From positions 1-64,000 of the forward strand of contig JAANBB010000081.1 in NCBI GenBank assembly GCA_014621425.1: a stretch of DNA of 64,000 nt. The letters run 5' to 3'. Below the pieces are notes generated by a model that saw only the letters and a program-made list of their open reading frames with translations, was not told the DNA's origin and did no database searches. This stretch comes from Cylindrodendrum hubeiense (taxonomy: Eukaryota; Ascomycota; Sordariomycetes; Hypocreales; Nectriaceae). Each line of letters begins with the position of its first letter. Position 1 is the first letter of the stretch. Positions 1 through 64,000 of the stretch are shown piece after piece. The position numbers and the translations under genes are program-made.

Positions 1-784
1 CGCTGTTGGTGGCGGCTGTGGCTGCAGCGCTGCACGTGAGGGCCACGCCATGCCTCACTCTAGCTGGCACGTCTCAGACTCCTCCCGCCAGACTGCTCCC
101 AGACCAACCAGACTGCTCCCAGACCGGCCAGTGATCTGCCCATCGCTAGACTGGAGAACTCTGCTGATCAGTGGCAACCCCGAGCGAACTACGCGGTAGC
201 TGCCAGGGTTTTCGCCCAGCTCTTACGTGATGGATCTCCCAAGCGGGCGTTTGCAGTCCACTCCGCCCAGGGTACCATCCAGACGAGGGTCTCTGGGAGG
301 GTCTCCGGGAGGGTCTGGAGGGTCGCTCGGAGACGCTGATCCAAACCTGCTGCCGTTTTCAGCATGGGCGCGCAGGGAACAGGTGTAACACGGCGTCTTG
401 GCAGAGCACACGGGCTTGCACCGGGCTTTCCCCAGAGCGAGTGGATGGTGGTGGATGTGGTGGATGTCGCAGATGCCGAATCAGAGTCGCCGAGCCCGAC
501 GCCGACGCCCTGATTGACTGCTAGAGCTGACCCCGTGCGACGAGGTTATCTGATGACGGCAGGGTGCAAACTGTCAGCATGGATTGCTCCTGGTCAGATG
601 CAACGTCAGACGCAAACATTAACGTCCTCGACCCTTGCGGCTGGGTGTTGTTGGTCTGGCTATATATCTGACCTCCGCCCGTGAGTGCAACCTTGTCTCG
701 CTTGCTCTCATCCGACCCTATCCCTCTCCTCTCACCTCTTTTTGAGCTTGGATTACTTTCCACGGGTCTGAGAACACCATCGTC
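1..784. other. intergenic region upstream of the permease gene
   Basis: I see no convincing gene here. The open frames on both strands are low-complexity (proline, glycine and aspartate-rich) and have no recognisable domain. The last part is the promoter of the permease gene, with pyrimidine-rich stretches just before its ATG. Confidence 0.6.
660..668 (+). promoter_or_regulatory. putative TATA box of the amino-acid permease
   Basis: The sequence CTATATATC lies about 120 bp upstream of the permease ATG at 785 and is followed by a CT-rich leader typical of fungal promoters. Assignment is by position and composition only. Confidence 0.35.
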
Positions 785-2604
785 ATGAGTGGCCTCGTCA
801 AACGCTCGTCGTCCGACGTCGAGAAGACGGACCTCGGCGGCTACGATGCCAAACAAGTTGGCGGAATCAACGATGCCGGGTCCGTCCACATCGCCGGTCT
901 TGAGACCAGCCCCGAGACGTCGCTTCACCGCGGCCTCAAGGCTCGTCACATCACCATGATTGCCATCGGAGGTGCCATTGGAACTGGTCTGATCATCGGT
1001 ACCGGCAAGGCTCTCGCCCAAGCTGGCCCTGGTTCCGTCTTCATCTGCTACACCATCATTGGTTTCGTCGTCTTCCTCGTCATGGCTGCTCTTGGAGAGA
1101 TGGCTGCCTGGCTGCCTATCTCTGCTGGTTTCACTGGTTATGCCTCGCGCTTCTGCGACCCATCTCTTGGTTTTGCTCTTGGTTGGACGTGAGTACACAA
1201 ATTCCCCTAGTCGGCTCAACACCACTAACAATCCTAGATACTGGTTCAAATACATCATCGTTACCCCCAATCAATTGACGGCTGCTGCCCTCGTCATCCA
1301 GTATTGGGTCGATCGCGACACGGTTAATCCCGGTGTTTTTATCGCCATCTTCCTCGTCACAATCATCTGCATCAATTACTTTGGTATCAAGTTCTTTGGC
1401 GAGTTTGAATTCTGGCTCTCCTCGTTCAAGGTCATTACTATTGTCGGCATAATCCTGTTCTCCTTGGTCCTGGCTCTCGGCGGTGGCCCTGACCACGACC
1501 GCAAGGGATTCCGCTACTGGAACAACCCTGGGTATGTCTCTCGCTCCAATTCCTCACAACCAAGCTAACAATCCCAGCGCATTCAAGCCATATCTCAAGG
1601 AAGGCGACGCTGGAAAGTTTCTTGGCTTCTGGTCCTGCATGGTCAACGCCACCTTTGCCTACCTGGGCACTGAGCTTGTCGGTGTGACCGTCGCTGAGGC
1701 CCAAAACCCCCGCAAGACGATTCCCCGTGCCATCAAGCTCACCTTCTACCGAATCCTCTTCTTCTACTGCTTCTCCGTTCTCCTCGTCGGCATGCTTGTC
1801 CCCTACGACTCCAAGGAGCTTGCCTTTGCCACCGAGCAAACGACTGGTGCCTCTGCCTCGCCCTTCGTCGTTGCAGCCGACCTCGCCCACATCAATATCC
1901 TCCCGCACATCATCAACGCCTGTATTTGCATCTTTGTCTTCTCCGCCTCCAACTCGGATCTGTACATTGCCAGCCGTACCCTCTATGGTCTTGCGTCCAA
2001 CGGCCAGGCTCCCGCCATCTTCAAGCGTACCGACAAGCGTGGCGTCCCCATTTACGCCCTCGGATTTTCTGCCATGTTCGGCTGCTTGGCTTTCATGAAC
2101 GTCGTCGATGATTCCAAGAAGATCTTTGGTTACTTTGTCAACCTCACCACCATCTTTGGTCTCTTGACTTGGATCTCCATCCTTGTCACCCACATCTACT
2201 GGTGCAAGGCCCGCAAGGCCCAGAATATCTCCAATGAGATGCTACCATACGTCGCTCCTCTCGGCATCTGGGGCTCCTACGGTGCCCTCGCCATGTGCGT
2301 CCTCGTTGCTCTCACCAAGAACTACGACGTCTTTGTTGGTGGTGAATTTGGCACTTCAGACAAGTACAAGACCTTCATTACTGGATATCTCGGTATTCCC
2401 ATCTACCTGATCCTCATCTTTGGCCACAAGTTTATCATGAAGACTAGGGGCCACAAAGCCCACGAGGTTGACTTTTACACTGGCAAGGATATTATCGACA
2501 ACGAGGAGAACGAATTCTTGGCCCGCAAGGCTGCCCTCAAGGAGAGAGAGGGTCCCAGCCGTGGTGGATGGTTCTACAAGAACTTTCTCTCTTGGTTGTT
2601 TTAA
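785..2604 (+). CDS. amino-acid permease, DIP5-like (AAT/APC family)
   Basis: This is a plasma-membrane proton-coupled amino-acid importer of the yeast amino-acid transporter family. Exons are 785-1188, 1238-1531 and 1578-2604, giving 574 aa with both GT-AG junctions in frame. The N-terminal cytosolic segment is followed by the family signature GLKARHITMIAIGGAIGTGL in the first membrane helix, and about 12 hydrophobic segments follow. The pattern of GEMAAWLP and the PNQLTAA segment look most like the dicarboxylic amino-acid permease DIP5 branch (aspartate and glutamate uptake). That subfamily call is by recollection, and a broader GAP1-like specificity is possible. The C-terminal tail is hydrophilic with a lysine and glutamate-rich segment. 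The gene stands alone, and no neighbour suggests a pathway. Confidence 0.9.
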
Positions 2605-4746
2605 TAGATTGGTGTTTGTATCATAGCCCGTGCAATAGAGGCACTACTGTGAATAAGAACATTACACACAATTACACTGCTTCTAGCCCAAAATATGGGA
2701 TTTAAGATTATGAATTAATAGTTATTGCTATCGCGATTCAGCACTTGCCTGGCTGTGAAAGATGTAGTGACAATTTGCAAGTGAACTGCACCGGATATAG
2801 GCAATTGGAGCCCAGATACGAGTTACTACTCCATTTTACTCTGAAACCGACCATTTATACGTCCCCAATCCTTGCGACAAGAAAGGTTGGTAACCCCAGA
2901 AACTCGAAATTCTTTCCACACTTCGGAAGAAAACCCTCGCCAGCCCAGGGGACCTCCTCAGTCTCAGAATCGGGTGCCAAATCCGTCTGGAAAAGAGACA
3001 GTCCAGGTCGATATAAACAACACGGCTAAACTGATCAACATCTTAAAGTCTTCCGCTAACTCCACCAACTCCACCACCCTCCACATGGAGATCTACGCCT
3101 TGTTACCAAGCGCAAACGCTCCCAGGCGCAAACGACCCAGCGCCCAGGACACATCCTTCGGACCATCATCGGGGCCATCTATCGAAGAGTGCCCCGCCAA
3201 CATCGGTGACTTCGTCCATAGATCCACTGCCATGAGCAACATTGTGACGGAGACCTAGCTGGTGATTAGCGAAACGAGAGTTCCCCACCGAGGTATGTCC
3301 TGGATGAAGAGGCATTTTGGAGTGAGGAAGGCGGGGAATGCCTTATCACAAGCCCTCTCGACGAGAAGATCGCTCCCGCTAAAGGCGTAGAGCTGACCCC
3401 ACTGAGGAACCAGAGAATACGGCGGACGATATCCACCATCTTCGCGAACATCTCAATACTATGGAAGCGCAGTTTCGGAACCTCTAAGAGTATGAGCCTG
3501 CAAGAAGTCCCACGCGGGATTGTCCTCAGAAGCGTCTCCGGCAGCAATGAGTTCGCTAGCGAGGCCATGGCAGTTAGGGGCATGGTGAAGAGGTGATCTT
3601 TTTGTACATTTAAAGTACGTCCTCGTGCTGGATCATTCATGGCTTTTGTCTACCCCTAGTCCTGTGAGTGATACCGGTAAATAAATAAGTGCCTGGTTGC
3701 ATTATAGCAACCTCACGACAGAGATCGAAACTATGTAGACTCTAGTAACCTCAAATGGAACTGGTTCACTTCGCTCCTTAAAAACATCGGAGGACGTTAA
3801 CATCTGGATGTTAAACTTCCTTCATCCTCAATTACCTTAATAACTCACCCTGAGCCGCGATCCTCGTAATTTTGGTAACTTAACTTCTCTTTCCGTCTGA
3901 TAGACTTTGTGCAAAAGTTTTAAGGTAATTTCCCATTGATCAGCGATGCACATCTAGAGCACCGAAAGCTGATGGATACCCTTATTCATGTACTATTTCC
4001 ATCTTGTCTCTAATTTCCTCCATAGCTATGCCGCTTGCCCTCTATTGAAGGCCCACAGCAAGATCTGGCCTCGAGATAATGTCCCAAACCTGATCCGTGC
4101 AGGGTGTTCTCGCGGCATGCGTCATCGAGCTTCGACCGGAATTTATTCCGCTGGCTCGCCACAAAAATATGTCGGGTCATGTATCTTGATCTGTTCCCTA
4201 TGGTATCCTGGCTTTCGCATGGAATTATACCGGTAAGACTTCGTCCATCACTTTACGAACATAATTCTCCACTTGGTCTTTTGTTTCGCTCCTCCTCCTC
4301 CGACTAAGGCTCGGACTGGGCGCGAAGAGAAATGATGGTGTTATTTATTGTAAAAATGAATACTGTTATTGATAGAGTGGAAAAAACGTCGTTGAGTGGC
4401 ATGGCATGGTTGACGACATTCAGGATATGGTGGGGCATGCATCCCAAGTCCAGGTTGAAGGTGCGGGCGGGCAGGGTGAGATTGAAGTCAATTAATGATC
4501 AATAACTGATAGTTCACAACTCAACCCCCGAAGATTTACTGACTAGGCCTGTGTCTTAATCGAGTATACATGGGGAGTGAACACAGCGAACATCTGGGTC
4601 CGCGATGACTTCTCGACTGTTAAGCCTGGGCAATGGGTTTACAAACATGGAACCGGACTATGAGACCGAGCCAGCCAGGTTGTCAAAGACACTAACTGCG
4701 CCACGCAGGCGACTCTATTCAAATTTAATATACTGCTAATATGTGA
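2605..4746. other. gene-poor intergenic region
   Basis: Between the permease stop and the DUF1993 gene I see only short open frames without recognisable domains. The longest, at 2872-3258 (+) and 3266-3640 (-), have no intron-linked continuation and the first lacks a good ATG. AT-rich sequence after 2605 is probably the permease 3' UTR. Confidence 0.55.
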
Positions 4747-5322
4747 CTAGAAGCCGAGGAAGCTCTCGAGGAAGTCCCTCTTTCCAAGAGGCACGCCCTT
4801 GGCCCGCAAGATGGAGTACCCAGTAGTAAGGTGGAAGTAAAAGTTGGGGAAGTTGTGAGTCAGAACAGCTTGTCCGACTGGAACCTTTTGTGTCGTTCCC
4901 GCCCAGGGAATAAGTCTGCTGTTGTTAGTCTTGTACGCGGATGTAGATTTAGATGTTGGTACTCACAGGTCGACCTGTTCGCCAGCCCGAGAGTTGACCA
5001 CCGCTGGGTCAACAGCCTTTAGCTCCTCCAAAGTCTTCTGGATTCGCTTGTGAAGGTCCTCAAACGTCTTCTCGGTGTTCTCGAAGAAAGCAGGCTCAGT
5101 ACCGGTCAAACGGCCAATGGCGACTTGAGCGGCTTTGCTGGCATTTTGGACTTGGAAGGCAAATGGAAGTTGGTCTTCGACGAGACGGGCCTGAGTGAAT
5201 TCATTGACGTCCTTGTTGTTCTCCTTGGCGTATTCCTCGGCCTTGGTCAGAACATGGTCAAAGGTAGTCAGTCCCTTTATCAAGGTAGGGACGACGGCGT
5301 CGTAAAGTGGGAGTCCAGCCAT
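4747..5322 (-). CDS. DUF1993 family protein
   Basis: This small helical protein of the DUF1993 family (function unknown, widespread in fungi and bacteria, DinB-like fold expected) is 174 aa. It is built from exons 5322-4967 and 4915-4747 joined by a 51-nt intron with a GTGAGT donor. The ATG at 5322 gives the typical family start, with a short hydrophobic segment followed by LYDAVVPTLIKGL. An in-frame extension upstream is not needed. Exon 2 restores the conserved C-terminus, including HNFPNFYFHLTTGYSILR and a final GVPLGKRDFL segment, so the splice model is well supported. Conserved histidines near the C-terminus could bind a metal, but this is inference. It is monocistronic. Confidence 0.85.
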
Positions 5323-7514
5323 GTTGGAGGTTGTGTGGAGAAGTGAGTAAAAATAGAGTGATTTGCTATGGAGGAATGTTACACATGAGTATGTCACATT
5401 ATATACCATGAATATTGTACCAATTCTTAATAATCTGTCGTAATTACGTGATCGGGAGCCTTCCTCTCAGTACCGAGCTTGTGGGGTTATCGCGATGATA
5501 GCATTGTTCCTAGCCGCGTATTTGACGTACATAAATGGAGATCTCATGTCGGAGAAAGTGGGAGAATGTTTTATCTGCATTTCCATGTAAGATGTCGTGC
5601 TTTTGGGGCTTTGCACTTGACAAATACCCCGACTCTGGGTCACGTCATGCGCAGGCACATGGCGTCATGCCGGTCATCTCAATCGCGGGAGCAATGCAAC
5701 CTTCATCTATCAGCGACCCATTAAGAAAGCCGATACCGGCGTCTTCCTCTTAGGGGACAGAGAGTGCTTTGGTTCTATGAGTCTTTGATATGGTTAAATT
5801 TGGACCCATTCGGCCTAGCCGTTCGGATATAGGGAGGTGAGGATGACGACGTGTTTGGCATCCCTACTTTCGGGACATGGAGCTGCCGCTTTCTCGAGAT
5901 CCGACAATCCAAGGATATGAACCCTTTAGCGCGCTTGGGTTCTCGTTTAGACCCGCCTGCGCGAGCGTGGTGGCTGGGAACACTCTTTGATGACATTTCT
6001 GTATGGTGTCAGAGGGATCACGCAGCTTGCACCATATTGAGTGGATTTGTGGTCGGCGGCATTAGTCAAGTCCAGCTTCTCGACTCGGCCGAGTGAGGTC
6101 CTCGGCATTTTGAATCTTGACTGAGGGCTTCAACCGCTTTGAGCCGCTGTGCCGAAGTGGCATGTGGTCCTTTGGCCTTCGTGGTAGCCTATGGCCTCAT
6201 CACGCTGGCGATCCTGCACCTCGGCAACAAACCCGAGCACTTGCTGTCGGGGTTGGTCGACAAATGCTGCCTACTGAGCGCTCATCGTCAAAAAGTCAAG
6301 TAAGCTATTCGGGGTTTCCATTCCGACAAATTGACGGCACAGGCGTGAAGTTGCGTGGTGCACATGGGCGGCTCCATCTTGATCGGCGATGAGGCGGAGG
6401 CCACCGAAGATAGACACCGAGACGAGTCAAGGCGGGGCTGGAGCCATCGAGTTGTTCACATAGACCCGCGGACACTTCCATGGCTTCTGACCACTTGAGG
6501 TTCGAGTCCGTAGTCGTCTCAAGGCCTTTGTTTAGCTCGTTCTCTCTTTTGCAGTCGCTTCAAGTAGACTTCGATTTGATCGATGGTTTTGCTCACCTTC
6601 ATCGTGAGCAATGCTACTACCCGGATGGCTTGCCGGTCACTGTCGTCGGGCCCTTCTTGCATTTTAAGCTGGGTAGACTCCCGTTGGGATAACTGTCCCG
6701 TCGGTACCAGTCACTGGCTGGGCAGTTGGGCAGCTGGGCTGGCATTGATCTAGGTCGGCGAGTTTTGCGGCGTCGTCGACGCTTCTCTCCACCCAACCTA
6801 TCATTAGACTCATTTCTTGCGGTCGCGATGGCCTCGTGGTTTGCCGCTAGATTCGGCTGTCGGCTGCCTTCATTATTAGGCACGATATCGCGAACATTTC
6901 CCGTGGTCGTGTTAACGCTGGTAGGATGCAGACATCTCAACCATGACCATAGTCTCTAGAGTACGGCTGGAGGGATGCCATCAGGTTCTTCACCGTCCGT
7001 GTATTCATCGACCGGGGCGGAAGGGTACTTTGGGTCGAGCGCAACGCCAAAATCAACCAGTAAATCTTCCGGGGAGCCGGCCTCTTGATGAGGCCTGCAC
7101 CGTTCTGCTTGATAATGGAGCGGACGAACCCCCGCTGTTCCGTAAACTAAGCTTTGGCGAAGCTCGCATGATCAGGCTGCCGTTGTAATGCCAAATAATC
7201 TTCGAGCAAGCTTATCGGGTTCGAATGTCATCCGAGACGGCATGAGAGTTGGATGCTCACTCTTGGGCGCACCATGAGGAGCATACATGAGACATACAAG
7301 ATCCCAGCTGGTGATCGAATACCATCAACACGTCTGTATGTCAGATTCGGCGTTCAGGAGCTTGGCCCGCAATTCTTCGTGATAAACGATCTTGTGATGT
7401 AGGGGAGAAAGTTGAAAACGTCAACTCGGCGTGCCCCTTACCAGCTTAGTGAGCACAGGAGTGCATAATCTACATCGGTTCCGCGCCAGCCGTGCTGGTG
7501 GCGCCCCCCAACAT
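5323..7514. other. gene-poor region, possible decayed coding sequence on the minus strand
   Basis: No intact gene is visible. On the minus strand between about 7190 and 5800 one reading frame runs for long stretches with only scattered stops. It contains protein-like pieces such as SIFGGLRLIADQDGAAHVHH near 6390. This could be an old, decayed gene, but I do not recognise the family. Confidence 0.3.
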
Positions 7515-8003
7515 TTACCTTAACGTGTCGAGAGGGAGGCAGGGGACAAATGATGACATTTTCCAGAGTCGGCCGTCATCTGTGCGACAGATGACCTCAA
7601 ACTGGAGAGCTGCGATAAAGACGGAATGAAGTCTTCCAGAGACCCACGCTTTTTCTCGTATCCCTCGCGTGTATAGCCTCAACAGTAGCTTTTCGTCTGA
7701 AGCATCCCACTCTTGCATGAGGGTCGCATCATTTGCCGCGGTTCGTACCTCGTCCAATGTCGGCTCTGACCCCACAACGGATGCTAGTTCATCATTGCGA
7801 TTGGGGGTTTCTTGTTCTGGTACCAAGCCTTGATCTCCTAGATGATGCTTTCTCAGGCTTCTACTCCCCGGAGCGCTCTTCCCGGGCCTGCCGACAGGCC
7901 GAGGGCTCGTGGGCCGAGGAGGAGAGGAACTGGCATACTCCGATTTGGGCTCGTCATCAGAGCCAGCGCACCGGGATTGTCTACTCTTAGTATTAGATGG
8001 CAT
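7515..8003 (-). CDS. hypothetical protein, possible Myb/SANT-like segment
   Basis: This 162-aa open frame starts with an ATG at 8003. The first 60 residues are basic and serine/proline-rich and look disordered. Around residues 117-140 the segment EWDASDEKLLLRLYTRGIRE faintly resembles a Myb/SANT helix (W, acidic cap, LLxL, G), but the later aromatic residues of that fold are not convincing. The frame ends at AAGGTAAAT, which could be a 5' splice donor, so the real protein might continue in an exon I could not identify. Gene status is uncertain. Confidence 0.3.
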   Translation of the reverse strand: MPSNTKSRQSRCAGSDDEPKSEYASSSPPRPTSPRPVGRPGKSAPGSRSLRKHHLGDQGLVPEQETPNRNDELASVVGSEPTLDEVRTAANDATLMQEWDASDEKLLLRLYTRGIREKAWVSGRLHSVFIAALQFEVICRTDDGRLWKMSSFVPCLPLDTLR

Positions 8004-8886
8004 GCTGGATTTTCTGTATCGTTAACTTTTAGCCACTTTGGACAGGTTCATACCTAATGCAGATACGTACCTAGATGTTCAGAGCGGTACAAATCTGTTC
8101 TCAGCGGCGGTTTGAGTCAGGATTATCTTGGTGACTGAAGTTTATAGACTCCCAAGAAAACAAACGGCAGAGCAAAAGCGCAAGCTCGGTTCATTTGAAG
8201 TTAGAAAAACCCCTTCATTACCTCGCTCTAGGGTGCCGGTGCGCTAGGGTGGAATGCAGTCGCAGATCGAGACCTTTAAGATCCATGGGGTTTCGTTTTT
8301 GACCGGGATGTTGCTGCAATGGAACCATGTGTGCGTGAAAGAATCACTCAATAGTTGGATAAGGGATGCAGTCAAGGAGAATCCAGACACGATTTATCAC
8401 TCTATTTCACTGGGAACCGACTTGGGTGACAGTGTCAATTTTCTCAACTCGACACCTTTTACGACATTCAGAATTCCATGCCTCCCAATTCACTCGTTGC
8501 CAAATAGAACGAAACATCGGGAACCTTATCATCTTCTCTCCAAGAAAAACCCTCGGACTACCATGTGTGATTGACTGTGCTGGGGCCTCTAGACAGTGGC
8601 CGATTGCAGGGGTATGCTTCGTTTTTGCCAGTGATGGCTGTACATTTCCACGCCCAAGGCGGTTTGGACAATAAGTGGTATTTGGTATCATTTTAGGACC
8701 ACATGCCTAATGACAATTGAATCGATATCGATGTTCTCCATAGGCAACTTAAACGGTGTCGAGATGGGAACCGAGGTTAAAGCGTGCCCACAATAATGGA
8801 GCTATCTGATTATCCACACAACAGGCTATCTACACCGGTTGGTGTAGCTTGTGGATCAGCTTAAGCTATCCCGGTGAAGATCAAGA
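8004..8886. other. intergenic, nothing recognised
   Basis: Short overlapping frames occur on both strands, with no domain, repeat or RNA gene that I can identify. Confidence 0.5.
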
Positions 8887-9573
8887 ATGGGCAGATTTGA
8901 GCGGATAGAAGATCATCAAGATGCCCCGGGGAGATTTACAGTGCTGAATACATCATATCGTCCACGTTCCGAAGCAGTTGTCTTTAGCCCAATTTACACT
9001 GAAGGAACCAGAGGGAGAATGCACTTCTCACTTCATCCACCCACCACCTGGCTTTACGATTTACGCCTCGATGTCAATGCAATTAATAGCATTGATACGA
9101 AACACCTTACGAGTCAGGCACTGCGTGCCTCGATTCCGCCTTGGCAGCAGAGCCTAGCGGATGATCGTGGTGTAACTGTGTTTATGTCGGTTTGGCTCAT
9201 GTATTGGATTGGACGAGTGTTTTCTGGGTCAAACGCGAACCAGAATCTAGTACAAAGTAAAACTCCTGAAATTACGGAGCGCTTCCGTAGTAGGACAATT
9301 GATAAGACCTCGACGGGATTTATCTCAATCGGGATTTACATCCCAGGATCTACAGTTCTGACTACATTGCGCCACTGCCGGTGCGCTGGGCCTATCGATT
9401 GGTTCGATTCATGTGCCAAGCCCTTTTGTTTTCAGGGGCATCCAGGGGATGATGTGATTCAGGTTGTAGATTCTTTCCTCTTTCCTTTATTGCACCAATT
9501 GCCGTTAATACGACTATTATGGTCAAGGGCCAGGCAATGCAATGGGAGAAGAGGGGCTAGCCCAAACAGGTAG
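8887..9573 (+). CDS. hypothetical open reading frame (228 aa)
   Basis: An ATG-initiated frame of 228 codons without introns. The translation shows one modestly hydrophobic patch (around residues 98-110) and a cysteine-containing C-terminal half, but no family I recognise and unusual composition for this genome. It lies just upstream of the subtilase promoter. It may be fortuitous, and I include it only because of its length. Confidence 0.2.
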   Translation: MGRFERIEDHQDAPGRFTVLNTSYRPRSEAVVFSPIYTEGTRGRMHFSLHPPTTWLYDLRLDVNAINSIDTKHLTSQALRASIPPWQQSLADDRGVTVFMSVWLMYWIGRVFSGSNANQNLVQSKTPEITERFRSRTIDKTSTGFISIGIYIPGSTVLTTLRHCRCAGPIDWFDSCAKPFCFQGHPGDDVIQVVDSFLFPLLHQLPLIRLLWSRARQCNGRRGASPNR

Positions 9574-9978
9574 GTGGGTTTATCATGATAGCATCAATAA
9601 CCAAAAGCAACAAATATCTCCAGGAACTTCTGCAGTGGGACTTCTGCCAAGTTGCAGGAACTTATGCCATACAACACCTTCCACTAACAGCCAATGGCGC
9701 ATCCCAATAGTGCATGCAATGCAATCTCTCTCATGCTGGGGGCAATCGCGCTCCGTTATTCGTCGCTATTTGCGCACGCTGTAGTAATAGCTGTCGCGTG
9801 CAGCATGTGCTCGGCCCGCTCCTCAGTCAACCCTGGTCTCTTGCCTTTTTCGTCTACTCAATCGTTTTCTATAACTGTGCCATGATATCGTTGGATTTGA
9901 GGTCCAAAGAGATCATCTTCACGCTCATTACCATTTCTCAGTCTCTCATTTTGGCATTTAGAGAAAGGATCTGTCACC

Positions 9979-12726
9979 ATGGTTCGCTTAAGCTTGGCTG
10001 CATGCCTCTTCGCGGGGCTATCGAGTGCCGTGCAATTCGACACCGTTGAGAAGAAGAAATCATCCTCTCGGCTCCCTGGTGCCTACATTGTTGAATTCGA
10101 GGATGGCAAGGTATGTGAATATCCAGCTACGGGTTCTTGAACTTGGTCCATGGAAAGCTAACATGAGCAGAGCACGTCAGGGTTTAATAAAGAGGTGGCC
10201 GGGCAGGCCACAACGCGTTTGGAGTTTGACTACAAGCTCTTCAAGGGCGTCTCGATCCAGTTCAACGACCTTGAAAAGGCCGATGACCTGGCGGCCAACA
10301 TTGCCGCATTGCCTGCTGTTAAAAACATGTGGCAAGTCAAGGTTTACAGCATCCCGGATCCTCAAATCGAGTGGGTAGGTACGCCTGGAGTAGACCATGC
10401 AATCTCCAGGAAGAAGCGGGCAATCAACGAGACGGAAGCGGACACCTTTTCGCCTCACGTCATGACCCAGGTTAATAAGCTACGAGCAAAGGGTATTACT
10501 GGAAAGGGTGTTAAGGTCGCCGTTATTGACACTGGTGTAAGTAAAGCCGCCCCTCAAGAATTGCTTGACTAATCATCCATCAAGATTGACTACAAACACC
10601 CTGCTCTTGGAGGCTGCTTTGGCCCTGACTGTCTGGTTTCCTTTGGAACCGACCTTGTCGGAGATGATTATGATGGATATAATACGGTTTATCCAGATGA
10701 TGACCCAATGGATTGCCAAGGACATGGTAGCCATGTCGCTGGTATTATCGCTGCCCAAGAGAACTCTATGGGATTTACTGGTGTTGCTCCCGACGTTTCT
10801 CTCGGCGCATACCGTGTCTTCGGATGTGATGGAGAGGCCGGCAACGATGTGCTTATTGCTGCCTTTAACCAAGCATATGAGGACGGCGCCGACATCATCA
10901 CCGCATCTATCGGCGGTGCTAGCGGTTGGTCAGAAGAGCCCTGGTCCGTCGCCGTCTCGCGTATTGTCGAGCAGGGTGTCCCTTGCACTGTGTCTGCAGG
11001 CAACTCGGGCGATGTCGGCATGTTCTATGCCAGTACGGCAGCGAATGGCAAGAAGGTGATGGCGATTGCCTCGTACGACAACAGCCAGTATGTGGCGCTG
11101 CTCAACACCTCCCACTACACCGTCAATGATAGTAGCACCAAGATCGAATTTGGTTCTACAGCAGGATCTCCTGCTGCCTGGGGAGGCGTGACTCTCCCTC
11201 TTTGGGCACCCAACTACGACACCACAGTCGTCAACGGGGGCTGCGATGCATACCCTGACGACACACCTGATCTGAGCGGCTACATTGTGCTTGTGCGCCG
11301 TGGAACCTGTACATTTGTGCAAAAGGCACAGAATGCTGCTGCTGCGGGTGCCAAGTACATCATGCTGTACAACAACGCCGGAGGTACCTCTGCCATTGAT
11401 GTATCAACTGTTACTGGCATCCTCGCCGCCGGCATGGTTACAGCTGACCTTGGTGCGCAATTCATCTCGCTCCTCAAGGAAGGGTCTACCGTTACGCTCG
11501 AGATGTCTGACGGATCAGACGGCAAGGTCACCCTCACCCAGAGCCGCAATGGCGTCACAGGTGGTTCTGTCAGCACCTTTTCCTCTTGGGGACCGACCTG
11601 GGAAATGGATGTCAAGCCCCAATTTGGCGCCCCGGGAGGAAGCATCTTATCGACATACCCGACCAAAAAGGGTAGCTACGCTGTCCTCTCTGGGACATCA
11701 ATGTCTTGCCCTGCGGTGGCTGGAATCATCGCGCTTATCTCAGAGGTTCGCGGCACCCTGGATCCGACTCTAATTGAGAACCTGCTATCTGCCAACGCGA
11801 ACCCGCAACTCTTCAACGATGGCTCAAAATTCTACGACTCCCTCGCCCCTGTTCCGCAGCAGGGAGGTGGCTTCATTCAAGCATATGACGCCGCCTATGC
11901 TACTGTTCTCTTGAGCCACTCAAGTCTTTCATTCAACGATACAGACAACTTCGTCAGCGTCCTCAACTTCACAATTGAGAACACAGGTAGTGAGGACATT
12001 GAAATCGATATCTCGCATATCCCTACGACGACAGTGTATACGCTTATTGAGGATTCAATCTACCCGGATTCATTCCCTAATGAGTTTACTGATGGAGCTG
12101 CCAGCCTTGAGTTTAGCGAGAGCAAGGTCAGCGTTGGGGCGGGTGATAGCGTCACAATTGAGGTGATTCCTACCCCCCCTGAGGGTCTTGCTTCGGAACG
12201 TCTCCCTCTGTGGTCCGGCTACATCGCCATCAACGGATCGGATGGTACTTCACTGTCGCTTCCATACCAAGGACTTGCGGGGTCTCTCCACGATGCCCAG
12301 GTCTTGGCCTCTGATGATACTTGGATCAGCAAGTCAACTGATGAGAGTCTTGCTGCTGTGCCGGCCAACACTAGCTTCACCCTACCCGCGGCTGGCACGA
12401 ACGACTCGAGCGCGACACTGCCGGCGCTCGTATGGTACCTGGCACTTGGATCAGCTGAGCTACGAGCCGAGGTCATCCCTGTTTCACTGTCTGCTCCCAA
12501 TGCGACATCGAAGAGCATTGGCGAACCAGCCAACTTCCCCATGTTGTGGAACGCAATGGGCTCCAACTCGCTGGCGTGGGCGGGCAAACTAGTCAACGGC
12601 AGCTTCGCGCCTGCTGGCCAGTATAAGATCTCGTATCGGGCGCTGAGAATTTTCGGAGATGCGTCCGAGTCGAGTGACTGGGATAAGTCAGAGTCGCCAG
12701 TATTCAGCATCAAGTATGCGGAATGA
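9979..12726 (+). CDS. secreted subtilisin-like serine protease with PA domain (S8A, minor extracellular protease type)
   Basis: This is a secreted endopeptidase of 879 aa from exons 9979-10110, 10171-10536 and 10585-12726, all junctions in phase 0. Residues 1-18 form a signal peptide (MVRLSLAACLFAGLSSA), followed by an inhibitor I9-like propeptide to about residue 130. The catalytic triad is visible: Asp164 in VAVIDTG, His213 in CQGHGSHVAG and Ser538 in LSGTSMSCPAVAG. Asn306 in SAGNSG is the oxyanion residue. A protease-associated (PA) domain is inserted between His and Ser, at about residues 360-475. The C-terminal 300 residues look like the Fn3-like domain of cucumisin/C5a-peptidase-like subtilases and carry several N-glycosylation sequons. 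It probably acts in nutrient acquisition or host-tissue degradation (inference). The first intron follows the signal and propeptide start, a common fungal arrangement. Confidence 0.93.
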
Positions 12727-13380
12727 TGATGTGTTGGAGCCGAAACGTGGAAAAGTGAAGGCAGGTACTTAGAAATCGTGAGCGTCTGTGAGCGGTAGGG
12801 TGTAAGTCTGGGCTTCGCGGGCTCCTTTCAAGGGCCGCACCGCTATAAGGCACGTGATTGGCCTCTGGAGTTAGCTGTACTGCTTTGGCCTTTGACCTGA
12901 CAGCATGCTACGAGTTGAAGAGGGTGAGGATTCCTGTGGAGTATAAGAATTTGTACATTATCATTCTGTTTGTATGGTTATTATATATTATTCAACTTTT
13001 GTCCTGCCAAAGAAACAACATGGCTTGTGACTGATGGCCCAGCCGAATTGTGTCCCATGGGTCCCGCTCCTTGAGTGAGTGGGCCGCTACCGAGAACCCA
13101 CCAATCTACCTGTTCGGAGCAAGTTGTCCCCTATCAGGTTATCAGGACTGGCTGGGGAGACTGTTATTCCGGCCGCTAGCATGGCTCCCCTAGGGAACCG
13201 CCGCAGCAGTCATGCGTAGCATGCTCCGCCGCTCAGCCCGGCGCCTGACTGTAAACTTCATCCGTAACAAAATTTTCCACGCGACTTCAGCGCATCACCT
13301 CACACCAGGATCCCGCCCATTTGAAAAGCACGCAACAACAACTACCTTGAACATATTCCATTCAAATCTTGTTATTCACG

Positions 13381-13747
13381 ATGCCCATCTCCAAGAAAGA
13401 CAGAGTAGGTCCCTTCGGCCTATCTGGTCCCCAACGTCGCTCCCTGCGATAGGTTTCCCTCCCTGCTTATCTTATGTCCCTCAGCGCAACAAGGAGCAGA
13501 AGAAGGGCGATGCTGCCGGTACCCGTACCCCCGTGAAGGCAAACGGTCTGCCTGTCAAGGCCCCCAAGCCTACTTCGATCGTGAGTATTGGGCACTGTGC
13601 TCATCGATGTAAGTGACTGACAAAATCCAGTGCCAAAACTGTCGCAAGGAGATTGTCAACACAAACAAGATCCAACTAGAGGTCCATGCGAGCACTCACA
13701 ACGAGAAGCTCTGGCCCAAGGAGAAGTGCTGGCCCAACGATTTCTAA
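13381..13747 (+). CDS. small At2g23090-like zinc-binding protein (78 aa)
   Basis: Three short exons, 13381-13404, 13485-13580 and 13631-13747, join in frame to 78 codons. The first exon encodes only eight residues (MPISKKDR). The middle exon is a lysine/proline-rich basic segment. The last exon carries a CxxC...H...H-type zinc site: CQNC, then H and H about 20 and 24 residues later in VHASTHNEK, ending WPKEKCWPNDF. This is the pattern of the small At2g23090-like zinc-binding family conserved in plants and fungi, whose function is unknown. Both donors (GTAGGT, GTGAGT) and acceptors are canonical. It is easily missed because no single frame is long. Confidence 0.8.
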
Positions 13748-13867
13748 AATGTCACAAGGAATGATCGGGACGAGGTGAAATTTGGCGGCATGAAGAGTGG
13801 AGTGAGCGGTTAAGGCGGTTAAGTTGAAGTTCAGGCAGGATATAGGAATACACTGTCATTAGCGTCT

Positions 13868-15450
13868 CTAATCTGATAACTTAGAGCCAAAATATCTCAA
13901 CCAGGTCTCTAAATCAGTAACCAGTCTATCGCCAATGCTCGTATCAACGACAAGATCCTGCCAGGTGATATCGATACACAAATCGCCGCCTTTTACAGCA
14001 ATAGGACAGAGTGTAAAGAGCCCCCCGGTAACACTAGCACTGAGAGAGAATTCTCCTCGTTGAATCGACCAACTTGTCTCAATCTCATCTGTGCCCGTTG
14101 CATATTCCCCGTCGATAACACCCAAGTTCGTCACAGTCCAGGAAGCAGTCCTTGGCTTCCCCACTTGGTCCTTCGTGATATAAGCCCGCCAGTCACCCAC
14201 TCTATCCATCAGGCCAATGATGTCATTCTTCAACCCCAAGTCCAGCTTATCCTCAATTTCCCCTCGTGCAACAGTGGAAACTCGCCAAATCTCGCGACCG
14301 AGAGCCGCACGCAGCTCTGATTCAGAAGTGAGGGAACCCTCGCGATCCAAGTCTCTGATCTTCGATACTTGGGCCTTGTCAAACTTGTGCTCTATTAACC
14401 CCACATAATTTGCTATTGACTTGGTAGGGTCCGGCATAGGATAGTCCGGTGGGTTTGGTACCATGAACCGCCGCAAGTTGAGAGCCGTCTCACTTACCAT
14501 AGCAGCGAGTTGCTTCTCGGGCAGTTGTGGAGCCAGAGATATGAAAGCGATTCCGTGCAAGAGTCCTGTCAAGGTAGTCTTATGCATCCGGCAATTAGAT
14601 ATAATATTTTGGAGAGTGATATTGTCGATGCTCAATCTCCTTAGCTGTGTCTTGCGTGATGCTGTTTGAATTGGTCCCCAATTTGTGCGTGAGGATAGTC
14701 GTGAACTCAATTTCAATGGAATCAACTCTTTCCAGGCTACTGAGAGAGCAAATTTCGCCGTGATATCATACCGCGCTGCAATCTCTTGAGAAGGAGGGAG
14801 ACTCTGAGCTGTTGCATTTGTCTTGAGAAAGTGATTCTCCAAAGACTGATTCCCGGCTTTCAAGCTGTTGAGAGATTGGAGAAGAGTTGTGTGGAAGATC
14901 TTGCCACCAGTTCCGTCGGTATGAGAATGATGCCAAACAAACATCACATCCATTGCATCCTGGTTCTCATGCTTCAAGACTACCACTCGCCAGCTGGGGC
15001 GACTCTCAGGGCTAGAGAATTTGGTGTCCAGCTGTTCTTCAAGAGTAGTTTGAAAGATGTCATCGTACCCCTGCGAACTTTCAATAACATTCCATTCGAT
15101 ATGTTGAGAAAGGTCGACTTGTTCAAGTTGGACCCAGGCGGGCTTTTTTGTATCCACTTGAATCAGTCCGACTTGAAGAAGTGGATGGAGAAGGACAGTC
15201 TCTGCAACTGCGAGTTCAAAAACCTCCATGAGCTTGTTGTGGGATGCGTCCCTAAGGATTCTAGGAATTCCATAGCGACATGTAATGATTGTGCTGCAAT
15301 AAAAGTCCAATGTGTACAACGCACTTTGAAAAGACTCGCTGGAAACATTGTCAGTGTGTCTTTTTATTTCGATTAAGATAGGAACATTTACAGTGAGCCT
15401 AAATTCCGAATAATGCGCGGGTTCAAGCTGGTGCTTGGTACTGTAGACAT
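13868..15450 (-). CDS. alcohol acetyltransferase-like protein (AATase family)
   Basis: This is a predicted CoA-dependent acyltransferase of the alcohol acetyltransferase/condensation-domain fold, 509 aa. The model uses ATG at 15450, exon 15450-15392, a 53-nt intron, and exon 15338-13868. Splicing turns the N-terminus into a family-like start (IIRNLGSLESFQSALYTLDF). A longer unspliced frame to 15463 begins with TTG and is not used. The catalytic motif HxxxDG is seen as HSHTDG, about 175 residues in, and the C-terminal region has the expected alternating strands. Such enzymes make acetate esters or acetylate sterols and small alcohols; the substrate is unknown here. It converges on the small zinc-binding gene, about 120 bp away. 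Confidence 0.8.
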
Positions 15451-15463
15451 AGCGAGGGATCAA

Positions 15464-17749
15464 CCTTGATGTGGACTGCTTCGGAGGAAAATTCTTCGAC
15501 TGTTATATAGTAAAAACTTGTGTGTATAAACCCCATGTGATCTGAGGGTTTCTCTGGAGTATCGTCATCTAAGACATTCGGAGCCTGAAGGATTTATACA
15601 ATTTATTGGGTATCCCTGAGTGTTGTCTGCGGATCCGAATATACTCGTACGTGTAAACACGTCACCAAGAGCGCCACAAGGGCACAGCCTCAATCTTACC
15701 CATCCCGAGCAAGATTCAGGCAAGTAATGAAGAGATCGGTTGTTCGGCACTTAGAGACCAGGGTAGGTGTGGGACGGGACGGAGCCTAAGCGCAGCCGGG
15801 CGGGAGATGTTCGTCCACAAGCCATGCAACAGCGGACGTTATGTTGGCTCATGACGTATCAAATCTTGAAATAATTACGATTTACTAACGCAGGGAACGA
15901 GAACGAGAACGAGTGAATGACAGGAGGCGGAATTATCGCGAGGCTGATGGACCCTTGGAAACCGGCGGGCGCTAATTCCCTGCCGGTTCTGCATAGGGCA
16001 ATCCACTCGAGCGCGCCAAGCCTGATTTAGAATGCCATTCGAGGCTGCGCCAGGACGCTTATCCCCGTTTAGAGATGCTCGGGCCGAGCAGGCCTCCATC
16101 TTCTTCATGCCTGCGCCATCACTGGAGACCAAAACCAACTGCAGATATACATATTTTAGCGGATTTTGATGACGCAATGCAGTAGCGAGCGGAAGGCACC
16201 CACATTGAACGATCTTGCATTTGAGGCGAAAGCTACCAGGCGAGGAGAGACACGGCGCCATAGGAATGTAAGATTATTACGGTAACCTCGGAAGAATTTT
16301 GAAATCCAACTTCGGAGTTGGGGGAATATCGGGAACGTACATTAAGAGAGACCATTGAAAGCATCGTTGCAAGAAACTCATTATTCTTAGGCCGAGTGTT
16401 GGGAGAAAGATTCTAGTTCGACTGGTTCCTCAAAAGTTTGATTGTTTTGCCGTGGAAACAAATAGCCACTCTTGCCCATTTTCGAGCGTCTTCCTGTTGT
16501 AAGTGAACCATGCTATAGTTTGAGAGACAGAATGCGTCAATAGATAAAATACATCCTTCAAGTAATTACACTAAGGGTCAGGAGGGTAATGACACAGTAT
16601 TTCTCCAGTTGATGGTACTTGCCAGTCATCAGCCCGCTCTCGTTGTAGCTTCAAGTCGGCATAAAGAGAGTTTTCTGAGTCTTCGAAATCAATGAGTCCG
16701 TCACTCGTATTATTTGCAAGGGAATTATCAACAAAAATATCATCTATTTCGCCGAGATCTTGAGTTGGAATTGAGGAAATGGAATAAGTCGAAAGTATAT
16801 TCGTTGTGTATTCTTGGGTAAATTTAGGACGTCCGCTAACCTGTGGAGTGCTCGTCTCGAACATGTGAACTAGTGCACTAAATCGATGAAATAAACGTTC
16901 TCTTGAACAAGTTAGGCTGGCTTAGAGGCGGTTTCGACTTCGGCCAAGGGTCCACGGGTCGGATCAAGGACACCAAAACTTTGGATGAATTGAGGTGATA
17001 CAAGCCCATTATCGAATTCTCATATTTGTGCTGATTTCACCCTGTCGATGCCTAACAGGATCTGGTCAGCTTGGTACGGCAGCAAAGGTTTCTTTTGGCA
17101 ATCCTAGACAAAACAGTCGAGGATGCATATCTCTGTAACATTTCTATTGGGGAATTCCAATATTAAAATGCATACCAAATCAATTTTGCAAGACAAAAGG
17201 ATCCGATTAAGCGGGCAATCGCTTGGGAGAGCCACCCCCGGGTCAGTTCCTGGGGGCACCAATTAATGTTAAGGTCGACATGATGCCTGTGGATCAAACA
17301 ATAACTAGGGCAAGTCGTTGAATGCCGCAAAAAGCTCAAGTGTGTGCTTTCTTACCGTAATGTATTGCTTCGAAACGTGGGAGGAAATTGTTAACAAGAA
17401 GTTGAAGGACAAGCAGAATTCCCTGAATATAAGTTCAGCGACCTCCGGATACGCCTCCGGGTACGGTTTGTGGGGCAGTCAAAAGAACGAATGACCTTGT
17501 TGCTGATTGGTTATAAGCTTATTTCCGGCTCAAACGTCCAAATATTATCAGATTTACATGGGGTTATTCGGGTGTTCGAGAACAATGGTACCAAGTGATT
17601 CACAACTACCAGGTGGCTGACAGGTGCCAGAACACCTCTAGCGCAGACTCACTTCCCTTTCTCTCAGTCACCTCACACCAACACTCTCGCACACACAAAG
17701 CACTCTCATTTCTCACTCTTCGACTGCTTACTGCTTCTCGTTTGTCAAG
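15464..17749. other. intergenic region, no confident gene
   Basis: Short minus-strand frames at 15875-16261 and 16571-16864 start with ATG but resemble no family I know. The second (97 aa) is acidic and could be a short exon. Around 16700-17570 the DNA is relatively AT-rich and stop-dense on both strands. Confidence 0.5.
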
Positions 17750-18234
17750 ATGGCCTCTGAGTATATCATACTATCCTCTACACAGACCCTCTGCTAACAT
17801 CAGGCAGACAGACCATGTCCGACACCGATCCCCGAGTTCTCCTGGCCGGGGTTTTTGAGCAGATGGAGGCCCGCATCGAGGCTCAAATGATAGCCCGAAT
17901 AGAGGCCCGGGCAAAGCAGCAAGACGCGCTATTTGCACAAGCAGAGGAAAGCCAACGCCAAATAGAGGCCCGACTCACCGAGTTGACCAAGGAGGTCGCA
18001 AAGCTGAAGGAGCTCCTGCCACACGCCGATCCAGTCGTCCCGACTACTGAGCAAACTCCTAGTGTTGATCGACGTCCTATTTTGACACCCAAGCCGGCCA
18101 TTGGCAAGATCCAGAAACGAACCTTTCAGAGCAGTCAGGGAGAACTCGACATGGCTGCCCAGAGACCCAAAAAGCACGATATGTATTCGCCAATCAAATG
18201 GTGGAGGGTTGATCCTACGGAAAAAAAGTTGTAA
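17750..18234 (+). CDS. hypothetical coiled-coil protein (145 aa)
   Basis: The gene has an 11-nt first exon (17750-17760, encoding MAS plus two bases), a 47-nt intron with branch site CTAAC and acceptor GCAG, and a second exon 17808-18234. The spliced protein begins MASEQTMSDTDPRVLL. An unspliced start at 17815 would also work. Residues about 25-75 are a strongly charged heptad-like helix rich in A, E, Q, R (repeated IEARL-type units), so a coiled coil is likely. The tail is basic and proline-containing and ends IKWWRVDPTEKKL. I do not recognise an orthologue of known function. Splice sites and codon structure suggest a real gene. Confidence 0.6.
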
Positions 18235-18681
18235 AACTCGCGACTACCAGACGCGGTAAGAGGAACAACGGATTCCTGTGCCTGTTCCGCAGAACACGTT
18301 AAACATGAAGGGAACAATCCCTAGGCCGGGATTGCGGGATGGGGCTTTGATACAAATGTCGGCATTGAGTGGTAGATAAAGTTACCAATCACAACAACTC
18401 GATACTGGGCTTTGATCTTGCCCCATAAACAGCTCGTCTGGATGCGCACCAATTGTGTATGTTATCCATTTGTCCTAATTATAACCACGATGATCCGACG
18501 TAAACGGCGTGGTCCCAACTATCTGTCCCAAGATATATCTCGTCAACTGCGTTTGCGCTCTCAGGTCTTCGTCCTTCTTTTAGCTGTTTATCATCTAAAG
18601 ATACATTACATCTCGGATCCGGTCCAGATTCAAACAAAAACAACTGATCATTAAAAGTAGCGTAAGCTCTATGCTCTATAT
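18235..18681. other. 3' intergenic between convergent genes
   Basis: This stretch separates the convergent coiled-coil and desaturase genes. I see no gene and no clear repeat. Confidence 0.5.
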
Positions 18682-20578
18682 CTATGCCAATCCACTCTCT
18701 CCAGTCTCCGCCATGTGCTTCTGGCAGTCGAGCAAAACTCGGACCTGATCACCAATGTCGCCGAGTCGGCCCAGAACCTTCTGGTTGCCGTCGACGAAGC
18801 TAAGAATGGAATAGGGAACGCCGGTATCGCGGCAAAACTCCTTGACAAAGACCTGGGCCTTGCGAAGGTTGTGGCGGGGAAGTCGGGGGAACAGGTGGTG
18901 GACAGCCTGGAACTGGAGACCTCCGTGGATGAAATCGAGCCAGGCAGGGCAGTCGACGTCCATGGTGGTGCGGAGCTGGCGCTGGGGGAAGGATTCGGAC
19001 TCGCCCAGGTCGACATGGGACATTCCCCAGTGGGAGAGGGTGATCTGAATGTGGAGAGGCATGGTGACGACGTGCGAGACCAGGACGAAGGCGATACGGG
19101 TGTACCAGTCGGGGAGGGTCTTCCAGACAAGGCAGTAGCCGAAGAGGAACCAGTAGCACACCATGAAGGAAATCTCAGTGGGACGAATCCACCAAGCCTT
19201 GGAGAAGCTGAGACCGGATGACCTGTTGGAGATGACGTGCAACCAAGAGAGGAGGTAAAGGTTGAAGCGGGCGACTCCCATGACGGGGTAGTAGGTGTAC
19301 TTTTGGTAGGGGACCAGGAAGTCGGCGGCGGCGTCCCAGACAAAGGTGAAGTCGTAGTAGGAGGAGTGAAGCGACTTGAAGAAGGAGGGGCAAGTGGCGA
19401 AGATGGGGACGTTTTGGATATCGGGATCGTGTTCCTGGGCATGTTAGAGAAGGATTAGACAAAGGCGAAGATGGACTTACGGGATAGTTGGTAACGAGGT
19501 GATGAACGTTGTGGCTGCTCTTCCACCATCCAATGGAGAGACCGCAGCAGAAATCGGCAACGAACATGGCGAGGAGGGTATCGACAACAAAGTTGGAGGT
19601 GATGGCGAGATGTCCACCGTCGTGGGCGGTAAACATGATTTGATGCTGATGGTGTTAGTAACGCGGAAGCCAATGTGGGGATGAGAACATACCCAAAACA
19701 GTCCCAGGAAGATGGCAGAAGTCAGATACCAGCCGTAGTGGCACAGGACCGCGAACCCGGTAAAGAGTAGAGTGTATCGGGCCATCTCCTTGCCGTAGTC
19801 GATGTAGGGGCACTTGTACAGTCCGGCATCGGTAATCTGCTGATGCAGGATCTGGTACTTGCGGGCGATATCCTTCTGGACCAGGGGATCCAACGAGGGG
19901 TAGATGTTCAGATCATTCTGAACCTCCCGCTCACAGGCAGCGTTGGCAACCAGGGTATGGGCGGAAGGCTTCTGGTTGGGGCCCTGGGTTTGGACGGGAC
20001 AGGGACCGCGGAAACGAACACCATCCTTGCCCTCCTTTTCCTTGTGTGTCAGGCCACAGCTGCACACGGACGAGTTCTGGGAGATGACATCGTCGGCACT
20101 GTCTTCGGCTTCGGAGCTAGATGATAGGTTGTCGACAATGGGAGTCTGCTTGGTAAAGATGCCTCCTCTAATTGGTGGTGTGCGGTTGACCCAAGTCCCT
20201 TGCTTCCGGCCGATCCGATAGGCCTTCATCGTTTTCAACGTCTCTTTGGAGTGGTACCTATTCCGAAAAACGTTAGGAATCTGCAATGGAACTCCCCACA
20301 AGGCAATCCAGATCCTTGGGAGGCATTGACCAATTGATGTGGTGGTTGCTCGATCCCGGCTCTTGGATAGCATAAATGGACGTCATGTTGGGTACGTACG
20401 ATTTCATCTCGTCTGTCGCGTCGCGGCCCACCATGTGGAGGACTGCGAGACGGCCTCCGGGGTGTCTGTCCATCCATCCATCGAGTCGGAGGACGGCATC
20501 TTCGTAGATGACAATGATCTTGCCTTCGGCGATGAGATTGTCGACGTCGCAAGGGTTGATGATCTGATCGCGATCCAT
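18682..20578 (-). CDS. sphingolipid (glucosylceramide) delta-8 desaturase with N-terminal cytochrome b5
   Basis: This endoplasmic-reticulum enzyme introduces the delta-8 double bond into the long-chain base of fungal glucosylceramides. Four exons, 20578-20331, 20257-19693, 19645-19481 and 19434-18682, give 576 aa, the family's usual length. The cytochrome b5 heme motif HPGG is at residues 39-42. The three desaturase histidine boxes are HDGGH (279-283), HNVHH (316-320) and QAVHH (502-506); the first His of the third box is replaced by Gln, as is normal for front-end desaturases with fused b5. A serine/acid-rich linker separates b5 from the membrane part. The first intron uses a GTCAAT donor, less common than the others, but it is the only one that restores the frame (W83). 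Confidence 0.92.
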
Positions 20579-21794
20579 GTTGGGTCGCTGAGCGCAGAGG
20601 CTGGATCGCGTGTATGTGTCGTTCGAGTTGCGCCGGTGTGGGATGTGGAAGCGAGGTGGTCAGGTTGTCCAATCGACAGTTGAGACGGCGTCGGGTCCCG
20701 ATGTAGGCAGGTAGGCGGTAGGTATGTAGCAGGCAGGCGCAATCGGTTCGATCGTGGTTCGGGAGCCTGTTGTGGACAAGTGTCGAGAGGAAGTCGGCGT
20801 CAACAATGTGGATGATGGCCAAGACAAGCAGAACCAGAACAACGAGCGTCAAACAGTAGCACCAAACACATGCACTGCAGAATGAAGAATAGAGAACGGA
20901 GACCAAATCGCAACTCCGCACGGCAGGCTGGCAGCTAATATTGTTTCCTGAGCCATTATCGGCTCAGGGGCTGGGCCTTGGTGACAGACAAGCGACACAA
21001 CCTGGACTCTGGACAGCGCGCTGGACACACGCCCACGCCCCGCGAGAGGCGAGAGACGAGAGACGTGGACCTGGGGGTGGGTGCGCACCGCAGGGACCAG
21101 GAGGCCAATGGGCATGGGGCGAGCGTGTTGCGCCGCCTGGACGACGCAGGCCGACGCAGACAGGTCACAGGCTGGGGACTGAGCCAGCGGAGCGGCGGAG
21201 CGGCATGTTGGCTGCCGGCCGCGAAATCTCTTCAAAGGGATGAGCATCGTCCGGTCCATCAAATCTCCCCCTTCCCCAATGGAGCAGGAGGAGCTTGTGA
21301 GATCCCTGAGAGGCGTCCAGCTAGCGTTGTGGCGAAGCCCACCCCCCGCTCCCCAGAGGGTTTGTAGGCGTTGTAGAGGGTCCCCGACGGATGTAGAGGG
21401 GCCTACAGCTCCCCCCAAGGGTCTCGTAGGGCACCGGGCCACGCCCCCGCGGACAGGGTCCAGAGAGGCCCCAGAGAGGCCACCCCCGGAAGAGCCAAGT
21501 CTGCTTTGACCGCCGTCAAATGGCAGCCACCATTCGACTCCGCGGTGGGTTCAGTGTGCTGTGCTGGGTCGGTGGGCTGCACTGGTCTGCACGACGAGGA
21601 GGGTTCGCGGTTGACAGGACCCTGAAACAGGGTGCAGACGCGTCTCCATGTCCCGGTTCTAGACCGCGCTCACTGCGGCACAGCTGACTCGGGCGTGTGG
21701 CCGCTGGAGTGTGCCCCGTAGCTCACTCGCCCAGGCTGGTGCTGGTGGTGCTGCTGGTGTTTCTTCTGCTGCTGGTGTCGGCCAACTTGCTCTC

Positions 21795-21841
21795 CAGTAT
21801 CCGTACTCCGTACAGATTAGTTACTCCGTACTCCGTACCTA
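21795..21841. repeat. direct repeats of a CTCCGTAC motif
   Basis: The short motif CTCCGTAC occurs three times within about 45 bp (ACTCCGTACAG, then ACTCCGTACTCCGTACC). It is a minor local repeat of no assigned function. Confidence 0.5.
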
Positions 21842-22116
21842 CCCAGGCCCGGCTCGCCCAATTAGCCTCGCGCTATGGGGAGCTGTTTGATTGTTGAGCT
21901 TGTGAGAGGCGCCTGCACGCCTGCGACAGGCCCGCAAGCCAGCGAAGCTTTCCACTGTTCCAGGGACGGGGGCATTCCCGCCAGATGCTGGGTTAACCTT
22001 AATTGCCGTCGCCGACGGGCTCGTACGTTCTGTTTTGTCGCCGATACGCCCTGTCGCCGGTACCTGTCCAAGTCCGCCCTCCGTATCGTATCGCGGCGTC
22101 CGCTCCCCGTCTTCCG

Positions 22117-22157
22117 TCTCCCAGCTCCCAGCTCCCAGCTCCCAGCTCCCAGCTCCC
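22117..22157. repeat. heptamer minisatellite (CCCAGCT)n
   Basis: Five to six consecutive copies of the 7-bp unit CCCAGCT are present. A length that is not a multiple of three and the lack of a gene argue against coding. Confidence 0.8.
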
Positions 22158-23851
22158 ATCTCCGCTTCGTAACGCGCTCTGCATTGAGCAAAAACTACCT
22201 CACGTAAGATGAGCGCGACGGTGGAGTAGCCTATACGCGGATTCCACACGCACACAACCGTATTGCAACCCGCGGGTTGCAGGTACAGAGTACAGAATCA
22301 GGTTTCGTGGCCCGTGAGCTGCGCCTCAATTTGGTGTAGCGTCGCAATATCCTGACCCTGGGCTTTGGCCTCCATCTCGCACATCTCGCACTTCTCGCCT
22401 GCTTCCATCCTGTGGGGTCCCGAAAGCGAGGCATCGCATCGCATCACAAGCGCCCGCCTGGATGCTCAATTGCTGCGCTGTCAAGGCCATACGGCCTACA
22501 ATGCCACTTTAGGATTTCCTTTCAACCTGATCCTCGTATGACCCAGCCAATGCGCGCCGTCAATGGCCGATAAATCGCCCGTTCTCGGGTCGAACCGTGT
22601 CTCCCGCTCCGAACAGTCGAACAGTCGGACAGTCGGTGACGAGTCCAGCGGCGCGTATCCCCGTAATTGTAATTGGACCAAGCATCTGAGGGTAAGCGGG
22701 CATGTGAGTGGGCCAGTCGCAATCGCAATCGCTCTTGATGACGCTCGATGATGGACGATTCGCGACTGGTTCCTGGAGTCCCTGGTAGCTACGGAGTGCC
22801 GAGCACAGATTAGCTGAGTCTGGGATCTAAGATTTCCTGGGACCATTATTTGCAATCATCACATGTCCATGATTTCATTGTGTTTTAGTGAGCTCATCTC
22901 ATCGTATTCGCCCTCCATCTATTTGCCCTAGACCGACGAGTACCGGTATCGTACGCTGTATTGAACCGCGTATTTTGCCAGCTCCCATTCGCCCTCATTT
23001 GCCATCCTGCGTCATCTTAATGTCCCAGCCGCGATGTCACTAATCCACTGTACCGTCGCATTGCTCCCTTTGTTGGGACACGTGCCATTCCATCCAATTG
23101 CCAACTACGTAAGTTAGCACAGTCGGTGAAGCTCTAGGCTGCCACGTTGATCTCCTACGGGCATGATTTTCTCCCGCATGCGCAGGCCGTCCCTGTAACC
23201 AAACGTTTGACTCTGCTGTCTCTACCGAGTCCTTAAGTACTGTCTATCTCAAACAAGCCAGGATCGCGGCGGGGTTCCAAGTCCCTTACAAATTCCCCGA
23301 TTAACTTTAAACGCGAGGGGCTCATTTGTTGCTTTTTTGACCTACCCCAGGCTCAAATGAAGCCTTCCATCAAATACCGTCCAGAGACAATCGCCCCTTT
23401 CTGCCCCTTTCAATGCTTCAATGCGATCCCAAACCCAGGGCGCAGCAGTCCCGTACAGTCCCAAGTAATAGTTGCTGAGTCTATGCCAATCAAGCTGACG
23501 CAGAATTGGCTTTATTTAGTTGTGTCTGCTCTGCGAATCGTTCTGTGGGCCAACCGCACGTTGACAGCAATGCGGGTCAGCGCTAGCAACCCCTATGTTT
23601 GGAAATAAACGATTTGTCGATTGAAGCGACGCGCGTTGTTTGCCGTCAGGTGGCTATGCCCCGTGGGTTTTCTCTCTTCATGACTGCGCATAGGCTGTGC
23701 GGATGACTGTGAGGGTGAATGGCTGTAAACTTGAATGACTGTGTGCTGGGGTTGCACTGGATAAGACGTCATAGCAAATGACCGTCGGAGTTCGGCTAGA
23801 CTCCGTGGTCCGCTGATCGATTGTGCAACCCCGCGATTTGGCCTCAACAAC

Positions 23852-24934
23852 ATGACTACCCGTGACTTTACTGAGATACCAGTCCTTGACTTGTCGTTGG
23901 CTGACGATCCTGCAACTCTTCCGGAGTTGTTGAGCTGTCTCAAAGCCGCCTTGACCGATGTTGGTTTCCTGTATGTCTCTAATCACGGCGTCTCGGCTTC
24001 AGTCGTTGCCGAACTCGTCCGGGTACTCCGTCCCCTCTTTGCTCTTCCGCCCGACGCCAAAGCAACCATTGCTCTGGAGAATTCGCCGCAATTCCTAGGG
24101 TACAGTGGAGCCGGGACCGAAACAACCGCTGGCAACGCAGATCAACGAGAACAGGTGGAGCTTGCCACCGAACTAGACGTGGTTTCAGGCGCTCCCTATG
24201 ATCGCCTGCGCGGTCCAAACCAGGTACGCGATCTGCCCGTTATGCTTATCAACGCTAATGAACAGTGGCCATGTCAACTCCCGGAGCTGAGACCTATCGT
24301 AGAGCGCTACATTGAGGAACTGACCAAGCTTGGCGAGAGGTTTCTGCGCCTTGTCGCACAGGCTCTATCACTTCCCGACGACACCTTCTTCTCGTATCTT
24401 TCAGACCAGCATCGACTTAAACTAGTCCACTACCCGGCATCTATCTCCAATGCCCAAGGTGTAGGTCCACACAAAGACTCGTCTGGCTGGTGGACATTTC
24501 TTCTACAGGCATCTCCGGAAGTCAAGGGCTTACAAGTCCTCAACAAAGCGGGCGCTTGGATTGATGTACCGGAAGTGCCGGGAACGTTCGTCGTCAACAT
24601 TGGCCAGGCGTTTGAAGTAGTGACGCACGGAGTTTGCAAAGCCACCACGCATCGCGTACTATCAAGCGAAACCGAACGCTTCAGCGTTCCGTTCTTCCAG
24701 GGTGTCCGTCGGAGTCTTACAAAACCCGAGGCTCTGGCTCTAGCGGCTCATTTTGCGGAGTTTCGAACGGGCATTGAGTCTGATAAAGGCCGTTCCATCG
24801 ATTCGCCGTTTCTCACTGGCAAGTACACAACCTGGGGCGAGGCGCAGCTCAGAACCAAGATCCGAAGCCACCGAGCGAATGGACGTCGGTTTTATCCCGA
24901 CCTGTACGACAAATACGAGAAAGAGTCCGCTTGA
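23852..24934 (+). CDS. 2-oxoglutarate/Fe(II) oxygenase, isopenicillin-N-synthase-like
   Basis: This is a non-heme iron oxygenase of the isopenicillin-N-synthase/DAO type, 346 aa when a 42-nt in-frame intron (24224-24265, GTACGC...GCTAATGAACAG) is removed. Splicing joins YDRLRGPNQ directly to WPCQLPELR, which is the family's usual spacing. An N-terminal DIOX_N segment (IPVLDLS, GFLYVSNHGV) is followed by the jelly-roll core. Iron ligands are His193 and Asp195 in GPHKD and His253 in TTHRVLS. Arg262 with Ser264 (RFSVPFF) should bind 2-oxoglutarate. Such fungal enzymes hydroxylate or desaturate small molecules, often in secondary metabolism. It heads a block that includes a hydrolase and a regulator. 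Confidence 0.9.
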   Translation: MTTRDFTEIPVLDLSLADDPATLPELLSCLKAALTDVGFLYVSNHGVSASVVAELVRVLRPLFALPPDAKATIALENSPQFLGYSGAGTETTAGNADQREQVELATELDVVSGAPYDRLRGPNQVRDLPVMLINANEQWPCQLPELRPIVERYIEELTKLGERFLRLVAQALSLPDDTFFSYLSDQHRLKLVHYPASISNAQGVGPHKDSSGWWTFLLQASPEVKGLQVLNKAGAWIDVPEVPGTFVVNIGQAFEVVTHGVCKATTHRVLSSETERFSVPFFQGVRRSLTKPEALALAAHFAEFRTGIESDKGRSIDSPFLTGKYTTWGEAQLRTKIRSHRANGRRFYPDLYDKYEKESA

Positions 24935-25565
24935 TCTGAACGATCAGATTCGCGTCGAATTGGCGTCTGCCTTGGCTATTCTAAATGAGGCCAATGACTG
25001 CGAAATGAGCCAAGTTAGCCTTGGCGGCTGAATAAGATCCATGCTAGATCAACAATGGCTCACTTGATTACTATGTGGGTGCGACAACGACCCACACGCA
25101 ATCACCGAGGTTTACTTGAGTGGATGCAATGCAATTGTAGGGTGTGTACAGTGATGCAGTTGATCCAAAAAAGCCAAGTCTGTTGTCGCCACTTCAGACG
25201 TTTTCTGATTAAGGTCAAGATCCGAGTATTAACTTTTTTGCGCGTATTAGAAAGGGGCAACACCAATGATAGGAATATATTACGAAATAGTTGTCCAGGG
25301 TGGCTTTAAGTAGGTTTCGACTCACTGCATCCGACCTCAAATACGTGAAGATGGAAGCTGGTGAACTGCACAAGGGGTCGACTCTTCTGTGCCATTCAGT
25401 TTCGATAGCGAAACACAATTGCGAGAGTCAAGACTTCGGATAGTGAGTTATAGTTGGAATTGCATTCGTTACGTCATTGTCGTAGTGAATGTGTCCTGAA
25501 TGTGTCCGAAAAGTGTCCGCACCAAGTTAAATAATGCGACTTGAACTTTCATCATCATCAGCAAA
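24935..25565. other. intergenic; promoter of the hydrolase gene
   Basis: No gene recognised. Near 25480-25520 the short phrase GTGTCC(T/G) recurs (GAATGTGTCC twice, then AAGTGTCC) about 50-80 bp upstream of the hydrolase ATG. This could be a small regulatory repeat. Confidence 0.4.
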
Positions 25566-26534
25566 ATGGCATTCAACACACCCAGACAGACGTTTGTTGC
25601 CCAAAGTGGTAACAAATACTCATACATTCACATTCAAGCAACCCAAAAAGCGACCCTACTACTCCTCCATGGCTTCCCTTCCACGGCGTCAGACTGGGTA
25701 CATCAGATTCAGCACTTCTCATCGCAAGGATACGGAATAGTTGCCCCCGATCTCCTAGGCTATGGCGACAGTAGCAAACCGACAGATGTTTCAAGTTATC
25801 GCCTAAAGCCGATGGGTGATGAGGTGGTTGATCTGCTTGACAGCTTGGGGTTATCGCGAGTCGTCGGGGTAGGCCATGACTTTGGCTCGACGCTCCTCTC
25901 ACGACTGGCTGCTTACCACCCCTCGCGATGGACGGCGCTGGTATTCCTTGCAGTCGGACCACCTAAGTTGGGCACTCCATTTGATGTCAACATGATCAAC
26001 CAAATGACCAAGCAGATGCTCGGGTTTGAGCTGCTCGGATACATTCCTTGGCTCGGCAGCGAGGCATCGCAAGCTACCCTAGAGCAACACGCCGAATCGG
26101 CCATGAGCCTGATGTTTTGCCACGATCACAAAGCATGGGATGAATGGTTCCATCCTTTAGGGAAGATGAACCAATTTGTGACCGAGGATCGCCGTCTTCT
26201 GGTTGGATCGTGGTACTCCCAAGAATTGCAGACAAAGCACCTTGAAGCGTTTGGGAGAACGGACGGATACAAAGGCGTGACGAAATGGTATCGCATGTGG
26301 CTGGAGAACTTATTTGCGCCCGACGAAGTCGGATTTGATGAATTCCAGATATCACAGCCTGCACTGTTTGTGGTTCCGAAAGAACCTGAAACCTCTGCGG
26401 CTCAGCAACAACAGATGCTGGCAGCTTGGACACCAAACTTACAGACTGTAACGACAGACTCGGGGCACTGGGTACATCTTGAGCGGTCGGAGGAGACTAA
26501 CACGGCCATCCAAGAGTTTTTGGCGGGCCTGTAA
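25566..26534 (+). CDS. alpha/beta hydrolase, epoxide-hydrolase-like
   Basis: A 322-aa intronless alpha/beta-hydrolase. The oxyanion motif HGFPS is at residues 35-39. The nucleophile elbow is GHDFGS with Asp105, so an aspartate nucleophile as in epoxide hydrolases and dehalogenases. His301 (DSGHWVH) is the catalytic base. A cap domain lies at about residues 130-245 and contains tyrosines that could act as ring-opening acids. A soluble epoxide hydrolase acting on small organic epoxides or a haloacid-type substrate is most likely. The stop lies directly beside the convergent Zn2Cys6 gene stop (26534/26535), so the two genes share a 3' boundary with no spacer. Confidence 0.88.
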   Translation: MAFNTPRQTFVAQSGNKYSYIHIQATQKATLLLLHGFPSTASDWVHQIQHFSSQGYGIVAPDLLGYGDSSKPTDVSSYRLKPMGDEVVDLLDSLGLSRVVGVGHDFGSTLLSRLAAYHPSRWTALVFLAVGPPKLGTPFDVNMINQMTKQMLGFELLGYIPWLGSEASQATLEQHAESAMSLMFCHDHKAWDEWFHPLGKMNQFVTEDRRLLVGSWYSQELQTKHLEAFGRTDGYKGVTKWYRMWLENLFAPDEVGFDEFQISQPALFVVPKEPETSAAQQQQMLAAWTPNLQTVTTDSGHWVHLERSEETNTAIQEFLAGL

Positions 26535-28567
26535 CTACTCACGTAACCAGTCAAATGTATCAAGCAGGTCAAAGTTGAAATCGAGTTGTAACCCTTCCCA
26601 GTCCAGCGTCTCAAGCGCCCCCTCGCCCCCTGCGACGTTGAGATTGTGATCCAACACACCTTGAATTATGGCCTTGCAATCGGCGCAAAGATCTGCATTC
26701 GGGGCGGACGGCCGCACCCAGTCGAGGAATCCAATGAGAAGGCTTAGTTGCTGGATGATGCTGGATCGACTCAACTTTGGACTCTCGGGGTGGATGCCAT
26801 GAAAGGTTGGACGGAGTAGCTCCAGGCAAAGAATACCTCCGCCGGGAGCGGCATATGCCATTAACTAAAAAGTCAGCGGATTGGTAGATGGTGATTACTT
26901 GGTAAACTTACCAGCCACTCAAAGTCACGACGGATACTTGCAAACCGATCCTGACGTTTCCAGATAAGGAGCGTGAGAGAGACCATTTCGAAGCTGGTTA
27001 CCAAGAGATCGCTTTGATTAGCATTTCTAAACCGAAGCATGAGCCTCTCAATAAAGAAGAGATTCTGTAGGTGTTCTAGTTTGATGAACATCCTCGAGAA
27101 GACAGTATCAGTGTCAATCTCGGGGTCGTCGACTTCTTCCGGGCGGTAGATGAGCCCGACAGGAAACTCGGCCATGGTGCTTATCTGGCGTGCTTTGATG
27201 TCTCTACGCGGTTAGCTTGGTCTTTAAAGGGACGGAAACATACTGTAGATGGGCGAGAGTCGTGTGGGAGCCGAGACTTAGCGCAATCTCAAGGAGCTCG
27301 TCCCTGATGAAGGCAATCATGACACGCGCGCGTAGGCGTGTGGCCGGCAACAGTTTCCCTTCCGTGTTCCATCCGCGCTCATCCAACGCCTGCACAGCCC
27401 GGTTTATTGTCTCGTCATCGGCGAACAGGTCATCATCTGAAAGATCCAACGGCAGGGGCGTGGACGAGTAACGACGGCTGATGAGCGGTGGTCGTCCGGA
27501 GAACGACACCATGACCTTGTCAATGTTAAAGACGCGGGCAAAAAGGCGTCGTTTATTCTCCGAGCAGAGCGTCGGGCGGTATTCGGGCGTCGGTGGCTCA
27601 GCGTGGAGGCCGAGAAACGTCATCAAAGCCACCGTCTCCCCGTGGTAGCTCCAACAAGCAAGACCTACACTGTTAGCCAAGCCACGGACCTAGAGACAAA
27701 CTTACTGGCATCTCCGGTATTGATAGACTCCATGGTAGACCTTCGGAAACACAGATGGAGAATGATTTCGTTTCCGGGGGTAAAGTGCAGTGCAAGTTCA
27801 ATACAGTACTTGAGGCATTCACCAACCATCTCGCCGCCGGCACCACCCCACGAGTCAGAGGCCTGCTCAGAGAATGGACGATGCCTCTTCCCAAAGTCCC
27901 AGAAGGTCCAGAGCAGCCCGATCGACTCCCATCTTAGAACCCCAGTAAACTGGTCAATCCAGTCTTGGGTGCTGATGTCGGTCTCGCAAAATGGGCGAGC
28001 CGTGTTGGCGCAGATGGTGCGAGCGCAGTCTTCCAACGCATCGTCGTCATGCTGAGCGGGAAAAGTGTCTTGTATTTTCTGGATGATGCGCTTCGTAGCC
28101 TCCATGATCCATCCATCAGGCTGACACGGATCCAGCATCATGGAACCGAGCTCCTCCGGCTTCGGGAGATTGCGCAGCACAAACATATACATGCTTCGGA
28201 GCGGTGGTGGCATCTCGGAGCGAACCCTCGGGCCGCGCCTAGGGCTGGAGTCGACAGGTCGGGATCCATGGACGAGAGTCAGGCTATTCCGGGTCTCTTC
28301 AAACACGGCGCTGTGGCTAGTGAAGCCGAGATATCCAGTGCAAGGCGGCGTCGGAGTCGAGCTCGGAGTCGATATCGGGGCTCTGGATCGAGGCAGCGGA
28401 TTCCGCTTCGGCTTCGGAGTCGGCGCGGTGGTGTAGATGCACGTCTGGCGTCGCTTCGTACATCGGCTGCAGGTGGGGTGACCATGGTCGCATGCCACCT
28501 TGCGGAATCGACATGGGTCGCATGCCTGCGGGCGTCCGTTTGAACGGCGAAGGAGAGTTGTCTCCAT
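26535..28567 (-). CDS. Zn(II)2Cys6 transcription factor with fungal-specific middle domain
   Basis: This nuclear regulator of 634 aa is built from exons 28567-27706, 27664-27244, 27203-26912 and 26864-26535, with introns of 40-47 nt. The binuclear zinc cluster is complete near the N-terminus: CDPC, then RFRKVAC, CSRC and QTC in the spacing CX2CX6CX6CX2CX6C, followed by a basic and proline/serine-rich linker. The remainder is a fungal transcription-factor middle-homology region (acidic, helical; for example FARVFNIDKVMVSFSGRPP). The C-terminus is acidic and aromatic (DWEGLQLDFNFDLLDTFDW), typical of an activation domain. Its position among the oxygenase, hydrolase, reductase and transporter suggests a pathway-specific regulator (inference). 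Confidence 0.9.
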
Positions 28568-29044
28568 GGCTGATATTCCGTGGTTGATGGTGTGATGATG
28601 AGGCCGGAGTGAAGAGAGCTCGGCTTGAATTGTCGGCTTGAATTATCTCGGCTGGTGGGGCTCGGCTTCGGCCAGCTTCACACCACTACCGCTAGTCTCG
28701 TTCAGCGCCCACTCAGACGCACCATCACCCACGCAGGTGCACTATCACCCATTCAGTTCGGCGTGGGTCACACCGAACCGGCATGGTTAGTTACTGCAAA
28801 GCTTACGGCACCCATCGAGTTAAGGGCGCGGGTGACTCAATTCCCAAACGATGATTACGAATGCCAAACGCAATGCCAGATGAATTCGTCACAGGGTTCA
28901 AGTATAAATGAAGCTCATTCCCCAGCCCAAGCCAGTATCCAGTCTAGCCACAGCAAGAGTCATCAAGACAGTACATTGTATCAGATACCTATTACTCTCT
29001 CGCATCTCACTCACATCTCACTCACATCTCACTCACATCTCACC
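28568..29044. other. divergent promoter region with an 11-bp tandem repeat
   Basis: This region separates the divergent regulator and the 76-aa gene. At about 29000-29044 the unit TCTCACTCACA is repeated three to four times directly before the small gene's ATG, giving a CT/CA-rich leader. No other gene is visible. Confidence 0.6.
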
Positions 29045-29366
29045 ATGTCGCAATCAAATCTCGGCTCAGACGCCTACATGGCAGGCAACGCTTCAGAAAC
29101 AACCCTCGTCGGTACCTCAAATCCTACAGGCGGAAAGCAAGGTATTTCATCTACTCTGTCCAGATGAACCTCGTCTAATGTGCCCAGCCCTTGCTGCATC
29201 TCCCAAGTTGAGCCTCAAGAACAGGCTCAAGAATAAACTCAATGGGTCTGTGGATCCCACCCAAATGCACAAGCGGGACCCTACCAAGTCGTGGGAAGCT
29301 CGAGCCAGTACGTACTCCTCTGTCTCTTGAACGAATTAGACTAACCATTTAGTGGCCCTCATGTGA
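29045..29366 (+). CDS. small hypothetical protein (76 aa, three exons)
   Basis: Exons 29045-29141, 29188-29307 and 29353-29366 splice in frame to a 76-residue protein. It begins MSQSNLGSDAYMAGNASE, has a basic middle (LSLKNRLKNKLNG) and ends KSWEARAMALM. The last exon encodes only the final residues and stop. All splice sites are canonical. It is hydrophilic with no signal peptide or membrane segment. I do not know its function. It resembles abundant small, stress- or nutrient-responsive fungal proteins only in general character. Confidence 0.6.
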
Positions 29367-29599
29367 GAAGATCATGATTTGAGTTGGGTTGGAATTTAGC
29401 GTCGCGAGTTATCTTAATGGTTAGAGCTGCATATACCCACTCGTACATTTACGAATCCCATGGCAGTTTGAAGATGGTGCACTTCTCAGTATGTAAAAAA
29501 GATATGGCATAGGTGCCCTGGAGAGATATACATATACTCAGAAGAAAATAAGAGCCTTTAGGAACGTATCGGTTTCTGTGTCATTCCAGTGAAAAGATT
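29367..29599. other. intergenic, nothing recognised
   Basis: Probable 3' region of the small gene. No other feature is visible. Confidence 0.4.
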
Positions 29600-29990
29600 A
29601 TGCCTCGACGCTGGTCGTGTGGTTAGATGTTCTAAAGATGCACCCCACCGAAGCCCGCGGCTATCACATTCGACTTTGCATTGGAGGGTTCAATGACATC
29701 ATCCACTATGACAACGAAAGAGACGATAGATACGCCGATTCGACCATCCAATTAGCAGGCCACGGTGCTACTCATTAGCGCGGGTGCAGGAGGCGCAGGC
29801 CTCAATATCGCTGGCGTCTCACATCATCATCACAGAACCAGTGGGACGAAAGGTTGAAAGGAGCAGATCAAGGGCTGAGATCACCGGATGCCTCGGAATA
29901 AGAAGTTCAACATCTAGGGTACGTTGGCGGAGCTTCGGATATTGACAAGCTTGTTTTGGAGGCAGTTGTTTGCAGAGGCGGTTGCTTCAA
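29600..29990 (+). pseudogene. decayed SNF2-type helicase C-terminal fragment
   Basis: In one frame from about 29672 the translation gives FALEGSMTSS, a stop, then ATVLLISAGAGGAGLNIAGV at about 29759-29818. That matches the helicase motif V region of SNF2-family ATPases (VLLISLKAGGxGLNL). A one-base frame shift after SH restores IIITEP, the following family motif. A further frame gives EQIKG-stop-DHRMPRNKK, resembling the QxxGRxHRxxQ motif VI. Stops and shifts show that it is dead. No N-terminal ATPase half is visible. It probably derives from a transposon-associated or accessory helicase and has been eroded, possibly by repeat-induced point mutation (CGA to TGA type changes). Confidence 0.45.
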
Positions 29991-30577
29991 TCTTCGCCCA
30001 TGAAGATGGAAACGAGATCAAGACAATAACTAGCCGTCTAGCGAGGGCTTGTTCGGAGATACAAGCTCGACTGCATCCAGGTGTCTGTTTGAGGGAGAAT
30101 AACTGGATGGACCGGAGAGAGGGCTCATCATCAATGACGTCCCAGCATCATACGAACAAGGCTGACAGCACCGGACTCAACAGGTGCATCCTCGACGACA
30201 GTGTTGGCAACCTAAAAATATCAGCTTCTGCAGAACTGGAAGGAATTAATCCTAGTCTGGTCACTCACTTGTGCTGACGGTCGTTGAAAGGGTCGTGTCG
30301 TTGACGTAGATCTCAGCCTGGAGCGTCGCGTGCGGTAACATCACAAGCTCGGGTGGTAGGCAGAGCAAGAGGGGGCATTGGACCGCGAGCGGTACTGGTG
30401 GTAGACTGTCTGACTTCCTTTTGAGGGAAAGGTGGATTGTTGGCATCAACGAGGTTGTGATACATCCTTCCTTGTCTCAAGGTTGGAGAAGAACAAACTG
30501 ATGTTGTCATGCGCAAGAGCATTAAAATGTCCTCTTCTAACCTCATGTCATTATTTGTTCAATATTAATGAGAATTG

Positions 30578-30872
30578 CTATTCGCACACATCCGTGTACA
30601 GTTGTTTCAAAAGATAATTACCACCAATACACCATGTCATTTGAGCAGGGAAATTCCAGGAAGGCTAATTATTAGCCTTTATTTATCCTAACTTTATATT
30701 TATTTTAGTTGTTTATTCCCTAATACTTTCTCCATTTTTGTTGTTATTTATTTCTTAATATTAAAAGTTTGCCATTAGGTCAAGGATGTAGATAGATGTG
30801 CGGGATATAGCAAAAGTTAAGGTGCTAAAATTGCATCTGTGTGCAAATAGCTACCTGTATGTGTGCAAATAG
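30578..30872 (-). mobile_element. MITE-like AT-rich element, copy 1
   Basis: About 295 bp of AT-rich DNA is bounded by imperfect terminal inverted repeats, CTATTCGCACACAT at the left and ATGTGTGCAAATAG at the right. Each end has a TA dinucleotide that could be the target duplication, as in Tc1/mariner-derived MITEs. The minus-strand sequence is clearly similar to 59870-60062 (see that entry), including the shared phrases TATTTGCACACAT, TCCTTGACCTAA and TATTAGGGAATAAA. No coding capacity. It lies about 155 bp downstream of the MDR gene stop. Confidence 0.65.
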
Positions 30873-31027
30873 AAATACTTACGCTAATTAACTTGTTAAC
30901 AAGAACGCAGTGAGACCAAGGAATGGTATTGATGCGGTCATAAGTAATTAGATTCCCTGTGATAACGTTGGTTTGGATCAAACTGCCCTACACTACCCTA
31001 CACGCGTTCATCGTACACTGCCAGCCA

Positions 31028-32002
31028 TTAAATCTCCAGCACAACCTTTCCCCGACGGTCCATTCTTCCGCTAGCCGTTTCATAAGCTGTTCTCGCTTCT
31101 ACAAGAGGAAACGTGTGCGCGAGAAACGGTCGTACAAGACCAAGCTCCAATGCCCGTGACAGCTTGCCAAGCTGCTCCCCGGAAGCCTCCACGATAAAGA
31201 ACTCAGCCTTGACATTCTCCTTGCCTGCTGGGGGACTGCTTGGAAAGGCATAGCTGCTCGAGTCCACCGAGATGAGAGTGCCGTTGTCTGTGACGATGGA
31301 CCAAGCCTGTGCCAAAGGCTCCCCGCCGACGGTGTCAATGATGAGGTCGAAGGAATGATGCTTCATGTCAGCATACTCAATCGTCTCTGCTGCGCCGAGC
31401 GACCGCAGAAAGTCTCCGTTTCGTTCCGTGGAGCTCGATGCAGCTACGACGCGCAGACCGGCCAGAGCAGCCAGTTGGACAATGTAAGATCCCACGGCAC
31501 CCGATGCACCTGTTACGAGCACCGCCCGCTCCGTCTTATGCGGCCCCTCAAAGTCGGGCTCCCGGACACCCGCCTTGACGAACAACGCTTGCCATGCTGT
31601 GAGACCGCTGAGCGGAACTGTGACGGTTTCAGTCCAGGTCAGGCTCTTGGGCTTCAAGGCCAAGTGTTGAGTGCTGGCAATGGCGAATTCGGCCCATGTC
31701 GATCCTCTGTGGATTTCCACCATCGCAAACACTTCATCGCCCGGCTTAAAGTCTGCATCGCCTTCTACGCTTTCCACAACACCCGATAGGTCATAGCCGA
31801 GGATGTGCTGTTCCTTTCGGTAGGACTCTGGCCAAGTCAATTCGTCTCGGGTTACAGTGGCTGCGTGAACCCGCACCAAGGCTTCACCGGGCTTCGGTTG
31901 TGGGATCGGGGTGTCTTCAAGGACCAACGCAGAGGGGGGCGCCGGGTTGCTCGCGGACCATGGAGCGTTGGAATCAGCGGGTTTGATACGGATTGCCTTC
32001 AT
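31028..32002 (-). CDS. zinc-independent MDR oxidoreductase (quinone oxidoreductase/enoyl-reductase-like)
   Basis: This NADPH-dependent medium-chain reductase of 324 aa starts at ATG 32002 (MKAIRIKP). A 20-codon in-frame extension upstream lacks family similarity and is not used. The N-terminal GroES-like fold includes GYDLSGVVESV and the KPGDEVFA turn. The Rossmann domain carries VLVTGASGAVGSYIVQLA as the dinucleotide motif, and the GGEPLAQ and GKVVLEI segments are family-typical. Structural and catalytic zinc cysteines of alcohol dehydrogenases are absent. It may reduce a quinone, enone or enoyl-type intermediate. It lies divergent to the amidohydrolase, about 530 bp apart, which may indicate co-regulation. 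Confidence 0.87.
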   Translation of the reverse strand: MKAIRIKPADSNAPWSASNPAPPSALVLEDTPIPQPKPGEALVRVHAATVTRDELTWPESYRKEQHILGYDLSGVVESVEGDADFKPGDEVFAMVEIHRGSTWAEFAIASTQHLALKPKSLTWTETVTVPLSGLTAWQALFVKAGVREPDFEGPHKTERAVLVTGASGAVGSYIVQLAALAGLRVVAASSSTERNGDFLRSLGAAETIEYADMKHHSFDLIIDTVGGEPLAQAWSIVTDNGTLISVDSSSYAFPSSPPAGKENVKAEFFIVEASGEQLGKLSRALELGLVRPFLAHTFPLVEARTAYETASGRMDRRGKVVLEI

Positions 32003-32534
32003 TTTGAAGTTATTCTTGTGGTAGTCGATCGTCACCACTCGTGAGCGATTTTCCATGTACAATACGAATTGCTGACAAACTTCGTTGCATCGCTCTCCAC
32101 GCTTGACCTCACGTCGCCCGATTGAACCGATAGAACCGATAGACCGAAACTAACCTACAATGCGGTGCATCGAATCACAAGACGGAAAACATTGGCGGTC
32201 AGGCCCAAATCGCTACTTCGCTAGTAAAAGATGGCTTGTTGAGGGTGACCTCACTGGACCACGCTGCGATGTCTCATTCAGGCACCGATGATCCCGGATC
32301 AAGTGGACCTGAGACGGGACAATGGACGGAAACAATCGTCTTGGCACGCGGCATCTACTCCACTCCACCACGGATGTGAGAAGTGGTGATGGCACGTGGA
32401 TATCTCCGTTCCCCGCTACATGCTATCTCGGCCTCATGCATGTACCAAGCCCTAGTCAACATAAACATACGATATAAGAAGCTGAACCTCATCTCACCTG
32501 CGCAATCTACAACTATCCTGTCGCATCTCGCATC
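32003..32534. promoter_or_regulatory. shared promoter of the MDR and amidohydrolase genes
   Basis: This is the intergenic region between two divergent genes. AACCGATAGAACCGATAGACC near 32125 contains a short direct repeat (AACCGATAG twice) that could be a regulator site. No gene is present. Confidence 0.4.
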
Positions 32535-34157
32535 ATGGCCGCAACTGGAGCTTCCCTATTTATCAATGGCCGGATTTTGTCCAAGGCCGAAGTCGGCCTC
32601 GAGGGCAAGGCCACATTTGCCGAGGCCATGTTTGTCGAGGGCGGCGTTATCAAAGCCATCGGTTCTCAAGATGAGCTCGCCCAGTTCCAGGGCGCTGGCG
32701 TCGTCACTCAAAACTTGAAAGGACAGACTGTGCTGCCGGGCTTCGTTGACGGCCACATGCACTTGCTTCTGCTTGGTCAAGCGCTGCTCAAGGTCGGCGT
32801 GGAACACTGCAAGACGACAGAGGACATCCTGGAGACGTTGCGCGCCTATGCCAAGGCAAACCCCGATATCCCGAGAATCCTGGCCAAGGGATGGATGCAT
32901 TCCATGACCCCCGGCGGCGTTAATGCCTCGATGCTGGACGATATTGACCCGCGACCCATCTTTGTCGACACCAAGGACCTTCACTCGACATGGTGCAACT
33001 CGGCCGGTCTCGCAGAGATGAACCTCGGCGATATGCCTGACCCCGCAGGCGGAACCATCCAGCGGGACGAGAATGGCAAGCCGAATGGTGTTTTGAACGA
33101 AGGCGCCGTGCTAAGTATCGCATGGCCGCATCTCGCGCAGGTGTCTACCATCCAGGAGCGCATCGACTGCATGATGGCGGCTTTCGCGTCGTACCACGCT
33201 TCTGGATATACCGGCATTGTCGAGATGGCCATGGACGAGCCGTCGTGGGATGCCCTCATTGCGTTGCGAGAGCAGCACCCCGACTTCAACATGCGAATTG
33301 TAGCATATTGGCTCATCAAGCCCTCCAACACTAAGGAGGAGCGTTCTCAGCAGGTGACCAAGGCTATTGAGCTGCGCAAGAAGTTCAACAAGGAGACGTC
33401 GCCCGATCTGCGCATTGCTGGTATCAAGATCATCTGCGACGGCATCATCGACGCATGCACGTCGTACCTGTCAGAACCGTATGCCGTAGCGCCGTCGCCG
33501 CCCCCGGTCTGGACGCCGGAGGATCTCGACCCCATCGTGAAGCAGGCCGCCGACGCGGGTGTCCAGATTGCCCTTCACGCCATTGGAGACGGTGCCATTC
33601 GCATGGCCGTGGACATGCTCGAGAAGCACGCCCAGCCTGGTGGTCGTCACCGCATCGAGCATCTGGAGCTGGCATCGCCCGAGGACGCCAAACGACTGGG
33701 AAAGCTTGGGCTCACGGCGTCGATCCAGCCCGTGCACGCAGATCCAGCAATCCTCCGAGCCTGGCCTCGCCTAATCGGCGAGCATCGGTGCGGCCGCGCG
33801 TTTGCGTATCGCGAATTCGCCGATGCTGGCGCGCTGATGGCTCTGGGAAGCGACGCCCCGACGGCTCCGTGGAACCCTCTGCACAACATCTACGTTGCGA
33901 CGACGCGTCGCTCAGCGCGAGAGCCAGAGAGCGACGAGGTGGTCAACGAGCATTTCCGCATGGGCATCTGCGAGTCAGTCGTGGCCGGCTCGGCCGGAGC
34001 TGCCAAGAGCGTGTTTGCCGATGATCGAGTAGGAAGCCTGGAAGTAGGAAAGCTGGCCGATTTCGTCGTGGTGGATATGGAATGGGAGGCGACCAGCCTG
34101 CTAAAGTCGCAGATGAAGGAGACGTGGTTTGGCGGAAAGAAAGTCTGGAGTGCTTAG
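32535..34157 (+). CDS. amidohydrolase, YtcJ/AepA type (amidohydrolase family 3)
   Basis: An intronless 540-aa cytosolic metal-dependent hydrolase. The beta-sandwich N-terminus (LFINGRILS, QTVLPGFVD) leads to the metal-binding GHMHL, His74 and His76. Further metal or catalytic motifs are GIKIICDG, ALHAIGDGAIRM, HRIEHLELASPED and the late aspartate in GSDAPTAPWNPL. The order and spacing match YtcJ-like amidohydrolases, which hydrolyse formamides or other amide-like small compounds; the substrate is unknown. Its neighbours (transporter, carboxylesterase, reductase) suggest a catabolic role (inference). Confidence 0.9.
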   Translation: MAATGASLFINGRILSKAEVGLEGKATFAEAMFVEGGVIKAIGSQDELAQFQGAGVVTQNLKGQTVLPGFVDGHMHLLLLGQALLKVGVEHCKTTEDILETLRAYAKANPDIPRILAKGWMHSMTPGGVNASMLDDIDPRPIFVDTKDLHSTWCNSAGLAEMNLGDMPDPAGGTIQRDENGKPNGVLNEGAVLSIAWPHLAQVSTIQERIDCMMAAFASYHASGYTGIVEMAMDEPSWDALIALREQHPDFNMRIVAYWLIKPSNTKEERSQQVTKAIELRKKFNKETSPDLRIAGIKIICDGIIDACTSYLSEPYAVAPSPPPVWTPEDLDPIVKQAADAGVQIALHAIGDGAIRMAVDMLEKHAQPGGRHRIEHLELASPEDAKRLGKLGLTASIQPVHADPAILRAWPRLIGEHRCGRAFAYREFADAGALMALGSDAPTAPWNPLHNIYVATTRRSAREPESDEVVNEHFRMGICESVVAGSAGAAKSVFADDRVGSLEVGKLADFVVVDMEWEATSLLKSQMKETWFGGKKVWSA

Positions 34158-34983
34158 AGGGTAGTTTGGGTGTGACTGGGTGTGACTAGGCCAGTAGGAG
34201 TATCGGCAGGTGTATTGGCGGAAGGAGTTTGGCAGGAGTTAGTCGGCAGGAGTTAGTCGGCAGGAGTTAGTCGGCAGGAGCATCGGCAGGTAGACAGACA
34301 GCAACTGAGATGGTCACGCGACATGGTTGATTCGGTGATTCTTCTGCTCTGCTATCAATTGAGTCTCGCCCAGACTCTCTCTAGTCTCACCTCGCCCATC
34401 CTCACCAGTTGATCTGTCAGATGAAGCCAAGCAGGAGCGCAAAGTTGAGTTCAACACCCAACCACGATAATATCTCAGCGATATAGATAGGACCTAGACT
34501 TGACGCCCTATCTCGGAGACTGACCCAGGTCGACTGGGGGTATCGCCGCATGTGGACCGATAGGTGCATAGACCTGGACGGCGACCAACGCCCGAGTCAA
34601 GGTCCCGCCAGTTTCCCGCGGAAACCCACTCACACTCCGGCAATACACAGGCAAAGCTATACGACGAGGGCTACATATCTCTGCTTATCCGAGCTAGTGT
34701 CATCATCCCTATCAACTAGACCCACTGGCCTGTATCTGGGCTCCACCGCAAGTCGGCGTGCAACGGACGTTACCCCAGATCGGCCTGTTTCTGGGGTCGC
34801 CATGAGTCGAACCCCTCAAGCAGGGTGCCGTGGCTCACGGGCACAAAAGGCGCCGTCTCGCTGGTTAGTTGAGATGGCAGGAACACCATCGACTCATCTG
34901 GATCATCTTGACCTGACCTGGATTCATCCGAATCATCCTTGAATTGAACCCCAAGTCTCTTGACTCAATTGGATCTCTTCACA
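34158..34983. other. intergenic; promoter of the DAL5-like transporter
   Basis: This contains a 14-bp tandem repeat near its start and the promoter of the transporter gene. Scattered TTATC or GATAG phrases that could be GATA sites are present around 34480-34690. No gene is recognised. Confidence 0.5.
34229..34285. repeat. 14-bp tandem repeat, unit GGCAGGAGTTAGTC
   Basis: Three to four direct copies of GGCAGGAGTTAGTC lie just beyond the amidohydrolase stop, flanked by degenerate GGCAGG copies. It is probably a 3' flank minisatellite. Confidence 0.8.
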
Positions 34984-36562
34984 ATGGCCGACGTAAAATC
35001 CCAAGACATCGAGAAGCGGCCCGTCGAAAATGACGATCTCGAGGCCGACCTCAAGAATGGCACCATCACCGATCTCGACGAGGCCGAACTCTTCCTCCAG
35101 CAACATGGCATTGCCCACTCGCGCCTCCAAGAACTCATGGCCGACGAGACGGCTCTCAAGAAGCTCCGCCGCAAGGTCGATTGGTCCTTGATGCCTTTGC
35201 TCTGCGGAACCTACCTCCTTCAGTACGTCGACAAGCAGGCTCTCGGATACTCAGCCGTCTTCGACCTCTTCGAATCGACTGGCATGACCAGCGATCAGTA
35301 CAGTTGGATGGCCTCTATTTTCTACTTTGCCTACCTCCTCGCTGAGTGGCCCGCCTCATATCTCGCCCAGACTATGCCCACCGGCCGCGTTGTTAGCATC
35401 TTTGTCCTCTCTTGGGGAACCATTCTCATGTGCACCGCTGCTGCCAAGGACTTTGCTGGTCTTGCAGTCTGCCGTTTCCTCTTGGGAACTTTCGAGGCCG
35501 TCATCACACCCGCCTTTATGCTCATCGTCTCGCAATGGTTCCAGCGTGAGAAGCAGCCCGCCCGTGCTGGTCTCTTCTACTGCTTCAACGGCTTTGGTAG
35601 CATGTTTGGCGGCATCCTCTTCTACGGTGTCGGCCAGGCTAAGGGCTGGGAGGTCTGGCGCATCATCTACATCCTGTGCGGTGGTCTTACCATCTGCTGG
35701 GGTGTCCTGCTGTTCTTCTTCCTGCCCAACAACATTCTCGATGCTAAGCGCTACACCGTCGAGGAGCGCGCCATGCTGATTGCCCAGAGCGCTGCCAACC
35801 GCACTGGTGTGTTCAACCGCAAGATCAAGACTGCCCAGATCAAGGAGGTCTTCCGTGATTCTCAGATCTGGCTGCTGTTCTTCTTCACTCTCCTCAACGA
35901 GGTTGTCAACGGTGGCATTGCCAACTTTTCTAAGCTCATCGTCAAGGGCTTTACTGACGATGCTCTCCTGACCACGGCCTACGGCATCCCCTACGGTGCT
36001 TGCACTGCCTTCTTCATGTTCACCGGACCCTTCCTTGCTAGTCGCTTCAAGAACATCCGCACCATTGTCATGGTTGTCTGGCTTCTGCCCACTCTTGTCG
36101 CCGTCTGCCTTTTCTGGAAGCTTGAGCGAACCAACAAGGGCGGTCTCCTCACCGGATACTACATGGTGAGTTTATTGATGCCTTCATGTAAGAATATAGC
36201 TAACCAAATAGTGTGCCTCCTTTATCGGCTCCCTTATTGTTGCCCTTCAGATGCCTGCCTCCAACGTCGGCGGCTACACTAAGCGAACCACGGCCACCGC
36301 CTTTGTCTTCCTGGCCTACTGCATCGGCAACATCATCGGTCCTCACGCTTTCCTCGGTTCCGAGGCACCCATTTACCAGACTGGCTGCAAGCTCATCATT
36401 GGCTGCACCGCTGGCCAGGCTACCATTGCCATGATCCTCCGCTTCGTGCTGATCCGACGCAACAAGCTCCGTGATGCTCAGGCACCTGTGAACGAGGAGG
36501 CGGACGATGTCCTGCAGGATCTCACTGACTTCGAGAACCCCAACTTCAGATATGCCTATTGA
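34984..36562 (+). CDS. MFS transporter, anion:cation symporter family (DAL5/allantoate-permease-like)
   Basis: A plasma-membrane major-facilitator protein of 510 aa, from exons 34984-36165 and 36212-36562 joined in phase 0 by a 46-nt intron with CTAAC branch. About 12 membrane segments follow a 75-residue acidic cytosolic N-terminus. The motifs VDKQALGY in TM1, AEWPASYLAQ and FLLGTFEAVITPAFM in TM5 and a central loop with YTVEER mark the anion:cation symporter (DAL5, TNA1, pantothenate permease) family. Typical substrates are ureides, carboxylates or vitamins. It lies between an amidohydrolase and a carboxylesterase and could import their substrate. An earlier in-frame start is not used. Confidence 0.9.
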
Positions 36563-37122
36563 GGGATGACATGGCTTTGTTTTAGCGCTTAATCAATGAT
36601 GGATGAATTACCAAATGACCTAATTGTTTCACTGTGAATGTTCAACGCGACTACTCTTCTCCACTACCGATAACTAACCTTTAGCGGTCTCCGTTGTAGC
36701 GCATGAACGCCGCCCTAGCCTCAAGGCTAGTTCAATTCTTGCATTTTGTGACGTCATTTGTCGATCCATGACTAGAACGCAGCGCCACGAGTCAGACAGC
36801 CTCGATGAAGGGTGATGATTTAGCAGAACCAATTCAACCCACGCAAATGGAGAGGAGCTTTAGTGACATGAACCGTATTGATATCCTCACGCGCAGCTAT
36901 TACTATGGGCGCGCGCAGAAGATGCCCCATAATATTTAGGACAGTACCTTATCAAGTAAATGTCATTAAAGCTGCCCTTGGCATTATTCATTCTATTAAT
37001 ACTCTTAGTTATATCAGTTCGTCGTTGATTTATAAGTCTCATGCCTGAATGATGCCTAAGACTTTTTACTAATGCTTGATACGTAACAACACTTGGCTTC
37101 AACTGATGCAGACAAACCATAT
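36563..37122. other. intergenic between convergent genes
   Basis: AT-rich 3' flanks. A short minus-strand frame (36887-37156) runs into the carboxylesterase end in another frame and is not a gene. Nothing else is recognised. Confidence 0.5.
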
Positions 37123-38981
37123 CTAATCTTCCCACTTTGACGATACCCTCCACCAAAACTCACACTGTTCATCTCCCCACTTGTAGTCTTCCAGTTGCGA
37201 TGCCACACCAACCCCAGTGCCACCAGCTCGCTCATCGTTGCCCTCTCCCAGAATCATCGTCAATCCCTTGCCGCCCTTCCAGCCCTTCCACTCCGGACGC
37301 TTGGAAAACTTGCCCTTGATCACGTTGGGATCTCCCTTGGTGATGAAGCTGGTGCAGTAGGCGTGGAAGTTGCCCGCCACCTCATCCTGCGCCTTCGAGA
37401 TTTCACGGACTTCCTTGTTATACGTCTGGTATCGCATCTGATCGCCGTGGTTGGCGCCAAGGAGAGCCGTTTTGTTCAGTGCCCAGTGGTACAGGAACAC
37501 AGGCTGGTCTTCTTCAGAGTGAGACGTAGCCCAGATGGCTGTCTGTCGAACAGGGCATGTGTATGCGTATTGACCGTACGCAGCTTCTAGACGGCGGTAC
37601 TGAGATCCAACGCCCTCGATTCCTCGCGACTCAACATATGGCGAATTGGGATCAGACGCAGGATCAGGGTACAGAGCCTCTAGCTGGGCAAACTCGACAT
37701 CAGTGAGATGCGGTAGCAGCGTGCGGAAGAATTTGGCAAAGTCCTCGGGCTTATCCGCAGCCTTTGGGGCGTAGTAGGCGCCCTCGTTGTGAGCAGACCC
37801 GGTCAAGATCGGGACGCGATTGAATTTGCCCGACATCCACGCGTCAAGCGGTCTCCGAGAGATAATATTACTATCCATGACGGGTTGCCAAGCCCAGCGG
37901 TTAGAAGGCTCAGATCGAGCAAATACCGCCTTGCCTGCCTTGTCGACAGTCTCGGACGGCAAGCTGCGAAGACAGGCGAGGACCTTGGGGTCAAGCAGAT
38001 TCTTCAGGTGGGCGCATGGTGTCAGGTCTAGCAGCTCGCGGAAATGCTGGGTATTGAGATCGGCCGAGGGGGGATGCACCGCGCGGGCAGTGTGAGCGCC
38101 AGAATCCATGATGGCTTTGTGGAATAGTTTCTTCGGCTGGTTGATGTCCATGATGAGATGGCCAATCTGTGACTGTTAGCATGATCTGGCAATTAGGAGG
38201 AAATAACTTACACCATGCGCCGCAGCGCTCAATCCCATGATAGTCACATCGTTGGGATTACCGCCAAACGCCTCAATGTTCTCCTGGACCCATTCCAGCG
38301 CAACATACATGTCCTTGAGACCAAGGTTCAGAAGGTCCTCCTTGGCCGTCAATTCGGTATTAAGGCCGCCAAAGACGCCAATTCGGTATTGCATACTGAC
38401 AGCGATAAATGGCTCCTCGGACAAGGCCAGCATCGAGTGTGTGTTGTGCATGCGCGCGGCGCCACGGTTAAAGGCACCGCCGGGGATGAGAACGGCGACC
38501 GGAAGCTTGCCCTTGTCAGGCGAGTGGCCGGGACGGCGCCAGATATTGATGGTGAGGCAGTCCTCGGATTCGTAGTCAGGACCGAGGATGGGATCTTCGA
38601 GGAACGGGACGAGCTGGACACCGGGGCATCTGAACAATTAGCCGGCGTTCATGACATTTACAATGAGTCGTACCTAGGTCCTAGGTAAAAGGCTCCGTGG
38701 GTTTCATTGCTTGAAGGAACAGGCTCGGCGGGAAGAAACCGGCGTTCGCCAACGGGAGGAATGGCATATGGGATTCCCATGAAGCCTTCGAGAGGCTCTG
38801 GAAAGTCATCATCGACCATGCGACCAACAATGGTTCCCTGGCGGATCGTAACAGAAGGCAAGACATTGGACTTGGAGCTCTGTAATATGATGGGATAGCC
38901 TGCAAAGATGGCACCCAGAACAATTGGAATAGCGGCGAGCCATGACAACGGCATGCCCTTGGAACGTTTGTCTTCAGCCAT
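37123..38981 (-). CDS. membrane-anchored type-B carboxylesterase
   Basis: A 589-aa alpha/beta-hydrolase from exons 38981-38674, 38629-38212 and 38166-37123, all junctions in frame. Residues about 12-33 (LSWLAAIPIVLGAIFAGYPI) form a single hydrophobic helix that acts as a signal anchor. The family motif EDCLTINIW is present. The nucleophile elbow is IMGLSAAAHG, unusual because most family members have GESAGG, but the serine is retained. The charge-relay acid is in HNEGAYY and the histidine in ANHGDQ. It should hydrolyse carboxylic esters at a membrane surface or outside the cell. An in-frame ATG six codons upstream is also possible. It lies next to a transporter of small organic anions. Confidence 0.87.
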
Positions 38982-39590
38982 GGTGAACGCACTGATCAAG
39001 CTGATTGCCTACGAGAGCTCATCAATCCTCATCGCGAATTGCCTTTAGATAAGGCACGCCTTGCCCGCGGGCGTCGCAGGGCCATGGATCGACGGTGGGG
39101 TCATTACGGATCGGGTCATGACATGCCGCGGACGCCTATCAGCCCCGCGTCCATCCCGACGCTTCGTATGATCCCATCGAGGGGCAAGTGGATCAGTTGC
39201 CGCGAGCGCAGGGGGCGAGTTTGGCTGACGGCGGTTGATCTGGTACCGAAGCAGAGAAACCCTGTTCGGGATGTAAAAAAGAGCCGTTATCGCTATCATG
39301 TTGCCCGCGGGAAACTTGACGGAAGTCATCGGAGCCACTAGTTGCCGAGTTGTTCGTGGCGAAGGCTTGGCGATATTAGTTGGCGAGTTCGATCTTGGCT
39401 TTGGAGTCGTTGTCGTCTCATGGCTAAATCAATATGCTCATTCTTGTAACTCCTGCGAGACTAAAATTCTGTGCCCACAACAAACTATACACCCATCAAT
39501 GCAGACTGAAGCTATCCACCAACGCAACCGTCGCCAGACTAAACAAACTCCTTGGATGCCAGAATACCGCCATGCTAAACGAATATATAA
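38982..39590. other. intergenic, nothing recognised
   Basis: This separates the carboxylesterase 5' end from the 3' end of the next minus-strand gene. No domain-bearing frame is present. Confidence 0.5.
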
Positions 39591-41403
39591 CTAAATGACG
39601 ATTCCTCGTTGCTTCCACCCTCCTGGTCCCTTCCAAGCCCACAACAGCAGGGCGCAGCCAGCCCAGACAGTCAAACTCTCCGCCCAAAACGTCGACGAGT
39701 AGCAGTGCTTTCCGTGACAAAAGAGGTCCCTCTCCTCCCCTTGAGATGATTGGTTGGCACCCTGTTGGTACACTGCCGAATACACGAGTCCCCAAAAGGT
39801 CGAACCTAGCGCAGGCAACGTGGCAATGATGCCAAAGTTGGTGGAGAAGTTCTCGACTCCCCAAATGATAGTGACAATCAAAGGCGTCAAGCTAAAGATG
39901 GCACCGTAGCCGGCTCCGACCAGCCCAGAAACCATCCAGAATCGTTCTGCGTGATTCTGGACAACTCCGGACGCCAAAATTACCAACCCCAAGGACAGCA
40001 TCAAGGCAAAGGTAAGGAGGAAGGCGACTCGAGAGATGACGAACCGCTTCGCAGTGACGTGCCGGTGAGGAGGAACTTGTACATGCTGCGTCTGCGGAGA
40101 TGGGGCCAAGATATCGGTGATAGTGCCAATGAGAATCCGGGACATTGTGCTCGTGACGCCAAAGATGGACACGTGCGTAGCAGCCGAGGTGCGGTGACCC
40201 AAAACCCTCCGACGTCGGTGGTGAGAGAGTGCCAATGACAGTGCCGAGGTTGTTGATAAAAGCCTCGCCGGGACCGACCATGAAGAGGAAGGCCAATGCA
40301 AACGGCCACATGGTACGATCAGTGAGGAACTGTCTTGTCTCCGCATTGAGAACCCAGTTCTTCTTCCACGCTGCGTCGTCGTCCTTTGACTGTTCCAACA
40401 GGGCTGTATCCTCCTCATCGGCTGGGTCAGCAGTGCCGTAGCTCATAGATCGGCCCAGTAGGGAGCTGCCATCCAAGAGGCCGCTGTGCTCTAGCTCTTC
40501 GATGGCTTCGTCGATGAGATCCTGCTCGTCCACGATCTTCAAGGTGAATATGCCAATGAATGCCATGGCGCAGTTCAACGTTCCGAGAAACACAAAGAAG
40601 CGAAAGACGTCCAAGTCGCCGAGCGAGCCGTCGGGCCGCCTCTCTGTAAACAGCCGACTGTTGCCGACCTGGCTAAGCCACATGGGACTCAATCCAAAGG
40701 ACGTGATTGGCATGGCAAGTGCAAGGCCTCTGTATTTCCCCTTGCCAAAGTTCTTGGCGCAGGATGACACGGCCGCCATGTAGATGGAGCAGGTAGCCAA
40801 GCCGATGCAGACGAATGCGAGCATCATCAGCGGGAGCGACCATGCGCCATCAGCATCGAGCACGTTGCCATCATGGTATTGGAGATCCAACTTCTGATAG
40901 ACTCCCGCAGCCAAGGCATATCCGGCGCCAAAGAACACAGCCGACAGCAGCGCCAAAGGTGTTATTCCAACTCGGTCGCAGATGTAGCCGAGGATCGAGA
41001 TCGGGAGGTAGAGAGCAATGGAACCGGCAATCGCGACGGCGTTCACTTGGAACTGCGTGTAATGGAGGCGCGACTGGAAAAGAGGCGCATAGAGCGAAAA
41101 TACGACTATCGAGCCGCCGCTCAGGGCGCAAAGGTTGGCTGTGACGAAGGAGATGAGTCGAACGGTACGCTTCTTCTTCCGCCACCGCCGACCGTCGTCT
41201 TCGGAGACTGACGACGCATAGCTGGAGCTAAAGATGGACGCCCGGTCAGCGTCGTGTCGCGCAACGAGAGGCTCGCGCTCGTTGGTTGACGTCGGCATGG
41301 TGATGGCGGAGGATGGTGAGGTGGGAGAGTCTGTCTCTCGGCGCAACGATAACGGCTCCCCACTGATCACGTCAATGCGAGTCACTCGGGCGCCATGACC
41401 CAC
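39591..41403 (-). pseudogene. MCH1-like MFS transporter with apparent frameshift
   Basis: The protein resembles the MCH1/nodulin-like branch of the major facilitator superfamily. An N-terminal half has six membrane segments (RTVRLISFV... CDRVGITPLALLS), an acidic cytosolic loop contains ADEEDTALLEQS, and a C-terminal half has six more segments. The frame breaks near 40197: the first half reads TLSPPTSEGFG and then runs into unrelated residues, while the continuation HRTSAATHVSIFGVTSTMSR lies in another frame. No intron fits, because there is no suitable GT-AG pair, and removing one base restores continuity. It is either a recent pseudogene or a one-base sequence error in a homopolymer-rich stretch. 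The start could be 41403 or 41298. Confidence 0.75.
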
Positions 41404-41433
41404 GTCATAAGGCGCGTAACCGGCTAGCCCACG

Positions 41434-43273
41434 TCACGTGTCGCCATGTGTCAACCGCACCAGGCGGGCAGCGCTGTACGGGTGATCTTCCTCCACTACG
41501 ACGTGCGCGGGATCCAATCCTGTGTCCGGTGGCCGTGGGTGGAAAGTCCGGTCTTCGGAGAGCTCACATGCCCATATGCCCACCGTTGTAGGCACGAAAA
41601 CACAGCCGTCGCTCTGGTACAACGGTCCAGTCGGAAATTCATCGTGACACGTAATGTTTGCCGTCTCGGATCCCGCTGGCCCGTTTTGCGTCACTCGGAA
41701 TCGCGGGTGTTGGTGCCGTCTAGACAGGACACCACCGATGGGGTGGAGGATCTGCATACCCGTTTCGTAGTCGCTCCGCCACACCAATAGTAGGTCCTGG
41801 TTCCACAGGTGCGTGTTCACCAGGAAAGACTCGGTCGTAGCGCGAGCGCGGGTCGCATATTCGTCATCCGTATCCCAGACAATCTTCTTGACGGGGCGTT
41901 CGTAGTAGTATTGTGAAAAGGTCTGACTCAGGACGTTGAAGGTGATGGCACCCCAGTCTCCGGGTTGCCACGGAGCTGTGTGGCAGGCACAGAACTCGGC
42001 AACTCCATGGAACTTGCCTTGGAGTCGGTAGACACCCAGCGAGTAGGATCCGAAATCATCCGCCTTTTGAGGATTGAAACTCATCCGAATCCAACTGGTA
42101 TTCTTCACACAGGCATCGTCGCGGTCCACGAGTGGGTTTGCGATGCATGCTGTCGATTGCCAAACCAGGCGGGTGTCCTCAAACTTGGCAACCACAAAAG
42201 TGTAAAGCCGTTTATCTATAGATGTCAGCTTTGTTTCATCGATACAGGAGAAACTCACGTGGTTGTACATGCTCATGCGGCCAAACAGAAAATACGATGT
42301 TGCTTTTGGCCGGGTGTGGGAGAAGCACTGGGAAAGATCCAGGCCAGCTCTGCAGGTCGCCGTTTGGAGTTTCCACACCACTGACATCCAGTTCTTTCGC
42401 TTTGCCTTCCCAATTCCAGACAATAATCCCACCAGAGGTGGTCACAATACCCAGGAATTCGCCTTGGGCATAGCACTGTGCCGCGACCCCGGGCAGATGC
42501 AGAATTTTGACATCTCCAACCTTCTTCTCCATATGCGCGACAATTCTACTTGGTCAGCCAAGAAAACACCCGACACGTTGCACTTACAATTCGTTGGAAC
42601 GACGATTTGTCAAGTCTTGCATGATGAGAAGCTTGCTGCTTACTGCTAGAAGCCGACGTCGATGTGTTGCGCTTGCTGGTGGATTACCCGAAACAAAACG
42701 AAAACGGGTCTTTTTATAGAAGTCATCGACTATGATGATGTCTCGACAAGGCTGCCATGCCATTTTCCCATCAGCATATCTAATAATAAAGGTCCCTCTC
42801 CTGGCTTCAGGCTGGTCGTGATTTGATTGAGGTGGAACTATATTTGTGAACATGTCAGTGTCCCAGGCCACATCCCATGGAATCATCGTTGAATTAAAAA
42901 AACGGGCTCTCTGGCGCTGCTTCTTTCTCCTCACGGCTTCGAGAAATAGTTGGCGTGATGTTTCCGTGTGGAATGTTTCAAGGACGCCCGGAGCGAAGCG
43001 TCTGCAGAGCGATGCAAAAATCGCACTATGCGACCAGGCCCTGATCCATCCTCTGGAAACCAACCGACAGGCTATGACATCCTCCAAATCTAGGTGAGGG
43101 ATCAAGTAGCAAATGATCTCTGGCGGCAAGTCATCTAGGTTGGCAAGCTTGATTTGTCTGTTTTGCATCATGTTTCGCACGCGCAGTAGCTCCCAGGATG
43201 AAAGGCCAGAAACAAATCGATCCAGCTCATTTCTCCGCTCCGGCGAGATTCCATACGGGACCAAGTGTGCCAT
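41434..43273 (-). CDS. F-box domain protein
   Basis: A 584-aa protein from exons 43273-42588, 42545-42259 and 42215-41434, all with canonical junctions and in-frame joins. The F-box is at about residues 43-88 (LDDLPPEIICYLIPHLDLED, then VIACRLVSRGW). This suggests an adaptor that links substrates to an SCF ubiquitin ligase through Skp1. The C-terminal 400 residues are rich in beta strands and tryptophan (GGIIVWNWEGK, VYRLQGKFHG) and could be a degenerate propeller-like substrate-binding domain. The last exon overlaps nothing and ends 30 bp from the ATG of the divergent 41403 gene, if that start is right, so the two genes are tightly packed. Confidence 0.8.
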
Positions 43274-43435
43274 GGCGAACTTGTTGGAATTTGAGGTTGA
43301 TGAAAAGAATGAGATTGAATTGGGTATGTGCAGCAGCCTCAAGCAGCTAATGAAGCTGTTAATCATGTGACCACACGCAGTAAATCCTGAATTTGTCACA
43401 AAAAAAAGAAGCAATATTGATTTCTTGGTATTCCG

Positions 43436-44401
43436 TCACGCTGTCATCTCTGCCCACCATGTCTTGATGCCTGTGACATCACACCAACCCAAATCTGTTG
43501 GGTCTTGGAACCACCATCGGCCGCGGTCGCTTGCGTACTTTTTCAGACTCCCACCGTCAAAACGATGATTCTTGACGCCCACAAGCAAAACTGCACTTCC
43601 AACTTCGGGCGAGAACTCTTCGGGATCGAGAAATACTGTGAGATGCACCTGCTTGGACGTTGAAGGATCGGTGAGCCGAGCTGTGCGTTGTCGGTGTGGG
43701 GGGAGGTTGGACGCCTCCACCGGAGATAGCGACGCAACAATGGCTAGCACGTTGCAGGACCAGTTCTGGGCGTATGGCAGATGGGGAATAGATCGCAGGG
43801 TGGTGAGCTTCAGAGGAGTCTGGGGATTGTGCCAGTCGCGGGCGAGAGCGATGGGTTGGTCTTTTTGGACCTCTGGTTTGGCCGTTTTGGGGTAGGCGAG
43901 AGCCTCAAATGCTTCAAAGGCCTCCTCGGCTGCGTCTGAGTCCTGGCTTGCATCGAAAAGGTTGGGCGATGACTGATGGGTAGGCATAGGGACTGGTAGA
44001 TCGACTGGCTGTTGAATAGCACGGTACGAGTCGTTCCAACCGACGGTGACGAGGTCTTCGATAACTAGATACACCATGGGGCCGTCGTCAGACTCCTTCC
44101 ACCTGACGTCCAAGCTCTCGCATCGTATGTAGGACCCCAAAGAAACATCTCCAGTCTCAACAAACCGATGCATGTTTCCTGGGAGGAGGGCTTGGATGCA
44201 CAGCACTCCATCACCCAGCAGTAGTCGCACGGCCTGCCATCTTCCAGAGCTCGACACCGAGACGCGATCGAGGCCTTCGACGAGAAACACAGACCCAGCC
44301 ACGAAGTATCGAGTGCGTAGAATATCTCGAATGACGGGAACGAGTTCGAACGGTTCGCCTAGCAGCGTCACGGCGGTAGGGTCGAGCACTGGATCAGGCA
44401 T
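43436..44401 (-). CDS. hypothetical protein with OB-fold (RPA-like) regions
   Basis: A 321-aa intronless protein starting at ATG 44401 (MPDPVLDPTAVT); an upstream TTG extension is not used. Two segments look like OB-fold barrels. The N-terminal one has SSSGRWQAVRLLLGDGVLCIQ and an SLGSYIRCESL strand. The C-terminal one contains LTTLRSIPHL, CNVLAIVASLS, ARLTDPSTSKQVHLTVFL and GSAVLLVGVK, the alternation seen in RPA1-type single-strand-binding modules. An acidic, poorly conserved linker separates them. A nucleic-acid-binding role is plausible, but no specific complex can be named. Confidence 0.65.
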   Translation of the reverse strand: MPDPVLDPTAVTLLGEPFELVPVIRDILRTRYFVAGSVFLVEGLDRVSVSSSGRWQAVRLLLGDGVLCIQALLPGNMHRFVETGDVSLGSYIRCESLDVRWKESDDGPMVYLVIEDLVTVGWNDSYRAIQQPVDLPVPMPTHQSSPNLFDASQDSDAAEEAFEAFEALAYPKTAKPEVQKDQPIALARDWHNPQTPLKLTTLRSIPHLPYAQNWSCNVLAIVASLSPVEASNLPPHRQRTARLTDPSTSKQVHLTVFLDPEEFSPEVGSAVLLVGVKNHRFDGGSLKKYASDRGRWWFQDPTDLGWCDVTGIKTWWAEMTA

Positions 44402-44686
44402 GTGTGATGTTGACAGAGTCAAGTTGCCCAGTGCGTTTATCCAAGCACACAGTGGAAGGTTACTGCCCCGACCGATGTCCAGACACTGTGCAGGTTATCC
44501 TCGCTTCAACCAAATAGTAAGTAGCAGTGTCTTTGAAGTAGTAGAAGAAGAAATATGATTGAATTTAATAGTCCATGATTGTTTGGATATTCCTCTTTGC
44601 ATCATGATACTCTTGGGAGTACTTGGTTTGGTGGAACTCACGCATTCTACTGAGCGGGTCGCAGCTTTCCCCTCACACACCCCAAC

Positions 44687-45754
44687 ATGGACAGTCCCTA
44701 TGCACGAGAATTGATAGTCGCCTTTGGCGCTCTGCAAGGAGCGGCTCAGCTGAGTCAGTCTATTATATCGTCAAAAGACAAAGGCGTCATTGAGAAGGAG
44801 GATCTGAGTCCGGTGACGGTGGCCGACTTCGCTGTCCAAGCGCTACTTACCGCTACCATCAAGGATGCATTCCCAAGAGACCGAGTCGTGGGCGAGGAAG
44901 ATGCATCCGACCTAAGAAAGAACCCAGTGCTGATGGAACGAGTATGGGAACTGCTGAACCGAAACGGCGGGACCCAGTACAAGTTGCCTGCTACTCAGGA
45001 TCAAATGTGCGATCTGATTGACGAGTGCGGTTCTGGCGTTCCGGGAGGCCAAGGATCTGGACGAACCTGGGTTTTCGACCCCATTGACGGCACCAAGACG
45101 TACGTAAGAGGAGAACTGTACGCTATCAACATGGGGCTCTTGCTCGACGGGAAGCAGGTGGCTGGCATCGTGGCGTGCCCGAACATGTCTATAGACGCAA
45201 AGGCACCGCTGCGAAACGAAAACATCGATCCTACAGGCCAAGGATGCATCGTGTTTGCTGTCAAAGACCACGGTGCTTATATACGGCCCTTGAGTGGGAG
45301 CCTCGAGGGTATCCAGCCGAAGAAGCTGGCTCGCCACGCCGAGAGCCAGGATGTCCGCTTCGTCACCTGCGTCAACATTGTCGACTCAGCCCTCGACGGT
45401 GTCCACGAGGTGGTTGCTGAACAACTCAACGCGGTGTACCCTGGCTCTGACCTTGTACCCTGGGTTCTCCGATGGGCTGTGTTGGCAATGGGCCTCGGTA
45501 ACACGACGGTATGGGTGTACAAGCGCAAGGACCGTTACGGAAAGGCTTGGGACCACGCTGGAGCTATGTTGTTGTTTGAAGAGTCTGGTGGCAAGATTAC
45601 AGACGTGAGAGGCAACCCGATCGATTTGTCCGCGGGGAGGAAGATGAGTGCCAACTTCGGGTTTATCGCAGCCCCAATCGACATTCATGGCCGCGTATTA
45701 CAGACGGTGCACAATGTTCTTCGTGAGCAGGGAAAGCAGGAATTCTTTGAGTAA
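44687..45754 (+). CDS. MET22: 3'(2'),5'-bisphosphate nucleotidase (MET22/HAL2)
   Basis: This enzyme removes the 3'-phosphate from PAP and PAPS, protecting sulfate assimilation and RNA processing, and is the target of lithium and sodium inhibition. The 355-aa intronless protein belongs to the magnesium-dependent inositol-monophosphatase superfamily. The metal-binding residues are visible: Glu71 in VVGEED, Asp131 and Asp134 in FDPIDGTKT, and the late aspartate in AWDHAGAMLLFEESGG. The VTVADFAVQALL segment in the first 55 residues is also typical. Length matches the yeast enzyme (357 aa). It is divergent from the OB-fold gene with about 285 bp between start codons. Confidence 0.93.
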   Translation: MDSPYARELIVAFGALQGAAQLSQSIISSKDKGVIEKEDLSPVTVADFAVQALLTATIKDAFPRDRVVGEEDASDLRKNPVLMERVWELLNRNGGTQYKLPATQDQMCDLIDECGSGVPGGQGSGRTWVFDPIDGTKTYVRGELYAINMGLLLDGKQVAGIVACPNMSIDAKAPLRNENIDPTGQGCIVFAVKDHGAYIRPLSGSLEGIQPKKLARHAESQDVRFVTCVNIVDSALDGVHEVVAEQLNAVYPGSDLVPWVLRWAVLAMGLGNTTVWVYKRKDRYGKAWDHAGAMLLFEESGGKITDVRGNPIDLSAGRKMSANFGFIAAPIDIHGRVLQTVHNVLREQGKQEFFE

Positions 45755-45847
45755 TATATTCAAGAGCTTTGCCACTGGTACCCTAGGTTAATAATGCATC
45801 AAACCTATGTATGGTTCTTGTTGAAGGCTAAATCTCATATCAAGATA

Positions 45848-46171
45848 TCACCGTTGCTGTTGCATCAGAGTTTCGGTCGCCCAGGCGTTGAGCTTCCTGC
45901 AAAATTCTGTTTCTTTTGCACTCTGCTCTTCCCTTGGTCGCTTTTCATTCCTTGCGTCGATGACGTCCCGAAAGGCTGCACGGGCTCCATCGGGTAGATC
46001 CATGATATACGTGTTTCGAGCCAACATGTCGGCAACCCAGTCGTTGATCACCTTGCGAAATGCTACTTCTTTTTCCTCTAGATATTCATTTCGTAGGCCT
46101 TTCTTGCGTGCGAAGCGCACGGAATTAAAGGCTCGACGCACTTCCCTAGGCAGTTCCACGGGTTCGTCCAT
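45848..46171 (-). CDS. small hypothetical protein with a duplicated ~44-residue module
   Basis: A 107-aa intronless protein starting at ATG 46171. It is almost entirely two copies of the same helical module. The first runs from LPREVRRAFNSVRFAR to EVAFRKVINDWVADML. The second runs from LPDGARAAFRDVIDAR to ETEFCRKLNAWATETL. Each copy has the pattern LPxxxRxAFxxVxxAR, a charged linker, then a KxxxFxxxIxxWxxxxL helix. It is hydrophilic and has no signal peptide. I do not recognise the family. The internal duplication argues for a genuine gene. It converges with MET22. Confidence 0.55.
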   Translation of the reverse strand: MDEPVELPREVRRAFNSVRFARKKGLRNEYLEEKEVAFRKVINDWVADMLARNTYIMDLPDGARAAFRDVIDARNEKRPREEQSAKETEFCRKLNAWATETLMQQQR

Positions 46172-46692
46172 GGTGCTTGCTCATGCAATTCTGTAGTGAG
46201 CGTTAGTATAATTTCCATGCATGCGAGTCGCACTGACATCCTTTGAGTGATGACTGGCTTGTGACGCAGTTGCGTGTCAAGAGAATGCTGTACGGGCGTG
46301 GTAAGGCAATTGGCACGGCGCTGGAGTGACAATTGCTACGCGACTAAGGGAAAGATATCAGGGAAAGCTTTCGGGGAAATCCGAATGTATAAGATGGGAA
46401 TTAACAATTAATCTTGTCACTCGTCGCAGAAAGTGATGCGGCTTTCCTTCAAACCCTATCGTGAATCGCATAACTTACATTCACAAGTCCAGCCGATGAT
46501 CTGTTTGTGTCACCTGTGATGGTGTTCAGTTGTTCAGTTCAGTTGTTCACCTTAAAAAGCCTGGATATGTGTCATCTGAATGCATTTCTATAGGGATTCT
46601 CTATATCTGAGAGAACTTGTCCATCCTGAATTGCGTAGCGAGGCTTTCCAAAGCCCATGGCCGTTCGAGACTCAACATGTCTATAGTCAAGT
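46172..46692. other. intergenic, nothing recognised
   Basis: This lies between two minus-strand genes. There is a small local repeat of GTTCAGTT around 46520-46548, with no gene. Confidence 0.4.
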
Positions 46693-47691
46693 TCATCGCA
46701 CAGTATATACCCCGGTACTGACTTCGTGGTATCCTCTCTTGCCAACCTTTGCAGTCAACTCGCTCTTCCATGGCTTGCCCTGTCCAATCAACTCGACAAC
46801 CTTTTCGAATGTGTAAACTGGCTTCCATCCGAGATCTCGAACAAACTTGCTGGAGTCGTAGACGCGGTCGATTCTGGCTAGATATCCCCAGTTGGCATCG
46901 CGAAAGATATTTTCGCAAGCGGGAACGACGGCTTGAAAGACCTCCTTCGGGTTGCTGTCGAGCTTTCGCAGTGTCTCGGGGTCGTTGGCAAAGGGAGGCG
47001 GCGCGCTGATAACGTACTTGCCCCATCCGATGTCTTTGGCCTTGGCCATGGCGCAGACGGACGCGCGGACAATATCCTCAATGTCGCATCTGCGGTAGGC
47101 CAGTTCGAGGACCTTCAGGTTTTCGTCCGCCAAAGCAGTTCGGCGGTCTTCGTCGTCATCCTGCTCAGGGAAGAATCGGCTGGTGCGCAGAACCAGAACC
47201 GGCATGCCTGTCTGCTTGTGGACGAGAAAGCACATGTCCTCGGCGGCAACCTTGGTGGCGCCGTAGATGTTCTTGGGGATTGGAACGACGGACTCTTCGA
47301 TCCAGGCAGCGGGGGATCCGGGTTTGGGGCTCAGGGCGGCGCCAAAGGTGCTTGTCGTGCTGAAGAAGACGAAACTATCGACCTGCTTCTTGGCAGCTTC
47401 CTCAAGCAGGACCAGAGTGCCGGAGATGTTGGTGTTAACAAAATCTTGCTTGGAGTGGCTTTCGACGTGAGGTTTATGGAGAGTAGCCGCGTGAAGGACG
47501 TGTCGAATTGGGTTGTTTTGCAGGATGGAGGCCACAAGCTCGCGATCCGCAATCGACCCGACGTGGTGGGTGTTGTCCGAAGCCAGGATGTCGATGCCGA
47601 CGGGGGTGAAGCCCATCGTCGGGAGCGAAAGCATGAGAGCCGTGCCAAGGTGGCCGGACGAGCCAGTAACGAGAACGTCGTAGGGAGCCAT
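46693..47691 (-). CDS. NAD(P)-dependent epimerase/dehydratase (extended SDR)
   Basis: A 332-aa extended short-chain dehydrogenase starting at ATG 47691 (MAPYDVLVTG). The nucleotide motif TGSSGHLG is at residues 9-16, and the catalytic YGATK appears about halfway. The FFSTTSTFG and VLRTSRFFPEQ segments fit UDP-sugar epimerase/dehydratase-type enzymes (GalE-like), as does the C-terminal DRVYDSSKFVRDLGWKP. The upstream open extension to 48000 is low-complexity and probably untranslated leader. Its substrate, probably a nucleotide sugar or other hydroxy-ketone, is unknown. It is intronless. Confidence 0.87.
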   Translation of the reverse strand: MAPYDVLVTGSSGHLGTALMLSLPTMGFTPVGIDILASDNTHHVGSIADRELVASILQNNPIRHVLHAATLHKPHVESHSKQDFVNTNISGTLVLLEEAAKKQVDSFVFFSTTSTFGAALSPKPGSPAAWIEESVVPIPKNIYGATKVAAEDMCFLVHKQTGMPVLVLRTSRFFPEQDDDEDRRTALADENLKVLELAYRRCDIEDIVRASVCAMAKAKDIGWGKYVISAPPPFANDPETLRKLDSNPKEVFQAVVPACENIFRDANWGYLARIDRVYDSSKFVRDLGWKPVYTFEKVVELIGQGKPWKSELTAKVGKRGYHEVSTGVYTVR

Positions 47692-50161
47692 TTTGATGAG
47701 TTGCGTTGGCGGAGAAGAGATGAGTGATAGCTTGAATTTGTATGCGGGGTGAGGCGTTTCGGCGGCGAATGACTCAACTCTGCCAAATACCGGTCGCAAG
47801 CTGCAGACGAGTCGCGTTCCGAGTGGTGAACTGGAAGCGAAAAAAAAGAAAGAGAAATGAAGTCTCGTGAGGCGAATGTTCCGAAGTGACACATCCACAG
47901 AGACCGACGGTGATTCACGGACGAGCCGGCTGCATGCATCGTGGGCCACAGCGTCTGATTCACGGAGTCTTCTGGGTTGGCGATCTTGAAGCGACGACAT
48001 CTGAAGCGACGGCCCCTGAAGCGGCGACTTGCTTTGGAGGGTTTATATCGCCGAATTCAGTGATTCCTTGGTATTCCGTCTCATTTTCGTGTCCTCATTC
48101 CATTGTGTGTGACCTGAGCTTCAACGTTGTGGTGCGACATCTTGCATGATGCAGACCATGCGCAACGAAGTGCGCATTTCTTCACAACTTTTGTCTGGCC
48201 AACTTGAATTGTGATAATGAGTGTTCAGAGCAGCGAATAAAAAGAGACAATGAGAGCTGCAGAGTTGGTCTTCATGTAATATTCAAGAGAACTGCGCCTA
48301 TCTACCCTATGCCGTCCGATGCTCTGTGCCTAGGATGGATAGAGTGGGTGGAATTGTTAGCACCAAGCCACTGGCCCAAAAGCTTTCATGAAAAGGACAA
48401 TGAATGAACATGACATCGCATTCCAAGAATCAGCATACCTCACTTGGCAAATGGCTTGCCCTCGAAATAGTGATCACGCAAGCGACCACCAAGAGGTTGA
48501 TGGCTCGTGAGTTCTTCATACCACCTCACTAAGTCAAGAGTTGGGAATGAATCCCCATTCGAGAAAACTGGAGTCGATTATACACGGCATGCCTGAACAG
48601 GTCGATAATAGCAGAGTGTCTCAAGCTTCAGCAATCTCTGGCCCAAATGAGTGCAAGAGACACAAAGATCCATAGTGTGGATCGTGACTAATTTCCTTGT
48701 CCCTGGTTAGCGTACAATTACACGCAGATCTTCCCTTGAAAAGATCCTGCGTTAGTCCATACTACAAAAGAGCCCACTTCTCAGCTTTCTATCAGCTATG
48801 GAGGGTGTACATTCGCACACAAGAAGACAGAACATGTACTACCAGCAAGATCAAGGGCCATGCATTGTCACGTGTAATTCGAGATCCTCCATCACGGCCA
48901 AGACTCGGCTCTAATCTAGCCGAACTCCTCGAAATTATCTTTAGCGGCCTGCATATTATCACATGGAATAAGAGAGAAAACTTCCTCGCCGATCAAATGC
49001 ATGGTTGTCCTGAGACATAAGCTTGGCTTGTTATATTATTGCTGGCTGCCTTTCAGGAAGTCATCTTCTTCATGATACCCCGGCTACATCGCCTGTGCGC
49101 GCGGCTCGCAAGTCGTCGGCGAGATCTCCTGCAAAGTTACATTGGAAGAAAAGCTATTTTTCCACCTATAACCAGCTACACGTCCTGTGCTGATGTCGAT
49201 CGATGGCGTTTAGTGTGCGCCTTGCATCCGATCAGCGAACTTTAGCAACTAGCGACTATGATCCGCCGCGGAAGAAGGATGTACTAAGCGCATCCTGCGC
49301 TGATTGTATGCGGGCTTGCCGATGCACCTTCCGACAGATGTCGGCGTTGCCTTACCAAGAAGAGCACTTTTGCTGCTGAAGACCTCCGGGTCAGACGGAT
49401 GCCCGGTCCGTGTCAGGCGGAAGTCCGGTCCGGATGACTAGAGATCCGGAATCTGAGACACAAAGACTTATAGTGGCTGCAGATACGAGGAGCCTAGAAT
49501 CTGGTCTCTAGGCGCCTCTGACGCGTTTGAGATAGTCCTAAAATGCAACACAACCTGATGGCGTGCCTCTGGCGCCTGGCCCATCTGTGATGGACCAACA
49601 TCTGTATTCAACCCGTACACTGGAATGTACACCCAGGGGCCACCCTGGACGCTTCGGTATGGAGCCAAGAATAACTCGCCCTTGGTTCCTGGACTATCTC
49701 TGGCAATTTCGCGTCGGAGCACCCGCACTCAGTCCTCCGCTGCCCATAACTGACACCACTCCCATTCGTAGATGATTGAACAATTCATGGCAAACTGCTT
49801 CAAAATAATGAGAAGTCATATACAAGCGTTGTATATCTACCGTAAAATAAATTATGTCCAACATCCTTACCCAACGGTCTATTGTGTTTCATTCCGATAT
49901 ACCCTTAACCGATTTTCTTTTGGCGAACCTGGTGATGCGTTTCGTCTCATTGGGGAAGTAGACGGAGATGCTTCTGCCCAAGAGACCAGCCCGCTACCAG
50001 CCAATCCCACATTGTTAGAAACACAAAAGGCACCAGCTTCTCAATACTCTTTAGCTCTTTTGAAAGTGTGACATTTGAATATATAGACGAAAGCCTAGTA
50101 GATTTATCTTCGAGACTATTCAAGAACCTCTTTTTTGGTGCTCGCCGTTGATCAACCCATG
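47692..50161. other. gene-poor region before the isocyanide cluster
   Basis: About 2.5 kb with no recognisable gene. The short frames (for example 48697-49020 plus and 49468-49728 minus) have no domain or splice continuation. Around 49380-49460 several CCGGTCCG and TCCGGA phrases cluster, a local GC-rich repeat. It could mark the left border of the cluster. Confidence 0.5.
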
Positions 50162-51374
50162 TCACTCCGCAACCTTTTCCTGGAAATAACTAGGCCGACC
50201 ACCCTCGTAGACAATTTCTAGTCTGTCATCTTTTTTAAATTCACCCATCGGCGCACTCAACCATTCCCCGTCCGCCATTAAAGCGACGCTGCAATGCCAA
50301 GGAGTGGTGAATCCGGTCTTGGTGTTGAGCAAACTCATGGATACTTTCTGTTCCCCCGTAGATTGATGGATGGAGAGTCGTAGATGGTTTGGAAAAGCAT
50401 CTTTGACCGCCCCAGCAAAAGCCTGTTTAGGTGTTAGCTAGAGAACACTAGCGGTATTGCTCCGATGGCAGTGGTTAACGTACGTATCCTCGGATCAACA
50501 TCTCCTTGGCGAGGTACTTGACGTCTCTCTTGTAGCCGTTGTTTGTTCGATTCTTGCCCGTTGGGAAGATATATTGTAAGTCTGACTCGAGGAATCTCCG
50601 ATATCCGCAGTAAGTCATGCGCGTGTCAGGTGTGGTGGCGATTTCATGATCGATGTCGATATCTTCCTTGCCGTATTTGCCAAGAAGGAATCGGCGGAAA
50701 TTGGTGGCATTAGCAACGTAGGTGATCTCCCCAAGCTTCTCTGGCAAGGGGAAGCTTATGAGGTCTTTAAGCCTAGAGAACTCAATATGGGTAAAACCCT
50801 TCTCAATAGACATAGCGCGTAGAGCCTCTCCGTACGCCCAGGTATCACGATCCGGTATGCTTAACAGGTCTATAAGAACCGATTTAATTAGCGAATGATC
50901 AAATTAGAAGGGACATATGCACAAACCATTATAAACAAGACCATCCGAGATAATAGTGAGTTGAGCTCCCGGTGCATACACGTCTGCTATACGCACACAC
51001 ATAGTGTTCAACCGTTCTAAAGCCAGCTCCTCGGCCTTATCCGGTAGGATACCAAAAACTTTGTACACCTTATTTGCTGACTTGAATGGAAACGCTGGAA
51101 GGCACATGTCAACCTGCTTCCCCGCCATGACAAACTCGTCAATGACTGAGAGGAACTTGGGCATGCCCGCAGCAAGCCGCTCGATGGTGTCATCGAACTT
51201 ATTGAGAGCGTATTCAAATATTATGGACAAAATCTTGGAGGAAGTCTCTGCCACCTTCATCTTCACTTCAATCCCCTCATGGGGGACAAAGGAGGTGATA
51301 TCAGTACCTGGAGCAAACCCCATATCGGCAACTTGAGGAACAGAGAGAGGAAGGACTTGAGACAGGACCCGCAT
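50162..51374 (-). CDS. isocyanide synthase (DIT1/PvcA family)
   Basis: This is a predicted isonitrile (isocyanide) synthase of 364 aa. By family knowledge, PvcA/IsnA enzymes convert the alpha-amino group of an amino acid to an isocyanide using ribulose-5-phosphate as carbon donor, and yeast Dit1 belongs to the same family. Exons are 51374-50927, 50869-50484 and 50422-50162, all in frame. Family signatures are FPFKSANK (residues 95-102), PDKAEELALERLN, IISDGLVYNDLL (about 141-152) and IPDRDTWAYGEALR. The C-terminus contains the PWHCSVALM and EIVYEGGRPSYF segments typical of fungal members. It is a stand-alone synthase domain, divergent from an A-T-transferase NRPS-like gene with a shared ~1.05-kb promoter. 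A Dit1-like spore-wall (dityrosine) role is less likely because no DIT2-type P450 is adjacent. Confidence 0.9.
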
Positions 51375-52420
51375 GGTAGGTAGCGTTGGAACAGACGATG
51401 ATAAATTGAAAGATAAACGAACCAAGAGTGATTGAGTCGAAAATAAAACCACAATGAGATATTAAGACCCAAGAGGCAATAATAGCTGGATCCGGCCCTC
51501 AGTCGCCACACACACCCGTTGACACGTCTATGTATCACAAGGCATTGGCGGAGCAATTTGTTTTTACATTTTTCTTTCCCGCAACTGTAAACGGTAAGAA
51601 TCCTACTACACCCCAAAGCCTCATGACACGCGTCCGGTGCTGCTGACACTTCAGGCATGCATGCCGTGCTACGTCACCTCAACATCACTCATGCAGATTT
51701 ATCAGCATGAGACCATGCATTATATGAGGCAAATTCTTGGTTTGTGGATATTTTCGTAAAACCAACTTTAATTCGTTCCGATTGGATTCATTCGGGGTTT
51801 ATGTAGCCGGAGGATTTAGGACATGGTGTTGATGTGTGTGGCTCAGCATAGGCGCGAGTCAAGTGCTAAATCAGACCAGTTGAGCCTCAATATAAGCCTA
51901 ATAAGTTCTACTAAGCTCATGTATGTGCCCCACCACGGTGAGATAGACAATGCGTCTGGGTCGGCCCGAACAGTACTTGTAGACAATTGTACAAATTCTC
52001 GGGTCAGCCCGGCGTCATTGGTTATGGCCGTGCTGCTTTGTGGGCCTGGGAAGGAGATGTAACTTAGATTGAGGGTGGGATGCATCATCCGGACGGACAA
52101 TTACGTAGGCACAGCCTTATAACCACTCATCGGGGATGACCATGTTGGGAATCGTGCATGGTACGTGGCCAATGGTGCCGCCCTCGAATCTTCTCGCCAA
52201 CCAATGCAGTATTGGGGGGCAGTATCGCAATACGACGAGACAAGCTGTAAGACGGGCATGTTCCGCGTGAGCTGATAAGAAATCAAAACAAGAGCGTATT
52301 GCACATGTACAGGATGACCTTTGCGCCGTTTTTTTTATCATACGCCAGCCCGATTCAAATCCTCCCATCTTCTCCGGAATTTCGCTTTAAACATCTTACA
52401 TCTAAGAGTTGATTGCAGCT
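51375..52420. promoter_or_regulatory. bidirectional promoter of the ICS and NRPS-like genes
   Basis: About 1.05 kb between the divergent ATGs at 51374 and 52421. It contains no gene. I looked for the Mac1-type TTTGCTCA element and found no exact copy, only weaker GCTCA phrases (TGTGTGTGGCTCAGC at 51835-51849 and AAGCTCA near 51913). The shared position suggests coordinated expression. Confidence 0.6.
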
Positions 52421-55400
52421 ATGGTAACCTCAACGGAGTACGGCAGGAGGCTTATTCCTCAAATTCTAGACAGCCTGGCTTTTTCCCAGCCAGATCGCAT
52501 CATATACTCTATAGCAACGTCGTCGGATATTTACAATGGGCTTCGTCAGGTATCTGCTCGCGTGTTTGCAAACGCCGTCAACAAAACTGCTTGGCTACTC
52601 CATAACCAGATTGGAGAACGCCCGTCGATACAGACGGTGGGCTATATCGGACCTCGTAAGTTCGAGAAGAACCATGAGCTGCATAGTTCCTCGAATTCAT
52701 TAATTGACGATATCCAGATGATCTCCGACACATTCTGTTGACATATGCGTGTGTCAAGGCAGGCTGCACGGTACGTCAAGTCCTTCCACATGCGACAAGT
52801 GAAACTCACGATTTCATTGCTGATGTTGCTTGTCTCTGAAGGCCTTGTTTCTTTCTCCCAAGAACAGCACTGAAGGAGCTCTAGCGGTCCTTGATGCAGC
52901 ACAATGCAATGTCTGGGTCAAGCCTTGGGGTAATACTTACCCTCTAGTGGAAGATTTCCTAAAGCAACGCACCATGGAAGTTCTCGATCTCCCTGAACTG
53001 GACGAGCTTCTCGATGCTGAAGCAACCGAGCACTATCAGTACGACAAGACGTTTAACGAGGCCACCCAAGACCCATTCTGCCTCCTACATACATCTGGTT
53101 CGACGGGACTGCCAAAGCCTATAGCATGGTCTAACGGTCTGATTGGCACAATGGATGCTATAAGGCTTCTTCCGCCAACCCAAGGTGACAATGGGATGGT
53201 CCCGTGGACTACCGGTTGGAATGACGGCGATAGAATATACTCGTCCTTTCCTATGAGCCATGTAAGTTCCCTTCTTGACTATCCCAAGACACAAGATATT
53301 AAGCATAATAGGGAGCTGGTATTATTATGAATATCCTCTTGCCTTCCCTCTTCGGCTTGCACTGCATTATGGGACCTACAGGTGTAATACCCAACATGCA
53401 CCTGATTGATTCTATTGCAGAGCATGCGAGAATCGATATCTGGAGTATGATTCCGTCGCTAGTTGATGAGCTCGGTGAGACGCCCGATGTACTGGCCAGG
53501 TTCAAGTCGTCGAAATTTATTTGCGCATCTGGTGGTGAGTATACCTTCTATCATTGCCCGCCGACCTCCCCACGACCAAACACTAACATGTTAATGCAGG
53601 TCCTGTCAGTCCAACCAGCGCTTCTAAAGTGAACGATACAATCAGGGTCCTAAACCTGACAGGCACAACGGAAGGGTTGTTTATAGGCAATCTTTGGGTA
53701 GATAGGGAAGATTGGCTCTATTTCGCCTTCCACCCTTTCTCTGGCTTTGAATTTAAGGAGGTGGAGCCCGGTTTGTATGAGCATTGGATCCATCGCAATG
53801 AGAATGCGTCTCTTTTCCAGGGGATATTTCACACGTTCCCGGACCAGAAGACTATTAATCTCAAGGACCTATACATCAAGCACCCTGCTAAGCCAAATCT
53901 TTGGGCTTACAAGGGAAGGAATGATGATATTGTTGTCTTATCCAATGGCTATAAGATATCGCCCTTGGATACAGAGGCACTGGTAACAACCCACCCAGCG
54001 ATCGAAGGCTGCCTTATGGTAAGTAAAACTTACTCAAGCTCACACATGAGCCTCAAGAGATAAGGACCAAAAAGCTAAGAAGACCTACCCTAGATCGGAT
54101 CAGGAAAGCCCCAGGCCGGCCTGCTCATCGAGTTGAAGGATCCAACTTCAGGAAACGACGAGCTCTTTCAAAGTATATGGTCTACGGTGGAAAGAGCCAA
54201 TACGATTTCTCTTCATAAGAATCAACTGCAGAGAGACTACATCACTTTTGCAGAGCCAGACAAGCCCTTCATCCGCACCGACAAGAGAACTGTTAAGCGA
54301 CGCGCGACCCTGGAACTGTACGCTGACTACATCGAGCGATTCTACAGCTCTCGGCTAGAGGAAGAGGATACTCAGTTCCTGATGATTGACACAAGCTCGG
54401 TCGAGTCTATCATGCGCGCCATCCGCCACATTTTCGGCTCCTTGTTCTCTGCGGTGAAAACTGTCTCGCCAGGCGACGACTTGTTCAGTCTCGGGCTTGA
54501 CTCGCTTCTTGTATTTCGAGTGATCAAATCCATTCGGGCTGCTACTGGCCTGCATGATCGGCTCTCTCCTCGACATCTCTATGCAAACCCCACACTTGCC
54601 AAGTTCGCCGCTACTATTTCACGATTGGTGGCCGAGGCGAAACAGACAACCAACGGTTCATACGACGATTCCATTGATCCGGTTGTTGCCAAGATGAGAA
54701 AGATGATGGCGTTGCATAAGTCGCGACTCTCGTCCAAGGTCAACCCATTTGATCTGATGAACCCCAACATCTACGTGGGGATGAAGTTCTACTTCCCTCT
54801 CCGCGAAGGAGCTCGTTTCGAACAGGTATTTAAAAGACTACAGGAGGGGCTCCTCCGCACAATGCAGTTGATTCCAGAGTTGGAGGGCAAAGTAATGCGT
54901 TGCTCGGAACAAGAAATGGGACACAAGAATGGCGATCTCCGCCTCACACTTCCCCCCATTCCATCGACAGCCACCCCGGACAGTAATTATACGGACTCTA
55001 CTGGACCGAGGCAGCTGCGCTACAAAGACTTATCCGATAGCCTCCCGTCCTTCGACGAGTTGCAGGCTGCTGGATTCGTGCCATCGGCATTCAAAGACGA
55101 GGTTGTTCTTGAATGCCCATGGTTTCCGCCATTGCCCGCCGACGTCCTGATTGCACAGGCCAACTTTATCAAGGGCGGCTGTATCCTCGCTATTAATGTC
55201 CACCACGCAGCATTCGATGGCGTCGGTGTCATCACTGCCCTGAGGGTTTGGGCTGAAAACTGTCGACATGTCCAAGGCGATACGTCAGCGGTTTGCAGCT
55301 GGGTGGATCCCGAAAGCCTGAACCGCAGCTTGCCGCTCATTATATATGAGCTAGAAGGGTATGCTAAGCCAGCTCATGAGGTAGATCCCAATGTATGGGG

Positions 55401-56265
55401 ATTTCTGGGGTTTCCAAACCCAGCCGAGCTCCAGAATGGAAACGGAACCGTCGAGATCCTCTCAATGGAATCAATCCTCCCTACACCACCTCCTTTCCCT
55501 CGGAAGTTTGCCTGGCCCCCAATTGCTCCCGAGGATGGCCGCTCTATGAGGTCCACCACATTTCTCATTCCGTCTGAGAACGTGGAGAAGCTGAAACAGA
55601 AAGTGCTTGCCGACCCGGAAGCTAAAGGGGTCACATCTATCAGCGACATTGTGCAGGCTTTCTTCTGGCGCGCAGCAATAAAAGCGCGATACCGGGTAGC
55701 AAAAGAACTTCGTGGAGAAACATTTGGGTCCGAAGATATCTCTATCGTCGAGATGCCTATCGATGCCCGCCCGTACTTCTCCTCGCTGCTCCCATCATCG
55801 TATATGGGCAGCTGTCTTGTCACAAACCGACCCTACATGCCCGTGGAGGAACTCTGCGCGCCGGAGACGAGCCTCGGACGCATTGCGTATATTTTCCGTG
55901 AAGCTGCCACATGCATTACGCCATCGCTTGTGCACGATGCATTTACGCTTCTACAGTCCGTGCCTGACTATGGCATGCTCACCAACGCATGCATGGGTCT
56001 TGCAGGCATGCATGCCATGATGAACAACATGATACTATTCCAGACGAGTGAAATCTCGTTTGGTGGTGAGTTCTTCGCCAATGAGGGCGTGCCTGACACC
56101 ATGCGAGTACAGATGGACCGATTTAACACAGCGTTTCGGCTATTAATTATCCATCCAATGCGTACAGATGGAGGCGTTGAGCTGCTACTGGGCACACTTC
56201 CTGAAGAGTTTGACATGTTGACAGCGGATGAAGAATTCACAGAGTACGCGAGGTTTATGGGATAG
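52421..56265 (+). CDS. NRPS-like protein: adenylation-thiolation-acyltransferase (A-T-Tr)
   Basis: A 1173-aa multidomain protein from six exons: 52421-52655, 52718-52770, 52842-53261, 53312-53534, 53600-54018 and 54094-56265. All joins restore frame and family motifs. An ANL adenylation domain spans about residues 1-500, with HTSGSTGLPKP (A3, 179-189), TGTTEG (A5, 331-336) and KGRNDDIVVLSNGYKISP (A8-like). A thiolation domain has its phosphopantetheine serine at 587 in SLGLDSLL. A C-terminal transferase domain, from about 650, has HHAAFD (His821, Asp825) and an SFGGEFF segment, as in trichothecene acetyltransferase-type enzymes. There is no condensation domain. This order equals the part of CrmA-type ICS-NRPS-like enzymes that follows the synthase domain (from memory). 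It likely activates an amino-acid-derived substrate and transfers it to an acceptor. Confidence 0.9.
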
Positions 56266-57368
56266 TCCTGGGGCAGGACATCGAATTTGGACCAAGTGCG
56301 ATTGAAAACATTTTGCCATATTTTCTAGATACTCTGCGATTGGCGAGCAATAACACAAAAAGCACTACTAGGATCGAGATAGACTGAATTACTGCCAATT
56401 TACACTTTGGACGAACTGATAAAGTCGAGAATCAAAAGCTGACGCCTTGTCGTATACAATGTAGCCAAATCTCGTGTGGGTTCAGCACTCCGTGCAGGAG
56501 GTTGAAACATTGCGATGAACGCCATCCAGAAACTGAATAATCTTAAGGCGTATGACGTATAAACTGATGTACCAAGTATCCGCCGATCTCGATGGATGGT
56601 GGCTTACCCAGAGCGGGCCGGCTTATGGTGTTGGTCTCACCCTCCATCTCGGATACATCGATCGGTTGACTTTCAGTGAGCTAGTTGGCGCAAGATAGTA
56701 ATCAACCGGCCTTTTCCTGCAGTGGCGTGCAGAAAGTTGCTCATACTCGCTCAAAATTCAATCGAATGTGCAAAGTCACCACCTATAATGAATACAACGG
56801 CACGAGGTAACGGCAGGGTTCCAGATGTAACCCTCTCGTTAATAGGTACGTAACATTCAAAGCCTCTTGTATACGAGTGCCTCTTCCATCTTATCTATAG
56901 TCATGTAACTCTACGTGATGGACAGGCTCTGGATACTGTCGCAGTGACATGGACGTTAATACATATCTGCGCTACTATAGTGCTCTGTTTGTAACATATT
57001 CTATATTAAATCGAATTCGGGCCGACTCACTTCATGTCCAACCATGTACAAAAGTTGGGTCGCGCGGTGCATGCACGAATACAATACATTGGTCAAATCA
57101 AATTTCGGGTTTTGTGAATGGAGTGCTACTTGGCGGTGAGTGGCATATCTGAGAAAGTTCCCAGCAAGTCACTGTGTACTTCGCCATAGTATGGGCAATG
57201 AAGACTGCTACGAAGTACGTACAAGTTGATCGCTCTCTAATTATTACTCCCCTCGCCATCTTTGAAGGCTGTCTTCATTCTTAAAGTCCCGTTCTTCATC
57301 CTCCCCATATCTTCTCTGTTTCTTATTCCTCTTATCTCACCCGAATCCACTTAGTCGCCAATTATCCC
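56266..57368. other. intergenic; promoter of the MFS gene
   Basis: No gene is recognised. It contains the candidate copper-response-like motif at 56736-56752 and, close to the MFS ATG, a CT-rich leader. A short open frame near 56949-57152 has no family similarity. Confidence 0.5.
56736..56752 (+). promoter_or_regulatory. Mac1/CuRE-like motif (candidate)
   Basis: GTTGCTCA followed nine bases on by CGCTCA; the first matches seven of eight positions of the yeast Mac1 site TTTGCTCA. It lies about 630 bp upstream of the MFS ATG. A single short match can occur by chance, so this is a weak candidate. Confidence 0.25.
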
Positions 57369-59147
57369 ATGGGCGAGTCCCAGAAGCAACAGGCTATGTC
57401 ATCATCGTCGCCATCGCAAGTTGATGACCCTGCCGCGGATACAAAACCCAAAATCGTTATCAACGACACAGGCCATGACCGAGACACAAATTCTAGCGAC
57501 GGGGAGCCGGTCAATTTGGATGCTCAGGCCGGCGTGCAGAACATCGAGGCTGTCACCTCAGTGTGGACGACCACCTCTCTGATCGTCGCCTACGTGATGA
57601 TCTGGATCATATACTTCGTCATGCTTATGCAGCAAGGAGCCCTAGCAGCCCTGACTCCCTTCGTCACCTCTGCCTTTCAGGAACATTCACTCACACCTAC
57701 CGTCACCGTCATTAGCAGCATCATTGGTGGTGTATTCAAACTCACCCTCGCCAAGATCCTTGACATTTTTGGTCGACCTCAGGGATATTTACTCTCCATC
57801 ATCTTAGCCACACTCGGTCTAATCATGATGGCTGCATGTAATACCGTCGAGCTATATGCCGCAGCTCAAGTCTTCTACACAGTCGGTCAAAATGCCTTGC
57901 TATATAGCATCTCAATCTTTATCGCTGATACGACTTCATTACGAAACCGAGGATTCATGATCGCCTTTGCCTCCTCACCTAATCTTATCACCACCTGGCT
58001 TTCCGGCCCAATCTCCGAAGCATATCTAGGGGGACCAGGCTGGCGCTGGGCTTTTGGGACCTTCTCAATTGTTGTCCCTGCCATTACCCTCCCGCTATTT
58101 TTCCTATTTATGTATAATTTCAATAAGGCAAAGAAGCAAGGAATTGTTCCCAACCGTGAGAGCCAAAGGACACCCTGGCAGTCTTTTGTCCATCATTGTC
58201 GGGAGTTCGACGCTGTTGGACTTGTTCTACTATCTGCCGGTCTAGCACTTTTCCTCCTACCGTTCAATATTTACTCCATGCAAGACCAAGGATGGCGTGC
58301 CCCCCTTATCATTTGCCTAATTATATTTGGATTTATTCTCATTGTTCTGTTTACTCTTTGGGAAAGGTTCTTCGCCCCTATTACCTTTATCCCCTACACC
58401 TTGCTTTTCGATCGTACAGTCCTCGGCGCCTGCGTTCTCTCGGCTGTCCTCTTTGTCAGCTATTACTGCTGGGCTAGTTATTTCAGCTCCTTCTTAATGG
58501 TTGTGTTCAACCTAAGCGTTACTGACGCCACCTACGTCTTTAATGCGTATAACGTTGGCAGTCCTTTATGGGCACTCGCTGTGGGCTGGCTGATCCGCCA
58601 GACTGGTCACTTCAAGCCAGTTTCCTTATGGCTTGCTATTCCTCTGCATGTCCTTGGATTAGGCCTTATGATCAATTTCCTGCAGCCTGATGACCATATT
58701 GGCTACGTCGTTATGTGCCTGGTTTTCGTTGGTTTTGCTAGTGGTGCTATCGTCATTTGCGATCAGATTGCTGCTATGGCTGCCGCCTCCCACCAACACG
58801 TTGCTGTCGTCTTGGCTGTCGAGGCGATGTTCTCTGAGATTGGCGGCGCCATCGGCCTCACTGTCGCTGCGTCAATCTGGCAAGATATTTTCCCTACGAA
58901 GCTGGCTGAATATCTTCCTGCTGAAGATTTGCCCAATCTGGCCATCATCTATGCCGATCTAAATACCCAGCTGATGTACCCGGTGGGCTCGGCTACTCGA
59001 ATCGCCATTCAGCATGCTTATGCTGACGCCCAGAAAATGATGCTGATTGCTGGTACTGCCGTTTGGGCTGTTGGTTTTGTGGCGACGTTTTGCTGGCGAG
59101 ACCTCAACGTCAACAACATCAAGCAAGTTAGGGGACATGTCATTTAA
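57369..59147 (+). CDS. MFS transporter of the siderophore-iron-transporter type (SIT)
   Basis: An intronless 592-aa plasma-membrane transporter. A hydrophilic N-terminus of about 65 residues is followed by roughly 14 hydrophobic segments, the number typical of the siderophore-transporter (SIT, MirB/Str3-like) family. Segments such as GGVFKLTLAKILDIFGRP, FYTVGQNALLYSIS, NRGFMIAF and the late EIGGAIGLTVAASIWQ match that family. SIT proteins import ferric siderophores or other metal chelates, and some act as exporters. Lying in the same orientation behind the A-T-transferase gene, it could move an isocyanide product or its metal complex (inference). Confidence 0.88.
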   Translation: MGESQKQQAMSSSSPSQVDDPAADTKPKIVINDTGHDRDTNSSDGEPVNLDAQAGVQNIEAVTSVWTTTSLIVAYVMIWIIYFVMLMQQGALAALTPFVTSAFQEHSLTPTVTVISSIIGGVFKLTLAKILDIFGRPQGYLLSIILATLGLIMMAACNTVELYAAAQVFYTVGQNALLYSISIFIADTTSLRNRGFMIAFASSPNLITTWLSGPISEAYLGGPGWRWAFGTFSIVVPAITLPLFFLFMYNFNKAKKQGIVPNRESQRTPWQSFVHHCREFDAVGLVLLSAGLALFLLPFNIYSMQDQGWRAPLIICLIIFGFILIVLFTLWERFFAPITFIPYTLLFDRTVLGACVLSAVLFVSYYCWASYFSSFLMVVFNLSVTDATYVFNAYNVGSPLWALAVGWLIRQTGHFKPVSLWLAIPLHVLGLGLMINFLQPDDHIGYVVMCLVFVGFASGAIVICDQIAAMAAASHQHVAVVLAVEAMFSEIGGAIGLTVAASIWQDIFPTKLAEYLPAEDLPNLAIIYADLNTQLMYPVGSATRIAIQHAYADAQKMMLIAGTAVWAVGFVATFCWRDLNVNNIKQVRGHVI

Positions 59148-59869
59148 TTCCTCGACGGCCGACGAAGATTTAAAACATAGATTTGGTGCGATAGAATAAT
59201 AAACAGTATAATTAGTGAAGGCATCCCGGAAACATATCAATACCGTGTGAACGTACCGCAAATAGCTGGATGGAGTGGGCTGGTCTGGACGGACGGGAGG
59301 TGATAGCAACCTGACCTTTTCTGGTCACCTCACCTATTGTTTGTTCGAAATGGAGTTAACTGAGAGAAAATTTACACAAACGATACTAGGCCCACGCACA
59401 GATCTCCCTGGAACAAATGGCTAAGCTCGCATAGATGTCCCCCAGATTCATCATCAACCTGGGCCCCATTGTCTCAGTGGCCGACCTAATATTCCCGGAG
59501 TTCCTACTAGTTGCTCAGGATATCTGCGAACGAACCCCTCTGAATGAGAGTGATGTTCTGGCAAATAAGTTGGCCGCCGCTTGGACCTCGACGTGTCAGT
59601 CGTCCAACTGAGATATTCTGGAGGAATAGACGGGCGTGTCTACCCTCTGCCTATCCACGCCGCTATTGACGGAGAGCCACGGCAACTCGCTCCATCTCAC
59701 GCCGACGACGACAGCGACGTGCCAACTGACCTCCACCAGCTCGAGTTCAAAGAGGATACCAATGTCCCATGAAAAACGTGCACATCAATCCAACCAATGA
59801 CAATGCCGAGCCGGAGATGGCGGCCCTTTTGAAGGTTCGCTAATCACATCGATTACTAGAAGAGTAGTA
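59148..59869. other. intergenic after the MFS gene
   Basis: The 3' flank of the transporter gene. The short frames have no domain. Nothing else is recognised before the repeat element. Confidence 0.5.
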
Positions 59870-60062
59870 TTATTTGCACACATGCAGGTTGCTATTCGCA
59901 CATAGATGCAGTTTTAACACCTAAATCTTAGCTACATCATGTGTGTACATGTCCTTGACCTAAAGATAAAATAAGGAAATAAATACATAAAGAAAATCTA
60001 ATATTAGCGAATAAAGAACAAAAATAAACATAATATTAGGGAATAAATAACTAAAATAAGCA
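59870..60062 (+). mobile_element. MITE-like AT-rich element, copy 2 (one end only)
   Basis: About 190 bp similar to the minus strand of 30578-30872. It begins with TA then TTTGCACACATGCAGG, has an inner CTATTCGCACATAGATGCAG, the phrase GTCCTTGACCTAAAG, and AT-rich DNA including ATATTAGGGAATAAA. The opposite terminal repeat is missing: the sequence runs directly into the acyltransferase stop (60072), so the copy is truncated. Most differences from copy 1 look like transitions and small indels. Confidence 0.6.
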
Positions 60063-60071
60063 TTCAATCAA

Positions 60072-61620
60072 CTACCTAATACGCTGCCAAGTTTGCTCTA
60101 TGTAGCTTTCCAACTTTTCCCAATCTCCTGGATACAGAAAAGCAGAGATCCAGTAATTACCACTCAAGTCTTTCCCCGTGATAGCAAAACAATCTCTCTG
60201 AAATCGATTTTCGCCCAAGGATTGGCAGTGCATATACACCGGTTTTCCTGCTGGTGTGCCAGCATCGATAGGTGAAGTCTTGGAGACGGCTGGGCTGAAG
60301 TCGACGGCGTTGAACAGATCGAACTTGGTCCAGTTGGAAAATACCACTAACTGTGAACCTGGATCTCCATATAGCGGTTCACTCTTCTCATGTCCAAGCT
60401 TTCTGAAAATGCGCAGTTGGGCACGGATCTGCTCATCTGTAGCCTGCTGTTGAATGCTCAGGCGCACTGCATGTGCCAGCTCCCCAAGAGACGCCTTCAA
60501 TAAAACCTCGGCATCAACTGTAGTATACATAGCACCGACCATGTTCTGCACGTATACACCGGTCTCGAAAGGAACGTCGAGCCGACTCGTGATGTCGAGG
60601 GGGTTGAATATCAACGCCGGGCGTGTTTCTCCACGAGACTGGGCGACGAATCTTGATGCCCAAGCTGTGAGAACATCCCCATCACTGAGAAAAGGGGCGT
60701 TGGCTTTTCCGTGCATGGCTTCGAGCTCTTTCAGCGATTTTAGCCTGAGTTGTGAGACGAATTGACGGGGTAGGCACATAGCACGAGACTCCACTGTTGG
60801 ATGCCAAAATACAGTCCACAGCAGTCGAATAACAAACCTAGCAAATCCCCAGCCTTTAATTTCTTTCGGTCTCAGAGAGTACGGTGACTGGATGTCTGCG
60901 TCAGTCCCTACACCATCCAAGACATCCTTGCGAGCTCCCATCAAAGCCGGCACCTTGTTCTCGTCTTGCAGCGCCGCAGACCAGGCCGAGAATATTTCTT
61001 TCACTCCCAGAGCACCAGCGACTGCATGTGGCCAAACAAGAGCAACAAGAGTTGCGTCAACAAAAGAAGTGACATGAAGACCGAGTATTGGATGATCGCT
61101 GCAGAGGTAGTCTTGCAATGTAACTGGTCCGTCTGAACTGGCGCTGAAATGCCCGAAAGTAGTTGGTCCTGGTTGTAGAGAAGCGCCATCGGTCGCCTGA
61201 GGCAGTTGGCTACCAAGACTATGTTCTTTGATGGCAACATTAAAGACTTCCGTGGTAAATCGAATTGCTGGACGCTCCTGGGTAAACTCCTTTGGCACGT
61301 GGATTTCGAGATAACCATCGGACTGGATAGAAGCAATAATCAGCTACTCGAAGACCAGTAGAACTCAGCCCGTTTCTCACCTGCGTTCGAAGTCGGCCGC
61401 CAAGCTTCCTCCAGTCGCCTTGTCGAATCAACCTTTCGAGGCCATCACGTAGTTTATCAGCGTCCAGAACGTGATTGAATCGTAGGATCTCGCTTAAAAC
61501 GATGACACGTCCTGTAGATAGATTGTCGAGAAAATAAAGTGGATAAACCTCGTCAGTTTCTATTATCGGATGATGCGTCGTGTTGAACAGGGAGCTAAAT
61601 AATCGAGTCAAGGCTTGCAT
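60072..61620 (-). CDS. CoA-type acyltransferase with altered HxxxD motif
   Basis: A 496-aa protein of the transferase (BAHD/trichothecene acetyltransferase-like) fold, from exons 61620-61381 and 61322-60072 joined in phase 0. The first exon (80 aa) carries the N-terminal part with PLYFLDNLSTGRVIVLSE. The catalytic histidine is His179 in WPHAVAGALG. The expected aspartate four residues later is replaced by glycine (HxxxG), so the motif is incomplete. The C-terminus contains VFSNWTKFDLFNAVDFSP, which covers the DFGWG-equivalent region. Members act on secondary-metabolite hydroxyl or amino groups. With the altered motif it might use only the histidine base, serve another role or be inactive. It is the last recognisable gene of the cluster. 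Confidence 0.85.
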
Positions 61621-64000
61621 ATTGGTAGACTGTAGCGCAGAATGATGAAATGAAGGATGTCGGGTAACGGAATGAATATAGATGACGTGGGATGACGTTT
61701 TATGTTCCCTGGGTGTTGATGGAGGAGTAAGATTCGCAGCATAATATGTACCTCTCGAAAGGAATCAAAATACTACCACGGCATTAGAGCAAACTTGCTC
61801 ACTGCAGTATCACAGCATAAGCCACTTCTTCTGCTCCAATAGATCCGATCCGCACAGTTGGCGGGATTTACTCCCTTGTCCTGGTACCTACAATCGTCTG
61901 CATTCTCTTTCCTCATCAGTACGTCATTTTCTTCCTATTGCTACAAGGACAAATCCCAAGACCACGAGAGAATTCAATTACCCAGACTGGGACTCTTCCG
62001 ACATGAAGATGTCCCTACCGAATGCCGAGAGATCAGCGTCTTGGAAATCGCTACTTGGATCTGTACCAAACAGTAGTTCGTCGAAGACCAAGTCTAATTA
62101 ACTCATCATGGAAATGTTCTATATATGCGTGCATTGAAGCACTCTGGGCAAGCAGATTCGATGAGTCAGGGAGAAGAGCCTTTATCCATTCGATCGGTCG
62201 GTGCTACTTCCTGCTCTGAGGTCTACCATTGGCTTGCAGAATGCTTCCCAATCATCAAGCGCCGCAGGAATCCCAACCCAGGAGTGTAGATGATCTCCCA
62301 CCAAACGAAGAGGACACCAAGCGCTGGGGGATTACACACTCCACACACATATTTCAAGCTATCTAGGTAGTCAAACGTATGATCTATCCTCCTTCACCAT
62401 TGATTGTCTCCATTTCGCTAAGACACATAGCTTGAAGAAAGTCCAGAGTCACTATGGTGCAAACAATTATCGGCCCAGGCACACGGCTAATCTGTTTGCC
62501 AGTCAGTCAAACGTTCCGGTGGACCATTAATTTGGATAATTTGCTCATTTCCATTACTCGTTAGCAATCAAGAGGTATTAGTATGGATAGCCATACTATT
62601 AACCAGACATAGATCAATCATCTGGATCATAGCTTGGGTCGAATCGTCATGTTCTGCAGTCCAAGCTTTGAGGTCAAGCTTCAGCGCGCATGGATGCCCT
62701 GCACTTATAGAGAGCCTAACCTCTAGAGACTAGTTCTGAATCACTAAAGATTAGGGGACTCATAGGCCACCTCCTAAGTTTGCAGCGAGTCTAAGCCCTA
62801 AATGTCAGGCCATTGGCACTACTCAATAAGGGACTTAGCGCTCTGCCCTAAGTAAATGAAGCAGCGCGTGAGTCATCCCTGCTCATCGAGTTCAGGCCCT
62901 TGGAGATGCCCCGTTGGCCAACATCAACAGGAACGAGGATGCTGAAGACCTGCTGCAAATAATGACAGAAACATTCATGAAATCTGATTGTTTCAAGCGC
63001 TTTTGAATCGAGGTATGGCAGTGTGATTGTGGTGATTGCTCCCTTTGTAAAACGCACGAGTGTTTGCCGTTGTGCTTGTGGTTGAAGATGATGACGAGCA
63101 ATGAGTAGTCATCTGATGGAAGACGAGAGCAAACAACCAAACTATGCAACAAATCACTGCTTTGATTGAAGCAAACTAAAGGGGATTCAATTCTACACCA
63201 GACCTTGACTCAGTGTCGTCTGAAGCAGCGCGTTCACCTTCTGGCAGTGAGTCACGGTCCCGTAGCTATAATAACGCCTCCACTTCTGCATTGCCTATTT
63301 CTTTTCACTCCCTACACTTCCAACTCACGAGGTGAGTCTCCATCCATGTTGCTGGTCTCCCTAGCCAAGCAGGTTCTCACCCCAACATCGGCCGGGCCCT
63401 GGTTAAGTGTCGTTGCCACCCCTAACCCCCACCTCGACCACGGCCAAACGTTGCTGTGTGGATGAGCCTCCGAGTTATGAACCCTCCTAATATTCTGAGG
63501 CGTAAGTGTTCTTCCCTCACCTCAATATCAGGTTGATGTCTAACCACAAGTAGTGCAGTGTCTCATCAAAATTGCGTCGCCCGAATTGGGAACGGTGCTT
63601 TCGAGTATATCTGCGGCCCCGAGATCGGTAAGTCCTCAGCACCTCAGGTTCGCCTTGGTTTCTAACGTCTGTAAGTAAAATTTCTACCAAGTATCTCTGG
63701 TGTCGGCAATACAAGGCAGCCTGTTTCTGGGTAAATGGCCTTCTCCACGGCCTCGGGTCGATCTAACCTTGGCAGATCACCAATCCTGCACAGTATGCTG
63801 TGTGTTTGAAGGCCGCTGCTAAGCCTACATTTCGTTATATATTACATTGACCGATCGAAAGCGTGGTCTGACCAAGGAAATGAATGCTAAGCGGTCTACA
63901 TGTGATATACTACTATCATTAGTACGGGCTACGTCCTCGAAGAACTCGCCGCTGGTGGTTATCAGAAACCGCTAGCTCGGAATCAGTGAAATGCCCGCGA
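61621..64000. other. region beyond the cluster, no gene recognised
   Basis: Apart from the acyltransferase promoter I see no domain-bearing frame. Short frames such as 61858-62076, 62848-63057 and 63166-63465 show no family similarity. A hydrophobic stretch near 61861-61930 could be the start of a membrane protein, but no continuation is visible. Confidence 0.45.
61786..61801. promoter_or_regulatory. inverted pair of copper-response-like elements
   Basis: AGAGCAAACTTGCTCA lies about 170 bp upstream of the acyltransferase ATG at 61620. The minus strand reads TTTGCTCT and the plus strand CTTGCTCA, so it is an inverted pair around the core TTTGCTC bound by yeast Mac1 and its relatives. Yeast Mac1 targets often carry paired sites. 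The match is exact for one 7-bp core and one mismatch for the other. Functionality is inferred. Confidence 0.4.

Follow-up and report, generated by a model that had tools for sequence, protein, structure and literature searches.

A stretch of 64,000 nucleotides from the soil fungus Cylindrodendrum hubeiense (Nectriaceae; contig C779), hereafter the window, carries four neighbouring genes that raise the question of whether they form an isocyanide pathway of the fungal crm type and, if so, what this pathway makes. Isocyanides are copper-binding, often antimicrobial compounds, and only a small number of fungal isocyanide synthase (ICS) pathways have been characterised. Judged by their sequences, it is very probable that the product of the four genes is an isocyanide that binds copper. 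That they represent a split form of the crm pathway, which shares its isocyano acid and uses an acyl acceptor other than mannitol, is held here with moderate confidence.

Gene content of the locus

The four genes originally predicted are present (Table 1), and their families were confirmed by profile searches. All have open spliced models with predicted exons, and the outer bounds of the locus, 50162 and 61620, agree with these models.

Table 1. Genes and promoter features of the split crm-type locus in the window
Feature	Position	Strand	Details
ICS gene	51374-50162	minus	exons 51374-50927, 50869-50484, 50422-50162; 364 aa
ICS/NRPS-like divergent promoter region	51375..52420		1,046 bp; without TGCTCA
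NRPS-like gene (adenylation-carrier-acyltransferase)	52421-56265	plus	six exons: 52421-52655, 52718-52770, 52842-53261, 53312-53534, 53600-54018, 54094-56265; 1173 aa
Weak Mac1-like site AAGTTGCTCA	56734..56743	plus	626 bp upstream of MFS start codon
MFS transporter gene	57369-59147	plus	intronless; 592 aa; crmC-like through kinship with crm-flanking MFS genes on C777
BAHD-type acyltransferase gene	61620-60072	minus	exons 61620-61381, 61322-60072; intron 58 bp (61380-61323); 496 aa; HxxxG, not HxxxD
Mac1-like site AACTTGCTCA	61792..61801	plus	172 bp upstream of acyltransferase start codon; sole copy within window

Affinity of the isocyanide synthase

The ICS matches PF05141 (E 6.4e-100) with 334.6 bits, where the cut-off is 26.4, covers profile positions 1-270 of 273 and aligns with residues 49-318 of the PvcA structure 3e59 (E 3.4e-34). 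It is 80% identical to a second split ICS of the same genome, 69% to this genome's own fused CrmA and 65.5% to A. fumigatus CrmA. Both these identities and a tree with a Dit1-like outgroup place it with the ICS of CrmA, apart from Dit1. PF05141 is common to ICS and Dit1, so that a Dit1-type spore-wall enzyme with unrelated neighbours may be considered, but such a reading is hardly credible. It fails because the ICS shares 69% identity with the genome's fused CrmA and only 32% with its Dit1-like ICS, an enzyme on C1 with its own P450 neighbour about 2.5 kb away; moreover, a crm-type NRPS-like partner adjoins the window ICS, and no P450 match was found among the window frames scanned. Grouping with Dit1 had been named beforehand as a finding that would count against the prediction, and is ruled out by this 32% against 65-80% to crm-type ICS.

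A conserved activation domain and a diverged transferase domain

In the NRPS-like protein, the AMP-binding, AMP-binding_C_3, PP-binding, TRI-like_N and Transferase profiles all score above cut-off, and the motifs HTSGSTGLPKP, LGLDSL and HHAAFDG are visible. C. hubeiense G7Z17_g5136 matches the model with 100% identity over 88%. The closest solved relative of its transferase domain, by sequence, is TRI101. The ICS and NRPS-like genes are divergent neighbours corresponding to the two halves of CrmA, which are fused in A. fumigatus.

The domains of the NRPS-like protein differ in how far they have moved from CrmA. Against A. fumigatus CrmA, the adenylation domain is 69.4% and the transferase domain 53.8% identical. 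The corresponding pair of values is 79.9/78.0% inside the window's lineage (21 pairs) and 70.2/55.7% between this lineage and fused CrmA (105 pairs). The transferase domain has thus diverged further than in the matched control, a split lineage of the F. oxysporum type, which gives 68.1/61.7% against fused CrmA (120 pairs). The adenylation region has 10 fixed differences, the carrier region 1 and the transferase region 33 (6 lineage rows against 40 fused), and the ICS only 5 (7 ICS of the window's lineage against 25 fused). The combination of conserved ICS and activation domain with a diverged transferase domain is best read as pointing to the same isocyano acid and a different acyl acceptor, although quicker drift of the transferase domain may also be the cause of its divergence.

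Won et al. describe CrmA as making valine isocyanide and crmA-dependent mannitol esters, ascribe mannitol acylation to an acyltransferase yet to be identified, and found crmB-D to be dispensable for the crmA-dependent metabolites (PMC9381783). Any function given to the transferase domain of the fused protein is therefore itself putative. With substrate, acceptor, transport role and joint expression of the window cluster as we infer them, the ICS would act on a free amino acid, in all likelihood L-valine, and convert it to its isocyano acid, which the adenylation domain would activate and load onto the carrier domain. An alcohol or amine would then receive the isocyano-acyl group from the C-terminal transferase domain, the BAHD-fold protein would modify the acceptor or the product, and the crmC-like MFS protein would move the product or its metal complex.

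Transporter and second acyltransferase

Two MFS genes that flank the fused crm cluster on C777 share 62% and 57% identity with the MFS protein, and a C177 MFS gene without known crm link is as similar to it (60-65%) as the crm-linked ones. The label 'SIT-type' needs qualification: the protein does resemble MFS genes beside a canonical crm cluster, but no SIT signature lies behind the label. A sequence search of the PDB gave no match to it.

The model of the second acyltransferase is the most plausible of 22 listed open splice solutions. Its PF02458 score is barely above cut-off (23.6 against 22.7 bits), and all NCBIfam matches are far below theirs. A homologue, P0241, is 74% identical and reaches 37.2 bits. 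The predicted structure of P0241 (pLDDT 89.5), standing in for the window protein, has a BAHD fold (Foldseek E 4.5e-22). Conglutinin, the sole PDB sequence match of the window acyltransferase (E 0.0029), was taken as chance. The second acyltransferase (PF02458/BAHD) is of a family other than that of CrmB (AATase). In the comparison with known ICS clusters, proposed as a check, the ICS and NRPS-like proteins resemble the CrmA halves and the second acyltransferase does not belong with CrmB. An AATase at 13871-15502, the nearest one at about 35 kb, was considered as a distant crmB and rejected (22% identical to the C777 AATase).

The HxxxD motif is replaced by HAVAG (HxxxG). Among 120 homologues, H..G occurs in 45 and H..D in 66. 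Of 52 homologues without the motif Asp, 7 lie on the same contig as an ICS/NRPS-like homologue, as do 0 of 65 that have it (Fisher p 0.0027), and one such linkage is seen in Apiospora marii (tags PG991_007517/007519). This association, and the position of the MFS gene in a subfamily that flanks fused crmA, argue against a pathway of the ICS and NRPS-like genes alone with the MFS and BAHD-type genes as chance neighbours. That reading appears improbable, even though a second split ICS/NRPS-like pair on C579 has no homologue of the window MFS or acyltransferase nearby (an unrelated MFS gene lies about 7 kb away) and the promoters have no long word in common. In one linked Apiospora homologue the motif His is gone too, so the acyltransferase may be non-catalytic.

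Promoters and copper control

Copper control of the whole set is not supported by the promoters. No Mac1-type TGCTCA was found in the ICS/NRPS-like promoter, and Mac1-like sites occur only before the acyltransferase (a good one) and, weaker, before the MFS gene. A 9-base word common to all three cluster promoters was not found. AACTTGCTCA was chosen after a joint look at Ctr and cluster promoters. It occurs 142 times genome-wide against 128 for the reversed word, and is therefore overall at background; the chance of a match in the approximately 3.15 kb of cluster promoter at genomic density is about 0.009 as an after-the-fact estimate. It lies upstream at three of five Ctr loci (C346, C7, C257) and is absent at C650 and C351. 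At C579, TACTTGCTCA sites belong to coding sequence, where a short repeat encodes part of the C-terminus of the ICS.

The missing TGCTCA might also suggest that the cluster looks intact but is silent or decaying and yields no product; this is quite unlikely, as the reading frames are all open, the motifs are retained and near relatives occur in many fungi. Overall, the prediction of a crm-type isocyanide cluster in variant arrangement is supported as regards gene families and ICS kinship; copper control of the whole set is not supported.

Split and fused crm genes across fungi

ICS and NRPS-like homologues lie on one contig in 25 cases among the matches listed. An earlier survey described split pairs as Fusarium-specific (PMC10153163); judged from sequence, they are widespread beyond Fusarium, in several ascomycete groups including lichen-forming fungi. 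The suggestion of a new arrangement is upheld as to a variant; from Fusarium, a split ICS and NRPS gene pair had been published before (PMC10153163). Fusarium species fall in two split lineages of the NRPS-like tree, one of them the window's; the split F. oxysporum protein FOXG_09770 belongs to a lineage other than the window's. Plenodomus lingam (L. maculans), described as a maculansin producer (PMC9381783), has a 527-aa ICS without NRPS domains among the matches listed.

All 13 fused rows are united in the careful NRPS-like tree (41 rows; support 96/95). A fused Lojkania protein stands apart from the other fused ones in the quick NRPS-like, quick ICS and careful ICS trees. The careful ICS tree (42 rows) has two fused/split changes, and 1% of its bootstrap trees have one; a single fused clade is not rejected by an AU test on the ICS (p 0.092). 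The Lojkania model could be a merged annotation, and the ICS-NRPS fusion may represent one or two events. The root is not firm because it is a midpoint in the careful NRPS-like tree and rests on a very long outgroup (5.1) in the quick one. Four annotated monodomain ICS inside the fused clade of the quick ICS tree (Pyrenophora, Lophiostoma, Trichoderma atroviride and Penicillium tannophilum) were left out of the careful ICS tree; our guess is that they are truncated models.

Possible product and significance

The acceptor is probably not mannitol because the ICS and activation domains are conserved, the transferase domain has diverged and a BAHD protein replaces CrmB and the hydrolase; this different finishing enzyme hints at a different end product. 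A more specific proposal can be advanced only tentatively, namely that the locus belongs to an old crm lineage that has stayed split, retains isocyanide formation and activation, has changed its acyl acceptor and has the BAHD-fold protein without HxxxD as a dedicated partner. A functional duplicate of canonical crm, making the same valine isocyanide and mannitol esters from a gene still in two pieces with other helpers, is less likely than the favoured reading. It would fit the nearness of the ICS and adenylation domains to fused CrmA, the F. oxysporum split cluster with crmB, crmC and hydrolase under Mac1 (PMC11563359) and a maculansin producer (PMC9381783) whose listed ICS lacks NRPS domains. 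However, the genome already holds a canonical crm cluster on C777, CrmB and hydrolase types are absent among the window frames scanned, and the transferase has diverged beyond the control.

If the tentative proposal of a changed acceptor is true, three parallel crm-type loci in one genome, one fused and two split, would place one reactive isocyanide on different scaffolds, and the core enzymes of the split loci would no longer be under simple Mac1 control. Split clusters offer a natural comparison, probably of one isocyanide building block with several acceptors. They also allow the published CrmA fusion hypothesis to be tested on a far wider range of taxa than Fusarium, and draw attention to a BAHD-fold protein that lacks HxxxD and is linked to the cluster.

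Comparison with known systems

The A. fumigatus crm cluster (crmA-D; PMC9381783 and PMC5974471) has the same domain order as the two window genes together, and both systems include an MFS protein and a further acyltransferase. In contrast, the window ICS and NRPS-like proteins are encoded by separate divergent genes, the second acyltransferase is of BAHD rather than AATase type, the core promoter is without a Mac1-type site, and C779 has no PF04145 match to a crmD Ctr-type copper transporter; crmD is also described as absent from many other crm clusters (PMC9381783). In Fusarium GCF 8, similarly, the ICS is a monodomain protein and a crm-type NRPS-like gene stands separately next to it, but most GCF 8 clusters carry a terpene synthase (PMC10153163), whereas PF19086, the single family searched, is absent from C779 and matched only on C152 and C4 in this genome. 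The F. oxysporum split crm cluster shares the monodomain ICS, the separate NRPS-like gene and a crmC-like transporter, and unlike the window has crmB and a hydrolase, with Mac1 sites in the majority of its promoters (PMC11563359). The second acyltransferase shares its fold, as modelled on P0241, with the trichothecene 3-O-acetyltransferase TRI101 and plant BAHD enzymes (PDB 2zba, 8dqo, 6dd2), but identity is only about 17% and the window protein has HxxxG in place of HxxxD. Within C. hubeiense itself, the separate canonical cluster on C777 (g989) differs in its fused CrmA, AATase and alpha/beta hydrolase, and resembles the window in its ICS (69%) and its two MFS genes (62% and 57%).

Gene content of the cluster

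The four neighbouring genes that the original prediction had assigned to an isocyanide pathway are present: an isocyanide synthase (ICS), an NRPS-like enzyme, an MFS transporter and an acyltransferase were all modelled and matched to Pfam families. The ICS matches DIT1_PvcA, and PvcA (3e59) was aligned to its residues 77-359 (E 3.4e-34). The NRPS-like protein (100 % identical over 88 % to C. hubeiense G7Z17_g5136) has AMP-binding, AMP-binding_C_3, PP-binding, TRI-like_N and Transferase matches, and keeps the adenylation, carrier and HHxxxDG motifs. The transporter matches MFS_1 and, more weakly, TRI12, and the acyltransferase passes PF02458 narrowly (23.6 bits, threshold 22.7). The ICS and NRPS-like genes are divergent across a gap of 1,046 bp. 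The contig, C779, comprises 123,195 bases. Of five reading frames scanned on its right flank, only one (ankyrin-repeat, ~11 kb from the cluster) has a Pfam match, and smaller or spliced genes may lie there as well.

Features of the window and related loci in the same genome
Feature	Location	Strand	Structure or content	Remarks
AATase-type gene	13871-15502	-		~35 kb from ICS; 22 % identical to C777 crmB-type gene
Epimerase-type gene	46696-48042			left of cluster
Four-gene set	50162-61620			
ICS gene		-	three exons, 364 aa	
NRPS-like gene		+	six exons, 1173 aa	
MFS gene	57369-59147		intron-free	beyond NRPS-like gene
Acyltransferase gene			496 aa, one predicted 58-bp intron	convergent to MFS gene
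Scanned right flank	64001-74000			
crmA locus	contig C777		fused CrmA (g989), crmB-type AATase, alpha/beta hydrolase, two MFS genes	
Second split pair	contig C579		divergent ICS/NRPS-like pair (g4414)	
C579 ICS, last exon	L014:8539-8868			
Dit1-like ICS	contig C1			P450 gene ~2.5 kb away
Further ICS	contig C154		ICS, then TauD domain	
MFS gene L031	C177:31500-37500			60-65 % identical to window MFS

Isocyanide synthase loci in the genome

A profile search returned 13 exon matches to the ICS domain at five loci. Three are of the crm type (the copper-responsive isocyanide cluster, crmA-D in A. fumigatus): one is the fused crmA cluster on C777, a canonical crm cluster, and the others are divergent ICS/NRPS-like pairs in split form, of different lineages, on C579 and in the window. 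Contig C579 carries no homologues of the window MFS or acyltransferase; another MFS gene lies ~7 kb from its pair. Pairwise identity of the window ICS falls from 80 % (C579) through 69 % (C777 CrmA), 65.5 % (CrmA of A. fumigatus) and 55 % (the C154 protein) to 32 % (the Dit1-like C1 protein), so that a Dit1 assignment is rejected. The MFS protein on C177 is as close to the window MFS as the crm-linked ones, and the ICS-domain search of the genome gave no match on that contig.

The second acyltransferase

The second ACYLTRANSFERASE (496 aa) does not correspond to CrmB; the genome's own crmB-type AATase gave no significant alignment to P0241, a homologue that shares 74 % identity with the window protein. 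The AlphaFold2 model of P0241, predicted with 33 homologues (pLDDT 89.5), ranked TRI101 and plant BAHD enzymes first in Foldseek (E 4.5e-22), and the predicted fold, via this homologue, is BAHD.

At the HxxxD position the window protein has HAVAG; among 120 homologues listed, 66 have H..D and 45 H..G. Of 52 homologues without the Asp, 7 lie on the same contig as one of the ICS or NRPS-like homologues listed, versus 0 of 65 with it (two gapped rows excluded; Fisher p 0.0027); contig sharing is weaker evidence where contigs are megabase-sized. The linked homologues belong to two Dactylonectria, Niveomyces, a Naviculisporaceae, Clonostachys rosea, Apiospora hydei and a contig filed under Sphagnum balticum; that of Apiospora marii, one of the gapped rows, lies two tags from an ICS. 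Because the A. hydei homologue also lacks the motif His, catalysis is doubtful. The S. balticum contig (91 kb, catalogued as moss DNA) holds close homologues of the NRPS-like protein (P0170) and the acyltransferase (P0243) and probably derives from an associated fungus.

Copper-related motifs

PMC11563359 reports that DHNTGCTCANNN is bound by Mac1 in F. oxysporum and that crm genes, FOXG_09770 among them, go up without copper. FOXG_09770, which that paper names a transferase family protein, and crmA, which it names an ICS-NRPS-like enzyme, were too variable for its main list. FOXG_09770 is P0195, a split NRPS-like protein in the homologue list, and we infer that the F. oxysporum crm cluster is split. 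TGCTCA is absent from the ICS/NRPS-like core promoter, where ~0.6 would be expected from its frequency in the window. The acyltransferase gene has AACTTGCTCA 172 bp upstream, and the MFS gene has AAGTTGCTCA 626 bp upstream. AACTTGCTCA is likewise found ahead of three of five Ctr loci and of the two MFS genes on C777, but genome-wide it occurs at background (142 vs 128 for the reversed word). At the C-terminal end of the C579 ICS, a short repeat (QVKADEQVKADDQVKADNQ) gives rise to TTGCTCA words within the coding sequence.

Domain divergence and proposed pathway

Within the window lineage, the split NRPS-like clade that holds the window genes, adenylation and transferase domains are almost equally conserved (79.9 and 78.0 % identity; 21 pairs from seven rows, without the long-branched F. 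anthophilum/C. acutatum subgroup). Against fused CrmA, the values are 70.2 and 55.7 % (105 pairs), compared with 68.1 and 61.7 % (120 pairs) in the matched control, the F. oxysporum-type split lineage; the C579 lineage resembles the window lineage (66.4 and 53.2 %, 45 pairs). Fixed differences in the NRPS-like protein number 33 in the transferase region, 10 in the adenylation region and one in the carrier region (six window-lineage rows vs 40 fused); the ICS has five (seven rows vs 25). The transferase domain may be drifting faster. Because divergence is concentrated there and the ICS and adenylation domain are kept, the window lineage is read here as retaining the isocyano acid and using another acceptor.

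CrmA is reported to use valine as ICS substrate (PMC9381783). Beyond the observed families, kinship, linkage and divergence, the most likely pathway is one in which the ICS would convert an amino acid, valine by analogy with CrmA, to an isocyano acid, the NRPS-like enzyme would activate it and hand it to a non-mannitol acceptor, the MFS protein would move the product and the BAHD-fold protein would tailor it. Among the titles and abstracts listed by searches of the open-licence PMC library, which does not include most subscription journals, none describes this cluster.

Distribution of the split form and comparison with known clusters

Among the best 120 of 411 NRPS-like homologues, 45 have a fused ICS and 75, including a few truncated models (e.g. 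P0193, P0224), do not. At least 25 contigs among the matches listed carry a monodomain ICS together with a split NRPS-like protein. This match drew on 92 of 120 ICS and 109 of 120 NRPS-like rows, and fused proteins could scarcely enter it because the ICS search stopped at 1.75 times query length. The contigs include those of Thelonectria, Niveomyces, Fusarium, Ilyonectria, Colletotrichum, Clathrospora, Plenodomus and Oidiodendron, as well as those of the lichen-forming genera Xylographa, Gyalolechia and Calogaya; in some, the two tags are adjacent (MMC26_002878/002879, FDECE_103/102, NX059_005571/005570). Several monodomain ICS (P0011, P0015, P0018, P0024), mostly from lichen-forming fungi, are listed with PF14510, an N-terminal domain of ABC transporters, and one of them has PF00005 as well; either a further fusion partner or the merging of gene models may account for this.

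The careful, midpoint-rooted NRPS-like tree places 13 fused rows in a single clade (96/95), alongside 28 split ones, and the later ICS/NRPS fusion proposed by Nickles et al. (preprint PMC10153163) agrees with the trees obtained here. Other trees set the fused Lojkania protein apart from the other fused rows, so a second fusion may have occurred; for the ICS, an AU test does not reject a single fused clade (p 0.092).

The same preprint describes GCF 8, in which a monodomain ICS and an NRPS are encoded separately, as Fusarium-specific and nearest to crm. The arrangement is a variant relative to fused CrmA, as had been suggested, but the split itself is not new; it reaches beyond Fusarium, widening the published range. 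The window groups with Dactylonectria, Xylographa, Niveomyces, Thelonectria, Colletotrichum, F. decemcellulare and F. anthophilum in the NRPS-like tree, distinct from the F. oxysporum-type split lineage. Fusarium is present in both lineages, and GCF 8 may correspond to either.
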